Made by a program: the position numbers and the translations under genes. This document shows positions 1 through 64,000 of a stretch of DNA of 64,000 nucleotides, piece by piece. The stretch is from the NCBI RefSeq assembly GCF_000754805.1, contig NZ_KN150731.1, positions 3,831,886 to 3,895,885 on the forward strand. Direction: 5' to 3'. The stretch comes from Yersinia frederiksenii ATCC 33641. GTDB taxonomy: Bacteria; Pseudomonadota; Gammaproteobacteria; Enterobacterales; Enterobacteriaceae. How positions within the stretch are numbered: position 1 is the first letter of the stretch; each line of letters begins with the position of its first letter. Below the pieces are notes generated by a model. That model had not been told where the DNA came from. It saw only the letters and a list, made by a program, of their open reading frames with translations, and did no database searches.

Positions 1-69
1 CGTCAATTCCCAGAGTTCTCAGATCATCTCTTGTCATTACTCGAGCACGATAAGGCGCTGGAGAAATAA
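1..69 (+). CDS. C-terminal end of an upstream gene (partial)
   Basis: An open frame enters from the left edge and stops at TAA (67-69), giving the last 22 residues, ending in DKALEK. The stop overlaps the ATG of the next gene by one base (TAATG), so the two are probably translationally coupled and in one operon. Too little is visible to name a family. It matters because a precursor or tailoring gene for the operon could lie here or further upstream. Confidence 0.5.
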   Translation, partial: RQFPEFSDHLLSLLEHDKALEK

Positions 70-1025
70 TGAGACTGTTAGCCGTATGGGGTTATTTCGC
101 CTGGAGAAACCAGCTAGATAAGCTGGCTTTCAGTGGGCGAGCATTGACTCACTTGCAAGCCAAACTGGCTGTCGGGTTATTACGGCATGGCGATTATCGC
201 ATTTTACTGATGCTCGGTGCTTTGCGCCGGGCTTTCGGTTTGTCGTCACGGCGTCAGAAGAACCTGGCTCGGGTGGCTGCGGCTAATAGTCAGTGTTTGT
301 TGACCGGGCAGAAAAGCCCATCGGCACGCAGTTTTATCCGTACCGCGCAACGTCGTCAGGTATTAGAGTTGGCAGCAACCTTTGGGCAGAATCGGCGGAT
401 TTTAGCTCAATTGGCGGCTTGTACTCAGCAGTTGGATAGCCAAGTCAGTGCGCTGCACGAAGCGGGTTCTCCAGTGATTCTGGCACCTCTGCATATGGTC
501 TCAGATGTGCTCGCCGGTATGGTTGGTGCGGGCACTTATCCAGGTTTGGCGACGGTGGTGGTTTCAGCCAGCGCAGAAGCATATGAAGAGCAAGCTCGGC
601 AAATGGGGGGAGTGAATATCTCCTATTGCTCTATTCATGCGGATAGCCGTGCTATTGCCGGCAACCTGATGGACGCCATTATGGAAGCGGCAGAGCATAA
701 GCGAAATATTATGATTTTTCCGGATATTACACCGGATTACACCGTCAATAACCAGACGACCGAAACCGCCAAAATTCCCTGCCAATTGTTCGGTCGCCCT
801 GCCAATTTACACAGTGGAATTATCCGCCTGGCCAGAGCACTTTCAGCGCAAGTGGTTTTTTATTATCTGTATTACGACAAAGGAATAAAAATCCATGTTT
901 ATCCAGCGCTTAATGCACGGGAAGTTAAAAATAAACTACCCGAATTGATTGAAACATCAATGACGAAGCATCCACAAGATTGGCTGCTATGGCACTCACA
1001 TTCGTTGTTTTTTATTAATGAATAA
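69..1025 (+). CDS. LpxL/HtrB-like (LPLAT superfamily) acyltransferase
   Basis: This 318-residue protein resembles the lauroyl/myristoyl acyltransferases that move acyl chains from ACP to lipid A. The candidate catalytic motif is PLHMVSD near residue 141. It has three residues between His and Asp, where the family normally has four (HX4D/E), so the motif is atypical or slightly misplaced. FPDITPDY near 218-225 and a late GIIRLARAL segment fit the LPLAT fold. It starts a coupled operon containing its own ACP, ketosynthase, ketoreductase and hot-dog enzyme. The inferred job is to transfer a dedicated acyl chain to the exported product rather than to lipid A. Family confidence is fair; substrate is unknown. 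Confidence 0.65.
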   Translation: MRLLAVWGYFAWRNQLDKLAFSGRALTHLQAKLAVGLLRHGDYRILLMLGALRRAFGLSSRRQKNLARVAAANSQCLLTGQKSPSARSFIRTAQRRQVLELAATFGQNRRILAQLAACTQQLDSQVSALHEAGSPVILAPLHMVSDVLAGMVGAGTYPGLATVVVSASAEAYEEQARQMGGVNISYCSIHADSRAIAGNLMDAIMEAAEHKRNIMIFPDITPDYTVNNQTTETAKIPCQLFGRPANLHSGIIRLARALSAQVVFYYLYYDKGIKIHVYPALNAREVKNKLPELIETSMTKHPQDWLLWHSHSLFFINE

Positions 1026-1050
1026 TGTTACCTACAAAGAATAGTAGAAA

Positions 1051-3201
1051 ATGGAAAAGATAATCCCAACGCTAGTTTTTCAAAGCGAAACCAATGAATG
1101 TGGTTTGGCCTGTATTGCGATGCTGGCACAGACGCAAGGCATTGATGCACCACTGGAAAGCTTGCGTGAGCGTTATCCTGCCTCAGGGCATGGCACATCA
1201 CTGGCCAGGCTTTGTACTATTTTGTCTGAACTGGCCATACCGGCTTATCCGGTGGTGTTTGAACATCAGGAGCTGTCAGCGTTACCGCTGCCGGCCATTC
1301 TGCATTATGGTGCCAACCATTATGTGTTGCTCGCCTACCGCCAAGGTAACTATGTCTGCGTAATGAACCCGGCTATTGGCCAGCAGTTGCTGCCAATGGA
1401 TGCCTTAAAAGCAGAAATCAGTGGTTACGCGTTGGTACTGGACCCTGAAACTCCGGCAGATCCAGACGCTGTGAAGAAAATTCAACAAAGTAAGCGGCTC
1501 AGTGCACTCGACTGCATGAGCTTAAAAGAGACGGCGAGTATCCGTGGAATCTACTGGCTGATGACGCTGGCATTTTTGATCTCTCTGACTCTGTTTATTA
1601 TGCCGACCATGGTCAGCAGCGCTATTAATGATGTGTTTTCCTCTGCGGGCGATAAAGATTTTCCTTATTTCTATTTTCTATTGGCCTTTGTGGTCTCGAC
1701 GTCATTAGCTTTTGCTGTGCGATATATCACCGAGCGTTATATCAAACACTTTGTGGTGCTTAACAGTGTGGCCGGTTTCTCCCGTTTACTCAGTCACTCG
1801 CTTAACTTCTTTGATAAGCGAGCGCCGGGTGACATCTTCAGCCGGTTCTCCAACTGGCAGATGGCTGCAACACAGAAAATCGAACTGGATAATGGCCTGC
1901 GTACCGACTGGATCATCGGCGCAATTGCACTGGCAGTGATGTGCTATATGAGCCCACTGTTGGCAATGGTGTCGGCTATCGGTGTGATGTTGATGGGGCT
2001 TATCAGTATTTGGGCCATCTATCGTGACCGCTATTACACCCAGCAATTGCAAGTGAAAGGTGCTGAGCAAAGCGATTTTATTCTGGAGAGTATTCAGGGT
2101 TTTTCTACCATTAAATCTGCCGGTTTATCCAGCCAACGCCAAGGGGTGTTTGCCGGTCTGGCGCTGTCACTGTTCACGGCATTACAGAAGAAGAAAATCT
2201 ACGATCAGGTTAAAAATAGCCTTTATCAACTGATTGGCAGCTTGGAAATGGTGTTCTTCATGCTGCTTGCCTTGCCATTGTTAAAGCAAGGGACACTGAG
2301 TCTGGGGGAGTTTTTTGCCTATAGTTTTGTGCGCGAAATTTTCACCTCCTACATCACTAAAATATTCTATGCCATTTTGCAGAAGAACCAATTGCACGTC
2401 ATTGATATCCGCGCGCGCGACTTATTCCCAGCCGGACAACCGACACCCACAGAAAGTCGCTCAGCAGTACCGAAAGCTCCGCCGGTGTTTAACCATCAGC
2501 TGGTTTATCAAAATATTCGTTTTGCTTACGATGCCAGCCAACCGGTATTGCGTGATTTGTCGCTGTCACTGACGCGTGGACAAAGTGTGGCGATCGTGGG
2601 GGAATCCGGTGCCGGGAAAAGTACCTTGCTGAAAGTGATGGCAGGGCTGATGCCGCCACAGCAAGGGCAAGTTATCGTGGATGGGGAACCAGTTGATTTT
2701 CAACAGGCCCATGCGCTGTTCTTCCTGCAAAGTCAGGAAGATATCCTGTTTAATGCCTCGGTATTACAAAATATCACCTTGTTTGATGGGCATTTTGATG
2801 CCGAAAAACGCCAGCGTATTGAGCGCTCACTGCAAGGTCTGCAATTAACTCATGTTATCGATAAATTGCCAGGTGGCCTCAGTGCGTTGGTACGTGAAAG
2901 CCATTCGGCACTCTCTTTAGGGCAGCGCCAACGGTTGTTACTGGCTCGCGCGATGTACAGCGACTGCCCAGTGCTGGTGCTGGATGAGCCGACGGCCAAT
3001 CTGGATGAAGAGACGGCTAAGCAGGTAATGCAGACCTTACTGGACCATTGCCGTGAATATCAGAAAACATTGATCACCGTGACTCACAGTGAAAGTGTGC
3101 TGCCGATGTTTGACAAAATCGTCCGCCTAAATGACGGACAGCTGGTGCGTTGTATTCAGCCAGTAGTATCCGGTCATCTTACTCCAGCGGCGGTAAACTG
3201 A
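1051..3201 (+). CDS. C39 peptidase-containing ABC exporter (bacteriocin/microcin type)
   Basis: A 716-residue inner-membrane ABC transporter of the peptidase-containing (PCAT) type, which cuts a double-glycine leader from a peptide and exports the core. Residues 1-130 are a C39 domain with the QSETNECGLAC motif (catalytic Cys17, Gln11) and the GANH motif (His90). The usual Asp of the DPA(x)G motif is Asn106 (MNPAIG). Membrane segments lie around residues 165-440. The nucleotide-binding domain has Walker A GESGAGKST, signature LSLGQ (Ser-Leu-Gly-Gly variant of LSGGQ), Walker B VLVLDEPT and H-loop VTHS. It begins 25 bases after the acyltransferase and overlaps the next gene by one base. The substrate should be a leader peptide, not seen in the window. 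Confidence 0.85.
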   Translation: MEKIIPTLVFQSETNECGLACIAMLAQTQGIDAPLESLRERYPASGHGTSLARLCTILSELAIPAYPVVFEHQELSALPLPAILHYGANHYVLLAYRQGNYVCVMNPAIGQQLLPMDALKAEISGYALVLDPETPADPDAVKKIQQSKRLSALDCMSLKETASIRGIYWLMTLAFLISLTLFIMPTMVSSAINDVFSSAGDKDFPYFYFLLAFVVSTSLAFAVRYITERYIKHFVVLNSVAGFSRLLSHSLNFFDKRAPGDIFSRFSNWQMAATQKIELDNGLRTDWIIGAIALAVMCYMSPLLAMVSAIGVMLMGLISIWAIYRDRYYTQQLQVKGAEQSDFILESIQGFSTIKSAGLSSQRQGVFAGLALSLFTALQKKKIYDQVKNSLYQLIGSLEMVFFMLLALPLLKQGTLSLGEFFAYSFVREIFTSYITKIFYAILQKNQLHVIDIRARDLFPAGQPTPTESRSAVPKAPPVFNHQLVYQNIRFAYDASQPVLRDLSLSLTRGQSVAIVGESGAGKSTLLKVMAGLMPPQQGQVIVDGEPVDFQQAHALFFLQSQEDILFNASVLQNITLFDGHFDAEKRQRIERSLQGLQLTHVIDKLPGGLSALVRESHSALSLGQRQRLLLARAMYSDCPVLVLDEPTANLDEETAKQVMQTLLDHCREYQKTLITVTHSESVLPMFDKIVRLNDGQLVRCIQPVVSGHLTPAAVN

Positions 3202-4394
3202 TGCGTATCAATATGTTGAACAAAAAACAGCGATTAGCGCTGGCCCTGCTGATTATCGTGCTGCTGGTTATCGGTGGGGTCGTGGCTCTGTTGTTATCGG
3301 GTGATAAACAAGATGCGCCGCAGTTAACCGCCACTGTGGATCGCGGTGATATTGAACGTAATGTCATGGCCAGTGGCAGTTTAAAACCTTCACTGCAGGT
3401 CAATGTGGGGGCGCAGGTCAACGGGCAGCTCACTAAACTTTATGTCAAACAGGGTGAGCGCGTCACTCGTGGTCAATTGTTGGCTGAAATTGATCCAACC
3501 TTGCAGCAAAACGAATTGCGTAAATCGGAAGCCGAATTACAAAGCGCGCAAGCACAAAAGCAGGCGACTCAAGCTTTGTTGCGTCAATATTTGCTCGAAC
3601 TCCGTCGCCAGCAGAAGTTGGCAAAAGAGGGCTCTGGCGTACAAAGTACACTGGAAAAAGCGCAGGCACAATATGACAGTCAGTTAGCGCAACTTAATGT
3701 TAATGAAGCACAAATTGTACAAAGCCAAATGGCTTTAGAGACCGCAAAAGCTAATCTCGGTTTTACCCGCATCATGGCACCTATTGACGGTGAAGTACTG
3801 GGGATCGTCACCAAAGAGGGGCAGACTATTGTTTCCTCACAAACTGCGCCGACCATTATGGTATTGGCAAATGTCGATACCATGACAGTACAGACGCGGA
3901 TTTCAGAAACCGATATCCTCAAAGTCAGTGTCGGACAACCTTTGTGGTTTTACGTGGTGGCTGACCCTGAGCGCCGCTACGAGAGCCGGATGGATGCTAT
4001 TCAGGAAGCCTCCGCAGACAGCTTGCGTGAAGAGAGTTCTGGGCAAGCAAACAACCAGCAGCCTTCTGCGGTTTATTACAACGGGCTATTTAGCATTGCC
4101 AACCATGAGCGGCTATTGCGTACATCAATGACTGCGCAGGTCTTCATCATTACCGCACAAGCTAAAAATGTGTTGCGCGTGCCACTGGCTGCTTTAGGTG
4201 AACAGCAACCTGTTTCAGAGCCCAAAGCAGACAAACGCTATCGTATTCAGGTGACCAAAGACCAACAGACTACCGAACGCTGGGTTTCTATTGGCCTGCG
4301 TGATAGTCAATATGCTGAAGTGAAAGAAGGGTTAGATCAGGGTGAGCAGGTTGTACTCAGTGGTGCGTCGTCGGGAGTGAATAATGGACATTAA
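3201..4394 (+). CDS. macA-like: MacA/HlyD-family periplasmic adaptor
   Basis: A 397-residue membrane-fusion protein that should bridge the MacB-like pump and the outer-membrane channel. An N-terminal membrane anchor (about residues 9-33) precedes a lipoyl/barrel-sandwich segment, a long alpha-helical hairpin rich in Gln/Ala/Leu (about 100-185), the second lipoyl half (FTRIMAPIDGEV) and beta-barrel domains. The ATG at 3201 was chosen because it overlaps the preceding stop as TGATG; an in-frame ATG at 3150 lies inside the exporter gene. It overlaps macB by 11 bases. MacA family membership is clear; the cargo is not. Confidence 0.85.
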   Translation: MRINMLNKKQRLALALLIIVLLVIGGVVALLLSGDKQDAPQLTATVDRGDIERNVMASGSLKPSLQVNVGAQVNGQLTKLYVKQGERVTRGQLLAEIDPTLQQNELRKSEAELQSAQAQKQATQALLRQYLLELRRQQKLAKEGSGVQSTLEKAQAQYDSQLAQLNVNEAQIVQSQMALETAKANLGFTRIMAPIDGEVLGIVTKEGQTIVSSQTAPTIMVLANVDTMTVQTRISETDILKVSVGQPLWFYVVADPERRYESRMDAIQEASADSLREESSGQANNQQPSAVYYNGLFSIANHERLLRTSMTAQVFIITAQAKNVLRVPLAALGEQQPVSEPKADKRYRIQVTKDQQTTERWVSIGLRDSQYAEVKEGLDQGEQVVLSGASSGVNNGH

Positions 4395-6360
4395 TCCTGT
4401 TCATCACGATGACACCAACCACGCCCCGTTGATTCAACTCAAGGGGATCTATCGCCATTTTGCTTCTGGCAGCGCGTCGGTTGCGGTACTCAAGAATATC
4501 TCATTGTCGATTCACCGTGGCGAAATGGTGGCGATTATTGGTGCTTCTGGTTCCGGTAAATCAACACTGATGAATATTATTGGCTGCCTGGATAAACCGA
4601 CGCAAGGGGAGATGTCGATTCATAACATCCCGACGCGGCAGGCCAGCAGTGAACAACTGGCGCAATTACGCAGCCAGTACATTGGTTTTATTTTTCAGCG
4701 CTACCACTTAATGCCGTATTTAACAGCGACCGAAAATGTGGTTATCCCGGCACTATATACCGCAATGAGTGCGGATGAGCGCCAGGATCGCGCGACTTAT
4801 TTGTTGCGCCGTTTAGGCCTTGGCCAGCACTTGCTGCACAAACCGGCGCAGCTCTCCGGTGGGCAACAGCAGCGAGTGAGTATCGCCCGTGCCCTGATGA
4901 ATGGGGCCGGTATTATTCTGGCCGATGAACCGACCGGGGCACTTGATAGCACCAGCGGGCAGGAGTTGATGGGGATTTTGCACGGCCTGCATCAGTCCGG
5001 GCACACCATTATCATCGTGACCCATGACCGCAATATCGCTAATCAGGCGCAGCGTATTATCGAGATCAGTGACGGTGAAATTATTTCTGATCGTAATAAT
5101 GAGGCTACCGGCGCTGCGGCTGTCAATGCAGCACTGCCCGCGACCGTCGCCACTGGCCGTCCACACTGGTGGCTGAGTGTCAAAGAGGCTATCAAAATGG
5201 CCTGGCGCTCACTGCTTGGGCACCGTATTCGTGCTTTTTTATCGATGCTCGGCATTATTATCGGCATCTCTTCGGTGGTGTCCTCAATGGCGGTTGGGGA
5301 AGGGGCTCGTCAGGAAATCCTGAATGAAATCAGTCAACTGGGAACCAGTAATCTGGATGTTCGTCCAGGGTTAGGTTGGGATAAACCCCGGCCTGATTTT
5401 GAACGTGCACTTTCACCCAGCGATGTTGAGCTGCTTCGCCACCAGCCTTATGTTGATAGCTTATCACCCGTTGTGAACAAAGTGGTTGCCGCGGTGCGGG
5501 GCGATAAACAAGTGATGGTTTCGCTCTCTGGGGTCAGTGATGGCTTCTTTCAGGTAAAAGGGCTGAATTTTATGGCCGGTGATGGTTTTACCCAGAGCCA
5601 CGTTAATGCCCGCGAGCCAGTGGTCATTCTGCAACCTGAGCTCAGTGATACCTTGTTTGCTGCTGGAGAAAATCCGATTGGTGAAATTGTTCAGTTGGAT
5701 GGTATTCCGCTACGCGTTATGGGCGTTGCCAAGCGCGGCAATTCATCATTCGGGGGCTTATTAACCGCCTGGATGCCTTATACCTCTCTGACCGAGCGTA
5801 TTTCGGGGGATATTCCGTTGGAGTCGATCTCGGTGCGGGTTCGTGAAGGTTACTCGCTGAATGATGTGCAACAAGATGTCGAAAAGTTGCTGGAGCAAGC
5901 CCATGGTCAGCGGGACTTTTTCATTCTCAGCAATGACCAGATGAGCAAAGCGATTCAGAAAACATCTGACTCCATGACACTGCTGATCACCTCGATTGCC
6001 GCTATTTCTCTGTTGGTGGGCGGGGTAGGTGTGATGAATATCATGCTGGTGTCGGTGACTGAGCGTACTCATGAAATTGGTATTCGTCTCTCCGTGGGTG
6101 CACGACCGAGCGACATTATGCTTCAGTTTCTGATTGAGGCAGTAGTGATCTGCACCCTCGGCGGCCTGATTGGCATTGTTGGCTCTGCACTGGCAGGGGT
6201 GATTTTCTCTTGGGTTACCCAGACCTTTACCATGATCTTCACCTGGCCGCCGTTAGTGTTGGCTTGTAGTTTCTCCGCGCTTATCGGGCTGGGATTTGGT
6301 TTTTTCCCGGCGCGCAATGCCGCTCGTTTGCATCCAACCGAGGCGCTGGCACGAGAATGA
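4384..6360 (+). CDS. macB-like: MacB-type ABC transporter (ATPase-permease fusion)
   Basis: A 658-residue protein, close to the roughly 650 residues of E. coli MacB. The N-terminal ATPase has Walker [10 protein letters not shown], signature LSGGQQQR and Walker [13 protein letters not shown] first membrane helix near 280-300 follows, then a large periplasmic domain, and three C-terminal helices including [13 protein letters not shown]. MacB pumps work with MacA and a TolC-like channel to push periplasmic substrates (macrolides, peptides, toxins, siderophores) out of the cell. The presence of both this pump and a C39 exporter suggests two-step export: across the inner membrane first, then out from the periplasm. 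That division of labour is inference. Confidence 0.9.
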
Positions 6361-7754
6361 TGAAATTAATTAACGCTGGGATTATTACCCTGCTGCTGAC
6401 CGGTTGCGGTTCTTTACTGAAGAGTGATTATCAGCGTCCCATGCTGTCAGTACCTGATGAGTGGCGAGTCAAAGACAGTGGTGGTGGCTACCTGCACCAC
6501 AGTGTGCACTGGTGGGAAAATTTCGATGATCCGCAATTGTCAGAAAGCATCAGCCGTATGTTGATCAGCAATAATGACCTCGCGACCGCGGGGTTGAAAT
6601 TGCAGCAGGCGCGCTTAACGGCGGGGCTGACGAATACCAATTTGAATCCTGGTGTCACATTGACGGGCACTGGCAGTAATACTCGATCATTGAATGAAAA
6701 TACTCAGCCACGAGAAAACTACAGCACTTCATTTGGCTTGAGCTACGAGCTGGATCTGTGGGGTAAATTAGCCCGTGCCCGTGAGCAATCGGCTTGGCTG
6801 GTCAATGCGACTGAACAAGATCGGCAGGAAACTGCGCTTTCACTGATTGGCACCACTGCTCAACTCTACTGGCAGATTGCTAAATTCAATCAACAGTTGG
6901 GCTACCAGCAGGCGGCAGTGGCTATTTCGCAAGATACCCTCAAAATCGTGCGCTCGCGCATAGAGGCGGGAGATGCGGGTGAAATCGAGCTGTTACAGGC
7001 GCAACAGACCTTACTGGAACGTCAAAATCAGTATCACAATCTCGAACAGCAGCGGGAAGCCGCACGCAATGCTATGGCATTGCTGTTTAATCGTGCACCT
7101 GATTATCGTCAGGCCGAACGTAAGGCACTGGATTTACAACAGCAGGTGCCGATCGCCGAAAGTTTACCGCTACAGGTGATTGCACTGCGGCCTGATGTAC
7201 AGGCTGCCGAGTGGCGTTTACGTGCTGCATTAGCCGGCTCGGATGTCGCCAAACTGAATTTCTACCCGACACTTTCACTGGGGGCCACCTTGGATGCCGG
7301 TAGTTCGGTATTTTCACAATGGTTTAGCAACCCAAGCCGGACACTGAGTGTTAACAGCGCATTGCCTTTCTTACAGTGGAATACCGTGCAGCTTACCATC
7401 GACCAGTCAAAGCTGGACGTGCAATTGGCAGCGGTCGATTTTCGCAGCAAGGTCTACAGCGCACTGAAAGATGTAGATGACGCAATGACCCAACGGCTGA
7501 GTTATCAGCAACAAAAACAGAATCAGTGGCAGAACCTGCAACTCAGCCAACGTCGACTGAGCCTAGCCAGCAGTCAATATCAGGCAGGTGCAGTCTCATT
7601 TCAGACCTTACTGGATGCGCAGGATGCCCTGCTGACCAGTGAAACCAGTATGCTCGAACTTCAATATAACTACCTGAATGCCACCATGAAATTGTGGTTA
7701 GCCTTAGGTGGCGGTGTTGATAGCAGCAGGGAAAGTATAGGAATTAAATCATGA
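6357..7754 (+). CDS. NodT/TolC-family outer-membrane efflux lipoprotein
   Basis: A 465-residue outer-membrane channel of the RND/ABC efflux factor family. The N-terminus [19 protein letters not shown] is a lipoprotein signal with the lipid-modified Cys at residue 17. Two outer-membrane-efflux repeats follow, with typical motifs such as SYELDLWGKL near residue 130 and ALRPDVQAAEWRLRAA near 277. The ATG overlaps the macB stop (ATGA) and the 3' end overlaps the ketosynthase start by four bases. It should be the exit duct for the MacAB-like pump in the same operon. Confidence 0.88.
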   Translation: MMKLINAGIITLLLTGCGSLLKSDYQRPMLSVPDEWRVKDSGGGYLHHSVHWWENFDDPQLSESISRMLISNNDLATAGLKLQQARLTAGLTNTNLNPGVTLTGTGSNTRSLNENTQPRENYSTSFGLSYELDLWGKLARAREQSAWLVNATEQDRQETALSLIGTTAQLYWQIAKFNQQLGYQQAAVAISQDTLKIVRSRIEAGDAGEIELLQAQQTLLERQNQYHNLEQQREAARNAMALLFNRAPDYRQAERKALDLQQQVPIAESLPLQVIALRPDVQAAEWRLRAALAGSDVAKLNFYPTLSLGATLDAGSSVFSQWFSNPSRTLSVNSALPFLQWNTVQLTIDQSKLDVQLAAVDFRSKVYSALKDVDDAMTQRLSYQQQKQNQWQNLQLSQRRLSLASSQYQAGAVSFQTLLDAQDALLTSETSMLELQYNYLNATMKLWLALGGGVDSSRESIGIKS

Positions 7755-9001
7755 CGAATACCGTTAAACAGCGCCGGGTTGTAGTGACTGGCTATGGCAG
7801 TGTGACCCCAATGGGTATGGACGCGCAGCAGAGCTGGGCGGCGATTATGGATTACCAATTGGGTTACCGTTATTACGATAAATCCGAGCAGGGGATTAAA
7901 TCGCGATTCTTTGGCTTGCTTGATGCAGAGCCTAATTTGAAAGCGGTACCCGCTGCGATACGCCGCCGCCTGCCGCGCTATGCCCGACTGGCGCTGGCTG
8001 CAGCACGAGAAGCCATGGCGATGGCCTTTGCCGAGAAGTCCCCGGCAGACTATTACGATTTGCTCGATTGCGGCACCATCATCGGCAGTGGCTGGGCAGG
8101 TCAGGATGAAACCCATGATAACTATGAAGGTTATCTGGAAACCGGGCTGGGTACCCCATTCGGTTGTTTCCTGTCAATGCCGAATGCCGGGACGGCGGCA
8201 TGCAGCTTGTACTGGGGATTGCGCGGTTACCAGAACTCACCGATCGCCGCTTGTGCCACCGGTACCATTGCCATTGGTGATGCCTTTGAAATCATTCGTA
8301 GCGGACGAGCGTCCATGATGCTGGCGGGAGCGGGAGAATCACTGCGCAGTGATGCCGCAGTGTGGAATATCGATATCTTGGGCGCACTGGCGCGCGAGCA
8401 GGAAGATGCTAGCAAAGCCAGCTGTCCGTTTAGTTTAGACCGCAATGGTTTTGTGCTGTCCGAAGGGGCGGCAGTGCTGTGTCTGGAAGAGCGGGAAGGG
8501 GCTATTGCCCGTGGCGCTCATATCCTCGGCGAGATAAAAGGTTACGGTAACTACTCCGATGCCTTTGATTTCACAGCACCTGCAGAAGATAAAGTGGCCC
8601 GCGTGAAAACTATCCAACATGCCTTACAGCAGGCGGGTTTGAGTGCCGATGACATTGATTACGTTAACCTGCACGGCACCTCCACTCAGCTTAACGATCT
8701 GAATGAAACTCAAGCCATTAAACAGGCATTTGGTGACGCGGCTTATACCACGCCGTTGTCCAGTACCAAATCCTATTCAGGCCATTTGATTGCAGCAGCA
8801 GGCAGCTTTGAATCCATTATCTGTTTGCAAGCTTTGCAACATCAGATGATGCCAGCCACCTGTAATCTGAAGAATGCCGACCCGCAATGTGACCTTGATT
8901 ACATCAGCGAAGGGCATCGTTCAGCGGCATTACGCAACACCCTAAACCTGAGCTTTGGTTTTGGCGGCGCGAATGCTGCATTGGTCATCGGGCTGGATTG
9001 A
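7751..9001 (+). CDS. Beta-ketoacyl-ACP synthase (FabF-like)
   Basis: A 416-residue condensing enzyme that extends an acyl chain with malonyl-ACP. The Cys-His-His triad is visible: Cys168 in AACATGT, His in NLHGTSTQ (about 309) and His in SGHLIAAAG (about 345). The C-terminal glycine-rich NLSFGFGGANAALV is typical of KAS I/II. It is the first of four fatty-acid-type genes that end the operon, coupled to the channel gene by an ATGA overlap. Its location beside exporters and an ACP, and away from the housekeeping fab cluster, points to a specialised acyl product. Confidence 0.9.
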   Translation: MTNTVKQRRVVVTGYGSVTPMGMDAQQSWAAIMDYQLGYRYYDKSEQGIKSRFFGLLDAEPNLKAVPAAIRRRLPRYARLALAAAREAMAMAFAEKSPADYYDLLDCGTIIGSGWAGQDETHDNYEGYLETGLGTPFGCFLSMPNAGTAACSLYWGLRGYQNSPIAACATGTIAIGDAFEIIRSGRASMMLAGAGESLRSDAAVWNIDILGALAREQEDASKASCPFSLDRNGFVLSEGAAVLCLEEREGAIARGAHILGEIKGYGNYSDAFDFTAPAEDKVARVKTIQHALQQAGLSADDIDYVNLHGTSTQLNDLNETQAIKQAFGDAAYTTPLSSTKSYSGHLIAAAGSFESIICLQALQHQMMPATCNLKNADPQCDLDYISEGHRSAALRNTLNLSFGFGGANAALVIGLD

Positions 9002-9003
9002 AT

Positions 9004-9828
9004 ATGACCTTTAACTCGTCGTTTAATTACCATTACAGCCTCAGTGATGCTGAACGTTGGGCTGAGTTTTCCGGTGATTACAATCCAATCCATTTTGATC
9101 TGCAACATGCACAGCATTTGGGGCAGGAGCAACTGACTGTCCACGGTATGCGCGCCATGCTGGATATTAAATATCAGCTTAGTACCGCGTTATTAACTGC
9201 ACTACCCGACACTGATTTTTTGCGTTTCAATGCGCGCTTGCGCCAACCGGTGTTATGCCATACGCCGTATCAGTTACAACTGAGTCAAACGCAGGGGCAG
9301 GTGAGTGGCAATCTGCTCGACAGTGCTAATGGTGAAAGTTGCTTTAACGGCAAGCTGCGCAGTGCGCCAGCGTTGCGACAAACTGACTGTGAGCCATGGA
9401 GCTCTTTGCCTGCGGACGATGTTTATCAACTCAGCCAGCAATTTCCCGGTGATACATCGCATCCGGCAGAGTGTTGGGCGTTTTTCGATGCACTGCTGTT
9501 TAAGTTGCTGGTCGCAGCTCCGCAAACACTGGCAACGGCCAAAGAGGTGTTGCCAGGCATTCAGGCGGAAACCTTGATCGATGTCTTCAAGCATGTGCCG
9601 GTTATTCAGACGCATCATGATGTGCATTTCAGTGCTGATTTGCTGCGCATCAACCAACCGAATTTATTTGTCCGCAGTGCACTGCACTATGCCATCGAGC
9701 CGACACTGGTTGTTGGTAATCCTGAAGATGGCTGGGTATTGCGCTCGGCTATTGCGGCCCGGACCGACATCGGGCCATTAATTACCACCGCTGTAACATT
9801 AAAAACGTGGCCATTAGCCGCGCATTAA
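9004..9828 (+). CDS. MaoC-like hot-dog enzyme with an extra C-terminal half
   Basis: The first 60 residues contain SGDYNPIHFD, the MaoC/R-hydratase signature whose Asp and His do hydration or dehydration of enoyl/3-hydroxyacyl thioesters. The remaining part to residue 274 has no motif I recognise; it may be a second, degenerate hot-dog domain, since double hot-dog proteins are about this size. The ATG at 9004 starts two bases after the ketosynthase stop; an upstream in-frame TTG at 8998 is possible but less likely. Within the operon it would be the dehydratase that follows the ketoreductase. Confidence 0.75.
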   Translation: MTFNSSFNYHYSLSDAERWAEFSGDYNPIHFDLQHAQHLGQEQLTVHGMRAMLDIKYQLSTALLTALPDTDFLRFNARLRQPVLCHTPYQLQLSQTQGQVSGNLLDSANGESCFNGKLRSAPALRQTDCEPWSSLPADDVYQLSQQFPGDTSHPAECWAFFDALLFKLLVAAPQTLATAKEVLPGIQAETLIDVFKHVPVIQTHHDVHFSADLLRINQPNLFVRSALHYAIEPTLVVGNPEDGWVLRSAIAARTDIGPLITTAVTLKTWPLAAH

Positions 9829-9842
9829 GAAAGGATAAAACC

Positions 9843-10091
9843 ATGGAAAAGTATCAACACGTTTATGACACCGTATGTGAAATGTTATGTGACGCCAAAG
9901 ATTTGGAAATGTCGGCGCTGTCACCTGAAATGCCTCTGCATCAGTTAAAACTCGACAGTCTGGATTATGTTGAATTGATGGTGCTGGCAAAACGCGAATT
10001 CGGTGCCACGCTGAATGCCGAAATGTTTATGGAAAGCCCGGACATGACTTTAGGCGAGCTTTGTCAGAAGCTGGCTGAGCAGAAGAAGTAA
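9843..10091 (+). CDS. Acyl carrier protein
   Basis: An 82-residue acidic protein with the phosphopantetheine attachment motif LDSLDYVE (Ser39). It tethers the growing acyl chain for the adjacent ketosynthase, ketoreductase and dehydratase and should present it to the acyltransferase at the operon start. The ATG at 9843 is preceded by AGAAAGGATAAAACC, a good ribosome-binding site; the longer in-frame extension upstream is not needed. No phosphopantetheinyl transferase gene is visible in the window, so a housekeeping enzyme must activate it. Confidence 0.92.
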   Translation: MEKYQHVYDTVCEMLCDAKDLEMSALSPEMPLHQLKLDSLDYVELMVLAKREFGATLNAEMFMESPDMTLGELCQKLAEQKK

Positions 10092-10095
10092 TACT

Positions 10096-10830
10096 ATGAG
10101 CAGGCAATGGGTGTTAATTACTGGCGGCAGCCGTGGCATTGGCCGGGCATTGGTTGAAGAGCTGGCCAAAGAGTGGGATGTTGTTTTTACCTGGCGTCAT
10201 GGTGAACAGCAAAGTCACGATGTCATCGAAAGTTGTGAAGGATTACCCGGTCGGGTGACTCGCTATCGTTGTGACGGCAGCAATGAAGCTGATGTTGATA
10301 CATTGGCCCCACAATTATTAGAAAAGTATGGTCCGCCCGGTGCGGTTATCCATAATGCTGGCATTACTGGCGATAGCTTACATATTCAGCAAAATGGTGA
10401 TAACTGGCGTAATGTCATGGATACCAATTTGAATGCTATTTTCTACTGGAATAAGCACCTCTTGCCGTCAATGATGATGCAGGGCGAGGGGGCTGTGTTG
10501 CTGATGTCTTCGGTTACCGCCATCAAAGGCAATATCGGACAGAGTGCTTATGGGGCCAGTAAAGCGGCAATGATTGGTCTTGGTCGCTCTCTGGCTCTTG
10601 AGATGGGCCGCTTTGGTATTCGGGTAAATTGCTTGCTACCGGGAATAATTGACAGTGATATGACGCGTAATATGCCTGCTGATGCCTTAAAAGGATTACG
10701 TAAGCAGATCCCATTACGTCGTTTAGGTGATGCGCAAGAAGTCGCTCGTGTCAGTGCCTTTATGATAGGTAATGATAGCCGTTATATGACCGGGCAGGCA
10801 TTAGTGCTGGATGGCGGATTAACGGCTTAA
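10096..10830 (+). CDS. 3-oxoacyl-ACP reductase (FabG-like SDR)
   Basis: A 244-residue short-chain dehydrogenase. It shows the NADP-binding TGGSRGIGRA at residues 8-17, the NAGITG motif, catalytic Ser in LMSSVTA, the YGASK active site (Tyr-x-x-x-Lys, about residue 152), and the C-terminal MTGQALVLDGG. It should reduce the 3-ketoacyl-ACP made by the operon's ketosynthase. It starts five bases after the ACP stop and closes the operon. No enoyl reductase gene follows, so the chain may leave as a hydroxy or unsaturated acyl group. Confidence 0.92.
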   Translation: MSRQWVLITGGSRGIGRALVEELAKEWDVVFTWRHGEQQSHDVIESCEGLPGRVTRYRCDGSNEADVDTLAPQLLEKYGPPGAVIHNAGITGDSLHIQQNGDNWRNVMDTNLNAIFYWNKHLLPSMMMQGEGAVLLMSSVTAIKGNIGQSAYGASKAAMIGLGRSLALEMGRFGIRVNCLLPGIIDSDMTRNMPADALKGLRKQIPLRRLGDAQEVARVSAFMIGNDSRYMTGQALVLDGGLTA

Positions 10831-10965
10831 ACCCAAATTACTTGAAGCTACAGGGGGGTTAGCTACTCTCGCTCACCCGAATCACTTACTTGAGTTAGCT
10901 CATCGAGATGAACTCGCTTGCTGTCTACCTGTAGCTTCAATGATTTTAAGATGAAAATAATGGGT
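10831..10965. repeat. ERIC-type palindromic repeat, copy 1
   Basis: The perfect 13-base ends TTGAAGCTACAGG (10842-10854) and CCTGTAGCTTCAA (10928-10940) enclose a core matching the enterobacterial repetitive intergenic consensus: a GCTCACCCGAATCACTTACT segment and a later AACTCGCTTGC segment. Flanks ACCCAAAT and TAATGGGT extend the inverted repeat. It separates the acyl/export operon from the convergent pheC-like gene and could fold into a hairpin in either transcript. Confidence 0.85.
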
Positions 10966-10978
10966 AATTAATGGCCGC

Positions 10979-11743
10979 TTATTCGGAAATATTCCACTTG
11001 TGGGCTAAGGTGGATTTTGTCTCTCCACTCAGCCATTGGTTAACTTCGCTAAGAAGTGGCTGATTATCTTTGGCCATCATATACACTTTGTAGCTGCCAG
11101 TGCCGGGTAATATTTCCGGTGTTGCGACACAAAATACCCCCGGTTCTTTGCTCTGGTAATAATCCCCTTCGATTAAATCAGTAAACATAATATCGGCACT
11201 TTTATCTCGGACGCCCTGCAAATTGGCGACATTATCTTTGGTGCGGATGATTTGTGCTTGCTTGATATTTGCATCGACAAAAGATTGATTAGTGCCACCC
11301 GGATTCACAATCACTTTCACCGTTTCTTTATCGATGGCCTCGAGTGTAGGGAATTTTTTAGCTTGCTGGCAGTTGGCTAATGCAATTTTACCGTTTTTAA
11401 CAACCGGGCTGGATAGTGCGAATTGTGCAGCACGGCCAGGTGTTTCTGTGACTCCGCCCATCGCAATATCAAATTTGTCTGCCGCTAAATCTTCAGACAG
11501 TGTTGGCCAACTACTCGGCACAAAATTAATTTTAAGTTTTAGACTTTCACCCAGCGATTTTGCCATATCAATATCGTAACCCACTAATTGCCCCTGCTTA
11601 TCGTGAAATGCCAGAGGTGCATAGTCACCGGGGACACCAATCCGTAATTCCCCGCTCTGTTTTATTTCCTGCCAGCTTTTTGCCAATACTTGTTGGCTGC
11701 CGAGTAATGCCACGATCATTATGCCCAGAGATAATTTCTTCAT
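10979..11743 (-). CDS. Periplasmic PheC-like protein (cyclohexadienyl dehydratase / solute-binding fold)
   Basis: A 254-residue secreted protein with signal peptide MKKLSLGIMIVALLGSQQVLA. The sequence follows periplasmic cyclohexadienyl dehydratase: GELRIGVPGDYAPLAF, LVGYDIDMA, IAMGGVTETPGR, KVIVNPGGTNQSF and MFTDLIEGD, the last holding the Glu equivalent to the PheC catalytic acid. PheC turns prephenate or arogenate into phenylpyruvate or phenylalanine; the fold is that of an amino-acid-binding protein. No permease or ATPase gene is adjacent, which favours an enzyme over an ABC-transporter subunit. SD is CAGGA, seven bases before the ATG. Confidence 0.7.
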   Translation of the reverse strand: MKKLSLGIMIVALLGSQQVLAKSWQEIKQSGELRIGVPGDYAPLAFHDKQGQLVGYDIDMAKSLGESLKLKINFVPSSWPTLSEDLAADKFDIAMGGVTETPGRAAQFALSSPVVKNGKIALANCQQAKKFPTLEAIDKETVKVIVNPGGTNQSFVDANIKQAQIIRTKDNVANLQGVRDKSADIMFTDLIEGDYYQSKEPGVFCVATPEILPGTGSYKVYMMAKDNQPLLSEVNQWLSGETKSTLAHKWNISE

Positions 11744-11846
11744 TTTTATTCCTGTTATTTTTATAAAAGTCAGAATGAGAATAACGTGTTGTCTTATTTT
11801 TAATCAATGATTTTATTGGGGAATGTTGTGGGAAAGTAGCCGAAAG

Positions 11847-11882
11847 CAAAAATGGCCTCCCGTATTGCTACGAGAAGCCATT
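11847..11882 (-). terminator. Intrinsic terminator of the autotransporter gene
   Basis: A 14-pair stem (11851-11864 with 11869-11882, two G-U wobbles) with loop TTGC is followed on the minus strand by a T run. It begins 14 bases past the autotransporter stop. Confidence 0.85.
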
Positions 11883-11895
11883 TATAAAACACTAC

Positions 11896-14271
11896 TTAAA
11901 AGTTAATCCGAAAACCGATGTTAGCCATGATGGGTGACTCAACATGTGTGCCTTTACGATAATTCGCTTCAGCATAAAGCGTCGTTTGCTTTGTCAGATT
12001 AACATCTACACCCAGCCCATATTTTGCGGTATTGCCAGAGAAATCATTATTAAAGTCATTTACCTGGTTGATGGTCACGGTATTTGACTTAATAAACTCT
12101 CTTTCCATCGCGACTTTAGCGTAAGGGCGAACAATAGCACCATTCTTCAGGTCGAATTTTGTCCCAAGATGGGTTCCTAACTCGCCTTTTGCTGAACGGT
12201 TACTATCAATTTTGGCTTTCATACCATTGTTCAGTGCAATATCTTTATCTTGTGCCGTGAAATAACTGGTACGAACATAAGGCTCAACAAACCAATTATC
12301 GGACAGTTTGTAATGGTAGCCAGCTTCCAGCGAACCACCTAATGCATTCTGGTCGTAATTACTTTGTACAGAACCTACGTTTGTCATATTGGCATTCAGT
12401 GAGTTCTTAAAATGGTTAGCTTTGAGAACTGCATCAATATAATAGCCACTGTTATCGAAATAACTGCCGTACGCGCCCAAGCTATAACTGTCAATTGTAC
12501 TGTTACCACCACGAGCATGCTTCAAGCGGTTATTGCTGTAAGAGGTAAAGCCCCCTAATACTAATTGTCCTGAAGAGAGGCCAAATACTTTATCAGCACC
12601 TATTTCAAAACCATCCTGCTGTAAACGATAAGCAGCATCATGGGCTGCACTGAATCGAGTATTGTTGGTCAAATAGCGGCCCCAAACACTGGCATTGTCG
12701 CCTTTACTATTATTTAAATCGCCTTTACGTGATCTCAGATTCTGCAATTCGCCATCAAAAATAAACTGGCTGGCCGAGGCCATACTTAATACGGCGTCAG
12801 TTGATGGAGTGGTTTTCTGGTTAGCTTCAGGCTCTACCGGTGCTGGTCCAGGCTCCACGGTGCCAGGTTCTTCTGGTTCAAGTCCTGCATCCAGTGTGCT
12901 ACCTAAATACCACAGATTTCCCCCGGCTCTGGCCGAGTTGTCCCACTTTTGCAAGCCATAAACATATGTGCCGCCATCGATTTCAGTGATGTTAGCTCCA
13001 GTAAAGGAGGCTAGTGTGAAATGAGCATTACCACTGAGATCGTGGATAAGGTCTAAAGTTGTTTCACCTGGTGCAGTTATTTCAACACCAGAATCATTCA
13101 CCATCACTTTGTGTGACCCGCTGCCATTAGCGATGGTCACGAAGTTACCTTTACCTTCAGCAATTGAGGTGTTGAATAAGAAAGAACCTGAACCAGAAAG
13201 TGTGCCGATATTTAGTGAGGTATAATTGCTACCGGTGCCTGCCAGAAATGAAACTTGACCGCTATTTAACATTAAGTTATCAACGGTAGCAGAAGCATTA
13301 TTCGCTGCATTATATCGCACTCTTAAATGGGTATCGTCACCATTAAGAACGATATTCTGAGCATAAGCACCGTTAGTTTCATCGGTATCTAGATAGACTG
13401 ATGCTGTGTTATTGACTTCGGTCAGTCCGGTTAATTTCGCTCCAGCACGCACCCAAGAATAAGCACGATCAAATAAGCTTGTATTGTGCGACTCACCACC
13501 AGTATAGATATTTTGGTAAGACGAACCGTTAAATGTTGCGTCGCTGGAAAGCCCGGTAGCATCAATACGCTGGGAGGCCGTATCAGCGAATGTAGCATTA
13601 ACACTATGGCCATTAGCGGCAACAACCTGTCGGCTGGAATCAACAAATTCCGAGTCGTAAGATGTGGCTTTAGTATCCCAGTTTTTCGACTCGTTCTTGA
13701 TACCCCAAAGCATTTCATAGGAGGTATCTTGATAGTGGCTATTGGAGATATAGGGGTTGAATTGAACACTGCCATCTTCTGCCGTTTCAGTGTAAACATT
13801 CCCGCTCATAGCAAATTGGGTTGAGACAACTACGGCGGAATTACCTTTCGCAATAGTCTGGTCGGCTGAGGTCATTACCCACATCAGACTATTATTTAGT
13901 GTGGTATTTTCTGCCCGACCTTCATAGGTAGGACCACCCTGATAGTGAGTACCAGTGATTGTGAAACGACTATTATTAACTTCAGTATAACGAATAGTGC
14001 CGAGGGCAACGGCTGCGCCGAAATAGTTGTGAGGTTGATATAATTCATATCCATCACCATTAAAAATAAAGTGATGATCTTCAGTACCTGCCGTTACACC
14101 ATCGCCTAGTGAAATACTGTGAAATTCACCTGCACCAAATTTAGATTGTTCGCAAATATCGGAGACGGTATAACCCACACAAGGTGCCGCATTAGCACTC
14201 ATTGAGGTCGCTGTATAAATAATGGAAGAAATAGCGATACTTAGGTAGGTTCTTTTTATATGAATATTCAT
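11896..14271 (-). CDS. Autotransporter (type Va) with AIDA-like passenger
   Basis: A 791-residue secreted surface protein. A cleavable signal ends in SMSANA near residue 28. The passenger shows degenerate repeats of the kind seen in AIDA-I/Ag43 (for example VVAANGHSVNATFADTASQ and DATGLSSDATFNG), expected to fold as a beta-helix. Only two Cys residues occur, both at the mature N-terminus. A Pro/Glu-rich linker (EPEEPGTVEPGPAPVEPE, near 465-482) precedes the roughly 270-residue beta-barrel ending in IGFRINF, with the terminal Phe needed for Bam assembly. Likely roles are adhesion or aggregation; the ligand is unknown. No protease triad was noticed. Confidence 0.9.
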   Translation of the reverse strand: MNIHIKRTYLSIAISSIIYTATSMSANAAPCVGYTVSDICEQSKFGAGEFHSISLGDGVTAGTEDHHFIFNGDGYELYQPHNYFGAAVALGTIRYTEVNNSRFTITGTHYQGGPTYEGRAENTTLNNSLMWVMTSADQTIAKGNSAVVVSTQFAMSGNVYTETAEDGSVQFNPYISNSHYQDTSYEMLWGIKNESKNWDTKATSYDSEFVDSSRQVVAANGHSVNATFADTASQRIDATGLSSDATFNGSSYQNIYTGGESHNTSLFDRAYSWVRAGAKLTGLTEVNNTASVYLDTDETNGAYAQNIVLNGDDTHLRVRYNAANNASATVDNLMLNSGQVSFLAGTGSNYTSLNIGTLSGSGSFLFNTSIAEGKGNFVTIANGSGSHKVMVNDSGVEITAPGETTLDLIHDLSGNAHFTLASFTGANITEIDGGTYVYGLQKWDNSARAGGNLWYLGSTLDAGLEPEEPGTVEPGPAPVEPEANQKTTPSTDAVLSMASASQFIFDGELQNLRSRKGDLNNSKGDNASVWGRYLTNNTRFSAAHDAAYRLQQDGFEIGADKVFGLSSGQLVLGGFTSYSNNRLKHARGGNSTIDSYSLGAYGSYFDNSGYYIDAVLKANHFKNSLNANMTNVGSVQSNYDQNALGGSLEAGYHYKLSDNWFVEPYVRTSYFTAQDKDIALNNGMKAKIDSNRSAKGELGTHLGTKFDLKNGAIVRPYAKVAMEREFIKSNTVTINQVNDFNNDFSGNTAKYGLGVDVNLTKQTTLYAEANYRKGTHVESPIMANIGFRINF

Positions 14272-14609
14272 TGAGGTAAAATTCCTGGTTAATTTATATA
14301 AAATTATTGGTGTCTAAATGTTCTCCACTGAAACGTTATTAATAAGGTTAGTGCTATTGGATGTAATTAATGGGTATAATTACAAATGTAATTACGCCAT
14401 ATTAATTATTAACTCAATTTAATGAATATTTGAGTTCTAAATCAGTGGGAGGATGGTAACAAAGGAATGAGTTATGGTGTATGGGAACAGATACCCATCT
14501 ATGTAGGAAAAATCCCAGGCTCTACCGATAATGATCGAGGTCAATAAATGGGATTAACCTTCAAGCAAGATAATCATGTTTAAATACTATTTGGTTTATT
14601 CTTTTATCA
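14272..14609. other. AT-rich intergenic region upstream of the autotransporter
   Basis: About 340 bases without a gene. It must carry the autotransporter promoter (minus strand). I found no clear -10/-35 pair, operator or small ORF that I could defend. Confidence 0.4.
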
Positions 14610-14643
14610 ATAGAATATCCGCAGATAAACGACTCTGCGGATA
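14610..14643 (-). terminator. Hairpin after the peroxidase gene
   Basis: A perfect 10-base stem TATCCGCAGA/TCTGCGGATA (14616-14625 with 14634-14643) lies 16 bases past the stop on the minus strand. The trailing T tract is weak (TTCTATT). Confidence 0.6.
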
Positions 14644-14659
14644 CTTTTGATATTAATAC

Positions 14660-16084
14660 TTATTCTTGATAAGGCGTATATTCCCCGGTCAGACTTTCGA
14701 GGAACGCAACGATATCGAGAACATCCTGTGGTGGCAGGTTAGTGCCGACCTGATATTTCAACATCATCTCGACCGCTTGAATCAGATCTTCGGCTTGAGC
14801 ATCGTGGAAATAAGGGGCTGTCAGCGCAATGTTACGCAGACCCGGTGTTTTAAAGCGATGCATATCACGGGGGGCTTGAGTAACATTAAAACGGCCATGG
14901 TCATCAGCCGTCAGCTCTTTTGGTCGATCGGCAAAGTAATTGGCTTTTAATCCCATTAGATCATAAGACTGTCCGCCAAGATTCTTACCAACGTGGCAGG
15001 TATCGCATTTATTTTTTTGGAATAACACTAAGCCATTTTTCTGACTGGTCGTTAAGGCATTAACATCCCCTTTCAAATAGCGATCAAAAGGACTATTGGG
15101 TGTGGTTAGGGTTTTCTCAAATTCAGCAATGGCATCAGTAATGGTTTGTTCGGAATAACCTTGCGGATAAACCTGAACAAATTCTTGAGTTAACTGTGTA
15201 TCTTGTTGCAGTTTATTAATGATGTCATCCCATGAAGCTGAGGCCATTTCCACCGGATTAAGCGGTGGCCCGCCAGCTTGCTGTTGTAAATCAACGGCAC
15301 GGCCATCCCAGAATTGATTAACATTAAATACGGCATTGAAGACGGTTGGGGCATTAATTCCGCCTTTCTGACCGTCAACCCCAGTTGAGGTAGCCAGATT
15401 ATCGACCCCGCCTTTTGTCAGCAGATGACAACTTGCGCAGGAGATGGTGTTATCACTGGATAGTCTCGGGTCGTGGAAGAGACGTGCACCTAGCGCGACT
15501 TTTTTACCGTCTACTGGCAGGGCATCCGGCAGAGGCTGCAATGTCAGGTGCTTCATGTCACTGCTGCTGTTTGAAGGGAAATGCTCTGCCCGGTGTGATT
15601 TTACCCAATCCAGGATTTGGTTACGTTCCTCGGCATTGATACCAGAAGACCAATGTAAAACTTCAAAACGTTGTGGTGGCATTTGTTCGCGGGCAATAGC
15701 CGATTCAATTTTAGCTAAATCAGCCTCCGGTAAGGCGCTATTTTCTTTAATAGCCAATAAGGTGGGTTCCAATGAAAAATATTGGCTGCCTTGTTGAATA
15801 TCGTAATCCATTAATTGTTTCACGCCTGGAATAACAGCATAAAACGGCAGGGATGCACTGCTGGTATGGCAATAATCGCAGCCCTTTTGATAAAACAAAT
15901 TACTGACTTGTTGATTGGTTAGTGTGGTATTGCCCGCAGAGGGAATTGCATCGTTGGTTATGATTTCTTCCTCGCTGATTAATGCCTTACTGCGTGCGTT
16001 ATCCGCCATGTAGATATAGCCAGCCATACCCAGATAACCTGCAACTATTAATATACCTCCGCCAATTAACCATTTTCTTATCAC
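14660..16084 (-). CDS. yhjA: Tri-haem cytochrome c peroxidase (YhjA/Ccp-type quinol peroxidase)
   Basis: A 474-residue membrane-anchored periplasmic peroxidase that reduces H2O2 with electrons from the quinol pool or c-type donors. One N-terminal membrane anchor (residues 5-27) is followed by three haem-c motifs: CDYCH (69-73), CASCH (216-220) and CDTCH (360-364). The extra N-terminal haem separates YhjA from classical di-haem CcpA. FWDGRA, LNPVEMA and PGLRNIALTAPYFHDA match E. coli YhjA from memory. I chose GTG at 16084 because AAAGGAG lies seven bases upstream; the 29-residue upstream extension has no such site. Its promoter shows FNR and OxyR motifs, as known for the E. coli gene. Confidence 0.93.
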   Translation of the reverse strand: MIRKWLIGGGILIVAGYLGMAGYIYMADNARSKALISEEEIITNDAIPSAGNTTLTNQQVSNLFYQKGCDYCHTSSASLPFYAVIPGVKQLMDYDIQQGSQYFSLEPTLLAIKENSALPEADLAKIESAIAREQMPPQRFEVLHWSSGINAEERNQILDWVKSHRAEHFPSNSSSDMKHLTLQPLPDALPVDGKKVALGARLFHDPRLSSDNTISCASCHLLTKGGVDNLATSTGVDGQKGGINAPTVFNAVFNVNQFWDGRAVDLQQQAGGPPLNPVEMASASWDDIINKLQQDTQLTQEFVQVYPQGYSEQTITDAIAEFEKTLTTPNSPFDRYLKGDVNALTTSQKNGLVLFQKNKCDTCHVGKNLGGQSYDLMGLKANYFADRPKELTADDHGRFNVTQAPRDMHRFKTPGLRNIALTAPYFHDAQAEDLIQAVEMMLKYQVGTNLPPQDVLDIVAFLESLTGEYTPYQE

Positions 16085-16224
16085 AGCAGCACTCCTTTGT
16101 TGTGTGGAAAGTGATAAGTCACTTTCACATTTATCCCCTTCGTATTTGAAGCCGACAACCTGCAACGCCAATTACGTTGGGTATAGGGTTTTTATCCTGT
16201 TAATAACCTTATTTATTGAATGGG

Positions 16225-16266
16225 ATTATCTCTGGGCTGTGTTAACTGATGGTTGACCTTTATCAA
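16225..16266 (-). promoter_or_regulatory. FNR class II promoter of yhjA
   Basis: TTGACCTTTATCAA (16253-16266) matches the FNR box TTGAT-N4-ATCAA at 9 of 10 fixed positions. On the minus strand GATAAT (16225-16230) lies 22 bases downstream, which puts the FNR centre exactly at -41.5 with a start near 16218. That is the standard activated class II layout and gives a 5' leader of about 130 bases. Confidence 0.8.
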
Positions 16267-16274
16267 GCTAGTAG

Positions 16275-16311
16275 GGCAGCTTTGCCTATCGTTGAGATAG
16301 CCTTTGTCTAT
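16275..16311. promoter_or_regulatory. OxyR-type binding site upstream of yhjA
   Basis: The OxyR motif is ATAG-N7-CTAT-N7-ATAG-N7-CTAT. Here three tetrads are perfect and correctly spaced: CTAT 16286-16289, ATAG 16297-16300, CTAT 16308-16311. Only the outermost tetrad (16275-16278, GGCA) is lost. It lies just upstream of the FNR box. Confidence 0.65.
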
Positions 16312-16418
16312 TAACTGCAGAAAAACGTAGTGGCTGATAAGCATTGGGGTCAATAGAGTTTATGACCGACACCATCTCAGCTAATTTTGTGATGTCTGAC
16401 ACTTTCCCCCTATTTCAT

Positions 16419-16434
16419 CGTGATGTGGCTCACA
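16419..16434. promoter_or_regulatory. Candidate CRP site
   Basis: CGTGA-TGTGGC-TCACA matches TGTGA-N6-TCACA at 9 of 10 positions. It lies about 285 bases before the enolase-superfamily gene and could serve that catabolic operon or the divergent yhjA. The rest of 16312-16714 shows no convincing gene. Confidence 0.5.
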
Positions 16435-16714
16435 ACAATTTATGCATTTGCCCAAAAAACCCTGCCTTTATTGTCTTTTTTGCAGCCAATTTCCTAATGA
16501 CTAATCGACAGTTATCTTCAATACTGGTCAAGTGAAATGCAATTCCACTTTAAAAGATCCGTCGTTTTAATATTTTGCATGAGTAAATCATCATTAAAAA
16601 TAAGGGATTAACGATTTGAGCTCACAGGGATAGCGGCCATTTAGTCAGGAGATATCAGCGAGGCAATCACTGTTCCGACTGAAAACAAAATGAACTCTAA
16701 AGGCAGGTAATCAG

Positions 16715-17866
16715 GTGAAAATAATATCCGTAGACGTAACTGTATTTTCTTATCCAACCCGGCGTGTTTCTGATAGCGCAGGGCATTCGCACCCCGGTGA
16801 GGAATCACTGGCAAAAATGGCCATGCTGACTTTGACCACTGACGAGGGTGACTGTGGTTATGCATTTGCACCACCGGAAGTGATTCGTCCACACATCATC
16901 AACAGCTTCTTTAAGAAAGTCTTGATAGGACAAAACCCATTTGACCGTGAGCGGCTGTGGAATGATTTGGTCCATTGGCAGCGCGGCAGTGCCAATCAGT
17001 TAACTGATCGGGCGCTGGCTATCGCTGAGCAGGCTATTTGGGATCTGCTGGGGCGTAAACTGGGTCAGCCAGTCTATAAATTGCTGGGAGGTTATCGCGA
17101 CAAAGTGTTGGCCTACGGCAGCACCATGTGCGGTGATGAGTTAGCCGGTGGGCTCTCCACCCCAGATGAGTATGCGCGTTTTGCCGAACAACTGGTGGCC
17201 AGAGGATATAAGGGCATTAAATTGCATACCTGGATGCCGCCGGTCTCCTTTGCGCCCAGTCCACAAATGGATGTCCGAGCCTGTGCTGCGGTACGTGAAG
17301 CCGTCGGCCCCGATATTGCTTTGATGCTGGATGGTTACCATTGGTACAGCCGCAGTGATGCACTCTATATTGGCCGCGAACTGCAAAAACTGAATTTCAG
17401 TTGGTTTGAAGAGCCGATGGAAGAACAGAGCATGGCCTCTTATTGCTGGCTGCGGGAAAACCTACAGATAGACATCATCGGACCTGAAAGTCTGGCGGGG
17501 AAATACTTCAGCCGTGCTGATTGGGTAAAAGCCGGTGCCTGCGATATTTTACGTGCTGGTGTTCAAGGTGTGGGCGGAATTACGCCTTGCTTGAAAGTGG
17601 CCCATTTAGCGGAGTCCTTCGGGATGGATTGTGAAATCCACGGTAACGGCGCGCCAAATCTGGCGGTGGTCGGTGCTATCCGTAACTGCCGCTGGTATGA
17701 GCGTGGGTTGCTGCATCCATTCCTTGATTACGATGAGCCAGCCGCATACCTCAACAGCATCATCGATCCGATGGACAGTGACGGTTATGTCTCGTTACCG
17801 ACGCGCCCTGGATTAGGCGAGGATATTAACTTCGACTATATCGAAGCCAATACCCTGCATTCTTGA
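16715..17866 (+). CDS. Enolase-superfamily (mandelate racemase/muconate lactonizing) enzyme
   Basis: A 383-residue enzyme of the family that abstracts a proton next to a carboxylate, using Mg2+. Visible features are the substrate-side KGIKLH (Lys-x-His, about 168-173), metal ligands Asp in LMLDGYHWY, Glu in WFEEPMEE and Glu in GPESLAGK, and the catalytic His in EIHGNGAPN (about 313). Lys-x-His plus a late His is the mandelate-racemase/acid-sugar-dehydratase arrangement, not the Lys/Lys of dipeptide epimerases. It starts at GTG 16715 behind GGCAGG. A complete Opp/Dpp-type importer follows, so the transported ligand may be its substrate. Exact reaction unknown. Confidence 0.8.
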   Translation: MKIISVDVTVFSYPTRRVSDSAGHSHPGEESLAKMAMLTLTTDEGDCGYAFAPPEVIRPHIINSFFKKVLIGQNPFDRERLWNDLVHWQRGSANQLTDRALAIAEQAIWDLLGRKLGQPVYKLLGGYRDKVLAYGSTMCGDELAGGLSTPDEYARFAEQLVARGYKGIKLHTWMPPVSFAPSPQMDVRACAAVREAVGPDIALMLDGYHWYSRSDALYIGRELQKLNFSWFEEPMEEQSMASYCWLRENLQIDIIGPESLAGKYFSRADWVKAGACDILRAGVQGVGGITPCLKVAHLAESFGMDCEIHGNGAPNLAVVGAIRNCRWYERGLLHPFLDYDEPAAYLNSIIDPMDSDGYVSLPTRPGLGEDINFDYIEANTLHS

Positions 17867-17977
17867 CGCCACAGGGTTGTTAGCCACGCGTACTCACCCG
17901 AATCACTAATTTGTCGTTGTTATTACATAAATAAGCTTATCGGGATGCGTTTGCTCACAGCCTACCTGCAACGTCAA
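17863..17977. repeat. ERIC-like repeat, copy 2 (diverged)
   Basis: Ends TTGACGCCACAGG (17863-17875) and CCTGCAACGTCAA (17965-17977) form an imperfect inverted repeat around an ERIC-like core containing TACTCACCCGAATCACTAAT. The stop codon of the preceding gene (17864-17866) lies inside the left end of the repeat. It sits in the gap before the transporter operon. Confidence 0.7.
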
Positions 17978-18067
17978 TGACTCAGGGTGATCTTTCGCGG
18001 CTAAAAAATTATTTCGACCTATAAAAACAAGCATTCAGATCTAGCCTTTTCTTACCGGAGATGGTCC

Positions 18068-19678
18068 ATGAACGCGATAATAATAGTTAGAACATTCCTC
18101 CTTACCCTACTGATTACCCTGACGTCGATGGGTGTCAGTATGGCGAAAACGCCCAATGACCAACTGATTGTTGGCATGAATATGAACAACCTACTGTCAC
18201 TCGATCCGGCCGCTATGACCGGCAATGATGCCGTTTCTATCATTGTTAATTTGTATGATTCTTTGGTGGAGTTGGATCCACATACACCGAGCAAAGTCCT
18301 GCCCGGTGCGGCCACCGAGTGGAAAATCAGTGATGACGGCAAGTTAATTACTTTTACCTTGCGTGAGGGGATGAAGTTCCACTCTGGCAATCCGGTGACG
18401 GCAGCCGATTTTGCCTGGTCAATGAATCGCCTGATGCATTTGAATCTGGCGCAAGCAACCACCTGGAAATCCTACGGTTTTACCGCAGATAACGTGGAGC
18501 AGTTGATCCGTGCTAAAGATCCTCTCACGGTGGAGATTGAGCTGCCTAAGCCGACCGACCCGAAACTGGTGATTTATTCGTTGGCAACCTTGGGCAGTGG
18601 CTCGATTCTTGACCGTGCCACGGTGATGCAACATGAGAAAAATGGTGATTGGGGCAATGGCTGGCTGACCACCAATGAAGCGGGTTCAGGCCCATTCAAA
18701 CTGGATGTTTGGCAGGCAAAAGATGTGCTGCGTATCAACCGGGTGGATAATTACTGGCAAGGTGACGCCAAAATGAAGCGAGTGATATTCCGCCATATGA
18801 CGGAGTCGCAAGCGTTGCGGTTAATGATTGAAAAAGGGGATATTGATATTGCCAGTGGCATGTCAGTACCCGATATTAATGCGCTGAAAAATAATCCGGA
18901 AATTCAAGTCGATGAAGTTCAGCGCGGCACTATTTATTATGTTGCGATGAGCCTGAAAGAGCCGCATTTCGCCAATCCGAAGGTGCGCGAAGCCGTACGG
19001 TACTTAATTGATTATGATGGGATTAATAAAACTATCATGCCGGGCTATGGGATCTTCCATCAACGCCCGATCCAGAAAGGGATGGATGTCACACTGCCCG
19101 ATCCCGGCTATAAACTCGATGTAGCGAAAGCCAAGGCACTGTTAGCCGAAGCAGGGTATCCAGACGGTTTCACCACTACCCTGCGGGTGTTGTCTGATCC
19201 ACCGTTTATCAATGTCGCCACCGCGGTTCAATCCACACTGGCACAGGCCGGGATTCAGGCCAAAATTCTGACCGGCACCGGTAATCAGGTCTATGGTGCC
19301 ATGCGCGATCGCCAGTTCGACATGCTGGTGGGCCGTGGTGGTGGTGGTGTTGATCCACATCCCCACTCTAGCCTGCGCTCAATTGCCTATAACCCGGATA
19401 ATAGTGATGCCGCCAAGTTGACCAACTTCCAGGGCTGGCGCACCTCTTTCTACGATAAACAACTGAATGATTTGATTGATAACGCGCTTATTGAGAAAGA
19501 TCCGGCCAAACAAAAGCAAATGTACGTGGTAGTACAGGAGCGCTATGACGCGCTATTCCCAGCCATCTTACCGATTTCACAAATGGTTGATTCCGTCGTG
19601 GTGCGCAAAGACGTGGTTGATTACGTCCCGCATCCGTCAACTACGACCCGCCTGCTACAGGTGTATAAGCAGCGATAA
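18068..19678 (+). CDS. Periplasmic substrate-binding protein, SBP family 5 (Dpp/Opp/Nik type)
   Basis: A 536-residue secreted binding protein with a signal peptide ending near SMGVSMA (about residue 26). Family 5 hallmarks are the early SLDPA motif, LREGMKFHSGNPVTAADFAWSM-like region at about 100, and the C-terminal lobe around GRGGGGVDPHPH. Such proteins bind di- or oligopeptides, nickel chelates, or other small ligands for ABC import. The start ATG follows CCGGAGATGGTCC. Two permeases and two ATPases follow on the same strand, and an enolase-superfamily enzyme precedes it, so a non-peptide acid ligand is possible. Confidence 0.88.
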   Translation: MNAIIIVRTFLLTLLITLTSMGVSMAKTPNDQLIVGMNMNNLLSLDPAAMTGNDAVSIIVNLYDSLVELDPHTPSKVLPGAATEWKISDDGKLITFTLREGMKFHSGNPVTAADFAWSMNRLMHLNLAQATTWKSYGFTADNVEQLIRAKDPLTVEIELPKPTDPKLVIYSLATLGSGSILDRATVMQHEKNGDWGNGWLTTNEAGSGPFKLDVWQAKDVLRINRVDNYWQGDAKMKRVIFRHMTESQALRLMIEKGDIDIASGMSVPDINALKNNPEIQVDEVQRGTIYYVAMSLKEPHFANPKVREAVRYLIDYDGINKTIMPGYGIFHQRPIQKGMDVTLPDPGYKLDVAKAKALLAEAGYPDGFTTTLRVLSDPPFINVATAVQSTLAQAGIQAKILTGTGNQVYGAMRDRQFDMLVGRGGGGVDPHPHSSLRSIAYNPDNSDAAKLTNFQGWRTSFYDKQLNDLIDNALIEKDPAKQKQMYVVVQERYDALFPAILPISQMVDSVVVRKDVVDYVPHPSTTTRLLQVYKQR

Positions 19679-19744
19679 TTCACGGCAAGTAACCTAAACC
19701 CAGGGCAAGGTGTCAGTGTGCTTTGCCCATTTCGGGAGGATAGC

Positions 19745-20785
19745 ATGAAGGTTTCAGACTGGTTTGCACCGCATGGCATCGCGCGACGTTTATCAAAGCG
19801 CTTTTTCCAGGTGGCCGTGACCCTATTCGGTTTATTGATCCTGACGTTTATTATTGGCCGGGTCATGCCGATTGACCCGGTTTTGGCAATCGTCGGCCAG
19901 GATGCGGATCAAAGTACCTACCAGCAAGTTTATTTGCAATTGGGGCTAGATAAGCCGCTCTGGACACAGTTCTTTATCTACTTTAACTCACTCATCCACG
20001 GTGATCTCGGCAATGCTTTATTGACGGGCCGCCCGGTAGTCGATGACATCATTCGCGTGTTCCCTGCGACCATTGAGTTGGCCACCATGGCGATTCTGGT
20101 GGGGGCCGGCCTGGGTATTCCACTCGGCGTCATGGCGGCAGCACGCCGTGGAAAATTTGCCGATTATGTGGTGCGCTTTATCAGTCTGGCAGGCTACTCA
20201 ACCCCGATTTTTTGGGTCGGGATGATGGGGCTGCTGGTGTTTTATGCCTGGTTAAACTGGGTGGGTGGGGCCGGGCGGGTTGATATGGCCTATGACGGTT
20301 TAGTCGACCGGCGTACCGGTTTACTGCTGATTGACTCGGCACTGGCTGGCGAGTGGGAAGTATTTCGCAGCGCGGTTAATCACTTGCTGCTGCCTGCCAC
20401 CATTCTCGGTTTCCACTCATTGGCTTATATCAGCCGAATGACCCGCAGTTTTATGCTGGCGCAGTTATCGCAGGAATACATTATTACCGCCAAAGTGAAA
20501 GGTTTGTCTGAGTTTCAAGTGCTGTGGGGCCACGCTTTTCGCAATATTCTGGTGCAATTACTAACGGTTGTCGCGCTGGCTTACGGCTCATTATTGGAAG
20601 GGGCGGTATTGATTGAAACGGTCTTCTCTTGGCCCGGTTTTGGTTCGTATTTAACAGGCAGCTTATTGCTCGGCGACATGAATGCGGTGATGGGGTGCGT
20701 GCTACTGGTTGGCCTGATCTTTGTTTCACTGAATTTACTGTCTGACATGCTGTATCAGATCTTTGACCCGAGGACGAATCAATGA
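19745..20785 (+). CDS. ABC importer permease, DppB/OppB type
   Basis: A 346-residue inner-membrane permease with about six membrane segments. It carries the DppB-type GRVMPIDPVLAIVGQDA after the first helix and the EAA loop near AYISRMTRSFMLAQLSQEYI...AKVKGLSE, where the ATPases dock. ATG 19745 is preceded by GGGAGGATAGC; an earlier ATG at 19718 has no such site. It overlaps the next permease by four bases (ATGA). Confidence 0.9.
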   Translation: MKVSDWFAPHGIARRLSKRFFQVAVTLFGLLILTFIIGRVMPIDPVLAIVGQDADQSTYQQVYLQLGLDKPLWTQFFIYFNSLIHGDLGNALLTGRPVVDDIIRVFPATIELATMAILVGAGLGIPLGVMAAARRGKFADYVVRFISLAGYSTPIFWVGMMGLLVFYAWLNWVGGAGRVDMAYDGLVDRRTGLLLIDSALAGEWEVFRSAVNHLLLPATILGFHSLAYISRMTRSFMLAQLSQEYIITAKVKGLSEFQVLWGHAFRNILVQLLTVVALAYGSLLEGAVLIETVFSWPGFGSYLTGSLLLGDMNAVMGCVLLVGLIFVSLNLLSDMLYQIFDPRTNQ

Positions 20786-21690
20786 TGCTTTCCTCTGAAC
20801 CCGATAATGTCGTGGCACGTCCTGAAATGAAAAATCAGGGTTGGAAGCGCGGGCTACGGCGGGTACTAAACTTCTTCCACACCTTAATGAGAAACCCCCT
20901 TACCGCCATTGGTGTCTCCATCATTGGCTTGTTGTTGGTGGTGGCCTTTTTTGCGCCATGGCTGGCGACCCATGATCCGCTAGCACAAGATCTCGGCAAT
21001 GCATTACAGGCCCCCGGTAGCCAGCATTGGTTTGGAACTGATGAATTTGGCCGGGATCAATACAGCCGTCTAATTTATGGTGCACGTACCACATTGTACA
21101 TAGTGGCACTGGTGTCGGTGACGGTCGGCCCTATCGGGCTGTTACTTGGCGTGGTCGCCGGTTACTTCGGCGGCAAGGTCGATAGCATCTTAATGCGTAT
21201 TACCGATATTTTTATCTCGTTCCCCAGTTTGGTACTGGCACTGGCATTCGTCGCGGCTTTAGGCCCCGGTCTGGAGCATGTGGTTATTGCGATAACATTG
21301 ACCGCCTGGCCGCCTATTGCCCGTCTAGCCCGAGCTGAAACTCTCTCGCTACGTAATGCCGATTTTGTCTCGGCGGTAAAATTACAGGGCGCATCGCCGC
21401 TGCGCATTTTGCTGCGCCACATCGTGCCGCTGTGTCTGCCTTCAGTGATTATTCGCATCACCATGAATATGGCCGGTATTATTTTGACCGCTGCGGGTTT
21501 GGGCTTCCTTGGTTTGGGAGCTCAGCCACCGGATCCTGAGTGGGGTGCGATGATCTCCAGTGGTCGGCGTTACATGATGGAATGCTGGTGGCTGGTGACG
21601 ATCCCCGGTTTGGCGATCCTGCTGAACAGTCTGGCGTTTAACTTCTTAGGAGATGGCCTACGTGACATTCTCGATCCCAGAACAGAATAA
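20782..21690 (+). CDS. ABC importer permease, DppC/OppC type
   Basis: A 302-residue permease with a cytoplasmic N-terminus, first helix near 35-60, then the DppC signature GTDEFGRDQYSRLIYGARTTL, and an EAA loop around RAETLSLRNADFVSAVKLQGAS. It forms a heterodimer with the preceding permease. The start overlaps the upstream stop. The 3' end overlaps the next gene by 29 bases. Confidence 0.9.
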   Translation: MMLSSEPDNVVARPEMKNQGWKRGLRRVLNFFHTLMRNPLTAIGVSIIGLLLVVAFFAPWLATHDPLAQDLGNALQAPGSQHWFGTDEFGRDQYSRLIYGARTTLYIVALVSVTVGPIGLLLGVVAGYFGGKVDSILMRITDIFISFPSLVLALAFVAALGPGLEHVVIAITLTAWPPIARLARAETLSLRNADFVSAVKLQGASPLRILLRHIVPLCLPSVIIRITMNMAGIILTAAGLGFLGLGAQPPDPEWGAMISSGRRYMMECWWLVTIPGLAILLNSLAFNFLGDGLRDILDPRTE

Positions 21691-22528
21691 ATCAGTGCCT
21701 TTGCTGGAAGTGGATGACCTGCGGGTGAGCTTCGTCAATGGCAAACAGGTGACTGACGCGGTGCGCGGCGTTTCATTTGCACTGGGCAAAGAGAAACTGG
21801 CGATTGTCGGTGAGTCCGGCTCCGGCAAATCCACGGTGGGGCGCGCGTTGCTAAAACTGCATCCCGCCAGTGCACAAATCCATGCCAACACCTTGCGCTT
21901 TGCTGAAGTGGATTTATTGCACGCCAGTGAAGCCAAGATGCGTGAGGTACGCGGCAAGCGGATGTCGATGATTATGCAGGACCCGAAATATTCGTTGAAC
22001 CCGGTGGTCTGTGTTGGCGATCAGGTGGCGGAAGCTTATCTGGCACACCATAAAGTGTCGCGTCAGGAGGCGCGGGAGCGGGTGTTATCAATGTTTGAAG
22101 TAGTTCGTATTCGCCAGCCACAGCGGGTGTATAGCTTGTATCCGCATGAAGTTTCTGGCGGGCAGGGGCAGCGGATCATGATAGCCATGATGCTGATCAC
22201 CGGGCCAGAAATGGTGATTGCCGATGAACCGACCTCGGCATTGGATGTCTCCGTGCGGTTACAGGTCTTGGCGATGCTGGATGATTTAGTCCAAGAGCGC
22301 GGGCTGGGGCTGATTTTTATCAGCCATGATATCAATCTGGTGCGCAGCTTTTGCGATCGGGTGCTGGTGATGTATGCCGGACGAGTGGTGGAGTCGATAG
22401 CAGCTTGCGATCTTGAGAATGCACAACACCCCTATACACGCGGCCTGCTCAACGCACTTCCCTCTCTGAATAACCGCCGCGATCGTCTGCCAGTGATGGT
22501 GCGTGATCCTGCCTGGATGAATGGTTAA
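21662..22528 (+). CDS. ABC importer ATPase, DppD/OppD type
   Basis: A 288-residue ATPase with Walker A GESGSGKST, signature VSGGQGQR, Walker B MVIADEPTSALD and H-loop ISHD. The C-terminal segment HPYTRGLLNALPSL is typical of the OppD/DppD family, which may carry a 4Fe-4S or regulatory tail. I chose GTG 21662 because AGGAG (21648-21652) lies nine bases before it, whereas it abuts the ATG at 21653 directly and could not serve that codon. Confidence 0.88.
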   Translation: MTFSIPEQNKSVPLLEVDDLRVSFVNGKQVTDAVRGVSFALGKEKLAIVGESGSGKSTVGRALLKLHPASAQIHANTLRFAEVDLLHASEAKMREVRGKRMSMIMQDPKYSLNPVVCVGDQVAEAYLAHHKVSRQEARERVLSMFEVVRIRQPQRVYSLYPHEVSGGQGQRIMIAMMLITGPEMVIADEPTSALDVSVRLQVLAMLDDLVQERGLGLIFISHDINLVRSFCDRVLVMYAGRVVESIAACDLENAQHPYTRGLLNALPSLNNRRDRLPVMVRDPAWMNG

Positions 22529-22538
22529 GGAGCCTGTT

Positions 22539-23330
22539 ATGTCTGCAAATGCGATGATTGAAATTAATAACCTTAACCTTATTTTTGGTGAGGGTAGCCA
22601 GCAGAATCAGGTGCTGTTTGATGTAAATCTGTCCGTTAACAATGGGGAGATTTTTGGTTTGGTGGGGGAGTCCGGTTCGGGCAAAACCACGGTGCTGAAA
22701 TGTCTGGCGGGGTTGTTTAACCACTGGACAGGGCAGTTAACATTGAACCAAATTCCGTTGGCGCACCGGATTGAGCGCGATCGCTGCCGCCACGTGCAGA
22801 TGGTATTTCAAGACCCTTATGGTTCTTTGCATCCCCGCCATACTATTGAATATATTCTCTCAGAGCCGTTGATTATCCACGGTATTGGTGATCGTGATAA
22901 ACGCATTGACTCAATCTTGGAAAAAGTGGGTTTGAATCGGCTGTTTCGCCAGCGTTATCCGCATCAGCTTTCGGGCGGCCAGCGCCAGCGGGTGGCCATT
23001 GCACGGGCGCTCATTCTTGAGCCGCGTGTCTTGCTACTGGATGAACCCACCTCGGCGCTGGATGTGTCGGTACAAGCCGAAATTCTAAATCTGCTGGCTG
23101 AGCTACAGCAGCGGGAGAAACTCACTTATCTGATGGTGACACACGATCTGGGGGTCATCGCGCATCTGTGTCACCGCGTGGCGGTGATGCAACATGGCCG
23201 AATACTGGAAACGCTGAATACCGAGGATTTAACCACCGATTGCGAAAAAACGGCTTATACTCATATGCTGGTGGATGCCAGCCAGCAATACAGCCGCGAT
23301 TTGGCGCAGAAAGCGGCTGCAATGTCATAA
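22539..23330 (+). CDS. ABC importer ATPase, DppF/OppF type
   Basis: A 263-residue ATPase with Walker A GESGSGKTT, signature LSGGQRQR, Walker B LLLDEPTSALD and H-loop VTHD. Motif FQDPYGSLHPRHT in the Q-loop region is characteristic of OppF/DppF. ATG 22539 follows AAGGAG by seven bases. It is the last gene of the importer operon, and a strong terminator follows. Confidence 0.9.
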   Translation: MSANAMIEINNLNLIFGEGSQQNQVLFDVNLSVNNGEIFGLVGESGSGKTTVLKCLAGLFNHWTGQLTLNQIPLAHRIERDRCRHVQMVFQDPYGSLHPRHTIEYILSEPLIIHGIGDRDKRIDSILEKVGLNRLFRQRYPHQLSGGQRQRVAIARALILEPRVLLLDEPTSALDVSVQAEILNLLAELQQREKLTYLMVTHDLGVIAHLCHRVAVMQHGRILETLNTEDLTTDCEKTAYTHMLVDASQQYSRDLAQKAAAMS

Positions 23331-23337
23331 TATTCTC

Positions 23338-23367
23338 AGGCGCTTATGGCACATAAGCGCCTATTTT
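23338..23367. terminator. Bidirectional terminator between the importer operon and dsdC
   Basis: A perfect 11-base stem AGGCGCTTATG/CATAAGCGCCT with loop GCA is followed by ATTTTT on the plus strand. It ends the importer operon and, being next to the convergent dsdC stop, could serve both. Confidence 0.9.
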
Positions 23368-24309
23368 TCAGGACTCATCCGCCATCTTTTTGAGCCACTG
23401 AATAAAGGCATTAATCTTCGGCCATTGCCGGTCTGATAGAGTAGAGATGTAATAGCGCTGCTCGCACCTGACTTCCAAATCGGGGAAGGGCATGATGAGC
23501 TCTTGATTTTCCAGCCGTTTGGTCACTAATTTCTTACGTCCCATGGCGACACCGACATGATTCATTGCAGCAATAATTGCTAAATCTGAGCGGTCAAAAC
23601 CCATACTGCGCTGGGTGGGATCAATATCAAAACCCACTTGCTGGCCCCAAGTATTCCACTCGCTGATATCAGAATCATAACTCCAGGCTTGGCGGTCATG
23701 TAGCAAGGTGCATTGCCGCAAATTGATAAGATTGCCATCAAGCTGATGTTTTTCGGCATATTCTGGGCTACAGACGGGCACCATAGATTCATCCATCAAG
23801 TGCTGATAAGAGAGCTTCTCCGGCGTTTTATCATCAAAATAAATGGCTAAATCAATGCCGCCACCTTGGAAATTGACGTTTTCATTGCCGGTCAGAATAT
23901 TCAAGCTGATGGCGGGGTAGTGATGGGCAAAATCAGCCAGCTTGGGGACTAACCAGCACTGGGCAATAGAAGGGCGAGAATAGAGGGTTAGTGTACCGGA
24001 GAGTTCCTGATTCTTTATTTCCAGGATTTCCTGATTCAGATATTCCAGTGACGATTTCAGCACCCAGAACACCCGCTCCCCTTCCGCAGTGAGCTCCACT
24101 TTGCGGTGAAAACGCTGGAATAGTTTAAAACCTAACTCTTCCTCCAGGCTATTAATCCGGTGGCTAACTGCGCTGGGGCTGATAGATAACTCATCAGCCG
24201 CCAGCGCAAATGAGCAGTGCCGTGCGGCAATTTCGAAGGTATAGAGTTTCGATAGCTGATAGCCATTCAGTAATTTATTGCGGGTGATATAGCTTTTTTC
24301 TGGGTACAT
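23368..24309 (-). CDS. dsdC: LysR-type D-serine regulator DsdC
   Basis: A 313-residue LysR regulator. The N-terminal winged helix reads FALAADELSISPSAVSHRINSLEEELG and the effector domain starts after a long linker helix. Long stretches match E. coli DsdC from memory, such as KNQELSGTLTLYSRPSIAQCWLVP and GFDRSDLAIIAAMNHVGVAMGRK. DsdC senses D-serine and activates the divergent dsdXA operon. It faces dsdX across about 230 bases, the classic arrangement. Confidence 0.95.
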   Translation of the reverse strand: MYPEKSYITRNKLLNGYQLSKLYTFEIAARHCSFALAADELSISPSAVSHRINSLEEELGFKLFQRFHRKVELTAEGERVFWVLKSSLEYLNQEILEIKNQELSGTLTLYSRPSIAQCWLVPKLADFAHHYPAISLNILTGNENVNFQGGGIDLAIYFDDKTPEKLSYQHLMDESMVPVCSPEYAEKHQLDGNLINLRQCTLLHDRQAWSYDSDISEWNTWGQQVGFDIDPTQRSMGFDRSDLAIIAAMNHVGVAMGRKKLVTKRLENQELIMPFPDLEVRCEQRYYISTLSDRQWPKINAFIQWLKKMADES

Positions 24310-24537
24310 GGCGGTTTCTCAGGCAATCTTTTTGTTGAAATAGTATACCGCAATGGCCCACCAGAACGGTGATTAGGGTTATCTAATGTGATGCAAACCA
24401 GAGTTAACAGTAAAACTTTGACCAATATTGCACTTTTGGTTCAATCCAGTTCATCTGAAAGCCATTATTTATCATTTGTCAGTACCGGCTAATTCTTATT
24501 CAATAAGGGCAGAACTTATTATTAGAAGAGGTTGGCT
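24310..24537. promoter_or_regulatory. dsdC-dsdX divergent control region with a weak CRP-like site
   Basis: The region between the divergent genes should bind DsdC. TGTGA-TGCAAA-CCAGA (24387-24402) has a perfect left CRP half and a poor right half; dsd genes are CRP-dependent in E. coli. No clear LysR operator could be fixed by eye. Confidence 0.4.
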
Positions 24538-25875
24538 ATGGACTCACAAATATGGGTAGTGGGGACGTTATTAACGAGCATCATTATTATTATCTTCACC
24601 ATTGTAAAACTGAAAATACATCCCTTTCTGGCGCTGCTATTAGCGAGTTTCTATGTCGGGTTATTAATGGGCATGAATCCGCTGGAAATGGTGAATTCCA
24701 TTGAAGGAGGAATTGGCGGAACTCTGGGCTTTTTAGCCGCAGTGATCGGGTTGGGAACTATCCTCGGTAAAATGATGGAAATATCCGGTGCCGCAGAGCG
24801 TATCGGTATTACCTTACAACGTTGCCGCTGGCTATCACCGGATGTCACTATGGTGTTGGTCGGGTTAATCTGCGGCATCACTCTGTTTGTTGAGGTGGGT
24901 GTTGTCTTACTGATTCCATTGGCATTTTCCATCGCCAAAAAGACGAATACTTCATTGCTGAAGTTAGCTATCCCGCTGTGTACTGCTTTGATGGCGGTCC
25001 ATTGCGTGGTACCACCGCATCCGGCTGCTATGTACGTCACTAATGCCTTAGGGGCTGATATTGGCACCGTGATTGTTTACGGGCTGGTCGTCGGGTTGGC
25101 GGCATCATTAATTGGCGGGCCACTCTTCCTACGTATTGTGGGTAAACGCCTGCCATTTAAAACCGTGCCAGCAGCATTCTCTGAAATTAAAGTCCGTAAT
25201 GAGGATGAGCTGCCGTCATTGGGGGCCACCCTATTTACCGTATTGCTGCCGATTATTCTGATGCTGGCAAAAACTGCCGCAGAACTGAATATGGAGAAGG
25301 GCACTGGTCTCTACTTGCTATTAGAGTTTATCGGTAATCCTATTACCGCCATGTTTATTGCCGCATTTGTTGCCTATTACACTCTAGGCATCCGGCAAAA
25401 TATGGGGATGAGTACGCTACTGGCGAAAACTGAAGATAGTTTTTCCTCTATTGCCAATATTCTGTTGATTATCGGGGCCGGTGGTGCATTTAACGGAATA
25501 TTAAAAGCCAGTGGATTGGCAGATGCGCTGGCGGTGATTTTATCCAATCTGGATATGCACCCGATTCTATTGGCGTGGTTGGTGGCGCTGATTCTACATG
25601 CTGCGGTTGGCTCGGCGACAGTGGCGATGATGGGTGCGACGGCCATTGTTTCACCTATATTGCCGATGTACCCCAATGTCAGCCCAGAAATTATTACTTT
25701 GGCTATTGGCTCCGGTGCCATTGGTTTCACCATTGTCACTGACTCACTATTCTGGCTAGTAAAACAGTATTGCGGTGCGACGCTGAGTGAGACATTTAAA
25801 TATTACACCACCGCGACGTTTATCGCGTCGGTGATTGCATTAGGCACCACTTTCCTACTTTCTTACATTATATGA
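24538..25875 (+). CDS. dsdX: D-serine permease DsdX (GntP family)
   Basis: A 445-residue inner-membrane proton symporter with about 12 hydrophobic segments. It matches E. coli DsdX very closely by memory, for example [54 protein letters not shown] and [20 protein letters not shown]. It brings in D-serine for DsdA. ATG 24538 has AAGAGG upstream; a TTG two codons earlier is not needed. It ends 17 bases before dsdA. Confidence 0.95.
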
Positions 25876-25892
25876 TCGAAAAGAGACATTCT

Positions 25893-27224
25893 ATGAAAAG
25901 CACTGAAATTGATAAATTAATTACCGACTCCCCTTTGGTCAAAAAGCTTATCAATTTGGAGGAAGTCACGTGGTTTAACCCGCAGGCGACCACCCTTGAA
26001 AAAGGGCTGCCTTATGTCGGGCTGACGCAACAGGATGTGGCTGATGCTGAAGCTCGGTTGCTGCGGTTTGCCCCTTATTTGTGTCAGGCATTCCCAGAAA
26101 CACAAAAAACGCAGGGTATTATTGAGTCCGATATCGTGGAAATTCCGGCCATGCAGCAAGCTCTGCAACAGCGCTATGGGGTTGAAATCACGGGCCGCTT
26201 ACTGTTGAAGAAAGACAGCCACTTACCGATTTCCGGTTCGATTAAAGCACGCGGTGGTATTTATGAAGTTTTGACGCATGCAGAGAAACTGGCGCTACAA
26301 GCCGGTTTACTGGCTGAAACTGATGATTACAGCAAGTTATTCTCAGATGATTTCCGCCAGTTCTTCAGTCAGTACCGCATTGCTGTGGGGTCTACAGGTA
26401 ATCTGGGGATGTCGATTGGTATTATGAGTGCCAAGTTAGGATTCAGTGTCAGTGTGCATATGTCCGCTGATGCCCGTGAATGGAAGAAACGTAAACTGCG
26501 TGAACACGGCGTCAATGTCGTTGAATATGAGCAGGACTATGGCGTGGCGGTAGCGCAGGGGCGCAAACAGGCAGAGTCTGACCCAAATTGCTTCTTTATT
26601 GACGATGAAAACTCGCCAACCTTATTCCTCGGTTATTCGGTAGCAGGCAGTCGGTTGAAAAAGCAGTTTGCTGAGCAACAGATTCTGGTAGATGAAAATC
26701 ACCCACTGTTTGTCTATCTCCCTTGTGGCGTGGGTGGTGGCCCCGGTGGTGTGGCTTTCGGCTTAAAATTGGCATTTGGTGACCATGTCCACTGTATTTT
26801 TGCCGAACCAACGCATTCACCTTGCATGTTATTGGGCGTCTATACCGGTCTGCATGATGGTATTTCCGTGCAGGATATCGGTATTGATAATATCACTGCC
26901 GCAGATGGTTTGGCCGTTGGACGGGCATCTGGATTTGTTGGTCGCGCCATGGAACGTTTACTGGACGGCTTCTATACCTTGAGTGATGCTGAAATGTATG
27001 ACCTGTTGGGCTTGCTTAATCGCCATGAAGGTATTCAGTTGGAGCCTTCGGCACTGGCGGGGATGCCCGGTCCGGCACGAGTTAGCAGCAGTAGCGATTA
27101 TTTGAAAGATAATCACTTTAGTGCTGAGAAAATGCAAAATGCAACCCATCTGGTGTGGGCGACCGGCGGCGGTATGGTGCCTGCGCAAGAGATGAAAAAG
27201 TATCTGGCGACAGCGAAGATTTAA
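25893..27224 (+). CDS. dsdA: D-serine dehydratase DsdA
   Basis: A 443-residue PLP enzyme that turns D-serine into pyruvate and ammonia, allowing detoxification and use as carbon and nitrogen. The PLP lysine lies in [12 protein letters not shown] (about residue 119), the phosphate-binding loop is the [10 protein letters not shown] segment, and STGNLG contacts cofactor. Length equals the E. coli enzyme (442). ATG 25893 is preceded by AAAAGAGA; an upstream ATG at 25872 overlaps dsdX but lacks a Shine-Dalgarno. Confidence 0.96.
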
Positions 27225-27246
27225 GGCCATAACCGGATAACAGTAT

Positions 27247-27277
27247 AAAAACGGGGCTAAATTTCTGCCCCGTTTTT
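27247..27277 (+). terminator. Intrinsic terminator of dsdXA
   Basis: A perfect 11-base stem AAAAACGGGGC/GCCCCGTTTTT, loop of nine, ending in a T run, begins 23 bases past the dsdA stop. Confidence 0.95.
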
Positions 27278-27414
27278 ATGCCGAATAACCGTCAGTGAGT
27301 GGGGAAAACCGGACTTTAATATCAGTGAGTTGGCTGTAGTAAGGGGCGGATGTAATCACCAAATCAATTTATTTTCCCAGCCATGTCCCGGACGGTTACC
27401 GCAATGCCGGCGAG

Positions 27415-27609
27415 TCAGCAGCAAAAGTATTGCGGCTTTCCTATTGTACCCTGCCAGTCAGTAATATCTTTTGGGTTCATGAGATAATTGGCTTGGCTTA
27501 GTATTGCCCGGTAGAGATTAGCCTTGCTCAGGTTAATCTCTGCTAGCTTTGGCTCGGACAAATTAGCTTCTGGCAGATTTACCCGATTAACTTTTTTTAA
27601 GTACTGCTG
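27415..27609 (-). pseudogene. Remnant of a pentapeptide-repeat protein
   Basis: A minus-strand reading frame bounded by in-frame stops and without a start codon reads as consecutive five-residue units: VNLPE, ANLSE, PKLAE, INLSK, ANLYR, AILSQ, ANYLM. This is the A(N/D)LXX pattern of pentapeptide-repeat proteins (right-handed quadrilateral helix). After the repeats comes NPKDITDWQG and a stop. About 60 codons remain, so it looks like the C-terminal end of a decayed gene. It sits upstream of nothing obvious, between the dsdA and EF-G terminators. The rest of 27278-27623 shows no other feature. Confidence 0.6.
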
Positions 27610-27623
27610 GCACTAGTTGCCAA

Positions 27624-27661
27624 TAAAAAAAGCCGCCAGCTAACATCAACTGGCGGCTTTA
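27624..27661 (-). terminator. Intrinsic terminator of the EF-G gene
   Basis: A perfect 11-base stem AAAGCCGCCAG/CTGGCGGCTTT (27629-27639 with 27650-27660) is followed on the minus strand by a long T run, about 20 bases past the stop. Confidence 0.95.
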
Positions 27662-27679
27662 TAGTTTTATTTTAGCGGG

Positions 27680-29788
27680 TTAGTTTTTACTGCCCCGCGC
27701 AGCGATAATTGCATCGGCAACATTACGTGGCGCTTCGGCGTAGTGCTTGAACTCCATCGTGTAGGTCGCACGGCCTTGCGACATGGAACGTAATACGGTC
27801 GAGTAGCCGAACATTTCAGATAACGGCACTTCTGCTCGAATAATCTTCCCGCCGCCAATCATCTCTTCCATGCCTTGCACCAGGCCACGGCGAGAGGAAA
27901 GGTCGCCCATCACGTTACCGGCATACTCTTCCGGTGTTTCCACTTCCACACTCATGACTGGCTCCAAAATCACCGGTGACGCACGTTTGGCGGCTTCTTT
28001 GAAGCCAAAGATGGCCGCCATTTTAAACGCCAGTTCGGAGGAATCCACCTCATGGTAGGAACCGAACGTCAGGGTGACTTTCACATCCACCACTGGATAA
28101 CCGGCCAGAACCCCGGTATTGGTAGCTTCGAGTACCCCTTTCTCTACCGCCCCGATAAACTCACGGGGAACCACACCACCTTTAGTGGCATCGACAAAGG
28201 CGACGCCGCTGCCCGGTTCTTGTGGTTCTAGAGTAAAGACCACATGACCATATTGCCCTTTACCACCGGATTGACGGACAAATTTGCCTTCAACATCGGT
28301 CACGGTTTTGCGCACGGTTTCGCGGTAAGTGACCTGCGGTTTACCGATATTGGCTTCCACACTAAACTCGCGTTTCATGCGGTCGACAATGATCTCCAGA
28401 TGTAATTCGCCCATGCCGGAGATAATGGTCTGGCCGGACTCTTCGTCCGTACGGATACGAAACGACGGATCCTCCGATGCCAACCGCTGTAGCGCCAACC
28501 CCATTTTCTCTTGATCGGCCTTGGTCTTCGGCTCAATGGCTTGTGAAATCACCGGCTCAGGGAATTCCATGCGCACCAGCGTAATAACGGCATCCGGGTC
28601 ACACAGTGTTTCCCCGGTAGTGACATCTTTTAAGCCCACGCAGGCGGCGATATCACCAGCACGGATTTCATCCACTTCAATCCGGTTATTGGCGTGCATC
28701 TGGACGATGCGGCCAATGCGCTCTTTCTTGCCTCGAATTGGGTTATAAACACTGTCGCCTTTGCTCAGCACGCCGGAGTAAACTCGCACGAAAGTCAGCT
28801 GGCCCACATAGGGGTCAGTCATCAATTTGAACGCCAATGCCGAGAATTTCTCATTATCATCCGCCCTGCGGCTCACTTCGTTGCCATCTTCGTCGGTGCC
28901 ACTGACCGGTGGAATATCCACCGGTGATGGCATCAGTTCAACGACCGCATCCAGCATGCGCTGCACGCCTTTGTTCTTAAATGCGCTGCCGCACATCATC
29001 GGCTGGATTTCACCCGCAATAGTACGGATACGCAGACCTTGGGTGATTTCATCGACGGTGAGGTCACCAGTTTCCAGATATTCTGTCATCAGTGCTTCAG
29101 AGGCTTCAGCTGCCTCGGAGACCATTTTCTCGCGCCACTCATTAGCCGTCGCCAGTAAATTTTCCGGGATTGCCTCATAATTGAATGTCATCCCCTGAGA
29201 CGCTTCGTCCCAGATAATGGCGCGCATTAGTCGCAAGTCCACCACGCCGGTGAAGTGCTCTTCACTGCCAATTGGAATCACAATCGGCACCGGATTGGCT
29301 TTCAGGCGGTCAATCATCATCTGCCGCACGCGGAAGAAGTCAGCACCTGGGCGGTCCATTTTATTGACGAATGCCAGCCGCGGTACACGGTATTTATTGG
29401 CCTGACGCCAGACAGTTTCAGATTGCGGTTGTACGCCACCGACCGCGTCATACACCATGACCGCACCGTCGAGTACCCGCATGGAGCGTTCCACCTCAAT
29501 GGTGAAATCCACATGCCCTGGGGTGTCGATAATATTAATGCGGTGCTCCGGTAGGGTTCTGTCCATACCTTTCCAGAAGCAGGTCACGGCAGCCGATGTA
29601 ATGGTAATGCCACGTTCCTGCTCCTGTGCCATCCAGTCAGTAGTCGCGCCGCCATCGTGCACTTCACCCAGTTTATGACTGACGCCGGTGTAGAACAGAA
29701 TGCGCTCGGTAGTGGTTGTCTTACCGGCGTCGATGTGGGCTGAGATACCGATGTTGCGATAGCGCTCGATAGGAGTTTTACGTGCCAT
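27680..29788 (-). CDS. fusA-like: Elongation factor G paralogue
   Basis: A full-length 702-residue translational GTPase (E. coli EF-G is 704). GTPase motifs are intact: [26 protein letters not shown] and GSAFKNKG. Domains II-V are present, with [18 protein letters not shown] and [20 protein letters not shown]. The gene stands alone, without rpsL, rpsG or tuf, and differs from enterobacterial EF-G at many positions in domain I-IV by memory. It is therefore probably a second EF-G copy, not the housekeeping str-operon gene. It could act under stress, confer altered sensitivity to EF-G inhibitors, or be split-function. Divergent from an ArsR-type regulator. Confidence 0.88.
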
Positions 29789-29872
29789 ATTAAGTCCTTA
29801 AAAGATGATGGCAATTTCGGGGCGGGCGATTTGATGCTCTGCCGGGAAGTTGTTGGTTTAAGTTGTACATTA

Positions 29873-29899
29873 CTGTTGATCAACAGGTGATCGCGATCA
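29873..29899. promoter_or_regulatory. Two adjacent perfect palindromes between EF-G and arsR genes
   Basis: CTGTTGATCAACAG (29873-29886) and TGATCGCGATCA (29888-29899) are perfect palindromes one base apart. Outer arms TTGTAC (29863-29868) and GTACAA (29927-29932) add a nested inverted repeat. They sit 85-110 bases before the EF-G start and are plausible operators for the divergent ArsR-family regulator. The rest of the 330-base gap must hold both promoters, which I could not fix. Confidence 0.5.
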
Positions 29900-30121
29900 G
29901 TATAGTCCCATTGTTCGAATATACACGTACAATTTAATTATTTGTTCTGAAACTGTGCAATAATGGCTGGGGGCAATGGTTGGCAGGGTATTTGCCCTTA
30001 CACTGGATTTATGAGTTGGGTCGACATGGAGTATAGGCTATATTGCCGCCGGTTAAGGGCCGGTGGATATGGCCAAATCAGGCAGTCTGGTCGCGGGCTG
30101 TCGTTTATTAATAGGAACACT

Positions 30122-30496
30122 ATGATTGCAAATCACCCTGAGCGTGAGCAGATCCGATTGGAAAATGTGCTGACGGCTTTAGGTAATCCACTGCGGCTGG
30201 CGGTGGTACGTAGGCTGGCGGCAGGGGGCGAACATGCATGTGGCACTTTGGTGCACGGGCTGTCTAAATCTACCTTGACCCATCATTGGCGTGTGCTGCG
30301 TGAAAGTGGGGTTATCTGGCAACGTCCCTGCGGACGAGAGAGTTTGTTATCTCTGCGGCGTGATGATATTGATGCTCGTTTTCCCGGTTTGTTGGATGTG
30401 CTGCTGAATGCGGTGGAAAATGACTCTACCACTGATGAGTCGACGGCAAAGCATCTGCCGGAGAGTGAATTGCGCGCAGCGAAAGGCTGTGTATAA
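30122..30496 (+). CDS. ArsR-family winged-helix regulator
   Basis: A 124-residue small regulator. LTALGNPLRLAVVRRLAAG is the ArsR N-terminal helix pair, and LSKSTLTHHWRVLRESGVI is the recognition helix. There is no CxCxxL/C metal motif, only a lone Cys in HACGTL, so it is probably not a classical arsenic/cadmium sensor. ATG 30122 follows AATAGGAACACT; the 53-residue in-frame extension upstream lacks ArsR features. It is divergent from the EF-G paralogue and convergent with the racemase-like gene. Target genes are not known. Confidence 0.85.
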   Translation: MIANHPEREQIRLENVLTALGNPLRLAVVRRLAAGGEHACGTLVHGLSKSTLTHHWRVLRESGVIWQRPCGRESLLSLRRDDIDARFPGLLDVLLNAVENDSTTDESTAKHLPESELRAAKGCV

Positions 30497-30522
30497 CAGC
30501 GGAGAAACATCCCCCGCTGTTT
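30497..30522. terminator. Weak bidirectional hairpin between convergent genes
   Basis: AACAGCGG/CCGCTGTT, an eight-base stem with an 11-base loop, lies between the arsR-type stop and the racemase-like stop. T tracts are short. Confidence 0.45.
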
Positions 30523-30541
30523 GTGGCTGATGCAGACCAGC

Positions 30542-31201
30542 TTACACGGCTTGAGCAAGCTGTTTCAGCCAAAGAATACCGCGCTCTGGCGATGTCAGTA
30601 CCGGAATGGATGGCGGTGTTGGCAGTGTGGTTAGCACTCTGGCCATTGACGCCTGCGCCAGCATCACCACGTCGCTACTGGCGAGCGCCTTTTGTAGCCC
30701 GGCGGCAACAATACGGTCATGGGTGACATTGTCGCCATCCAGTAGTGCGATGAATGCTTCAGGCATTAGCATCGGCACTATATCCAGTTTTTTACCTGCC
30801 TCTGTGGCTTTACGGCGCACAAATTCCAGCGTCGGTTCCAGCGTGGTAGCGACTGTAGCCAGCACTGAAATCCGCCCGCCAAGAGTAATCGCCTCATCGA
30901 CCATGGCAGAATCAATGCGCGTGAGCTGTAACGGAGTCATAAACTGGCACTGTTCCACCGCGCCGCCAATTGACGAACACGCGGTCATAAAAATCTCACA
31001 GCCTGCTTTCTCGGCATTATTGATATAACCGGCGATGCGAGCGCTGATTTCAGGGCTGACACCGCCGTGCTTCATAACCTGTTTAATCATCGAATCTTCA
31101 ATGATATGCATGACTTCGGCTTGCGGCATATGGTCGGCAATCAGTGTTTGCATCATGCCGAGCGTGGCAGCACTGGTGTGAAATAGGGCAATTTTTTTCA
31201 T
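30542..31201 (-). CDS. Asp/Glu/hydantoin racemase-like protein
   Basis: A 219-residue protein of the Asp/Glu racemase superfamily. The first catalytic-type Cys is in TACSSIGGA (about residue 76). The second Cys, normally in a C-T/A-x motif in the C-terminal half, is replaced in VMLAQASMARV (about 183), so two-base racemisation is doubtful and lyase or isomerase chemistry is possible. ATG 31201 has GAAGGAT seven bases upstream; a GTG/ATG five codons earlier does not. It is the last gene of the acid-sugar operon. Confidence 0.7.
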   Translation of the reverse strand: MKKIALFHTSAATLGMMQTLIADHMPQAEVMHIIEDSMIKQVMKHGGVSPEISARIAGYINNAEKAGCEIFMTACSSIGGAVEQCQFMTPLQLTRIDSAMVDEAITLGGRISVLATVATTLEPTLEFVRRKATEAGKKLDIVPMLMPEAFIALLDGDNVTHDRIVAAGLQKALASSDVVMLAQASMARVLTTLPTPPSIPVLTSPERGILWLKQLAQAV

Positions 31202-31238
31202 TTTGTTATCCTTCACAGATTGTTCTGCGGGTAAAAGG

Positions 31239-31658
31239 TTAGGCTAATTCATGCATAAACTGGGCGACTTTGACTGCCGCTTCATGATCTTCTTTGGCGG
31301 ATAATCCGCCCACGGCGACGGCACCAATACACTGTTTATTCGCATTTAGCAGCGGAATACCTCCTGGCAGAGCGGTAAACCGCGCATCGCCGAAGTAGCT
31401 GATATCTAACTGCTCGTTTTGCAGCCGTTGCAAAAAGGTGTCGGTGGTGGCGCCGAGCTGACAGCTGGTATAAGCCTTACGCTGCGTCAGTTCGATGGTC
31501 AGTAACTTTGCGCCATCCATCCGGGCAAAAGCCAGTAAGAATCCCTGTTGGTCGCAAACGGCAACACTCAGCGGCCGATGGTTATAGTCATTTTTTGCCA
31601 GATTTAACGCATGGCTGACGGCCTGTTGCGCGGTATCCAATGTGAGTTGCGTAAGCAT
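31239..31658 (-). CDS. GlcG/HbpS-family protein (DUF336)
   Basis: A 139-residue single-domain protein. AVCDQQGFLLAFARMDGA, KAYTSCQLGA, GGIPLLNANKQCIGAVAVGG and DHEAAVKVA are the conserved blocks of the GlcG/HbpS fold. Members occur in glycolate and diol catabolic operons and some bind haem or cobalamin; the role is often unknown. It lies eight bases after the transporter gene in the operon and is likely an accessory protein of the pathway. Confidence 0.8.
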   Translation of the reverse strand: MLTQLTLDTAQQAVSHALNLAKNDYNHRPLSVAVCDQQGFLLAFARMDGAKLLTIELTQRKAYTSCQLGATTDTFLQRLQNEQLDISYFGDARFTALPGGIPLLNANKQCIGAVAVGGLSAKEDHEAAVKVAQFMHELA

Positions 31659-31666
31659 ACAGCCTC

Positions 31667-33013
31667 CTATGCAGAGTGAGTTTCAGAAAGTGATGAATCA
31701 GGTTGAGTAGTGCCGGTTCGGGTGCGCTGATGAGCCAAGTCCTTTCTGCGCCAGTAGTTGGCTAGCAGCGATCCGGTGACATTACCCAGCGGCGTCATGA
31801 CCGCCGATGCCAGCCCGACTGTTGCCAGTTTGCCCATCGCCGCAGCCAGGCCAGATGCCATACCGCCATTTTGTAGACCGACCTCAAAAGCGATTGTGCG
31901 CGATGATTCGACATCCAGACGAAATACCCAGCGGCTCATGCAGTAGCCGATCAAGAATCCACCACAGTTATGAATCAACATCGCGACACAGAGTAAAATA
32001 CCCACTTGCATCAGGTTATCGCGCCCAGCAGCGGCGGCCGTGGTGGTGAAGAAGATGATGCCCATCATGGAAATTCTTGGCATCGCCAGCAGGACTTTGT
32101 CGGATTTGGTGGTTAACCAGTTGTAGAACAGGCTCCAGATGATGCCGCCGGCGAAGAAATTAGCGACCACAGCCAGCATTTGTGCATCGGCTGAGGCAGT
32201 TTCGAATAGACGATCCCAGCCACCCAATATCATGAACAGCAGCCATACAGCACAACCTGCGGCGATGGTTTGGACCACGCGGCGGCCTTGTTGACTAGCA
32301 TAGGTTTTCAGGTAATCGTGCAAAATGGCGGCCCCAATCGGGATCATCACAATTTTGATGACATCCATCACCATCGACAGCAATTTCACCTCAATCAGCG
32401 AACCGGCCAGAATATTAACCCACAGTGGGGTCATTACCGTGGCGACCAAGGTTGAAACCGCCGTCACGGAGATTGCCAGCGCCAGATTGGCATTGGCGAT
32501 ATAGACCATTACCGTTGATGACAGGCCACTGGAACATGAGCCGATCAGAATAATGCCAACCGCGACTTCTGGTGGGAAACTGAAAATTTGCGTCAGAGCA
32601 TAGCCGAGTAGCGGCATGATTAAGAAGTGACAGAAGGTGCCGACAAATACCGCCCACGGCATTTTCGCCACATCAGCAAAGTCTTTGATGGTGAGCTTGG
32701 TCCCCATGCTGAACATGGTGGCCTGAATGACTAAAAAGACGATCCATTTATGGGTGATATTGAAGCCACCCCAGATAATCAGATCTTTGGAGTAGATCAT
32801 CGCCGCGACAAATCCGGCAATAATCCATAAGGTGAATTGATAACTGCGTAATCCCGGCCAATACCCGGCACCAATGGCAAAACCAGTAATACATATCACT
32901 AATCCTGGGTGCCATAAGCCAGTGGATTGCATCACCATTCCAGCAAGGGAGATAATAACACCCAATGCAGAAATCAGTAATCCGGCTTTATAGACAGACG
33001 TGCTGATAGCCAT
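31667..33013 (-). CDS. BASS/SBF-family sodium-dependent organic-anion transporter
   Basis: A 448-residue membrane protein with about ten hydrophobic segments. The signature ...AFEVGLQNGGMASGLAAAMG late in the protein and GSCSSGLSSTVMVYIANANLALAISVT in the middle are the two crossing-helix motifs of bile-acid:sodium symporter (BASS/SBF) relatives. It is longer than the usual 310-330 residues by an N-terminal hydrophobic region and a hydrophilic C-terminal tail. ATG 33013 follows GTGAGGTTTATT. Operon context suggests uptake of a four-carbon or keto acid. Confidence 0.75.
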   Translation of the reverse strand: MAISTSVYKAGLLISALGVIISLAGMVMQSTGLWHPGLVICITGFAIGAGYWPGLRSYQFTLWIIAGFVAAMIYSKDLIIWGGFNITHKWIVFLVIQATMFSMGTKLTIKDFADVAKMPWAVFVGTFCHFLIMPLLGYALTQIFSFPPEVAVGIILIGSCSSGLSSTVMVYIANANLALAISVTAVSTLVATVMTPLWVNILAGSLIEVKLLSMVMDVIKIVMIPIGAAILHDYLKTYASQQGRRVVQTIAAGCAVWLLFMILGGWDRLFETASADAQMLAVVANFFAGGIIWSLFYNWLTTKSDKVLLAMPRISMMGIIFFTTTAAAAGRDNLMQVGILLCVAMLIHNCGGFLIGYCMSRWVFRLDVESSRTIAFEVGLQNGGMASGLAAAMGKLATVGLASAVMTPLGNVTGSLLANYWRRKDLAHQRTRTGTTQPDSSLSETHSA

Positions 33014-33079
33014 AATAAACCTCACTTGTCGCTAATTGAAATGCGACATATTAAATAGTAGGGTAAACAGATAATTTAA

Positions 33080-33892
33080 TTAACGATTATTAATATCGAT
33101 ATTTAGCATTTTTCTCGCCTGCTTAGGCGTAGCGACCTGTTTATCCATGCTGGTAATAATGTTGGCCAATTTTTTTACCAATGGCAGATTAGATTCCACG
33201 GTATCAGTGGCATTAATATATCGGCTGTCTTCAAAACCAATCCTGACTTCTGTGGCCCCCATACCTACTGCCGCGGCAATCAATGAAAAGTCACGGCGGC
33301 CAAAATGAGTAATTGCCCACAGTGCATCACGGGGAATAAATTGGCGCATAGCAATTAATGCATCAATTGTTGCGGGGGTAGAGCCGCGATGACCCAATAC
33401 AATATTAAACAGCAGGGGTTGTTTGAATTTTATTTTCTCCTGAAGTAGAAGAATATTATTAATCATCCCAATTTCAAACACTTCAAATTCAGGGATGATA
33501 TTTTTCTCTACAATCAGGCGCGAACAATATTCCACGTCTGGCGTTGGGTTAAGATAAACGCTGTCACCCAGGTTCACTGAGCCGACGTTAAGTGAAGCCA
33601 TGCCCACACCTTTACATTGCAGTGGAGCGCAGCGTTGCTCAATGTTCATTGCAGAAACCCCGCCGGTAGAGGCCTGAACTATCATCTCGGTCTGACTGAG
33701 AACCGGCGCAATGGTGGCAGCAAAATCACTGACATCCGGGGTGAGTTTGCCGTGCCGGTCACGAACATGAAGATGAACGACGGCGGCACCGGCATCGGCA
33801 CAGGCTAAGATATCCTGCGCCACCTCGGCGGGTTCTACTCGGGTCGAATCTGCGGCTACTGGTGCTAGCGAAATAATAACGTGATTAGACAT
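33080..33892 (-). CDS. BKACE-family beta-keto acid cleavage enzyme (DUF849)
   Basis: A 270-residue Zn-dependent TIM-barrel enzyme that cleaves a beta-keto acid with acetyl-CoA, giving an acyl-CoA and acetoacetate-type product. AAVVHLHVRDRHGK has the His-x-His metal site (about 40-42). IVQASTGG, GMASLNVGSVN, EFEVFEIGMI and the later HFGRRDF and EVRIGFEDSRYI are family blocks. SD AGGA precedes ATG 33892. Placed between the isomerase gene and the transporter, it would process a keto acid made from the imported substrate. Confidence 0.88.
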   Translation of the reverse strand: MSNHVIISLAPVAADSTRVEPAEVAQDILACADAGAAVVHLHVRDRHGKLTPDVSDFAATIAPVLSQTEMIVQASTGGVSAMNIEQRCAPLQCKGVGMASLNVGSVNLGDSVYLNPTPDVEYCSRLIVEKNIIPEFEVFEIGMINNILLLQEKIKFKQPLLFNIVLGHRGSTPATIDALIAMRQFIPRDALWAITHFGRRDFSLIAAAVGMGATEVRIGFEDSRYINATDTVESNLPLVKKLANIITSMDKQVATPKQARKMLNIDINNR

Positions 33893-33945
33893 AATTGAAT
33901 TCCTAAATATGACCCGCCATACAGAGATATTTTGGGTGTAGGTTA

Positions 33946-34731
33946 TTAATTAATTGTTTTATAATGAGTAAACCAACCTAATCCTTCTAGCGTGGTAGTC
34001 TCTGGCTGATATTCACAGCCAATCCACCCCGAATAATGATGTGACGCCAGATAATTAAACAGCCATGAGTAATTTATTTCTCCGCCATTGGGTTCATTTC
34101 TGTTGGGTGCCGAGGCAATTTGTAAATGTGAAATTAATGGCCAGTAATGTTGTAGGCTGCGCGTAATATTCCCTTGAATTTTCTGGCAATGATAAATATC
34201 AAACTGAAGAAAGATATTTTCTTTGTTACACGTTTTAATTAATTGTGCTGCTCGCGTAAATGTTGAAATAAAATAATCGGGCATATCTTCAGTGTTTAAT
34301 GGTTCGATAAGGACCCTAATGTTATCCGCTAATAAATAATCTGCTGCATAACTTAATCTTTTTACTAGTGTGTCGTATTGTTCTTCTTCAGTGATGCTGC
34401 TATTTCTGTTTCCGGCCATTATGTGTATTTGTTGACACCTTAATGCCCGCGCATATTCCCGTGCTTGTTGCAGGCTTTGTCTAAATTCCTCCTCACGTTG
34501 TGGCAGTGAGGCCAGTCCCCGTTCTCCCTGATCCCATCTTCCCGGTGGCGCGTTGATCAACACCACTGGCAGCCCGCTTGTGCGCTGAGCGCTGACTAAA
34601 CTATCAATCGATTCCTGATAGGGAAACAGACACTCTGTACCCTGAAATCCGGCGGCGGCGGCCTGACTGAAGCGCTCAATCAGCGGGACTTCGTTAAATA
34701 GCCAGCTTAGATTGGCTGCGAATTTGAGCAT
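33946..34731 (-). CDS. otnI: Hydroxypyruvate isomerase-family protein, probably 2-oxo-tetronate isomerase
   Basis: A 261-residue TIM-barrel isomerase. FAANLSWLFNEVPLIERFSQAAAAGFQGTECLFPY is the Hyi/OtnI N-terminus. Metal-binding or catalytic Glu lie in VLIEPLNTEDMPDYF and IGCEYQPETTT, with LQFDIYHCQ and HLQIASAPNRNEP between. OtnI interconverts 2-oxo- and 3-oxo-tetronates in the four-carbon acid-sugar pathway. OtnK and OtnC are in the same operon, which supports this over plain hydroxypyruvate isomerase. It overlaps the deoR-type gene by 25 bases. Confidence 0.85.
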   Translation of the reverse strand: MLKFAANLSWLFNEVPLIERFSQAAAAGFQGTECLFPYQESIDSLVSAQRTSGLPVVLINAPPGRWDQGERGLASLPQREEEFRQSLQQAREYARALRCQQIHIMAGNRNSSITEEEQYDTLVKRLSYAADYLLADNIRVLIEPLNTEDMPDYFISTFTRAAQLIKTCNKENIFLQFDIYHCQKIQGNITRSLQHYWPLISHLQIASAPNRNEPNGGEINYSWLFNYLASHHYSGWIGCEYQPETTTLEGLGWFTHYKTIN

Positions 34732-35525
34732 GATTTTCTCGCTTCTGTGTTAACCAGATGCAACTTAACCCCGAGTTCGCCAATCTGCTGCTGCGCATCA
34801 GGCGGCAGATGCACATCAGAAATAATGTCGCTCAACTGCTGTAAGTTGCAGATATGAAACATACCGTACTTGCCATACTTACTACTGTCCGATACCAGTA
34901 TGTTGCGCCGGGATGCCCGCATTACCGCCGCCTTGACCATCGCTTTACCTTCACTCGGTGTCGACATTCCGCGCTCCAACTCCCATGAACTGCTACTTAG
35001 AAACGCGACATCAATGTTGATTGCATTAAAGAAATTAGCGGCGCTGTTGCCCAGACAAGAGCGATTGCGACGATCGACCAGTCCTCCGGTGTGATACAGC
35101 GTGATATGCGGCATATCCATTAAATAACTGCTGATGGTGAAATCATTGGTCACCACGGTCAGATTAAAGCAGTTGCTGGCAGCAATGGCTTTAGCGACTT
35201 CAAACAGCGTGGTGCCTGCATCTAAATACAGCGTCTGCCCCGGTTCGATCAGCATTGCGGCCAATGCGCCGATATTCTGCTTTAGCCCATGATTCAGCGA
35301 CGCTTTCTCACTATAGGCCAGCTCCAGCTTCAGCATGTTATTCAGTTTGACGCCGCCATTAATCGCCACCACCTTACCTTCAGCTTCAAGCACCTGAATA
35401 TCTCGACGCACGGTCATGTGCGACACATTCATGATGTCGGCAAGATCTTTAAAAGACGCGACATTCTGTTCATGCACATAGCGATAGATAAAATCACGAC
35501 GCTGTTCAGGGAGCATGGCGTTCAC
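34707..35525 (-). CDS. DeoR-family repressor of the acid-sugar operon
   Basis: A 272-residue regulator. The N-terminal winged helix is LPEQRRDFIYRYVHEQN then FKDLADIMNVSHMTVRRDIQVLE. The sensor domain carries DAGTTLFEVAKAI, TVVTNDFTI and ISDSSKYGK (VSDSSKYGKYG), typical of sugar-phosphate-binding DeoR proteins. It lies inside the operon, overlapping otnC by four bases, and so is probably autoregulated. A phosphorylated tetronate is a reasonable inducer. Confidence 0.9.
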   Translation of the reverse strand: MNAMLPEQRRDFIYRYVHEQNVASFKDLADIMNVSHMTVRRDIQVLEAEGKVVAINGGVKLNNMLKLELAYSEKASLNHGLKQNIGALAAMLIEPGQTLYLDAGTTLFEVAKAIAASNCFNLTVVTNDFTISSYLMDMPHITLYHTGGLVDRRNRSCLGNSAANFFNAINIDVAFLSSSSWELERGMSTPSEGKAMVKAAVMRASRRNILVSDSSKYGKYGMFHICNLQQLSDIISDVHLPPDAQQQIGELGVKLHLVNTEARKSCSNSQPI

Positions 35526-36181
35526 CCAATTTTATTGCGATACACTTGACGTAGCTCATCGATATCTGATGCGCTCAGTTGGGTGTAAGCATAAGGTTTC
35601 AACAGAAAATACAGCCGGGCTGTATCTTCAAGTTCTTCGGCATTAAATACAGCTTCGCGTAGGGTCGAGCCACTGACTACTGGGCCGTGATTAGCGAGCA
35701 GTGCGGCATTGTGGCTCTGCGCGGATTCTGCCAATGCGGCGGCAATGGCAGGATCGCCCGGCTTCATATAAGGCAGCAAAGGCAGTTGGCCGATACGCAT
35801 AACATAGTACGGTGTAATTGATGGCAAACAATCCATTGGGTCAATATCTGTCAGGCAGGATAGCGCCGTCAGATAAGGTGAGTGGAGATGGACTACCGCG
35901 CCACACTGTGGCCGTGCTCGATACATCGCCAAATGCATTGGCACCTCTTTGGACGGTTTATCACCGCTGAGATGGTGGCCATCGGCATCCAGTTTACTTA
36001 AAGTCTGGTTATCCAGTTCACCCAGACAAGAGTTGGTGGGGGTCACCAAAAAACCGCCGTCAGGTAACTTCGCACTGATATTGCCTGAACCGCCGCTGCT
36101 TAATCCGCGCTGAAACAGTGAACGGCCATACTTCACCAAATCATCGCGCAGCTGTTGTTCAGATAATGGCATGGTGTTCAT
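35522..36181 (-). CDS. otnC: 3-oxo-tetronate 4-phosphate decarboxylase, class II aldolase
   Basis: A 219-residue class II aldolase/adducin protein. RGLSSGGSGNISAKL binds the phosphate and the Zn ligands lie in VVHLHSPY (two His) and the later LLANHGPVV (His). EVPMHLAMY carries the catalytic Glu. OtnC decarboxylates 3-oxo-tetronate 4-phosphate to dihydroxyacetone phosphate. It overlaps otnK and the regulator gene by four bases at each end. Confidence 0.88.
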   Translation of the reverse strand: MNTMPLSEQQLRDDLVKYGRSLFQRGLSSGGSGNISAKLPDGGFLVTPTNSCLGELDNQTLSKLDADGHHLSGDKPSKEVPMHLAMYRARPQCGAVVHLHSPYLTALSCLTDIDPMDCLPSITPYYVMRIGQLPLLPYMKPGDPAIAAALAESAQSHNAALLANHGPVVSGSTLREAVFNAEELEDTARLYFLLKPYAYTQLSASDIDELRQVYRNKIG

Positions 36182-37446
36182 GCGACATACTCCTGCGCCA
36201 GACGGAAAAAGTCTTCATTGCCAAAGTTGCCAGATTTAAGCGCCATCATCAGCCCATGCTGTGCATCTCGCACCCATGGCACACCTGGCGCGATTGATTT
36301 GCCGATCTCCAATATATTCACTCCGAGCTGGTTGACGACAGTGCCGGAGGTTTCTCCACCTGCCACGATGAAGATATTGACACCTCGAGCCAGTAATTGG
36401 CGGGTGAGCTGGGCAAAAGTCTCTTCGACGGCCAGGCTGGCACGTTGTTCGCCATATTGTTGCTGAATCGCCGAGATTTCCGCGGGTGGTTGGGTGGCTG
36501 ACACTAATGGCGCAAAAAGATCGGCAAGATGTTGCTCAACCCAGTCAGCAATCTGGTGGATATAAGCAGAATCTGCCGAAATGCAGCGCTCAACGTCCAG
36601 TGCAAAATGTGCAGCAAACTGGCGGTAATTCGTGACCTGACGATTGGTCATCACTGAACAACTGCCGGAAAGCACCACAGTTTTTTTCTGTACAGGAAAG
36701 CTGAGGGCGCGCGCTGCTGCTGTGGTTTGTGAAGGCAAGTATTTCGCCAGCGAACCCGCCAGCCCGGAACCACCAGCAAGCAGTGGCTGCTCTGCTAATG
36801 CGTGAGCCAGAGGGGCCAGATCGTTAACCGTCAGTGTGTCGGCAATAACATGGTTTATCCCTTGTCCAGCCAGCACCGTGAGCTGCTGAGTGACCGCCGC
36901 CGTACCTTGCTGAATCACTGCTAAATTGAGTGAACCGACATGGCCTGTTACTTGTGGTGCTAATACGTGACATAAATTGGCATCACGCATTGGGTTAATC
37001 GGGTGGTTTTCCATACCGGACTGATTCAGTAGCCGACCATTCACAAACAGATGAGCATGGATAACTGTGCGCAAATTCTGTGGCAGAGCCGGGCAATGTA
37101 CGACTTGCTGGGCTCCACATGCCGCCATCAGCGCATCACTGACCTGGCCGATATTACCTTCTGGCGTGGAATCAAAAGTGGAGCAATATTTAAAATAAAT
37201 TTGCCGTGCTTGCGCCGTTTCTTTTAACCACCGCAAACAGGCTAGTGACTGTTTTACGGCGATTTCAGCCGGAATAGAACGACTTTTCAATGAGATAACC
37301 ACAGCATCTACATCAGCGGGGCATACCGTATCAATTGACGGTTCACCGATAATTTGTACGACTTTCCAGCCGCTATCTGACATGAAACTGGCGATGTCGG
37401 TAGCGCCAGTAAAGTCATCGGCAATCACGCCAAGTTGGATAGACAT
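36178..37446 (-). CDS. otnK: 3-oxo-tetronate kinase (four-carbon acid sugar kinase, DUF1537)
   Basis: A 422-residue kinase. GVIADDFTGATDIASFM at the N-terminus is the substrate-binding signature. KYCSTFDSTPEGNIG and the C-terminal FIVAGGETSGTVVNQLGV are the other family blocks, the latter part of the nucleotide site. It phosphorylates 3-oxo-tetronate at C4 for OtnC. It is the first gene of the eight-gene minus-strand operon. Confidence 0.92.
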   Translation of the reverse strand: MSIQLGVIADDFTGATDIASFMSDSGWKVVQIIGEPSIDTVCPADVDAVVISLKSRSIPAEIAVKQSLACLRWLKETAQARQIYFKYCSTFDSTPEGNIGQVSDALMAACGAQQVVHCPALPQNLRTVIHAHLFVNGRLLNQSGMENHPINPMRDANLCHVLAPQVTGHVGSLNLAVIQQGTAAVTQQLTVLAGQGINHVIADTLTVNDLAPLAHALAEQPLLAGGSGLAGSLAKYLPSQTTAAARALSFPVQKKTVVLSGSCSVMTNRQVTNYRQFAAHFALDVERCISADSAYIHQIADWVEQHLADLFAPLVSATQPPAEISAIQQQYGEQRASLAVEETFAQLTRQLLARGVNIFIVAGGETSGTVVNQLGVNILEIGKSIAPGVPWVRDAQHGLMMALKSGNFGNEDFFRLAQEYVA

Positions 37447-37510
37447 CTCAACCCCTCCTGCAACAGCGTATTTAATTGACTCTATTGTTAGGTTTTGTGC
37501 TTAACATTGA

Positions 37511-37526
37511 GATGACTGATATCACA
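37511..37526. promoter_or_regulatory. Candidate CRP site of the acid-sugar operon
   Basis: GATGA-CTGATA-TCACA matches the CRP consensus at 8 of 10 positions and lies about 65 bases upstream of otnK, within promoter range. Confidence 0.45.
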
Positions 37527-37609
37527 AACTTTATAACGGGGAAAAAAGAGGTTTTTTATTTAATTGATTGAAATATAGTGGAAATTAGCAAGGTTGACGA
37601 AAATAACCT

Positions 37610-37627
37610 TTCACACAGAGTTGTGAA
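37610..37627. promoter_or_regulatory. Inverted repeat upstream of otnK
   Basis: TTCACA-CAGAGT-TGTGAA is a perfect 6-6-6 inverted repeat about 165 bases before otnK. Half-sites are in the reverse order of a CRP site, so it could be an operator for the DeoR-type regulator. No experimental parallel is known to me. Confidence 0.35.
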
Positions 37628-37674
37628 TTTTTGTGCGGTGCTAATAGTGATGAATGACTTGCTCGCATCTGATC

Positions 37675-37712
37675 AATAAAATCACCGGCGAAATAGGCAT
37701 CTTCGCCGGTGA
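37675..37712 (-). terminator. Intrinsic terminator of the sor-type operon
   Basis: A perfect 11-base stem TCACCGGCGAA/TTCGCCGGTGA (37682-37692 with 37702-37712) is followed on the minus strand by TTTTATT, 30 bases past the sorE-like stop. Confidence 0.9.
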
Positions 37713-37742
37713 GGTTCATAAAATTATCTGTGCCGTGAATGA

Positions 37743-38993
37743 TTAAATCTCTTCGGCGTGGGCCAAAACAAAATCTTCAGCTTCTTTCGACCATAATCCG
37801 TCAGTTTTATGCAAAATCGTTTGCAGTTCCTGCAATAACGGCAAATCTTGTGGTTGTTCCATTAGCTCACTTAAGGATGTCAGTGGCATATTTTTTCCGG
37901 TATAAACCAACTTTTTACCGCCGATAATTTGCGGTAAATTCAATGTGGTTTCTGCCGCATCATTGAGTCCCAGAATATGAGAGACCACTTTCCCAGCATT
38001 CACTTTCTTTTCTTCAATTAACTTTACAGCTTCACGCATATCGTCAGTATTTCCTCCGGAAGTACCGACATAATGGGTGAACGAATAATGGATATCGTAG
38101 AAATTAACCGACGCCATAAAATTCTTATCCTGCGGGCCAGCAAAGAAGTTAAAACAGCCATCCGGGGCTAATAGGCTTGAAGCCAATGTCACTAATTGCG
38201 CTGAAGGTACAAAAACAAAAATATCGTCATAACCTTGGCCCGCGGTCAGTGCCATTAAGCGTTCAAACTGATCGTCGGTTTGTTTGGTATTAAGATAATT
38301 CACCTGGGTTTGCGGCTCGCTTGGATAGAGGCGTGCGGCGTAATCCAATTTTTGTTGATGACGATCGGTAACCACCAAAAGTTGCGGATTAACAGGCCCG
38401 TGCAGAGCATAATCAATGGCTAATAATCCCATTGGGCCGGTACCGCCAAGGATCAACACATTACCGCCGGGTTTGATACCCATTTTGTGTTGATAAGTAC
38501 CAGGAACCAGATGGTAATTGGCATTAAATGCGCCGATAACACAAGAAAGTGGCTCTACCAGAGACCCTTCGAAATAGCTTTCACCTTCATATGGCAGCAA
38601 GCAATCTTGCTCCATCACTTCATTAGGGATAACCACGTGGGTAGCTTCCCCTCCGACATAAGGGAAAGAATATCCGGGGCAGTCAGGACGGTCTGGTAAT
38701 TGTAGATTAGCCTGAATCACATAACGACTACCGGGTTTGAATTTATGCTGCCATTTCTTACCGACTTGCAGGATATCACCGCAAAATTCATGACCAATAA
38801 TAATTGGATTTTCCGCCACATTGTCGGGTACTTTTTTATGGTCGGCACCCAGATTGGCTTCTTTCCATGAAGAGAGGCAAATACTGTCAGTCACGACGGT
38901 CGCCAGAATTTCATCGTCGCCTATTTCCGGTAAGGTGAAACTTTCCAGACGCAGGTCATTTTTGCCATATAAACGTAGTGCTTTAGTTTTCAT
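37743..38993 (-). CDS. sorE: L-sorbose-1-phosphate reductase-like zinc dehydrogenase
   Basis: A 416-residue medium-chain dehydrogenase. IIIGHEFCGDILQVGK contains the Zn-site region and NVLILGGTGPMGLLAIDYAL the nucleotide fold. FNFFAGPQDKNF, FYDIHYSFTHYVGTSGGNTDDM and the FEGSLVEPLSCVIGAFNANYH block follow Klebsiella SorE as I remember it. SorE reduces L-sorbose 1-phosphate to D-glucitol 6-phosphate. ATG 38993 has GAGGTGG six bases upstream. It is last in the operon, as in the sorCDFBAME order. Confidence 0.82.
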   Translation of the reverse strand: MKTKALRLYGKNDLRLESFTLPEIGDDEILATVVTDSICLSSWKEANLGADHKKVPDNVAENPIIIGHEFCGDILQVGKKWQHKFKPGSRYVIQANLQLPDRPDCPGYSFPYVGGEATHVVIPNEVMEQDCLLPYEGESYFEGSLVEPLSCVIGAFNANYHLVPGTYQHKMGIKPGGNVLILGGTGPMGLLAIDYALHGPVNPQLLVVTDRHQQKLDYAARLYPSEPQTQVNYLNTKQTDDQFERLMALTAGQGYDDIFVFVPSAQLVTLASSLLAPDGCFNFFAGPQDKNFMASVNFYDIHYSFTHYVGTSGGNTDDMREAVKLIEEKKVNAGKVVSHILGLNDAAETTLNLPQIIGGKKLVYTGKNMPLTSLSELMEQPQDLPLLQELQTILHKTDGLWSKEAEDFVLAHAEEI

Positions 38994-39062
38994 GTGGAAC
39001 CACCTCAATATTTTTTAAATATAAAAACAGCAGGTCGAATAAAAAAACTCCCTGGCATTAAA

Positions 39063-39893
39063 TCAAGCCAAAATGCCAAGCCATGAGCCTACAATTCCGA
39101 GGCCAAACAGGGAGAAGATGAGCCAAATAGGGTTAATTTTTCGCTTGAGCAAGCGCATCATTAGCAGGGTTAATCCCAGAGCTAGCAGGCCGGGGCACAG
39201 TTGATCAAGAATGTTTTGCACCGTCATAGTTACGGTGGCACCGTCGTGACCCGGTGTTTTTGATATCACCAGCGGCACATTGATACTGGTCCATTTGGTG
39301 ACCAAAACCCCCATGATAAACAAGCCCAGAATCGAGGCACCCTCGGTCAGTTTTTGCAGTAAATTACCACCGAGATCTTTGACAATATTGATCCCTTTAA
39401 CAAAACCGTATTGCAGGCCGAACCATTTCAGCGCCAGACGGACAGAGTTAAATGACAGGAAGAACAGAATCGGCCCTAACACGTTGCCATTCAGTGCCAG
39501 CGACGCGCCCAAGGCGGCGGTAATTGGACGCAAGGTTCCCCAAATTAGCGGGTCACCCACCCCAGCCAATGGCCCCATCAACCCGACTTTCAGGCTATTG
39601 ATCGCCCCTTCATCAATATCAGCGCCATTGGCACGCGCCTCTTCCATCGCCGCCGTCACGCCGATAACCGGGCCACAAACGGCCGGGGTGGTGTTGAAGA
39701 ACACGAGATGACGTTTTAAGGCCGCAATTTGATCTTCTTTCAGCGGATATAAGCGCTTAATCGCGGGTACCATGTCATAGCAGAAACCAAGACCATGGAT
39801 ACGTTCATAGTTAAAAGAGGCCTGCTGCAAGTTACTGCGTAAAAACATTTTAAACAGATCAGACCGGGTTAATCGTTTGTTTAATGTGGTCAT
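39063..39893 (-). CDS. sorM: Mannose-family PTS component IID
   Basis: A 276-residue IID subunit. LTRSDLFKMFLRSNLQQASFNYERIHGLGFCYDMVPAI is the diagnostic N-terminus, GPLAGVGDPLIWGTLRPI sits in the middle, and the last 70 residues form hydrophobic segments. With IIC it makes the membrane channel that imports and phosphorylates the sugar. It lies 11 bases after the IIC gene. Confidence 0.93.
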   Translation of the reverse strand: MTTLNKRLTRSDLFKMFLRSNLQQASFNYERIHGLGFCYDMVPAIKRLYPLKEDQIAALKRHLVFFNTTPAVCGPVIGVTAAMEEARANGADIDEGAINSLKVGLMGPLAGVGDPLIWGTLRPITAALGASLALNGNVLGPILFFLSFNSVRLALKWFGLQYGFVKGINIVKDLGGNLLQKLTEGASILGLFIMGVLVTKWTSINVPLVISKTPGHDGATVTMTVQNILDQLCPGLLALGLTLLMMRLLKRKINPIWLIFSLFGLGIVGSWLGILA

Positions 39894-39904
39894 GGCAGCG
39901 TCTC

Positions 39905-40702
39905 CTAGTCTTCTAATTCATCAAGTTTGGCTTGGCTAGCCTGCGCTACAGGTGCCGCCGGTTTCTGATAAAGCGGATTTAATTGGATATATAGCAGGGC
40001 AATAATCAAGCCGATGCCACCGAAGGCGAGCAAACTGAAACCGAGGTAGCCTCCAACAATAAAACCGAGGAAGAAGAAGGGCATCAGGTACTTCACGCCC
40101 ATCATGTTGAGCACCATGGCGTAACCCACGACCACGATAAATCCACCTGCAATTTGTAACCCATGGGTGACGACGGTTGGGATGGCACTGAGCATGTGGC
40201 TGACGGTATCGGCGCTGACAAAGATGGAGACAATCAATACCGGTATGGCTACCCGTAATGCCTGTACCAGTAACGCCGAGACATGCATTAAATCGATCAT
40301 GGCAAAATTGGCTTTTTCCGCGTACTTATCTGCTGCATGTTGGAAAACGACGGTGATAGTACGGGCAAAGACGGTCAGTACCTGACCGGCCGCTGCGACA
40401 GGTAGGGCAATGGCAATACCTGTGGCAATATTTTGATGGCCAACAATGACCAGAATAGTGGAGATAATACTGGCGAGCGCAGAGTCAGGGGATTGCGCAG
40501 CCCCGACATTCATCCAGCCCAAAGCGATTAACTCCAGGGTACCGCCGAGGATAACGCCAGTGGTCATATCACCGAGGATCAGACCAGTGATAGTACAGGC
40601 TATTAAGGGGCGGTGAGTTTGAAACTCATCCAGCACACTTCCCATACCGGCAATACAGGCGAAAATAAATATTAAAATTATCTGTACTAAACTTATTTCC
40701 AT
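39905..40702 (-). CDS. sorA: Mannose-family PTS component IIC
   Basis: A 265-residue membrane protein with about seven hydrophobic segments. GTLELIALGWMNVGAAQSPDSALASIIS and LPVAAAGQVLTVFARTITVVFQHAADKYAE are IIC(man) signatures. The C-terminus is a short hydrophilic tail ending KLDELED. ATG 40702 has AGAGGTCACC directly upstream; an 11-codon extension does not. Confidence 0.93.
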   Translation of the reverse strand: MEISLVQIILIFIFACIAGMGSVLDEFQTHRPLIACTITGLILGDMTTGVILGGTLELIALGWMNVGAAQSPDSALASIISTILVIVGHQNIATGIAIALPVAAAGQVLTVFARTITVVFQHAADKYAEKANFAMIDLMHVSALLVQALRVAIPVLIVSIFVSADTVSHMLSAIPTVVTHGLQIAGGFIVVVGYAMVLNMMGVKYLMPFFFLGFIVGGYLGFSLLAFGGIGLIIALLYIQLNPLYQKPAAPVAQASQAKLDELED

Positions 40703-40834
40703 GGTGACCTCTTTGGACAATATAAAACCTCTCACGTGGTGCGCGATAAAAATGGTTTTCTGTCCAGATTAAGTAATCGGATTTAAATGTTTAATAAAGC
40801 CTGGGTTATTATTTATTTATCAAATTAGGTGTCG

Positions 40835-41326
40835 TTATTTAGACTCCAGCTCACGTAATTTTTTAATCACATCCACCTGAGGGTCAGAAGTGACTACCCG
40901 TAAATCTAAATGAACGCCACGTTCACCTAATGCATAAAAAGCATTAATATCGTCCTGGTCAACCGAAACAGCTTTGGTTAATTGTGTTTTTCCTTTTTTA
41001 AAAGCCATGCCACCAATATTAATAACGTCAATTTTCACCCCTTGGTCCACCAATCGTAAAACATCTGTTGGATTGGTAAATAAATAAAACACAGTGTCAT
41101 TGGCATAATTTGGATTGTGATAAACAGCTACGGCCTTTTCTATATTAACGACATTCACTTTAATTCCCGGTGGAGCAGCTTGTTTTAATAATGTTTTTCG
41201 GATTTCATCGTTATAAACTTCATCGCTACAGATAATAATACGCCCGGCTTTGGCTTCTTTCGCCCATACCGTGGTGACCTGACCATGAATCAGCCGGTCG
41301 TCAATTCTTGCCAGATTGATTTTCAT
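40835..41326 (-). CDS. sorB: Mannose-family PTS component IIB
   Basis: A 163-residue cytoplasmic phosphocarrier. INLARIDDRLIHGQVTTVW contains the phosphorylated His (residue 14). It passes phosphate from IIA to the incoming sugar. Its start overlaps the IIA stop by four bases. A gap of about 130 bases separates it from IIC and shows no obvious hairpin. Confidence 0.93.
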   Translation of the reverse strand: MKINLARIDDRLIHGQVTTVWAKEAKAGRIIICSDEVYNDEIRKTLLKQAAPPGIKVNVVNIEKAVAVYHNPNYANDTVFYLFTNPTDVLRLVDQGVKIDVINIGGMAFKKGKTQLTKAVSVDQDDINAFYALGERGVHLDLRVVTSDPQVDVIKKLRELESK

Positions 41327-41745
41327 ATAAAGTCGGCCTCTTCTTCTTCACAGCATTGTTGGTGGTGGAATGACTGGACACACTGTGTACCAATTTCGAG
41401 TAAATAATCCGTGAGTTCTTTCGCCGTCATGGTTTGTTGGTTATCGGCAATTTCTAGTGCCAGTGGCAGTGATAATCCACTAATAACCTGGATGTGGCTT
41501 TTGCCGAATGCCAGACGAGCCGCAGCGTTATAAGGACTACCACCTTGTAAATCCACTGCAATTAGCCAAGAGCTATGCTCACTCTTTGCCATGACATCTT
41601 GCATTTTCTCGACTAAGTTCTCGGCATTCTCACCACGGTTAAACAGTAGCGGAGTAATATTCTGTGTTGCGCCATACACCATATTGACGGAGTTCAGCAT
41701 TGAAACGGCTAAATCACCGTGAGCACAAAAAATAACCTTAACCAT
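41323..41745 (-). CDS. sorF: Mannose-family PTS component IIA
   Basis: A 140-residue phosphocarrier. VKVIFCAHGDLAVSML holds the active His near residue 8, and LIAVDLQGGSPYNAA is the second block. The C-terminus HHQQCCEEEEAD is unusually rich in His, Cys and Glu. ATG 41745 has AGGAGG four to five bases upstream, which rules out the longer frame from 41802. Confidence 0.9.
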   Translation of the reverse strand: MVKVIFCAHGDLAVSMLNSVNMVYGATQNITPLLFNRGENAENLVEKMQDVMAKSEHSSWLIAVDLQGGSPYNAAARLAFGKSHIQVISGLSLPLALEIADNQQTMTAKELTDYLLEIGTQCVQSFHHQQCCEEEEADFI

Positions 41746-41913
41746 TTTTCCTCCTGTTATTACATTCCCTTGCCCATCTAAATTTGGATAATACTCCGCC
41801 ACACACTGAAACGTGTGATTTCGTAAACTGTTATTTTATATTAGGGTAAAATTAGCCTCTTATTGAAGTAATCTTACCTACACCTTATCTAGAAATAGAT
41901 ACTTACCTCTAGT

Positions 41914-42873
41914 TTATGCCGTTATTTTAAGTATCTCCTCAGCCGTTTCTTTTGTCGTCACTAGGCTATTAATATATTTTCCTTTGATAGCACCGATAAT
42001 TCCGCTGATTTTTTCGTGGGAGTGGGCAATACCAATGGAGTAACGGGCTTTCTTAATTTTGTCTAATTGAATGGTAATCGTTTTATCCGAGATATAGGTT
42101 TCAACCGGATTACCCTGTAAATCATAAAAACGTGAGCAAATATCACCAGCAACCTGTCGGTCATTAAAGTGGTCAATCACATCACTACCATAAAAAGCTC
42201 GCCAAGTAGAATTACCGGAAATACTTGGTGAACCAATGCCGAATATAGCGATATCCAGTCGCTGCCAATAGTCGGCAATGGCCTGATAATGCTGAGATTG
42301 CATAATACCATCACGGATAACACTCTCTTCCAGAATAGCCGGGAAATCGATCAGCAGTGACTCACCTTTTAATTTCATGGCAGCGCTGTAGACCAGAGTA
42401 TTGACATGAAAGCGACTTTCTAATTTCCCAGACGGGCCGCCAACCATCGGGATACAGGTCAGTTGGCGCGACACTGGCGATGTATCCATTTGTTCAACCA
42501 GCGCGGCAATAGCACTGCCCCAAGAGAAGCCTAGAATATCGCCATTTTCAATAATTCGATTAAGCAGCGCGCCACACTGTTTTGCCATTAATATCAGTTG
42601 CTGCTCTGGCGATTGGTCCTGTTCTGAAGAGACCACAATTGCCTCGCGTAATTTAAAGCGCGATTTCAACTGCTGTTCCAGCAACAAATTCTCGTTATAG
42701 TTGTAGTTGATTGAAATAGTGACAATACCTTGTTCGCGTACTTTCTTTAGCATTCGGCTGATACTGGTTCGGTAAATTCCCAGCGCCCGCGCTATCTCTG
42801 CTTGTGTGAAATTTTGCTCGTAATACATTTGTGCAATTTTCACCATCAGGCGTAGATCATCGCTCTTTTCCAT
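41914..42873 (-). CDS. sorC: SorC-family transcriptional regulator
   Basis: A 319-residue sugar-binding regulator. MVKIAQMYYEQNFTQAEIARALGIYRTSISRMLKKV is the helix-turn-helix; the C-terminal sugar-phosphate domain contains GFSWGSAIAALVE, CIPMVGGPSG and IAIFGIGSPSISGNSTWRAFYG. SorC proteins act as activator and repressor of sorbose-type operons. ATG 42873 has AAGAGG six bases upstream. Three matching palindromes lie upstream. In the 168-base gap to the IIA gene is an inverted repeat CACAC-TGAAAC-GTGTG (41802-41817) of unknown meaning. Confidence 0.9.
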   Translation of the reverse strand: MEKSDDLRLMVKIAQMYYEQNFTQAEIARALGIYRTSISRMLKKVREQGIVTISINYNYNENLLLEQQLKSRFKLREAIVVSSEQDQSPEQQLILMAKQCGALLNRIIENGDILGFSWGSAIAALVEQMDTSPVSRQLTCIPMVGGPSGKLESRFHVNTLVYSAAMKLKGESLLIDFPAILEESVIRDGIMQSQHYQAIADYWQRLDIAIFGIGSPSISGNSTWRAFYGSDVIDHFNDRQVAGDICSRFYDLQGNPVETYISDKTITIQLDKIKKARYSIGIAHSHEKISGIIGAIKGKYINSLVTTKETAEEILKITA

Positions 42874-42882
42874 TTCAGCCTC

Positions 42883-42898
42883 TTGCACATTAGTGCAA
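42883..42898. promoter_or_regulatory. Candidate SorC operator 1
   Basis: TTGCAC-ATTA-GTGCAA is a perfect 16-base palindrome ten bases upstream of the sorC ATG, overlapping the leader near the ribosome-binding site, so binding there could repress its own gene. Confidence 0.6.
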
Positions 42899-43026
42899 AT
42901 ATCATTAAGTTATCTATGACTTGATATAATCACTTTCCATTTTTTAAGTCAAAAGCACGAAATAATGAATTAGCTCGCCACTCTGTCATAATCATCTAAT
43001 ACCCACACTAAAATTAACCGCAGATA

Positions 43027-43042
43027 TCGCACAGATGTGCAT
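43027..43042. promoter_or_regulatory. Candidate SorC operator 2
   Basis: TCGCAC-AGAT-GTGCAT shares the GCAC-N4-GTGC core of operator 1 and lies 144 bases upstream of it. Confidence 0.5.
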
Positions 43043-43120
43043 ACATCTTTAATGGTTTGATTTGTATTAAATAAATAGAAAAGTGGTTTTTGTGTTCCTT
43101 CACTTTATTCTGGACAAATT

Positions 43121-43136
43121 TTGGATTTCGATCACA
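43121..43136. promoter_or_regulatory. Candidate CRP site of the sor-type operon
   Basis: TTGGA-TTTCGA-TCACA matches the CRP consensus at 8 of 10 positions and sits between operators 2 and 3. Confidence 0.4.
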
Positions 43137-43163
43137 TTTTTATTTTGCGTGATATGATGGGTT

Positions 43164-43179
43164 TTGCACATATGTGCAG
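43164..43179. promoter_or_regulatory. Candidate SorC operator 3
   Basis: TTGCAC-ATAT-GTGCAG shares the motif of operators 1 and 2 and lies 137 bases upstream of operator 2. The similar spacing would suit DNA looping. Confidence 0.55.
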
Positions 43180-43240
43180 AAATATAGTGTGGCAGATAAA
43201 ACCTGGCCCTATTTGACCGAGTTTTATCTGGGGATGGGGA

Positions 43241-44974
43241 TTAATTCAGTAGTGGTTTGTAGTGATGCGGTTGACGCATGGTGACCAGATCTTTACGGCG
43301 CACCACATTGGTGGGGTAAGGACTGCCCACCAGAGAGCGGGTATCAATGGTTTGCGTCACTGTTTGGGGTTCTTGCCACAGTAACTGTTCTTGTCGTGGG
43401 AAGGCGAAAGTTTCAGGACCGAATATTCCGCTGTATCCCCCCAGCTCATGAGTGCTATCGATTGCATTGGCAAAGGCCAGATACAGATTATTTTCCCCTG
43501 CACGGGTTCTGAATAAGTGCCAGTGAAGTGGATCGGCTCCGGTCGGAATAGGGTAACTTTGCAAGACAGTGCTGCCCTGATGTGCTCCAGTAAAGCCCGC
43601 AGCCACGGCGGCTGAACAGGCAATAATATCGCATCCCATCAATGCCAGAATCCGAGCTGATTCTGGCAGCAAGGCATCATGGCCTGACAGCAATCCAACT
43701 CGCCCCAGTGCGGTATCAAATACCCGCCACTGTTCCCCAGCGCTGGCCCACTGTTGCTGGGTCTGAGAAAGATGTATTTGCTGATAGCAGCCAATTAGTC
43801 CCTCCGGGCCATACAGAACCTGAGTGTTATAGTTTTTATCCTGCTGCTTTTCGGCCATGCCTACCACCAGATAGACTCGTAATTTCATGGACAACCGGAC
43901 CAATGCCCCCACTGCGGGGCTTTGCCGTGTTTGCGCATGTGTTGCGCCTGTGAGGTAGCCGGTCAGTGCTAATTCAGGGAATACAATCATTTCACTACCT
44001 TGCCGAAGCACGGCTTCTTCTGTCATGGCTATTATGGTCGCCAGATTGTCATCCACCCGCTCAGTGGAGGAGAATTGCGCGACGGTGATACGGCTGTGTT
44101 TACCCGCTGGTAAAGGTTGTTGCCCGTAAAGCCCAAAGAAATTTTGTGGATTCCATAAAAAACTGTCGCTCAAGAGCGAGTGATAATAGTCAGGCCGGCG
44201 TTGTTCAAACACCGGCTCACCCAGCACCTGACGTTGTCGGCTCCGGCTGATATCAATTTCGGCATAGGCAATGCCATCCCCGCCATCGACCACAGCAGCA
44301 ATATTACCATCAGGTTCAATAATGCAACTGCCGCCACTGAATTGGACACCTCGCTCTAGCCCCCAGCGATTGCTTTCCAGCAGGTAGCAGCCATTTTCCA
44401 TCGCCCGGCTGATCCAGTAAGGGGCGGGCGTGCGCTCTGCCAGCCAGTTACTGATGTGACAAATGACATCAACCCGGTCCAGCGCCAGTAAGCGGGCGGT
44501 TTCGGGGAAGTGAATATCCATACAGACCAGCATGCCAATGCGCCCCAGTGGGGTATCAAAAACCTGATGCCCGACATCACCGGCGGCAGCCCATTTGGGT
44601 TCTGAAATATAGGGATGGCTTTTGCGATGGCAACCTATCACTCCCTGTGGCCCGATTAGTACGGCACTGTTGTAATAGAGGGCTGTTTGCCGGTCGACTT
44701 CCGGCATCCCCAACACGATATAGCATTGATAACGTTGCGCTAGTTCAGCAAAGCGAGCGGTACTGTCACCAGGAACAGTTTCTACCATGGGCGCGATTTC
44801 CTGCCGGTCAAACCAGCAGTAACCCGTGGTGGCCATTTCTGGCGTTGTAATCAGGCGCGCCCCTTTTTGTGCCGCCTGCTCAACTAACGTCAGTAACTGA
44901 CGCACATTGGCCTCTTTGGCAAACATCAAGGGTTCAAACTGAACTGCGGCGGCAAGAAAGGGGGCTATTGACAT
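43241..44974 (-). CDS. Tandem nitrilase-superfamily protein with a degenerate second domain
   Basis: A 577-residue fusion of two carbon-nitrogen hydrolase domains. Domain 1 (about 5-265) has an intact Glu-Lys-Cys triad: Glu46 in TPEMATTGY, Lys118 in CHRKSHPY, Cys151 in MLVCMDIHFPE. Domain 2 (about 295-565) keeps Glu334 in FPELALTGY, but the Lys position is Gln399 (CYQQIHL) and the Cys position is Gly431 (LLSGHDALLPE), so it should be inactive. Domain 1 probably hydrolyses an amide or nitrile; domain 2 may be structural or regulatory. It is the last gene of the amide operon. ATG 44974 follows GTGAGGATAATC. Confidence 0.85.
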   Translation of the reverse strand: MSIAPFLAAAVQFEPLMFAKEANVRQLLTLVEQAAQKGARLITTPEMATTGYCWFDRQEIAPMVETVPGDSTARFAELAQRYQCYIVLGMPEVDRQTALYYNSAVLIGPQGVIGCHRKSHPYISEPKWAAAGDVGHQVFDTPLGRIGMLVCMDIHFPETARLLALDRVDVICHISNWLAERTPAPYWISRAMENGCYLLESNRWGLERGVQFSGGSCIIEPDGNIAAVVDGGDGIAYAEIDISRSRQRQVLGEPVFEQRRPDYYHSLLSDSFLWNPQNFFGLYGQQPLPAGKHSRITVAQFSSTERVDDNLATIIAMTEEAVLRQGSEMIVFPELALTGYLTGATHAQTRQSPAVGALVRLSMKLRVYLVVGMAEKQQDKNYNTQVLYGPEGLIGCYQQIHLSQTQQQWASAGEQWRVFDTALGRVGLLSGHDALLPESARILALMGCDIIACSAAVAAGFTGAHQGSTVLQSYPIPTGADPLHWHLFRTRAGENNLYLAFANAIDSTHELGGYSGIFGPETFAFPRQEQLLWQEPQTVTQTIDTRSLVGSPYPTNVVRRKDLVTMRQPHHYKPLLN

Positions 44975-45030
44975 GATTATCCTCACAAATAATGAATGTT
45001 ATGCTCGCAGAGTTTCCGAGCAATCAAGAC

Positions 45031-45669
45031 TCAGTTCTTCCGGTTATGGACTGCTGTCGGTGTCGTCCAGGACAAGATGTCATTGGCCTGAATCAATGCG
45101 CATGAAATCTCTTCGACGGTAATACGTTTATCCATCGCCTGATGGCGCAGGATCTCATAGGCCTGTTCTTCACCAATGCTGTGCATCCGCATCAGAATGG
45201 CTTTGGCTTCACTGACTTGGCGGATCCCCAGCACTTTTTTTTCCAGCCGCTCAATTTGGGCACTCATCTGCCTCTGCTGTTGGGCATGATGCAAAGCCAG
45301 CACCATGGCTGACAGTAATCCTGAGGCTCGGATGGGCGTGGTGATGGTACTACCCGCCCCCATGCTAAGAGCCTGATCAATGAATGTTGGGTTCTCATAA
45401 GCAATCACGGCTATCAGGGCATGCTGATGGTGGTCGAGCCATGACACGTCCGGCTCGGGGTTATCTGACTGTAATGCATAGAAAATCAGGTCAGTATCTG
45501 CGGGCAGTTGTTCGGGAATTGGCCAGAAAGCCTGAACTTTAAAGCCCATGCGGCGTAAATGATTGGTGAGGGTTTCGCCATCTTCATCATCAGGGTGCAA
45601 CACCACACAACGTATCCCCCGGCTAAGTAACAGGGCCGTCGCACTGATTCGGCTATCGCTAGGTCGCAT
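45031..45669 (-). CDS. amiR: AmiR-type ANTAR transcription antiterminator
   Basis: A 212-residue protein with an N-terminal degenerate receiver-like domain, a coiled-coil stretch (about 125-145) and a C-terminal ANTAR RNA-binding domain (LGIRQVSEAKAILMRMHSIGEEQAYEILRHQAMDKR region, about 147-185). In Pseudomonas AmiR binds the amidase leader RNA and stops an intrinsic terminator from forming; AmiC holds it inactive until an amide binds. It overlaps amiC by 11 bases. A matching leader terminator lies upstream of urtA. Confidence 0.88.
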   Translation of the reverse strand: MRPSDSRISATALLLSRGIRCVVLHPDDEDGETLTNHLRRMGFKVQAFWPIPEQLPADTDLIFYALQSDNPEPDVSWLDHHQHALIAVIAYENPTFIDQALSMGAGSTITTPIRASGLLSAMVLALHHAQQQRQMSAQIERLEKKVLGIRQVSEAKAILMRMHSIGEEQAYEILRHQAMDKRITVEEISCALIQANDILSWTTPTAVHNRKN

Positions 45670-46825
45670 GTGGATACCCCACTGTCGTGAGTTTGGTGAC
45701 CCAATCGCCTTGAATCTGGTTAGTCATGTAAGGGTCGGGTTCGACGATACGGCGAGATTCCTGCACGATGGTAAATTGCCCACTTTCATTTGCCATACCA
45801 ATGCGTGGATATAGCCCGGTGTGTTGATTCAGTGGGTCAATACGAATGCGGCCCTGTGGGGCATCAAACTGGCTCCCGCGCAGTGCGGCTGATAGTGGAT
45901 AGATGTGGTCACTGCCACATTCTGCCATGGCTTTAGCGAACAGATGCACCTGGCTGTAAGTGGCTTCCCAATTCATATCTGTGGTGAATTCCGGTCCGAA
46001 TTGTTGGTGGAATTGCTTGAGGGCCGCCTGATTCGCTTTGCTGGCAATGCTTTGGAAATAGGGCGCGGAACTGAAATGGCCCTGTGCCACTTCCGCCCCC
46101 ATAATGGCAATTTCGGTTTCTGATGTATTCAGACTGCCGATCGGCATACGGGCGGGATCTAAGCCTGCGGCTTGATAAGCTTGATACAAAAAGGGCACGG
46201 TTTGCCCAACTACGGTACTGAAAATAAAGTCTGGCTGCTTTTTCGCAATCTCCTCAATGATAGGGAGGAAAGCCTCATAAGGCGCATTCAGATCAAGATA
46301 GCGCTCGCCAATCACTGCGCCATCGTGGCGTTGCAAAATCAGCTCCTGCATATTGCGATTGCATTCGTAAGGGTAAATATAGCGAGAGCCAATCAGATAA
46401 ACCCGCGCACCAAACTGGCCAGTGAGATAGTCAGCCAACTGTAAGCAGTTCTGATTAGGGGCGGCACCGCCATAGAAAATATTGTCAGAAAACTCAAAGC
46501 CTTCATACAGTTGTGAATAGAACAGTAGTCGACGATATTTTTCCACCACGGGTGACATAGCTTTGCGGCTACTGGAAGTGTAGCCGCCAAAAATCACATT
46601 AACCTCATGTTCTACAATCAATTGTTCAGCCAGTGCACGGAACTGGGTATCGTCAGATTGTGGATCAAAATGGATAGCATTCAGTAACCTACCGTTGATG
46701 CCGCCATTTTGGTTAATTTCAGCAATAGCCTGTGTCGCTCCACGCCATTGCGACAGTTCTTGTGCCGCTGTCACGCCACTGAAGGAGTACAGTAAGCCAA
46801 TATTGACGGGGGTCTCTGAATCCAT
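45659..46825 (-). CDS. amiC: AmiC-type cytoplasmic amide sensor
   Basis: A 388-residue periplasmic-binding-fold protein without a signal peptide, which fits a cytoplasmic sensor. VNIGLLYSFSGVTAAQELSQWRGATQAIAEINQNGGINGR and NVIFGGYTSSSRKAMSPVVEKY match the AmiC/UrtA family. It should bind short-chain amides and release AmiR. ATG 46825 follows GCAGGTG. It sits between the amidase and amiR, as expected for an ami operon. Confidence 0.85.
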   Translation of the reverse strand: MDSETPVNIGLLYSFSGVTAAQELSQWRGATQAIAEINQNGGINGRLLNAIHFDPQSDDTQFRALAEQLIVEHEVNVIFGGYTSSSRKAMSPVVEKYRRLLFYSQLYEGFEFSDNIFYGGAAPNQNCLQLADYLTGQFGARVYLIGSRYIYPYECNRNMQELILQRHDGAVIGERYLDLNAPYEAFLPIIEEIAKKQPDFIFSTVVGQTVPFLYQAYQAAGLDPARMPIGSLNTSETEIAIMGAEVAQGHFSSAPYFQSIASKANQAALKQFHQQFGPEFTTDMNWEATYSQVHLFAKAMAECGSDHIYPLSAALRGSQFDAPQGRIRIDPLNQHTGLYPRIGMANESGQFTIVQESRRIVEPDPYMTNQIQGDWVTKLTTVGYPHAT

Positions 46826-46901
46826 ATGCACCTGCTTATGCCATTTGAAGATGGTGATTGAGCGAACACGAAAAACACCCCGGCCTGCACCGGGGCAAGG
46901 A

Positions 46902-47891
46902 TTATGGCGCTAACAGTTCTTTATTCAGCATGGCGCCGACGGTGTATTTGGGGTCAACCATATTACCCAGCCGCACTTTGCCGCACTGGCTCAGCAGCAT
47001 GTATGCATCCCATTGCTCGAAGCCAAAATCGGCCACCAGCCAGTAAATTAGGTCACGGTAAGCAATGCGGGTGGCATCTTCTAATGGGCGTGCGCTGCCA
47101 ATGCTCATGATGGTTTCTGCGTTTTCCATCCGTGGCCAAGAGAGTTGCCAGTTCTTAATCAAATCCACTTTGATGGTGGTTATTGAGGCGAACTCCACCG
47201 CCGTACCACAGATTTCCCCGTCCCCTTGGCAAGCATGGGCATCACCAATGAACAGGCGGCCGCCGGGGGCGCGTACCGGCAGATAAGTAATGCTGCCTGG
47301 CCCGATATCCGGCACATCCATATTCCCGCCATGGTTATCCGGGGTCAGCGAGTTGATGGAGTCAATCTCTGGAGACACACTCAGCGTGCCAATATGGGGT
47401 TTGTAGGGCAGGGTATGGCGCTCGCTCCAGTAGACCTTTTCGCTATCGAGCTTAATCATGCGCACTTTTTCCGGCAGTGGGTCATTTAGCATGGCGGTCA
47501 GGTCTGTTCCGGTCAGCCCACCAAAGTGGGGGATCATGGCGCAGATGCCGTGCGGATTGACGCCACGCGGCAGCATGGATTCGATATATACCGCAATCAC
47601 ATCCCCTTTCTCGGCACCATTAACCATGATGGGGCCATTTTGTGGGTTGAGAAATGGCATTTTTAACAGCTGGCTCGGAATATCTTGCTCTGAGTTGATG
47701 GCCCCTTCAAAGGCGTCGCGGGTGTCCACAATGACTCTGTCTCCGGGTTCAATGGTTAATACCGGGGTTGAGTAAGGGCCGATGGTGTAATGGAACTCTT
47801 TTTGCATCTCTTCCGTCAGATGGTGGGTCACTGGTTTACGTCCAGCACCAACACCGCGTTTGACCATAATTGATTCTTCCAGCCATTTCAT
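46902..47891 (-). CDS. fmdA: Acetamidase/formamidase (FmdA_AmdA family)
   Basis: A 329-residue amidase that releases ammonia from formamide or acetamide. Family blocks are VDTRDAFEGAI, GPIMVNGAEKGDVIAVYIE, HFGGLTGTD, the metal-site-like SVSPEIDSINSLTPDNHGGNMDVPDIGPGS stretch and GDAHACQGDGEICGTAVE. I chose ATG 47891 (MKWLEES), with GGAG eight bases upstream; ATG 47867 (MVKRGVG) is an alternative. It follows the importer genes and precedes amiC. Confidence 0.9.
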   Translation of the reverse strand: MKWLEESIMVKRGVGAGRKPVTHHLTEEMQKEFHYTIGPYSTPVLTIEPGDRVIVDTRDAFEGAINSEQDIPSQLLKMPFLNPQNGPIMVNGAEKGDVIAVYIESMLPRGVNPHGICAMIPHFGGLTGTDLTAMLNDPLPEKVRMIKLDSEKVYWSERHTLPYKPHIGTLSVSPEIDSINSLTPDNHGGNMDVPDIGPGSITYLPVRAPGGRLFIGDAHACQGDGEICGTAVEFASITTIKVDLIKNWQLSWPRMENAETIMSIGSARPLEDATRIAYRDLIYWLVADFGFEQWDAYMLLSQCGKVRLGNMVDPKYTVGAMLNKELLAP

Positions 47892-47939
47892 TAGCAATTC
47901 TCCATGTCGTAAGGGTATCTGCGCCGTCGTGATATCTGC

Positions 47940-48659
47940 TTACAGAGCCAGATGGCGGCGCATTAAAAGATCATCGGAAAGCTGTTGCTGTGTCAGAGTG
48001 TCAACCACCTGACCCTTATCCATTACGCTGCAACGCTGTGCAGCTCGCTGGATCATCGCAATATCCTGCTCCACCAGAATCACTGCCACATGCAGCTCGC
48101 GAGCTATTCGTACCAAGGTATCGGCGATGATGTTGACGATTGAGGGCTGAACACCTTCAGAGGGTTCATCCAGCAGTAACACTTTGGGCGACCCCACCAA
48201 GGCTCTGGCGATAGCCAGCTGTTGCTGCTCGCCACCACTCATGGTGCCGGCTTTCTGTTTGAGCCTTTGGCGCAAAATTGGGAAGTAATCCAGTACCCGC
48301 TCAAGCAAGTCTTTGGCGAACTCGCGGTGCTCACGCACAAACTGCATCCCAACTTGCAGGTTCTCGGCCACGGTCAGGCCCGCGAACACTTCACGTCCTT
48401 GTGGCACATAGCCAATACCTAGGCGAGCACGGCGCTGCGGTGATGCATGCGTGATATCCATTTCGCCTAACAAAATACGGCCTTGCTTGGCGGGCACTGC
48501 CCCAATTAAAGTGCGCATCAAGGTGGTTTTGCCTACGCCATTGCGGCCAATTAAGCCCAAGACTTCAGCTGCATGCAGCTGCAATGTGACGCCGTTGAGC
48601 ACTTGCCCGCCGCCGTAACCGCCGGTCAGTCCGTCTATTTGTAAAACCACGCTATTCAT
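47940..48659 (-). CDS. urtE: UrtE-like branched-chain-type ABC ATPase
   Basis: A 239-residue ATPase with Walker A GRNGVGKTT, signature MSGGEQQQ, Walker B LLLDEPSEGVQP and H-loop replaced by VEQD, as is usual in the LivF/UrtE class. RNGVGKTTLMRTLIG and GREVFAGLTVAENL also match UrtE. It overlaps urtD by four bases. Confidence 0.88.
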   Translation of the reverse strand: MNSVVLQIDGLTGGYGGGQVLNGVTLQLHAAEVLGLIGRNGVGKTTLMRTLIGAVPAKQGRILLGEMDITHASPQRRARLGIGYVPQGREVFAGLTVAENLQVGMQFVREHREFAKDLLERVLDYFPILRQRLKQKAGTMSGGEQQQLAIARALVGSPKVLLLDEPSEGVQPSIVNIIADTLVRIARELHVAVILVEQDIAMIQRAAQRCSVMDKGQVVDTLTQQQLSDDLLMRRHLAL

Positions 48660-49390
48660 ACCGCTTTCCCCAAATAGATATCCGCCACATCCTCGCGCGC
48701 CAGCACTTCGGCGGCATTGCCATCAGCAAAAACATGCCCGCCATGCAGTACCGTGACCTGTGAGGCAATCTGTCGTACAAATGTCATGTCGTGCTCCACC
48801 ACCATCAGTGTCAGGCCATCGTTTTGCATCTGTTTGATGAGTTCACCAGTAAGATAGGTTTCGTCGATAGATAAACCGGCGACTGGCTCATCAAGCATCA
48901 GCAAGGTGGGGCGAAGTGATACTGCCATAGCAATTTCCAGCCACTGTTTCTTGCCGTGAGACAAGTTACCGGCCAACTGATGGTATTCAGTGGTGAGCTT
49001 AAAGCGCTCCAATAGCTCATCGACACTGGCCGCTTGCGAGCGAGCCTCCGGGCGTAAGTGGCTGAGCGACAGTTGCAAATGCTGCTCAACCGTCAGTTCT
49101 GGAAAGATGCCGGGAATCTGAAATTTAATGCTCATGCCCATCCGAATACGCTGGAAAGGGGCTAATGTATTCAGCCGTTGATTAAAGAAACGAATATCTC
49201 CAGCGCTGGGGGTATGTTCACCGGTGAGCAATTTGAAAAAGGTACTTTTACCGGCCCCATTGGGGCCAATAACACAGCGCACCTCGCCACGACGAATTTG
49301 CAAATCCACCTGATTGATAACCTGAATGCCACCAAAGCGTTTGCTTAACCCTCGGGTTTCGAGGATCAAATCTTCTGATAACTGATTCAT
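48656..49390 (-). CDS. urtD: UrtD-like branched-chain-type ABC ATPase
   Basis: A 244-residue ATPase of the LivG/UrtD class: Walker A GPNGAGKST, signature LSHGKKQWLEIAM, Walker B LLMLDEPVAGLS and VVEHD. LSHGKKQWLE is characteristic of UrtD. ATG 49390 overlaps the urtC stop (ATGA) and has GAGGAGAG upstream; the longer frame from 49450 lies inside urtC. Confidence 0.9.
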   Translation of the reverse strand: MNQLSEDLILETRGLSKRFGGIQVINQVDLQIRRGEVRCVIGPNGAGKSTFFKLLTGEHTPSAGDIRFFNQRLNTLAPFQRIRMGMSIKFQIPGIFPELTVEQHLQLSLSHLRPEARSQAASVDELLERFKLTTEYHQLAGNLSHGKKQWLEIAMAVSLRPTLLMLDEPVAGLSIDETYLTGELIKQMQNDGLTLMVVEHDMTFVRQIASQVTVLHGGHVFADGNAAEVLAREDVADIYLGKAV

Positions 49391-50451
49391 AGCGGCTCTC
49401 CTCGCTTCTGGCGTGCCGCAACCAAACGGGTGATTTTCTCTGCCAGCCACGGCAATAAACCATTAGGTGCGGCCAGTACCACAAACAGCAGAATGGCACC
49501 GAGTAAAATCATGGCGTATTCGCTGCCATAAATAGCCAACCATTGGGATAACCACACCAGCAGAGCCGTGATGATCACGGTGCCAAAAATATTCTTACGT
49601 CCGGCGGTCGCCACCCAGATAACCGGCATTGCCGCAGCGGTCAGTCCCATGGACGATGGCGTGATGTAAGAGCCCCACAGGGTATAAAGCGCACCGGATA
49701 ACCCGGAGAGCACACCGCCGAGTACGAACACCAGTAATTGGTAGCGGCGGATATCAATACCAAGCATTTCGGCCCGACGTGGATTCTCACGAATAGAGGC
49801 CAGCGTCAGACCAAAATTAGAGCGCAATAACCGCCGCACCCCCCAGTAGACTCCGGCCAGCAGCACGATAATCAGGTAATAGAATGCATTGCCCTCCAGT
49901 GTCAGCAGCTCGCCACCAAACCAAGGCAGAGAGAGGGGTGGCATCCCTGACATGCCATTAAAACCATTCAGTCGCGCGCTGCCGATAGCCCAGTGCGGGC
50001 CTGCGGTCTGCGACATAAAGGTTTCCAGTACCAGAGTGAAAGATAAGGTCACGATGCCGATAAAAATGCCGGTTACCCCGCCGTAAAACATCAAATAGCC
50101 CAGTGCGGCAGCTACGGCGGCGGCCACCAGCAGCGCCACTATCAAGCCAGACCACGTGGAGAGCACGCCATCACCAAAATTCAGGGTCATCACGCCGTAG
50201 GTGTAACCAGCAAGGCCAAAGAACGCGGTCTGGCCAAACGATAAAATGCCACCATGCCCCCACATTGCCGCTAACCCGATGGCGCAGAATGTCCATAACA
50301 AGAAGTAAGAGAAATCGCCGATCATGGCGCTATCGACTACCAGCGGCAGAGCTAGCGCGGCCATAACCACCAATAGAGCGACTCGCCGAGTGGTGGATGG
50401 CGTGCCTTTTTGGGCACTCGCTGTCGATACATTAAGAGAAGTCATTGTCAC
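49387..50451 (-). CDS. urtC: UrtC-like ABC permease
   Basis: A 354-residue permease of the LivM/UrtC class with about nine hydrophobic segments. MWGHGGILSFGQTAFFGLAGY and RENPRRAEMLGIDIRRYQLLVFVLGGVLSGLSGALY are typical. GTG 50451 has AGGAG six bases upstream; ATG 50445 is two codons further in. It begins ten bases after urtB. Confidence 0.9.
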   Translation of the reverse strand: MTMTSLNVSTASAQKGTPSTTRRVALLVVMAALALPLVVDSAMIGDFSYFLLWTFCAIGLAAMWGHGGILSFGQTAFFGLAGYTYGVMTLNFGDGVLSTWSGLIVALLVAAAVAAALGYLMFYGGVTGIFIGIVTLSFTLVLETFMSQTAGPHWAIGSARLNGFNGMSGMPPLSLPWFGGELLTLEGNAFYYLIIVLLAGVYWGVRRLLRSNFGLTLASIRENPRRAEMLGIDIRRYQLLVFVLGGVLSGLSGALYTLWGSYITPSSMGLTAAAMPVIWVATAGRKNIFGTVIITALLVWLSQWLAIYGSEYAMILLGAILLFVVLAAPNGLLPWLAEKITRLVAARQKRGEPL

Positions 50452-50460
50452 ATGCGGCTC

Positions 50461-51330
50461 CTAGCGGTTACGGGTAAACAGGCTGCCAATACCATTCGGC
50501 AGCAAGCGGATAACCAGTACGGCGGTGACCAGCAAACCAATTTGCCCGGCCAGTTGCCCATACCAAGAGTTGAGCCCGGTTTGTATGGCACCCAATGCAA
50601 TGGCTGCAGGAATGGTGCCAACCAGAACATTTGCGCCACCGACAACAACAGAAACAAAGGCTTGCACAATAAAACTGCTGCCCATGGTAGGGACGGCGGT
50701 CAATGTCGGGGCATAAATTGCCCCCGCCAGCCCAGCCAGCCCCGCACCCAGTGCAAATGTCAGGGTGTAAATGCGATCCGTTTCTAGGCCTAGGCAAGAT
50801 GCCATGCGGGCGTTTTGAATCGTGGCTCTGGCGCAGACACCATAATTGGTGTGGAAGAACAGCCAATAGAGCACCATTAAGATGGCAATCGCGAAGAAGG
50901 GCAGCAGTGCGCGATAGGTGGCAAAAGAGTATTCGCCAAGGGTGAAAGAGCCGAACGGCGTCGACAGCCCTTCGAGTGAAGGCCCGGCGATCAGTAGCAT
51001 ACTTTGCTGCACAATCAGGCTGATAGCCCAAGTAGCTACCACTGAATCATACAGGCGACCATAAAGATGGCGCACTACCAAGCGCTCCACCACACCGCCG
51101 AAGAATGCAGCCGCCAATGTACCGGCCAGCATGGCAAAGGGCAGTGGCAAACCAGCTTTATTCATCAGGATGGTGACGTAAGCCCCACACATAATGAACT
51201 CGCCATGTGCCAGATTTATCACGCCCATCATGCCAAAGATAACTGCTAGCCCCAGTGCTGCCAGCACCAGATAGGCGAAGTTATCGCCAAACTGATAAAT
51301 CACCGAATAGAGAAAGGATAGCGTTAACAT
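50461..51330 (-). CDS. urtB: UrtB-like ABC permease
   Basis: A 289-residue permease of the LivH/UrtB class. LAVIFGMMGVINLAHGEFIMCGAYV near residue 28 and GAGLAGLAGAIYAPTLTAVPTMGSSF are the family blocks. It pairs with UrtC. ATG 51330 (MLTLSFLY) starts the hydrophobic protein directly; the 22-residue upstream extension is hydrophilic and lacks a site. Confidence 0.9.
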   Translation of the reverse strand: MLTLSFLYSVIYQFGDNFAYLVLAALGLAVIFGMMGVINLAHGEFIMCGAYVTILMNKAGLPLPFAMLAGTLAAAFFGGVVERLVVRHLYGRLYDSVVATWAISLIVQQSMLLIAGPSLEGLSTPFGSFTLGEYSFATYRALLPFFAIAILMVLYWLFFHTNYGVCARATIQNARMASCLGLETDRIYTLTFALGAGLAGLAGAIYAPTLTAVPTMGSSFIVQAFVSVVVGGANVLVGTIPAAIALGAIQTGLNSWYGQLAGQIGLLVTAVLVIRLLPNGIGSLFTRNR

Positions 51331-51427
51331 CGTTTGGCAATCCCCGGTGTCCTGATTGACACCATTGAAAATGGATAACACAGGGAAGCCCGCCACTGAC
51401 GGTCACTTCCCTACCAAGAAGCCAGAT

Positions 51428-52690
51428 TTAGGCTTTTTTCGGTGGTGAGGATGGGGTGTATTGGCTGTTATCAGGTTTGACCGGTAAATTACAGCCGGCC
51501 TCACCTAACCAATAAGGCTTGATATCGCTCCACACTTTGGGGATCTCGATTGAGTGGTCATCCTTCACATGCGCCAGATAGATGGTGTGGCTCAAATGGT
51601 GACTTTTCGGGTCAATACAGACTTTTCCTGAAGGGCCGTCGGTGCAAATATCGCCGCTTTCCAACGATTTACGCACCGCATCCATATCAGTGCTGCCCGC
51701 CTTTTCGACCGCCGCTTTGTACAGATAGACGGCATCATAGGCATTAGCAGCCTCCTGATTAATGTAAGGCTCGTTCGGGAATTTAGCGTGGAAACGCTGT
51801 TTGAAATCATTACTGGCTGGGCTATCTACCTCTTCAATATAGTTAGCCGTGATATACATATCTTTCAGTGCCGGTGCTTTGAAGCGTTTGTGCTCATAAG
51901 CCTGGCCGACATTGACCGAACTGCCCATTGGCAAGTTCAGTTTGGCTGCGGCTTGCTGCTCGTAATAGGAGGATTGGTTCGCCCCGACCAGCAAGGTCAT
52001 CACGAAGTCAGGTTTGGCTTTCTGGATGTTTTGGATGGTTTGGCCGAATTGCGAAACACTCAGTGGAATAAACTCTTCGCCCACCATGGTGCCGCCATTC
52101 TCTTCAACAATTTTGCGTACCCATTCGGCAGAGATTTGCCCGAAGTTATAGTCGGCGGCGATGGTATAAACTTTTTTGCCGTACTTCTCCATCATCCACG
52201 GAATCAAGGTTGAGAACTGTTGCTCAGGGACTGCGCCGGTGACGAAGACGTTAGAGTCACACACGCCGCCTTCATACTGATTATTATACCAATAGAGCTG
52301 CTTTTCACGATCCATGATTGGGCGGATAGCTTCCCGCGAGGCACTGGAGAAAGCCCCGAATATCACATCCACTTTGTCATTTTTAATTAAGCGCCGAGCC
52401 ATTTGTTGGAAGCGGGTGTTATCGGATTGCGTATCGTATTTGACCAGCTCGATTGGGCGTCCGAGTATGCCGCCTTTGGCATTAATCTCTTCTACAGCCA
52501 GCTCTGTTGCATGAATCTTGGGGATAACTGGCAAAGCAAAATTACCGGATGCATCTTCCAGCAAGCCAATTTTTACCGGTTTTTCTGCCGCTGTCGCCAT
52601 TCCTGAATAGCTCACGGCAAATGCAGCGGTCAACGCGATTGAGAGCGCGGTGGAATGACATTTTATTCTGGACCATTTTATTCTAGACAT
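51428..52690 (-). CDS. urtA: UrtA/FmdD-like periplasmic urea/short-amide-binding protein
   Basis: A 420-residue secreted binding protein with a signal peptide ending near SGMATAA (about residue 33). VKIGLLEDASGNFALPVIPKIHATELAVEEINAKGGILGRPIE and DVIFGAFSSASREAIRPI are the UrtA/AmiC family blocks, and the two-lobed fold continues to a Pro-rich end. Context with an amidase and AmiC/AmiR suggests formamide, acetamide or urea as ligand. ATG 52690 is 43 bases after the leader terminator. Confidence 0.88.
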   Translation of the reverse strand: MSRIKWSRIKCHSTALSIALTAAFAVSYSGMATAAEKPVKIGLLEDASGNFALPVIPKIHATELAVEEINAKGGILGRPIELVKYDTQSDNTRFQQMARRLIKNDKVDVIFGAFSSASREAIRPIMDREKQLYWYNNQYEGGVCDSNVFVTGAVPEQQFSTLIPWMMEKYGKKVYTIAADYNFGQISAEWVRKIVEENGGTMVGEEFIPLSVSQFGQTIQNIQKAKPDFVMTLLVGANQSSYYEQQAAAKLNLPMGSSVNVGQAYEHKRFKAPALKDMYITANYIEEVDSPASNDFKQRFHAKFPNEPYINQEAANAYDAVYLYKAAVEKAGSTDMDAVRKSLESGDICTDGPSGKVCIDPKSHHLSHTIYLAHVKDDHSIEIPKVWSDIKPYWLGEAGCNLPVKPDNSQYTPSSPPKKA

Positions 52691-52732
52691 AAGTAAATAC
52701 CCCTGGCATTGGTTAAAAAAGTGGGTCTGAAA

Positions 52733-52782
52733 AAAAGCCAAAAAAAAAGCCCAGCAAAGTCAGATGACATTTGCGCGGGCTC
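52733..52782 (-). terminator. Leader terminator of the amide operon (possible AmiR target)
   Basis: On the minus strand AGCCC (52777-52781) pairs with GGGCT (52748-52752), with inner pairing CAAA/TTTG and GTCA/TGAC, followed by nine T. It lies inside the urtA leader, so most transcripts should stop before the operon. That is the layout expected for ANTAR antitermination. Confidence 0.8.
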
Positions 52783-52793
52783 TATTGCCATAA

Positions 52794-52824
52794 CCACAAG
52801 CCGACAACGTTGGCGTTCTTGCGG
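52794..52824 (-). promoter_or_regulatory. Upstream leader hairpin of the amide operon
   Basis: CCGCAAG (minus strand, 52824-52818) pairs with CTTGTGG (52800-52794), seven pairs with one G-U. It lies just before the leader terminator, where ANTAR RNA targets carry a first stem-loop. I could not confirm the A1/G4 hexaloop. Confidence 0.45.
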
Positions 52825-52933
52825 AGAAGTTAGGGTCACTATAAAAAGCATTTCGGTTGATTGTCAACGAAGAATTTTCAATAAAAATCAAATAGTAAAA
52901 TTGAAAATCATTGCACTAAATTAGGGCTGTTTA

Positions 52934-52951
52934 TTGCACGAAAATAGCCCA
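52934..52951 (-). promoter_or_regulatory. Candidate sigma-54 promoter of the amide operon
   Basis: On the minus strand GG (52949-52948) and GC (52937-52936) are separated by exactly ten bases, within TGGGC...CGTGCA, a partial match to TGGCAC-N5-TTGCA. Start would be near 52924, giving a leader of about 235 bases that includes both hairpins. Confidence 0.4.
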
Positions 52952-53066
52952 TCAATCTGACCCCAGACAGCAATGGCTAACTATTGATGAGCAATAATAA
53001 AGCGGCGATTTATTGGCAGGATAACTGAAAGGCCCCTACAACAATCTTGTGGCGAGGTTAATAAAT

Positions 53067-53083
53067 TGCACCAGCAGAGTGCT
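53067..53083. promoter_or_regulatory. Candidate NtrC site
   Basis: TGCACC-AGCAG-AGTGCT matches TGCACC-N5-GGTGCA at 10 of 12 positions. It lies about 140 bases upstream of the possible sigma-54 promoter, a normal enhancer distance. Confidence 0.45.
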
Positions 53084-53148
53084 TAAAAACTATTTAGCAG
53101 CAAAGGATGAAAAACACTGAAGTGAGACAGAATTTATCAGATAACAGA

Positions 53149-53168
53149 CCCCGGTGATGTCACCGGGG
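53149..53168 (-). terminator. Hairpin after the fumarase gene
   Basis: CCCCGGTG/CACCGGGG, eight pairs with loop ATGT, lies 14 bases past the fumarase stop. The T tract is poor. Confidence 0.6.
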
Positions 53169-53181
53169 CTGAAGAACGAGG

Positions 53182-54825
53182 TTAACCGCAGCGATTACAT
53201 TTTGCTGCCTGAATCTGTTGGAAGAAATCATTTCCTTTATCATCAACCAAGATAAAGGCTGGGAAATCTTCTACTTCAATCTTCCAGATGGCTTCCATCC
53301 CCAGTTCAGGATATTCCACACATTCCAGGCTCTTAATGCTGTTTTGCGCCAATACAGCGGCTGGGCCACCGATACTGCCCAGATAGAAACCACCGTGTTT
53401 GTGACAGGCGTCGGTCACTTGTTGGCTACGATTCCCTTTTGCCAGCATGATCATGCTGCCACCGTGGGATTGCAGCAGATCCACGTAGGAGTCCATGCGG
53501 CCCGCAGTGGTTGGCCCGAGTGAACCAGACGCATAACCTTCAGGCGTTTTGGCCGGGCCTGCATAATAAATTGGATGGTCTTTAATGTACTGCGGCAGAC
53601 CTTCACCGTTGTCCAGCCGCTCTTTTAATTTGGCATGGGCAATATCACGGCCAACAATAATAGTGCCGCTCAGTGACAGCCGCGTAGATACCGGATACTG
53701 CGACAGCTCTTTTAAAATCTCTGGCATTGGGCGGTTAAGGTCAATTTTAACCACTTTACCTTCTGTGCTGTGGCGCAAATGCTCAGGAATATATTTCCCC
53801 GGATTTTGCTCCAGTTTTTCCAGCCAGATCCCTTTGCGGTTGATTTTGCCTTTGATATTGCGGTCGGCAGAGCAGGAAACTCCCATCCCCACCGGGCAGG
53901 ATGCACCATGGCGCGGTAGCCGCACCACTCGGACATCATGAGCAAAGTATTTGCCGCCGAACTGTGCGCCCAGACCTAAGTCCTGTGCGGCTTCCAGCAA
54001 TTCTTGCTCAAGTTGAATGTCACGGAAAGCTTGCCCGTGTTCATTCCCCTCGGTTGGCAAACCATCGTAATACTTGGTCGAAGCCAGCTTAACCGTCTTC
54101 AGGGTGCTTTCAGCGGAGGTGCCGCCGATAACAAAGGCAATATGGTATGGCGGGCAGGCCGCAGTTCCCAAGGTGCGCATTTTCTCAACCAGATAGTCTT
54201 TCAACTTACCCGGTGACAGCAGCGCCTTGGTTTCCTGATACAGATAGGTTTTGTTAGCCGAACCGCCGCCTTTGGTGACGAACAGGAATTTGTAATCCTC
54301 ACCCTCGGTGCTGTACAAATCAATCTGTGCCGGCAGGTTGGTGCCGGTGTTCACCTCTTTATACATATCCAGCGCGGCATTTTGCGAATAGCGCAGGTTA
54401 TCTTCAATAAAGGTGTTATACACGCCGCGTGACAGTGCCTCAGCGTCATTCCCGCCGGTCCAAACGCGCTGGCCTTTTTTACCTACGATAATCGCGGTGC
54501 CGGTATCCTGACAGGTCGGTAAAATCCCTTTAGCCGAGATTTCTGAATTGCGCAGGAATTGCAGGGCCACATATTTGTCGTTTTCGCTCGCTTGTGGGTC
54601 ATCCAAAATAGCGGCGACTTGCTTTTGGTGAGCGGGGCGGAGTAGGAATGAGGCGTCGTGGAAAGCATGTTGGGCGAGGAGGGTCAGGGCTTCTGGCTCG
54701 ACTTTGAGAATGTCGTGGCCTTCAAACTGTGCAACCGAGACATGATTATTACTGACAAGGTAATACTCAGTATCGTCTTCCTTTAGTGGGAAGGGATCCT
54801 GATAGTGGAACGGTTTGTTTGACAT
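53182..54825 (-). CDS. fumA: Class I (4Fe-4S) fumarate hydratase
   Basis: A 547-residue iron-sulfur fumarase that interconverts fumarate and malate. The cluster Cys are expected in LPTCQDTGT (about 105), the [18 protein letters not shown] block and [15 protein letters not shown] surroundings. [14 protein letters not shown] and [20 protein letters not shown] match E. coli FumA/FumB. Length equals those enzymes (548). It ends in AAKCNRCG. FumA versus FumB cannot be settled from the gene alone; the lack of a neighbouring dcuB favours FumA. An ERIC remnant lies 59-156 bases upstream. Confidence 0.95.
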
Positions 54826-54883
54826 ATTTTTCTCACATTCAACATCAGTTAGCGAAAGCGTTCGATAACAGAAACAAGCTTTT

Positions 54884-54981
54884 TACCCTTCATGTTTCAA
54901 ACTGCATGTGCGTTGGCTGCACTCCATCACCCGTCGGGCCAGTGCTTGCCGTCTTTCAGCAATTCGAATTATTTTGGGTAT
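54884..54981. repeat. ERIC-type repeat, copy 3 (internally shortened)
   Basis: Outer ends TACCCTTCATGTTTCAAACTG and AATTCGAATTATTTTGGGTA are the typical Yersinia ERIC ends. The centre (GCGTTGGCTGCACTCCATCACCC then GTGCTTGCCGTC) lacks about 30 bases of the usual 127, so the core palindrome is partly deleted. It lies in the upstream region of the fumarase gene. Confidence 0.7.
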
Positions 54982-55701
54982 AGCCAATCGAGCCTATCTA
55001 TTTTTAGCCATGATCTTACTATAGATTGTCTGACTTAAGCGACGGCTCCTCCCTCTTTATAAAGGATGGATCTCATTTTCCGCACTTATCGATGGCTCTA
55101 ACAGCATGATGGTGGGACACTGACCGACCGCCAGCAGATAACTCTGCTATCAGCGGGCTTTTTACCGCTAAATTCTGAATGTTGTGCTGCTACGTCACCG
55201 TGCTTAAGGCCCCAAGCTAAGGGCGCTGAATCACTCTTTTGTCCCTATCTTCTGCCCCTGTTTTTCGATATTGACGACTGATAATCCATGCCGTCGGTAG
55301 GCATTCGCCGGTATTTTCATCACTTAGTGTGCTTTTTGCATAATCATCTGGCTTTTTGACAGTGCCTCCTTCTGCGGCTTGCCGCAACCATCTGCAGTTT
55401 TTCCCTCATTGCCATGCCAAGAGAGTCAGACATGCTCGGCAATAAAACGTCAGGCTTGTGGTTGGCCAAAGATCATCGGACATCGTGAAGGTGATGCGCT
55501 GTCATTTGGGGACGGTGTAACCGTATTTAGCAAGTCGTGGGATGTGGATGAACGGAATGATAGAGAACGATGAATAATGAAAAAAATCACGTTATAACAG
55601 TGGGTTAACTCTCATCCCAAGCAGGCTGCTGTTGTTAAATTTTTCATTGCCTATCTCCCCCAACGTTATATGAATCGCAGTTTATTACAGGGGAAATGTA
55701 G
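54982..55701. other. Gene-poor stretch between fumarase and fimbrial genes
   Basis: About 720 bases with no ORF I can defend on either strand. It should contain the fumarase promoter (left part, minus strand) and fimbrial control DNA (right part). Small ORFs here have no family motif or ribosome-binding site. It may hold decayed sequence. Confidence 0.5.
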
Positions 55702-55721
55702 GAATAAGGAAATCCTTATTC
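55702..55721. promoter_or_regulatory. TAAG-type palindrome upstream of the fimbrial operon (possible RcsB/RcsAB box)
   Basis: GAATAAGGA-AA-TCCTTATTC is a perfect palindrome 114 bases before the pilin ATG. Its core TAAGGAAATCCTTA agrees with the RcsAB box TAAGAATATTCCTA at 10 of 14 positions, including both outer TAAG/TTA arms. An RcsC-like kinase gene closes the same cluster. Confidence 0.5.
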
Positions 55722-55771
55722 TTTTAGAAATGACGATTCTATAGCATAGCCGCCATCAATTGAGTTTGAAC

Positions 55772-55804
55772 AAAAAAACAGCACATTGTTGGCTGTTTTT
55801 TTTT
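55772..55804 (+). terminator. Terminator-like hairpin in front of the pilin gene
   Basis: AAAAAAACAGC/GCTGTTTTTTT, an 11-base stem with loop of nine and a long T run, ends 30 bases before the pilin ATG. If the promoter lies upstream it is an attenuator in the leader; otherwise it insulates the operon. Confidence 0.6.
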
Positions 55805-55834
55805 ATATCTATAGTAAAACCTAGGAATATCAAC

Positions 55835-56365
55835 ATGAAAACAATCGCTATCAAAACAACCCTGGCTTCCCTGATCTTGATTGGCCTGTCAAGCAACGCT
55901 TTTGCTTATGATGCGCAGATTAATATCACCGGCGAGCTGACTGAATCCACTTGCTTGATCAACGGAGCCAGTAGCCCGGCCGTTAAGAACGTCACTCTGC
56001 CAACTCTGTCCAAGTCCTCACTGACCAGCGCCAACTCTTGGGCTGGTCGCGTTCCTGTTAGCTTCCAGTTGTCAGGTTGTGACGTGGGAACCACGGGTGC
56101 CACGGCCACGTTTGAAAACGGTACCAATATCAGCGCTAATGGCAATATGAAGAACCTGGCTGGCACCAACGCTGCAACCAACGTGGAAGTCCAACTGTTG
56201 GATGCAAATGGTGATGCAATCGACTTGGCGACAGACACCGTGACCACCCCAATCACCGGTGAAGCTGGCACTCTGCAATTCTATGCGCAATATTTCTCCA
56301 AAAATGGCGCCGCGACTGCCGGTCAGGTGGTCTCACACGTTGAATTCTCAATGAACTACAACTAA
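55835..56365 (+). CDS. Major fimbrial subunit (chaperone-usher family)
   Basis: A 176-residue secreted pilin. The signal peptide ends SNAFA near residue 24. The mature protein has the conserved Cys pair (STCLINGAS and LSGCDVG), alternating beta-strand pattern and the penultimate Tyr (SMNYN) used for donor-strand exchange. ATG 55835 follows CTAGGAATATCAAC; the 25-codon extension reads through the leader hairpin and is unlikely. It is the first gene of the cluster. Confidence 0.9.
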   Translation: MKTIAIKTTLASLILIGLSSNAFAYDAQINITGELTESTCLINGASSPAVKNVTLPTLSKSSLTSANSWAGRVPVSFQLSGCDVGTTGATATFENGTNISANGNMKNLAGTNAATNVEVQLLDANGDAIDLATDTVTTPITGEAGTLQFYAQYFSKNGAATAGQVVSHVEFSMNYN

Positions 56366-56372
56366 ATCCCCT

Positions 56373-56404
56373 AGGGATACCCGCGATACCGGTATCCCCT
56401 TCTT
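56373..56404 (+). terminator. Attenuator between pilin and usher genes
   Basis: GGGATACC/GGTATCCC (56374-56381 with 56391-56398) is followed by CTTCTTTTTT just after the pilin stop. Partial termination here would give excess pilin over usher, as in many fimbrial operons. Confidence 0.8.
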
Positions 56405-56443
56405 TTTTAAGGGTATCAGCAACAAAGTGCCCTTAAAAAAAGA
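56401..56443. repeat. Second inverted repeat between pilin and usher genes
   Basis: TCTTTTTTAAGGG and CCCTTAAAAAAAGA (about 56400-56412 with 56431-56444) form a 13-base inverted repeat whose left arm overlaps the T run of the first hairpin, so the two structures could compete or act as an RNA stabiliser. Confidence 0.5.
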
Positions 56444-56494
56444 ATTTCATCACGCTTTATTATCCTACGGCTCACCCTTCCCGGAGAAATATTC

Positions 56495-59101
56495 ATGTTT
56501 GCTGGCTTCATAAACTTACTTGCCCCCCGTCAGACACGTCAGATCTTTATGACTAGTCTGTTGGCTATGGCGGTAAGTACGGCTGCCCATGCCACAGACA
56601 ATGACTCTCCGGAACTTGCCGAGTTCGACCCCGGTTTTTTCCGCGGTCTCAGTGGTCAGGCTGCCGACCTTTCCCGCTTCAGCAAAGGCAATGCCCTGAC
56701 ACCCGGCCACTATCGCTTTGATGTCTACGTCAATGAAGTGTGGGTAGGGCGTCAAGAGATTGCTGTCACCCATACCGCTCCTGAGACGGAGGTGAACTAC
56801 TGTTTTACTCCTGAACAATTGCTGCAATGGGGGCTGGATGCCAGCAAACTTCCCGAGGCGGCATTGGCCCAAAAAGCACTGAAAGACGAGAAATGCTTTG
56901 ACGCTGCGAAATTTATTCCCAGTTTTAAGCTGAGTGCCAACACCGGTGAGCTGATGCTGGATATCACTGTGCCCCAGGCATTTATCGGCTCACGCCGTGG
57001 TGTTGTTGCGCCTGAACTCTGGGATCATGGCGTTACCGCAGGTTTCGTCGGCTATAACCTCAACGCTTTTCATACGGATAACCGCGATGCTGGCAATACC
57101 ACCCAGTATTTTGGCGGATTTAACAGTGGGATTAATCTGGGGGCTTGGCGGTTGCGCCATAACAGTAGCTATACCCGGACTGACGGTAGTTCTGGTCACT
57201 ATCAGGCTATTAGTACCTACGCCCAGCGTGCTGTCGCGTCGCTCAAGTCACAGCTTACGCTGGGACAATATTTCACCCCCGGCGACCAGTTTGATAGTGT
57301 GCCGTTTACTGGTATGCAGCTAACCAGCGATACCCGCATGAATCCCGATACTGAGAATGGATTTGCCCCGGTGATCCGCGGAATAGCCAACTCCAACGCC
57401 AAGGTTACCGTCCGCCAGGGCAGTAACGTGATCCACGAGACCAGCGTGCCCCCAGGCCCGTTTGCCATTGACGATCTCCACAGTACCGGTTACTCCGGCG
57501 ATTTACTGGTGACTGTGACGGAAGCCGACGGACAGGCCCGCACCTTTACCGTGGCCTATGCGGCAGTCCCCCAGATGCTGCGGCCGGGCGCGTCACGTTT
57601 CAGCCTGTCGATGGGGCAATACCGCGACAGTAATCTCAACAATACCCCCAATTTTTTGTTGGGCACTTGGCAGCAAGGGATCTCCAACCTGATAACTACC
57701 TATACCGGCGGCATCGTTGCCAATCAGTATCAGTCGTTGCAGGGCGGGTTGGCATTAAACACCGGACTGGGGGCATTGGCGGTGGACATTACCCAGTCAC
57801 GGGCTACTGGTCTGAAGGGCAATGCCAGTGGCATTGATGAGCAGATGCAGGGACAGAGCTACCGAGCAACCTACAGTAAGCTGCTGCCAGAAACGCGCAC
57901 TAACTTTACCTTGGCCGCCTACCGTTTCTCGAGTGATGGCTATCTGAGTTTTGGTGATTTTGCCCGGGCTCGTAGTACCCAGACACCGACATTTAATGAC
58001 ATGGGGAGCCTGCCCGGTATAACTGGCGGCGTTTCCGAGTCTGCCCGGCCGCGCAACCGCTATCAGCTGAATATCAGTCAGCCGCTGGCTGAGGGCTACG
58101 GCAACCTGTTCCTCAGCGGGTCGGCGCAGAACTATTGGCATAACGGCGGGGGTACCAGCACCACGTTTCAGGCGGGTTATGGCAACAGTTACCGCTGGGG
58201 TAGCATTAACATCGGTGTCAGCCAGACAATCGGCTCGGCGGGCCAATCGGACACGCAATATTTGACCAGCGTCAGTATTCCATTCGGCAACCATTCACGT
58301 GCGCCGATGCTAACCACCTCGCTCAACTATAGCGACAACAAAAACACCACCGCGCAGACCACCCTGAGCGGAACGATGGGTGAGTATAGCCAACTGAGCT
58401 ACAGCGCGTTCGGCAGCAGTAATCAGGCTGATAGCCACCGCGCCAATTCGCTGGGCGGGAACGTGCAGTACAGTTCTCCCTATGCGGTAATGAACGGCGG
58501 TGCCAGCAGTGGCAGCAGCAATCGGCAGTTGAATCTGGGACTGAGTGGCAGCGTGGTCGCCCACCCAGGTGGCGTCAACCTGACGCAGTATCAAGGGGAA
58601 ACTATGGCGGTACTACAGGCCAAAGGTGCGGAAGGTGCCACCATCAGCAGTAATGTCGGCGCGGCCATCCAGAGCAATGGTTATGGGGTCGTCTCCGGGC
58701 TGATGCCATACCGCCAGAACGACATCGCCCTCGATCCGAAAGGGACGTCGCAGAACGTGGAGATCCTGGGCAGCTCCCAGCAGGTGGCTCCCAGCGCTGG
58801 GGCTATCACGATGCTGAAATACGAGACTGAGACTGGTGCTCCGGTGATGTTGCAGGCCACCCGGACGGACGGTAAACCGATCCCGCTGGGGGCAGAGGTA
58901 CTGGATGACAAGGGACAATATCTGACAATGGTTGGCCAGGGCGATCTGATCTTTGTGCGCGGTCTGGCTCCCCAAGGGCAACTGGTGGTGAAGTGGGGGC
59001 AAGGGGCTGATCAGCGCTGTTCGCTACCATACAGCTTACCGGCCAACGCGGACAAACAGCAGAATTACCTGAAAGTCGCGGCGAAGTGCGTGCTGCAATA
59101 A
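56495..59101 (+). CDS. Outer-membrane fimbrial usher
   Basis: An 868-residue usher that assembles and threads pilins through the outer membrane. The signal peptide ends AVSTAAHA near 33. The N-terminal domain contains AEFDPGFFRGL and the chaperone-binding region; RFDVYVNEVWVGRQEI follows. The 24-strand barrel with the plug (VTVRQGSNVIHETSVPPGPFAIDDLHSTGYSGDLLVTV region) fills the middle. The C-terminal domain has the conserved Cys pair (QRCSLPY and AAKCVLQ). Length is normal. It sits between pilin and chaperone genes. Confidence 0.93.
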   Translation: MFAGFINLLAPRQTRQIFMTSLLAMAVSTAAHATDNDSPELAEFDPGFFRGLSGQAADLSRFSKGNALTPGHYRFDVYVNEVWVGRQEIAVTHTAPETEVNYCFTPEQLLQWGLDASKLPEAALAQKALKDEKCFDAAKFIPSFKLSANTGELMLDITVPQAFIGSRRGVVAPELWDHGVTAGFVGYNLNAFHTDNRDAGNTTQYFGGFNSGINLGAWRLRHNSSYTRTDGSSGHYQAISTYAQRAVASLKSQLTLGQYFTPGDQFDSVPFTGMQLTSDTRMNPDTENGFAPVIRGIANSNAKVTVRQGSNVIHETSVPPGPFAIDDLHSTGYSGDLLVTVTEADGQARTFTVAYAAVPQMLRPGASRFSLSMGQYRDSNLNNTPNFLLGTWQQGISNLITTYTGGIVANQYQSLQGGLALNTGLGALAVDITQSRATGLKGNASGIDEQMQGQSYRATYSKLLPETRTNFTLAAYRFSSDGYLSFGDFARARSTQTPTFNDMGSLPGITGGVSESARPRNRYQLNISQPLAEGYGNLFLSGSAQNYWHNGGGTSTTFQAGYGNSYRWGSINIGVSQTIGSAGQSDTQYLTSVSIPFGNHSRAPMLTTSLNYSDNKNTTAQTTLSGTMGEYSQLSYSAFGSSNQADSHRANSLGGNVQYSSPYAVMNGGASSGSSNRQLNLGLSGSVVAHPGGVNLTQYQGETMAVLQAKGAEGATISSNVGAAIQSNGYGVVSGLMPYRQNDIALDPKGTSQNVEILGSSQQVAPSAGAITMLKYETETGAPVMLQATRTDGKPIPLGAEVLDDKGQYLTMVGQGDLIFVRGLAPQGQLVVKWGQGADQRCSLPYSLPANADKQQNYLKVAAKCVLQ

Positions 59102-59242
59102 ATTATTTAGCCCGACCACGCCGGGTTGAATAATCAATGAAAGTGGCCGTTGCCACGAGCCAAAGAGCCTGCACAGTTGTTTTTTTGTCACTATGATTAT
59201 GTAAAACGCAGGCATCTCTCATTTTTTAGGACGACATTAATC

Positions 59243-59980
59243 ATGAACAGATCGCGGATTATCCCCCTCCTTTTTGCTGTGCTGTGCAGTTGGGTATTTC
59301 AGGTGCAGGCCAATGTGGTCATTTCCGGTACCCGGCTGGTTTACCCGGCAAAGGATCGTGAAATCACGGTCAAAACCACGAATATGGGTAAAGAGCCCTC
59401 AATGGTGCAGGTGTGGATCGATCGCGGTGATCCCAATAGCCGTGCCGATAATGCCAATGCTCCTTTCCTGATCACTCCCCCGTTGGTGCGCATTGAGCCC
59501 AACAAAGGACAGGCGTTTCGCATCGTGTTTACCGGCGCAGCACTGCCGAAAGATCGGGAGTCGATATTCTGGTTCAACCTGCTCGACGTGCCGCCGCTGC
59601 CGAAAGACGCGGAGGCCAATGTGATGCAGGTTGCTTACCGTTCGCGTATCAAACTGTTTTATCGCCCTGACGGGTTGGCGGGTAACCCGGTTAAGGCTGC
59701 CGAATCCCTCACCTGGTCGCGGGGAGCTCCGGGCAAAAGCGGCGTCGCGCTACAGGTGCGTAACAATAGCCCCTTCTATGTCTCGTTGGCCAATGTCAGC
59801 CTGAAAAGCGGCAGTGCGGTGTTTAAAGATACCGAGGGGAAAACCCTACCCCCGTTCAGCACAGAAGATATCACGCTGAAAGGTGCGGGTGCGTTACCAA
59901 CGGGGCAAACCAATGTGACGTACAGTTGGGTCAATGACTACGGCGCAGCCGTTGAGCAAACCACGCCACTGACGCCATGA
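59243..59980 (+). CDS. Periplasmic fimbrial chaperone
   Basis: A 245-residue PapD-like chaperone with signal peptide ending VFQVQA (about 23). VVISGTRLVYPAKDREITVKTTN gives the N-terminal strands, NKGQAFRIVFTG the G1 strand, and ESIFWFNLLDVPP plus RSRIKLFYRPDGLAG the family signature with the conserved Arg/Lys. It folds pilins and delivers them to the usher. ATG 59243 follows TTTTTAGGACGACATTAATC; the 31-codon extension lacks a site. Confidence 0.92.
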   Translation: MNRSRIIPLLFAVLCSWVFQVQANVVISGTRLVYPAKDREITVKTTNMGKEPSMVQVWIDRGDPNSRADNANAPFLITPPLVRIEPNKGQAFRIVFTGAALPKDRESIFWFNLLDVPPLPKDAEANVMQVAYRSRIKLFYRPDGLAGNPVKAAESLTWSRGAPGKSGVALQVRNNSPFYVSLANVSLKSGSAVFKDTEGKTLPPFSTEDITLKGAGALPTGQTNVTYSWVNDYGAAVEQTTPLTP

Positions 59981-60022
59981 CCAACAGGTTTACCATCTGC
60001 GGCACCAGACAGAGTTCGGACG

Positions 60023-61135
60023 ATGAATACTCACTTTCAGAAGATGATAAATAGAATGAAAACAAAGCAAGCATCGCGCACCAGATTGTTTGCGCTATCG
60101 CTGTGTGGCATGGCGTTGGCAGTTCTGGGCAGTTCCCAGGCCTATGCTGTTATTACTATATGCAACCCAACGCCGCCGATTTCTCTCTCGTTCCCGACGG
60201 TGGTTTTTGAAGGCGGGGCGGATGGCCCGACCATTGGCCAGCCTATCTCGAGCGGCTGGGGGGCTGTGATGAACAGCCCCAACTTCCTGACCGGCGATGC
60301 CGACTGCCTAATTGATAGAGGTATTATATTGCCTACGTACAATGGGGCGGTAGTCCCGGGTATCACCTATACCGAGGATGGCCAGATTTACCCGATATAT
60401 ACCACCAGCGTACCGAGTATCGGCATCATTATGGGGATAAAAGCGACGGGGGTGGCGGATTACAAGCCGGTAATGCGCCCTCCAGATATTATTTTCTACC
60501 CAAACCCCAGACCATCACGAGGCATGGGGATAACCATCCATGCCAAACTGATCGTGATTGGTCGCCTAACCAGCGGTGTTTACCCTATTGCCAGGCAGGA
60601 ACTGGTCAATGTTTATGCCAATGGTTCGGTCGCGAATACGGCCACCTATGGCAGCACTTTGATGCTCGACGCCAGCACGGTGATCATTAGGGCCAGCACC
60701 TGCCAGATGAGCAGTGCTACCACGCAGAACGTGCGGTTGCTGCCGGTCAGCAAGAACCAGTTCTCCGGCGTGGGCACATCGGCAGGTGCCGACGCTAATT
60801 TCTCGCTGACGACACTCTGCGGCAGCGGCGTCAAGCTGTACGCCACGATGACCGATGGTTCCGACCCCGGCAATACCGGCAATATACTCAAACCTGCTGA
60901 GGGGACCACCGCATCGGGTGTGGGCGTCCAGATACTCCGTGATGGCTCGCCCATTTTCTTTGGTCCTGACTCCTCTATGTCAGGGAATACCAACCAGTGG
61001 TACATCGGCACTGCTAGCAGCGGGGGGAGTGAGCTCTTTACCATCCCACTGAAGGCCAGATATGTACAGACAGAGACGGGCATGGTGGCAGGAAGCGTGA
61101 AGGCCAGAGCTACCGTGACCTTTTCTTACCAGTGA
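60023..61135 (+). CDS. Fimbrial tip adhesin (two-domain)
   Basis: A protein of up to 370 residues with a signal peptide ending GSSQAYA. The N-terminal half (about 45-210) is a unique domain with Cys in ITICNPT and GDADCLID, as in tip adhesins. The C-terminal half is pilin-like with Cys pair (RASTCQMS and LTTLCGSG) and a terminal TFSYQ. Its length, about twice that of the pilin, fits a receptor-binding tip subunit. Start is uncertain: ATG 60023, 60044 or 60056; the last begins right at the signal peptide (MKTKQAS). Ligand unknown. Confidence 0.85.
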   Translation: MNTHFQKMINRMKTKQASRTRLFALSLCGMALAVLGSSQAYAVITICNPTPPISLSFPTVVFEGGADGPTIGQPISSGWGAVMNSPNFLTGDADCLIDRGIILPTYNGAVVPGITYTEDGQIYPIYTTSVPSIGIIMGIKATGVADYKPVMRPPDIIFYPNPRPSRGMGITIHAKLIVIGRLTSGVYPIARQELVNVYANGSVANTATYGSTLMLDASTVIIRASTCQMSSATTQNVRLLPVSKNQFSGVGTSAGADANFSLTTLCGSGVKLYATMTDGSDPGNTGNILKPAEGTTASGVGVQILRDGSPIFFGPDSSMSGNTNQWYIGTASSGGSELFTIPLKARYVQTETGMVAGSVKARATVTFSYQ

Positions 61136-61156
61136 CCGCGGTATTTAACAACCATA

Positions 61157-61180
61157 AAAACCGGCGAATCTGCCGGTTTT
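61157..61180 (+). terminator. Intrinsic terminator of the fimbrial operon
   Basis: AAAACCGGC/GCCGGTTTT with loop GAATCT, ending in four T, begins 21 bases past the adhesin stop. Confidence 0.85.
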
Positions 61181-61297
61181 AACGGCAAGACGGTATTGGT
61201 GAGACACCGTCAGCCCTGAACCGAGAGTTGCAAAAACAGGTAGCAGAATAAGGCTTACCTTATATCACTCGCCTCAGAATCTTCTTACGCTGTTGCT

Positions 61298-64000
61298 ATG
61301 TTTAAAAGTAGCAATAATATTTTAAATCCCACGCGCCAGGCTCCTCATCTGCCCAAAGCATTACTGTACCTGTTTGCTACGGCGCTTTTGTGTTGCCTTA
61401 TTGTTGCATTGGTTTTCTACGTCTATTTTTTGATCAATAGTACCATTTCGGATTATCGCCGACAGATGAATGCCGCGGCTTATAACGCCCAGTACTTCTT
61501 TGACGAGCGGGAAGAGCTATTGCGGTCAATGGCTGCGTCTGCCATTCATTTACCCAAAATCATCGCCGTTGAGAACTCAAAACCTGCCGCCCTTGCGGAA
61601 GTCATCGTCCTGCCACTCCAAAATAGCGGTGACAGGCAGCATGGAATCATTATTACTCAGCGGGATAAAGCTGCATTAGAACGTAGCCATACACACCTGA
61701 TCTATACCTCCATGCAATCCGGAAAAACCAGCACAGTGATACCTGTAGAAGGTGGTTCGCTCCCGGTTATCTCTCCTGAAAGTCAGGTCTGGATAGCTGG
61801 TTTTTTGGCCAGTCATGACTGGCAGTCGGGCAAAGAAGGTGCATTGCCTATTGCCTGGATCAACCCACCAAATGATAACGACAGCACGCTTTATCTCTTC
61901 ACACCGTTAGAAGTTGACGATCTCGACGCAGGCTGGCTAGGGTTAACGTTTCACCAGATTGCAGCGAGTATTGATCTCTCTACGCTACAGGGAGTCGGTT
62001 ACGACCTGATAGACCCTCAGGGTTTACCCGCTCTGCACAGCAATAATGTTTCCCATGAATCCCGGCACTGGGAGGGGAAATTTATCAAGGATATGTTTGG
62101 ACTCACGGGCAAAAAATGGTTTCCAGAGTATCTGGTGCTGCGAAAATCCGTGGGTCATGCAGGCTGGAGCTTGGTTTACACGGTTCCCATTAGGCAGCTT
62201 TTTAAAGACAACTTGCCGATGGTTAGAACGGCATTTTTTATTTTTATCTCGTTGATTATATGTGTCATTGTTAGTTTGTATTATCTATCGCGCCGTGTTT
62301 TGCAGCCAGCCATGAATCAGTTTTCTGCATTGGTAGACAGTGAAAAACTGAATCGTAAGATGATTGAAACGGCCTCTGTCGGGCTGGGTTTGGTACGTTG
62401 CACGGACGGGGCACTGCTTTTTTCTAACGATCTCGTGAAGGCATGGATCGAGAACGACCGAGACTGGCAGACGCGTATCCCTACGGCTGAGGGGAAGACC
62501 GCCGACTATGAACTGTCGTTGGGCGATGGCCGAACGATCCAGTTGAGCTGCATTCCTACCACTTACGGTGGTGATGCGGTGATCCTGAGTGTCATCAGTG
62601 ATATTTCGGGATTGAAAGCCATCGAACGATCACTAGTTGAATCCCGTAGAATGGCTGAGTCAGCAAACCAGGCAAAAACACTGTTTCTCACCACCATGAG
62701 CCACGAAATTCGTACACCGCTGTATGGCATTCTTGGCACGCTTGAGCTTTTCGCATTAAGTGACTTGTACGGACAGCAGTACGAGTATATGAAAACATTA
62801 CTGCATTCCTCTTCCAGTTTATTGCGCATTGTTAATGACAGCCTGGATTTATCGCGTATTGAGGCAGGGCAACTCACGCTGGAGATTATGCCGTTTTCCC
62901 CAATGGAACTGGCCGAGTTGGTCGTGGAAGCCTACGCCGCCAAAGCGGAAAGCAAAGGTTTGCAAATCTATACCATCTCTGACACTCAGGTTCCGTTGCA
63001 AGTGATGGGCGATGCCATCCGGGTGCGACAAGTGCTGGATAATTTGGTTAACAATGCCATCAAGTTCACCATTTCCGGCCATATCATATTACGTTTGTAT
63101 GCTTCCGAGCAGTCTGGGGATAGTGTCAATCTCACTTTTCAGGTGGTGGATACGGGGGTAGGTATTGATTCTGAGCATTTGCCTTACCTTTTTGAACCGT
63201 ACTTTCTCTCTGAGCAAAACCCGGCGGAACCGCAGTCAGGATCGGGTCTGGGATTGTCTATTTGCTCTCGTCTCGCCCAACTCATGGGAGGGGGCCTACA
63301 GGCTATCAGTGAGCGTAATTTGGGGACGCGCATTACCTTTGAAGCCACTTTCTCTCTTGCTGATGGCAATAATATGGCCACGCAGCTCCGGCTATTGTCT
63401 GAACCCGTATTTATCGATGGTGCCGTGCCTGAAGTGGTCTCGAACCTGTGTCAATGGCTACGGCTCTGGGGGGCTCAAGCTTTGCCTTTTCGCAATGTCA
63501 CCCCCCGTAATCACCATCGTGGAATATTAATCCAAGCTTGGCCTCCATCACTGCAATCACCTGAGTGGACAGGGAAACGCATTCTCGCTCTGCCGCTAAC
63601 CCTAGGGCCAAAACAAGTTCGAGATGACGATGCTTTGATAGTCGGGGCATACAGCGTGATCGCGATCGGGCGCGCCGTGCAGGCCGTTCAACAAAATACT
63701 TTTTCTGCGTCCACTATCAGTAAGGCATTTGCCGCTGAAAAGCTGGATCTGCGTGTGCTGGTGGTTGATGACAGTCCGATAAGCCACACAGTATTGCGCG
63801 AGCAGTTAACTCGGTTGGGTTGCGAAGTGGTCACTGCCACCGAGGGATATGAAGTGGTCAATCTCTCTGACATACATACTTTTGACGCCGTATTGACAGA
63901 TTTATATATGCCAGGGCTAGACGGTTATGGACTCACTCGGACCCTGCGTAGACAGGGATATAACGGCCAGATCATTGGACTGACAGGCAGTGCTTATCCT
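61298..64000 (+). CDS. RcsC-like hybrid sensor histidine kinase (partial, runs off the window)
   Basis: An open frame of at least 901 codons without a stop. Membrane helices near residues 24-48 and 310-335 flank a periplasmic sensor domain. MSHEIRTPLYGILG (His469) is the H box; NLVNNAIKF, DTGVGID and GSGLGL are the ATPase motifs. A degenerate receiver-like (ABL) segment near 690-800 precedes a receiver domain with VVDDSP (about 823) and the phosphoryl Asp in TDLYMPG (about 868). The layout is that of RcsC, not BvgS. The ATG at 61298 has a weak site. It probably signals to a response regulator encoded beyond the edge and may control the neighbouring fimbriae. Confidence 0.9.
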   Translation, partial: MFKSSNNILNPTRQAPHLPKALLYLFATALLCCLIVALVFYVYFLINSTISDYRRQMNAAAYNAQYFFDEREELLRSMAASAIHLPKIIAVENSKPAALAEVIVLPLQNSGDRQHGIIITQRDKAALERSHTHLIYTSMQSGKTSTVIPVEGGSLPVISPESQVWIAGFLASHDWQSGKEGALPIAWINPPNDNDSTLYLFTPLEVDDLDAGWLGLTFHQIAASIDLSTLQGVGYDLIDPQGLPALHSNNVSHESRHWEGKFIKDMFGLTGKKWFPEYLVLRKSVGHAGWSLVYTVPIRQLFKDNLPMVRTAFFIFISLIICVIVSLYYLSRRVLQPAMNQFSALVDSEKLNRKMIETASVGLGLVRCTDGALLFSNDLVKAWIENDRDWQTRIPTAEGKTADYELSLGDGRTIQLSCIPTTYGGDAVILSVISDISGLKAIERSLVESRRMAESANQAKTLFLTTMSHEIRTPLYGILGTLELFALSDLYGQQYEYMKTLLHSSSSLLRIVNDSLDLSRIEAGQLTLEIMPFSPMELAELVVEAYAAKAESKGLQIYTISDTQVPLQVMGDAIRVRQVLDNLVNNAIKFTISGHIILRLYASEQSGDSVNLTFQVVDTGVGIDSEHLPYLFEPYFLSEQNPAEPQSGSGLGLSICSRLAQLMGGGLQAISERNLGTRITFEATFSLADGNNMATQLRLLSEPVFIDGAVPEVVSNLCQWLRLWGAQALPFRNVTPRNHHRGILIQAWPPSLQSPEWTGKRILALPLTLGPKQVRDDDALIVGAYSVIAIGRAVQAVQQNTFSASTISKAFAAEKLDLRVLVVDDSPISHTVLREQLTRLGCEVVTATEGYEVVNLSDIHTFDAVLTDLYMPGLDGYGLTRTLRRQGYNGQIIGLTGSAYP

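Follow-up and report, generated by a model that had tools for sequence, protein, structure and literature searches.

Gene content of the operon

The window analysed here is a stretch of 64,000 nucleotides from Yersinia frederiksenii ATCC 33641, and it opens within an operon whose features are collected in Table 1. An earlier, sequence-only reading had described nine tightly packed genes on the + strand, and the coordinates bear this out: the nine genes span 69-10830, with neighbours either overlapping or separated by 4-25 bases. The operon starts before window base 1, where two further genes encode a precursor peptide and a DsbA-like protein, the stop of the latter gene overlapping the start of the gene for the LpxL-like acyltransferase (LPLAT). 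The protein names given earlier agree with Pfam and NCBIfam matches, those of the LPLAT (cut-off 22.3 bits) and the MaoC-like protein (27.2 bits, cut-off 27.0) being marginal by Pfam alone; Pfam scores were 82 bits for the C39 peptidase and 133 bits for MacB_PCD. The start of the MacA-like gene was taken at the first ATG, the codon at 3198 being CTG. Since most NCBIfam equivalog cut-offs exceed the scores of the operon proteins, we do not claim exact orthology to MacA, MacB, FabF or FabG.

Table 1 Features of the operon and of the region just upstream, in window positions
Feature	Position	Strand	Matches and remarks
Precursor peptide gene, 62 aa	-1031 to -843 (L002:15855-16043)		PF15959 (DUF4762) 42.6 bits, cut-off 27
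Terminator-like hairpin (predicted)	L002:16093-16125, upstream of window		Between peptide gene and DsbA-like gene
DsbA-like gene	-614 to 69 (L002:16272-16955)	+	PF01323 49.8 bits; last 69 bases are window 1..69
LpxL-like (LPLAT) acyltransferase, 318 aa	69..1025	+	PF03279 23.0 bits; motif P-[LM]-H-x-x-S-D
C39-peptidase ABC exporter, 716 aa	1051..3201	+	Peptidase_C39, ABC_membrane, ABC_tran
MacA-like periplasmic adaptor	3201..4394	+	NF008606 291 bits (cut-off 342); TIGR01730 above cut-off
MacB-like ABC transporter	4384..6360	+	MacB_PCD, FtsX, ABC_tran; NF007826 734 bits (cut-off 966)
NodT/TolC-type outer membrane channel	6357..7754	+	TIGR01845 258 bits (cut-off 210)
FabF-type beta-ketoacyl-ACP synthase (KS)	7751..9001	+	Pfam/NCBIfam; Cys-His-His
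MaoC-like hotdog protein	8998..9828	+	TTG start; PF01575; motif D-x-N-P-[IV]-H
Acyl carrier protein (ACP)	9843..10091	+	Pfam; D-S-L site
FabG-type ketoreductase (KR, SDR)	10096..10830	+	Pfam/NCBIfam; Y-x-x-x-K

A precursor peptide with a double-glycine leader

The sequence-only reading had set as a test, beforehand, that a double-glycine-leader gene should lie upstream of base 1, and one was found there: a 62-residue open reading frame with a 15-residue double-glycine leader that matches DUF4762 (PF15959), a Pfam family for which no function is named. The gene ends 843 bases upstream of the window and is followed by the DsbA-like gene. Residues G14, G15, C35, D43, K44, G46 and C61 are invariant in all 23 aligned peptides, among them one core lysine, within a D-K-x-G motif; this motif is absent from the double-glycine ORFs of two relatives that lack the KS (genome G105 has none, and a metagenome-assembled genome, MAG, has D-K-P-N). 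The peptide core changes faster than the operon enzymes, and its dN/dS of 0.27 indicates purifying selection, leading us to reject diversifying selection. PF15959 matched in only 6 of the 12 genomes or records of one survey, four of them above cut-off, and several of the cluster peptides were identified by eye or by tblastn instead. Across 295 genomes of the order DUF4762 scored above cut-off in four, all of which carry the cluster; a weak match below cut-off (E 0.007) was also seen within a 581-residue frame of genome G271.

The gap 3′ of the peptide gene measures 60-353 bases over 19 loci and contains a hairpin in 16 of them. Because the predicted terminator-like hairpin follows the peptide gene, the peptide may be made in excess of the enzymes. 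The DsbA-like protein has a DSBA domain with a C-H-Y-C motif, and loci with an intact DsbA have peptides with 4-5 cysteines, compared with 0-2 at the five where DsbA gave no match; pSalMiami is an exception, combining a four-cysteine peptide with a split DsbA. That clusters without DsbA have cysteine-poor peptides supports a disulphide-forming step.

Distribution and linkage of the gene set

The gene set occurs in Yersinia, Serratia, Rahnella and some plasmids of E. coli and Salmonella, among them conjugative plasmids of Salmonella and of poultry E. coli. In the comparison of gene neighbourhoods that had been called for earlier, 18 of 19 loci in other genomes had the same genes in the same order, with DsbA absent in two, and the leader-type peptide anticipated in homologous clusters was likewise present, as a double-glycine-leader ORF, at 19 of 19 genome-contig loci. 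The recurrence of this order in several genera excludes a chance neighbourhood. The one cluster in which no such peptide was seen is a decayed plasmid copy in Chimaeribacter, where the FAS genes are present and those for the LPLAT and the C39 exporter are broken. Of 25 Yersinia genomes, the same 21 matched both peptide and LPLAT, as did the same 12 E. coli or Salmonella records among 72,556 plasmid records; in one of these 12 the two lie ~42 kb apart. Plasmid pE41 keeps the set in a different gene order, with its own double-glycine peptide bearing D-K-D-G, and the loci of G105 and the MAG have the LPLAT, C39 exporter, MacAB and a double-glycine-leader ORF without the KS module. Correlations of distances were 0.90-0.99 among the enzymes compared and 0.78-0.88 between peptide core and enzymes, values that common descent alone could give. 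Genes annotated as CptA and LpxM (the latter a pseudogene) are found near one E. coli copy.

The acyltransferase and the acyl-chain enzymes

Aligned to an LpxL-type profile with hhalign, the LPLAT gave a probability of 91% (E 1.3e-6), its H142 falling on the invariant histidine of the profile, and H-x-x-S-D was present in 27 of 27 rows. The catalytic motif of LpxL is H-x4-[DE], in place of which the LPLAT has H-x3-D, the acid lying one residue nearer to the histidine, and its activity is therefore not certain. A predicted model has a mean pLDDT of 78.5 and a pTM of 0.80; a sequence search for relatives of solved structure returned a single match (E 0.57), taken as chance. When the LPLAT family was sought beyond the order, one of 369 genomes of the class matched, the Y. 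frederiksenii source genome itself. Neither a GNAT acyltransferase, at the E-values used, nor PF00795 (Lnt-like, C-N hydrolase) matched among the 11 proteins, the LPLAT being present instead of the former.

Active-site residues of the acyl-chain enzymes are kept in 24 of 24 rows each: Cys-His-His of the KS, the hydratase motif of the MaoC-like protein, the D-S-L site of the ACP and Y-x-x-x-K of the KR. Since the operon genes include no enoyl reductase, the chain probably has a 3-hydroxy or unsaturated end, except where a reductase of the host acts on it. Aryl polyene clusters are marked by an ammonia lyase, several dehydratases and an MMPL exporter, none of which is encoded by the nine genes or by the two that precede them, in agreement with the earlier view that this is not an aryl polyene cluster. 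A plain lipid A enzyme is also unlikely, because the source genome has three ordinary PF03279 (LpxL-type) genes besides the distant LPLAT of the operon, and we rejected both possibilities.

Exporters

The catalytic Cys and His of the C39 exporter are kept in 27 of 27 rows. The periplasmic adaptor is nearest to MacA and adjoins the MacB-like gene, rather than resembling the HlyD-type adaptor of one-step type I export. MacAB-TolC exports enterotoxin STII from the periplasm after its disulphides have been formed by DsbA (PMC5985334), and export in two steps, as proposed in the earlier reading, would fit both this published model and the gene content.

Fimbrial neighbourhood

A chaperone-usher fimbrial operon, identified by its usher, lies within 9.2 kb of the cluster in 14 of 14 genomes measured, the fimbriae being of several types, and an orthologous usher was found in 21 of 25 Yersinia genomes, those that also have the cluster. 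Class-5 fimbrial genes adjoin the clusters of pE41 and G105, and the usher lies ~13 kb away on RHB43-C19 and ~65 kb away in the decayed Chimaeribacter copy. The fimbria as a universal neighbour was rejected, since E. coli plasmids E9 and PSS-15 have no PF00577 usher and the MAG locus gave no match to fimbrial genes. Serratia, Rahnella, Pantoea and Leclercia seem to have one type of fimbria and Yersinia another, so the genomes with this link are not independent of each other.

Comparison with known systems

Class II microcins, such as colicin V, have a double-glycine leader, a C39 ABC exporter and disulphides, together with a single HlyD-type type I exporter and an immunity gene; we know of none with LPLAT or FAS genes. 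The operon shares the leader, the C39 ABC exporter and, probably, disulphides with them, and differs in its MacA-like adaptor and in having LPLAT and FAS genes. CexE of the Aat system is tied to fimbriae and enters via Sec, and STII is, to our knowledge, not acylated.

Lipidated RiPPs, which include microvionin, goadvionins, lipoavitides, selidamides and nostolysamides, also have a ribosomal precursor with a leader, encoded next to its modifying enzymes (PMC13060382). Their fatty acyl group is carried at the N-terminus or by Lys/Orn side chains, comparable to the acylation that we infer here, but the acyltransferases of those named there are GNAT enzymes, and the compounds are lanthipeptides or relatives of these, whereas the operon has an LpxL-like enzyme, dedicated ACP, KS, KR and MaoC-like proteins, probable disulphides, and C39 plus MacAB-NodT export. 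Comparable too is the Aat/CexE (dispersin) system (PMC7943197), in which a small secreted protein of enteric bacteria, encoded on plasmids or islands, has a dedicated acyltransferase and leaves through a periplasmic adaptor, a TolC-like channel and a MacB/Lol-like ABC protein. In contrast to the operon, AatD is Lnt-like, an N-terminal glycine being the residue that it acylates, and the system has no double-glycine leader, C39 exporter, ACP or KS of its own, all of which the operon has. STII export resembles the proposed route in its two steps and its periplasmic disulphides by DsbA, but STII uses Sec (PMC5985334), whereas the operon has a C39 exporter and encodes all parts together. In the open-licence literature searched, no paper among the matches listed described this gene set or the pairing of an LPLAT with a ribosomal peptide and FAS genes, and the term DUF4762 was not found.

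Proposed product and alternatives

Taken together, these results support the earlier idea of an acylated peptide and make it likely that the product of the operon is a ribosomal peptide that is acylated, disulphide-bonded and exported; that the chain goes onto the peptide, at which residue, what the chain is and that the product acts with fimbriae are the parts that we infer. The precursor would be made in excess, the KS, KR and MaoC-like enzyme would finish a special acyl chain on the dedicated ACP, probably by extension of host acyl-ACP, and the LpxL-like enzyme would transfer this chain from the ACP to the core, with the D-K-x-G lysine as the most likely acceptor. As is typical of its family, the C39 exporter would cut the leader after the double glycine and move the core to the periplasm, where the DsbA-like enzyme, probably membrane-anchored, would form a disulphide pair when present. 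MacA-MacB-NodT could then move the product out of the periplasm and the cell, in the way that MacAB-TolC exports STII (PMC5985334), and the product may act at or near the cell surface with the fimbriae encoded nearby, perhaps like acylated CexE/dispersin.

More tentatively, and with somewhat less than even confidence, we suggest a new class of ribosomal lipopeptide, disulphide-bonded, with a conserved lysine acylated by an LpxL-type enzyme from a chain on its own ACP, exported in two steps by an all-in-one operon, and linked in function to various kinds of chaperone-usher fimbriae, either as a surface coat held by its lipid anchor or as a partner of the fimbriae. If so, the substrate of an LpxL-type enzyme would be a ribosomal peptide and a dedicated FAS set would supply the chain, DUF4762 would gain a role, a lipopeptide would be linked to fimbriae across genera, and the presence of the gene set on conjugative plasmids of poultry E. 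coli and Salmonella would be explained.

It is unlikely, though the best placed of the alternatives, that the peptide is an unacylated bacteriocin resembling class II microcins, and that the KS, KR, MaoC-like protein, ACP and LPLAT modify an envelope lipid, protecting the producer or aiding export. The leader and C39 exporter are as in class II microcins, sequence change is faster in the core than in the enzymes, and the CptA and LpxM annotations would suit such a role, but the LPLAT stays with the double-glycine ORF and exporters in the two loci without the KS module, selection on the core is purifying, and the fimbrial neighbourhood also argues otherwise. Nor was an immunity gene, or any other additional gene, seen within the operon, and in C. 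sedlakii only 60 bases follow the peptide gene.

An acylated peptide that works as a signal governing the phase or expression of fimbriae, and not as a surface coat or effector, seems slightly less probable again. The adjoining fimbrial locus in Pantoea has a LuxR-type regulator and a tyrosine recombinase by Pfam, with look-alike ORFs in related loci; a LuxR-type match just below cut-off lies beside the pE41 fimbria, and annotations near plasmid copies include regulators of the AraC family and of helix-turn-helix or adhesin-biosynthesis type. Such regulators are, however, ordinary parts of fimbrial operons, and the hairpin that follows the peptide gene points to a product made in quantity.

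That two unrelated pathways share the operon, an aryl-polyene-like type II FAS/LPLAT lipid pathway and a pump, the peptide being a bystander, is very improbable: KS, KR, dehydratase, ACP and LPLAT do occur together in aryl polyene clusters, and Chimaeribacter has FAS genes with no peptide found (if with LPLAT and C39 genes broken), but the signature genes are not among the nine, and the peptide is found with the LPLAT in every Yersinia genome (21 of 21) and every E. coli or Salmonella plasmid record (12 of 12) that has either, even in the rearranged operon of pE41 and where the two are unlinked.

The operon and its precursor gene

A reading of the sequence alone had described a nine-gene, one-strand operon and proposed that it makes an acylated peptide, setting as its own test an upstream small gene with a double-glycine (GG) leader. 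The operon was confirmed at its positions in the 4.94 Mb genome (window, G000:C1:3831886-3895885), with neighbouring genes overlapping or 4-25 bases apart, and the gene names agreed with Pfam and NCBIfam, the LpxL-like acyltransferase (LPLAT) and MaoC-like assignments exceeding Pfam cut-offs only narrowly. The window LPLAT shares 96% identity with that of G258, a genome of the same genus. Upstream lies an ORF of 62 aa whose leader ends in I-V-G-G, so the proposal passed its test; a DsbA-like gene follows, and a chaperone-usher fimbrial operon is found farther 5′ of the peptide gene. Between the peptide and DsbA genes, a hairpin of 14 pairs followed by a T-rich stretch is predicted (-20.8 kcal/mol; z of -4.3 and -5.2 at the two lengths tested). 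Hairpins of at least -7 kcal/mol in strength with a T-rich tail were present in 16 of 19 post-peptide gaps (window plus 18 loci), and were absent or very weak in the other three (L037, L038, and L039).

Coordinates of genes in and around the cluster and its relatives
Feature	Position	Strand	Evidence
Precursor peptide ORF, 62 aa	window -1031 to -843		DUF4762, 42.6 bits vs cut-off 27 (Pfam)
DsbA-like protein, 227 aa	directly 5′ of LPLAT, stop overlapping LPLAT start		C-H-Y-C motif
ORF, 791 aa	window 11896-14271	-	signal peptide and barrel-like end, by eye
ORF, 503 aa	window 14660-16171	-	several C-x-x-C-H haem-type motifs, by eye
Second usher gene	window 57119-58816 (G000:C1:3889004-3890701)	+	PF00577
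Shorter relative	L026:9411-11956		LPLAT, C39, MacA, MacB, GG-leader ORF
Shorter relative (MAG)	L044:3393-10269		LPLAT, C39, MacA, MacB, GG-leader ORF
Genes adjoining E. coli Br_190 cluster	L048:31870-36661		annotation

Distribution and gene order

Scanning genome_contigs with a single LPLAT-alignment pattern recovered 19 loci, and there are hence at least 19: eight in Yersinia, four in Rahnella, three in Serratia, one each in Pantoea, Leclercia, and Citrobacter sedlakii, and one in a MAG. The comparison of neighbourhoods across Yersinia and Serratia that had been suggested, here including other genera, revealed a common order and strand in 18 of the 19, peptide-(DsbA)-LPLAT-C39-MacA-MacB-NodT-KS-MaoC-ACP-KR, and all 19 carry a GG-leader ORF, as expected if homologous clusters encode a leader-type peptide. 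Among these loci, the DsbA gene is absent from the Rahnella woolbedingensis and R. inusitata clusters, and the MAG locus is without NodT and the genes from KS to KR.

LPLAT was detected in 7 of 295 genomes of the order, of which five have the KS module, while the MAG and G105 lack it in the loci seen; in a sample of the class it matched 1 of 369 genomes, namely that of the window. The G105 locus retains NodT and has a 96-aa GG-leader ORF, spotted by eye, that has no Pfam match. The shorter relatives, in which the KS module is absent from the locus, perhaps draw on host acyl-ACP.

In E. coli the LPLAT occurs in 9 of 5,426 genomes, always on plasmids (E. coli-type queries, which diverged copies may escape); the five carriers with a stated source came from birds or pigs (four, one given just as 'cloacal swab') and a human (one). 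Further plasmid copies are found on two Salmonella plasmids, on Serratia marcescens pE41, and as a decayed copy in Chimaeribacter; one Pantoea plasmid also matched and was left out of comparisons. The pE41 order differs (MacA-MacB-NodT-KS-MaoC-ACP-KR-LPLAT-C39), with its own GG peptide and a MacA-like ORF of annotated length 246 aa. Several copies are broken: the decayed Chimaeribacter copy (L010) has LPLAT and C39 in pieces, and its peptide was not found; C39 is in two pieces in R. inusitata (L042, in-frame stop) and Y. massiliensis (L032, two overlapping frames), as is LPLAT in one Yersinia genome (G685).

Co-occurrence of peptide and LPLAT

Across 25 Yersinia genomes, LPLAT and the peptide occur in the identical 21 and are both absent from the other four (chance probability 8e-5, assuming independent genomes). 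DUF4762 exceeded its cut-off in 4 of 295 genomes of the order, all within the five full-cluster genomes; in the fifth, R. inusitata, the peptide is diverged and was recognised by eye. The E. coli-type peptide matched 12 of 72,556 plasmid records, the identical 12 E. coli/Salmonella records that carry LPLAT, or about 10 distinct plasmids given that two record pairs are equal in length and look like one plasmid deposited twice. LPLAT alone extends to two more records, Chimaeribacter (decayed, peptide not found) and pE41 (a different peptide of its own). In CP099079.1 about 42 kb separate the peptide from the cluster, so the pairing is more than linkage. Few independent lineages stand behind these counts.

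Conservation of the enzymes and the peptide

Active-site residues are retained throughout: the KS Cys-His-His, KR Tyr/Lys, ACP D-S-L, and MaoC hydratase motif in 24 of 24 rows, and the DsbA C-x-x-C in 20 of 20. All 27 C39 rows keep the Cys and His, and all 27 LPLAT rows keep H-x-x-S-D (26 distinct, as L025 and L044 are one MAG contig; decayed Chimaeribacter pieces included). By profile comparison, LPLAT H142 aligns with the His that never varies in the LpxL-type profile, whereas the acid lies one residue closer to the His than in LpxL. The AlphaFold model of LPLAT (pLDDT 78.5, pTM 0.80) has an N-terminal helical part, then strands alternating with helices.

In 23 aligned peptides, M1, G14, G15, C35, D43, K44, G46, and C61 are invariant, K44 being the sole invariant lysine of the core. 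The D-K-x-G motif is kept in the RHB43-C19 and pE41 (D-K-D-G) peptides and is not kept in the KS-less relatives (D-K-P-N in the MAG, none in G105). In Yersinia (window plus eight species; eight rows for LPLAT), dN/dS was 0.21 for the leader, 0.27 for the core, 0.08 for LPLAT, and 0.03 for KS; the peptide gene is constrained, yet its rate of change exceeds that of the enzymes. Pairwise distances of KS, LPLAT, C39, MaoC, KR, DsbA, and ACP correlate mutually at 0.90-0.99 and with those of the peptide core at 0.78-0.88, as comparisons between cluster proteins alone, a pattern that common descent could also produce.

Clusters with an intact DsbA gene encode peptides with four or five cysteines, and in the five loci where nothing matched DsbA the peptides have two (R. 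woolbedingensis, R. inusitata, pE41, and G105) or none (MAG); the exception is pSalMiami, with a split DsbA, yet four cysteines. Because the cysteines near C20 and C41 are both gone in the two Rahnella peptides, this joint loss suggests that they may form one pair, with C35-C61 as the remaining one.

Fimbrial neighbourhood

Of the 25 Yersinia genomes, the 21 with the cluster also have an orthologous usher (≥84% identity), and the four without the cluster reach at best 43-60%. In the window genome and all eight Yersinia loci examined, this usher is located 5′ of the peptide gene, so joint gain and loss is possible through linkage alone. Citrobacter also has its fimbrial operon upstream. In three Serratia, Leclercia, Pantoea, R. 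laticis, R. victoriana, and G166, a fimbrial operon shares the contig with the cluster and follows KR at a distance of 3.4-9.1 kb, as is the case in R. inusitata with a less similar usher. Among the usher matches listed, which take in the near ones, an usher was within 9.2 kb of the cluster in 14 of 14 genomes measured, with a per-genome chance of 0.026-0.125; these are 14 of 16 genomes, the others being R. woolbedingensis (cluster at a contig edge) and G105. G105 has no PF00577 usher, and a class-5 (CS1-type) fimbrial operon adjoins its cluster.

On plasmids, a class-5 usher gene is near the pE41 peptide, a K88-like operon adjoins the pSalMiami peptide gene, and in E. coli Br_190 roughly 12 kb separate the cluster from a CS22/SEF14-family operon. 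Weighing against the link, ushers are more distant in RHB43-C19 (~13 kb) and Chimaeribacter (~65 kb); plasmids E9 and PSS-15 had no PF00577 usher, and the MAG locus no fimbrial match. As fimbrial types are common to relatives, roughly five or six pairings count as independent, as estimated from usher score and annotation alone. An ORF of the Pantoea fimbrial locus is a tyrosine recombinase (PF00589), presumably FimB/FimE-like; ORFs of ~182 aa starting like it occur in seven of eight loci of the shared fimbrial type, Leclercia being without. One LuxR-type regulator was confirmed among adjoining fimbrial loci.

Proposed mechanism

The gene set, its conservation and co-occurrence, the retained active-site residues, the predicted hairpin, and the fimbrial neighbourhood are established. 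In the mechanism we propose, an acyl chain would be built on the ACP and passed to the peptide, likely at K44; C39 would cut after GG, the DsbA-like enzyme would form disulphides, and MacAB-NodT would release a product that may play a fimbrial role. The final steps are plausible in view of the published MacAB-TolC model for STII (PMC5985334) and the Aat/CexE system (PMC7943197). GNATs serve the lipidated RiPPs that PMC13060382 names. By all that could be searched, the cluster appears to be a lipopeptide system without prior characterisation, its acylation predicted from sequence.

Other genes nearby

The second usher gene, which is inside the window, is separate from that upstream of the operon. 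The 791-aa ORF is autotransporter-like by eye, and the 503-aa ORF is perhaps cytochrome c peroxidase-like. The genes adjoining the Br_190 cluster (annotated polysaccharide deacetylase, glycosyltransferase, CptA, and pseudogene lpxM) form a possible envelope-modifying group.
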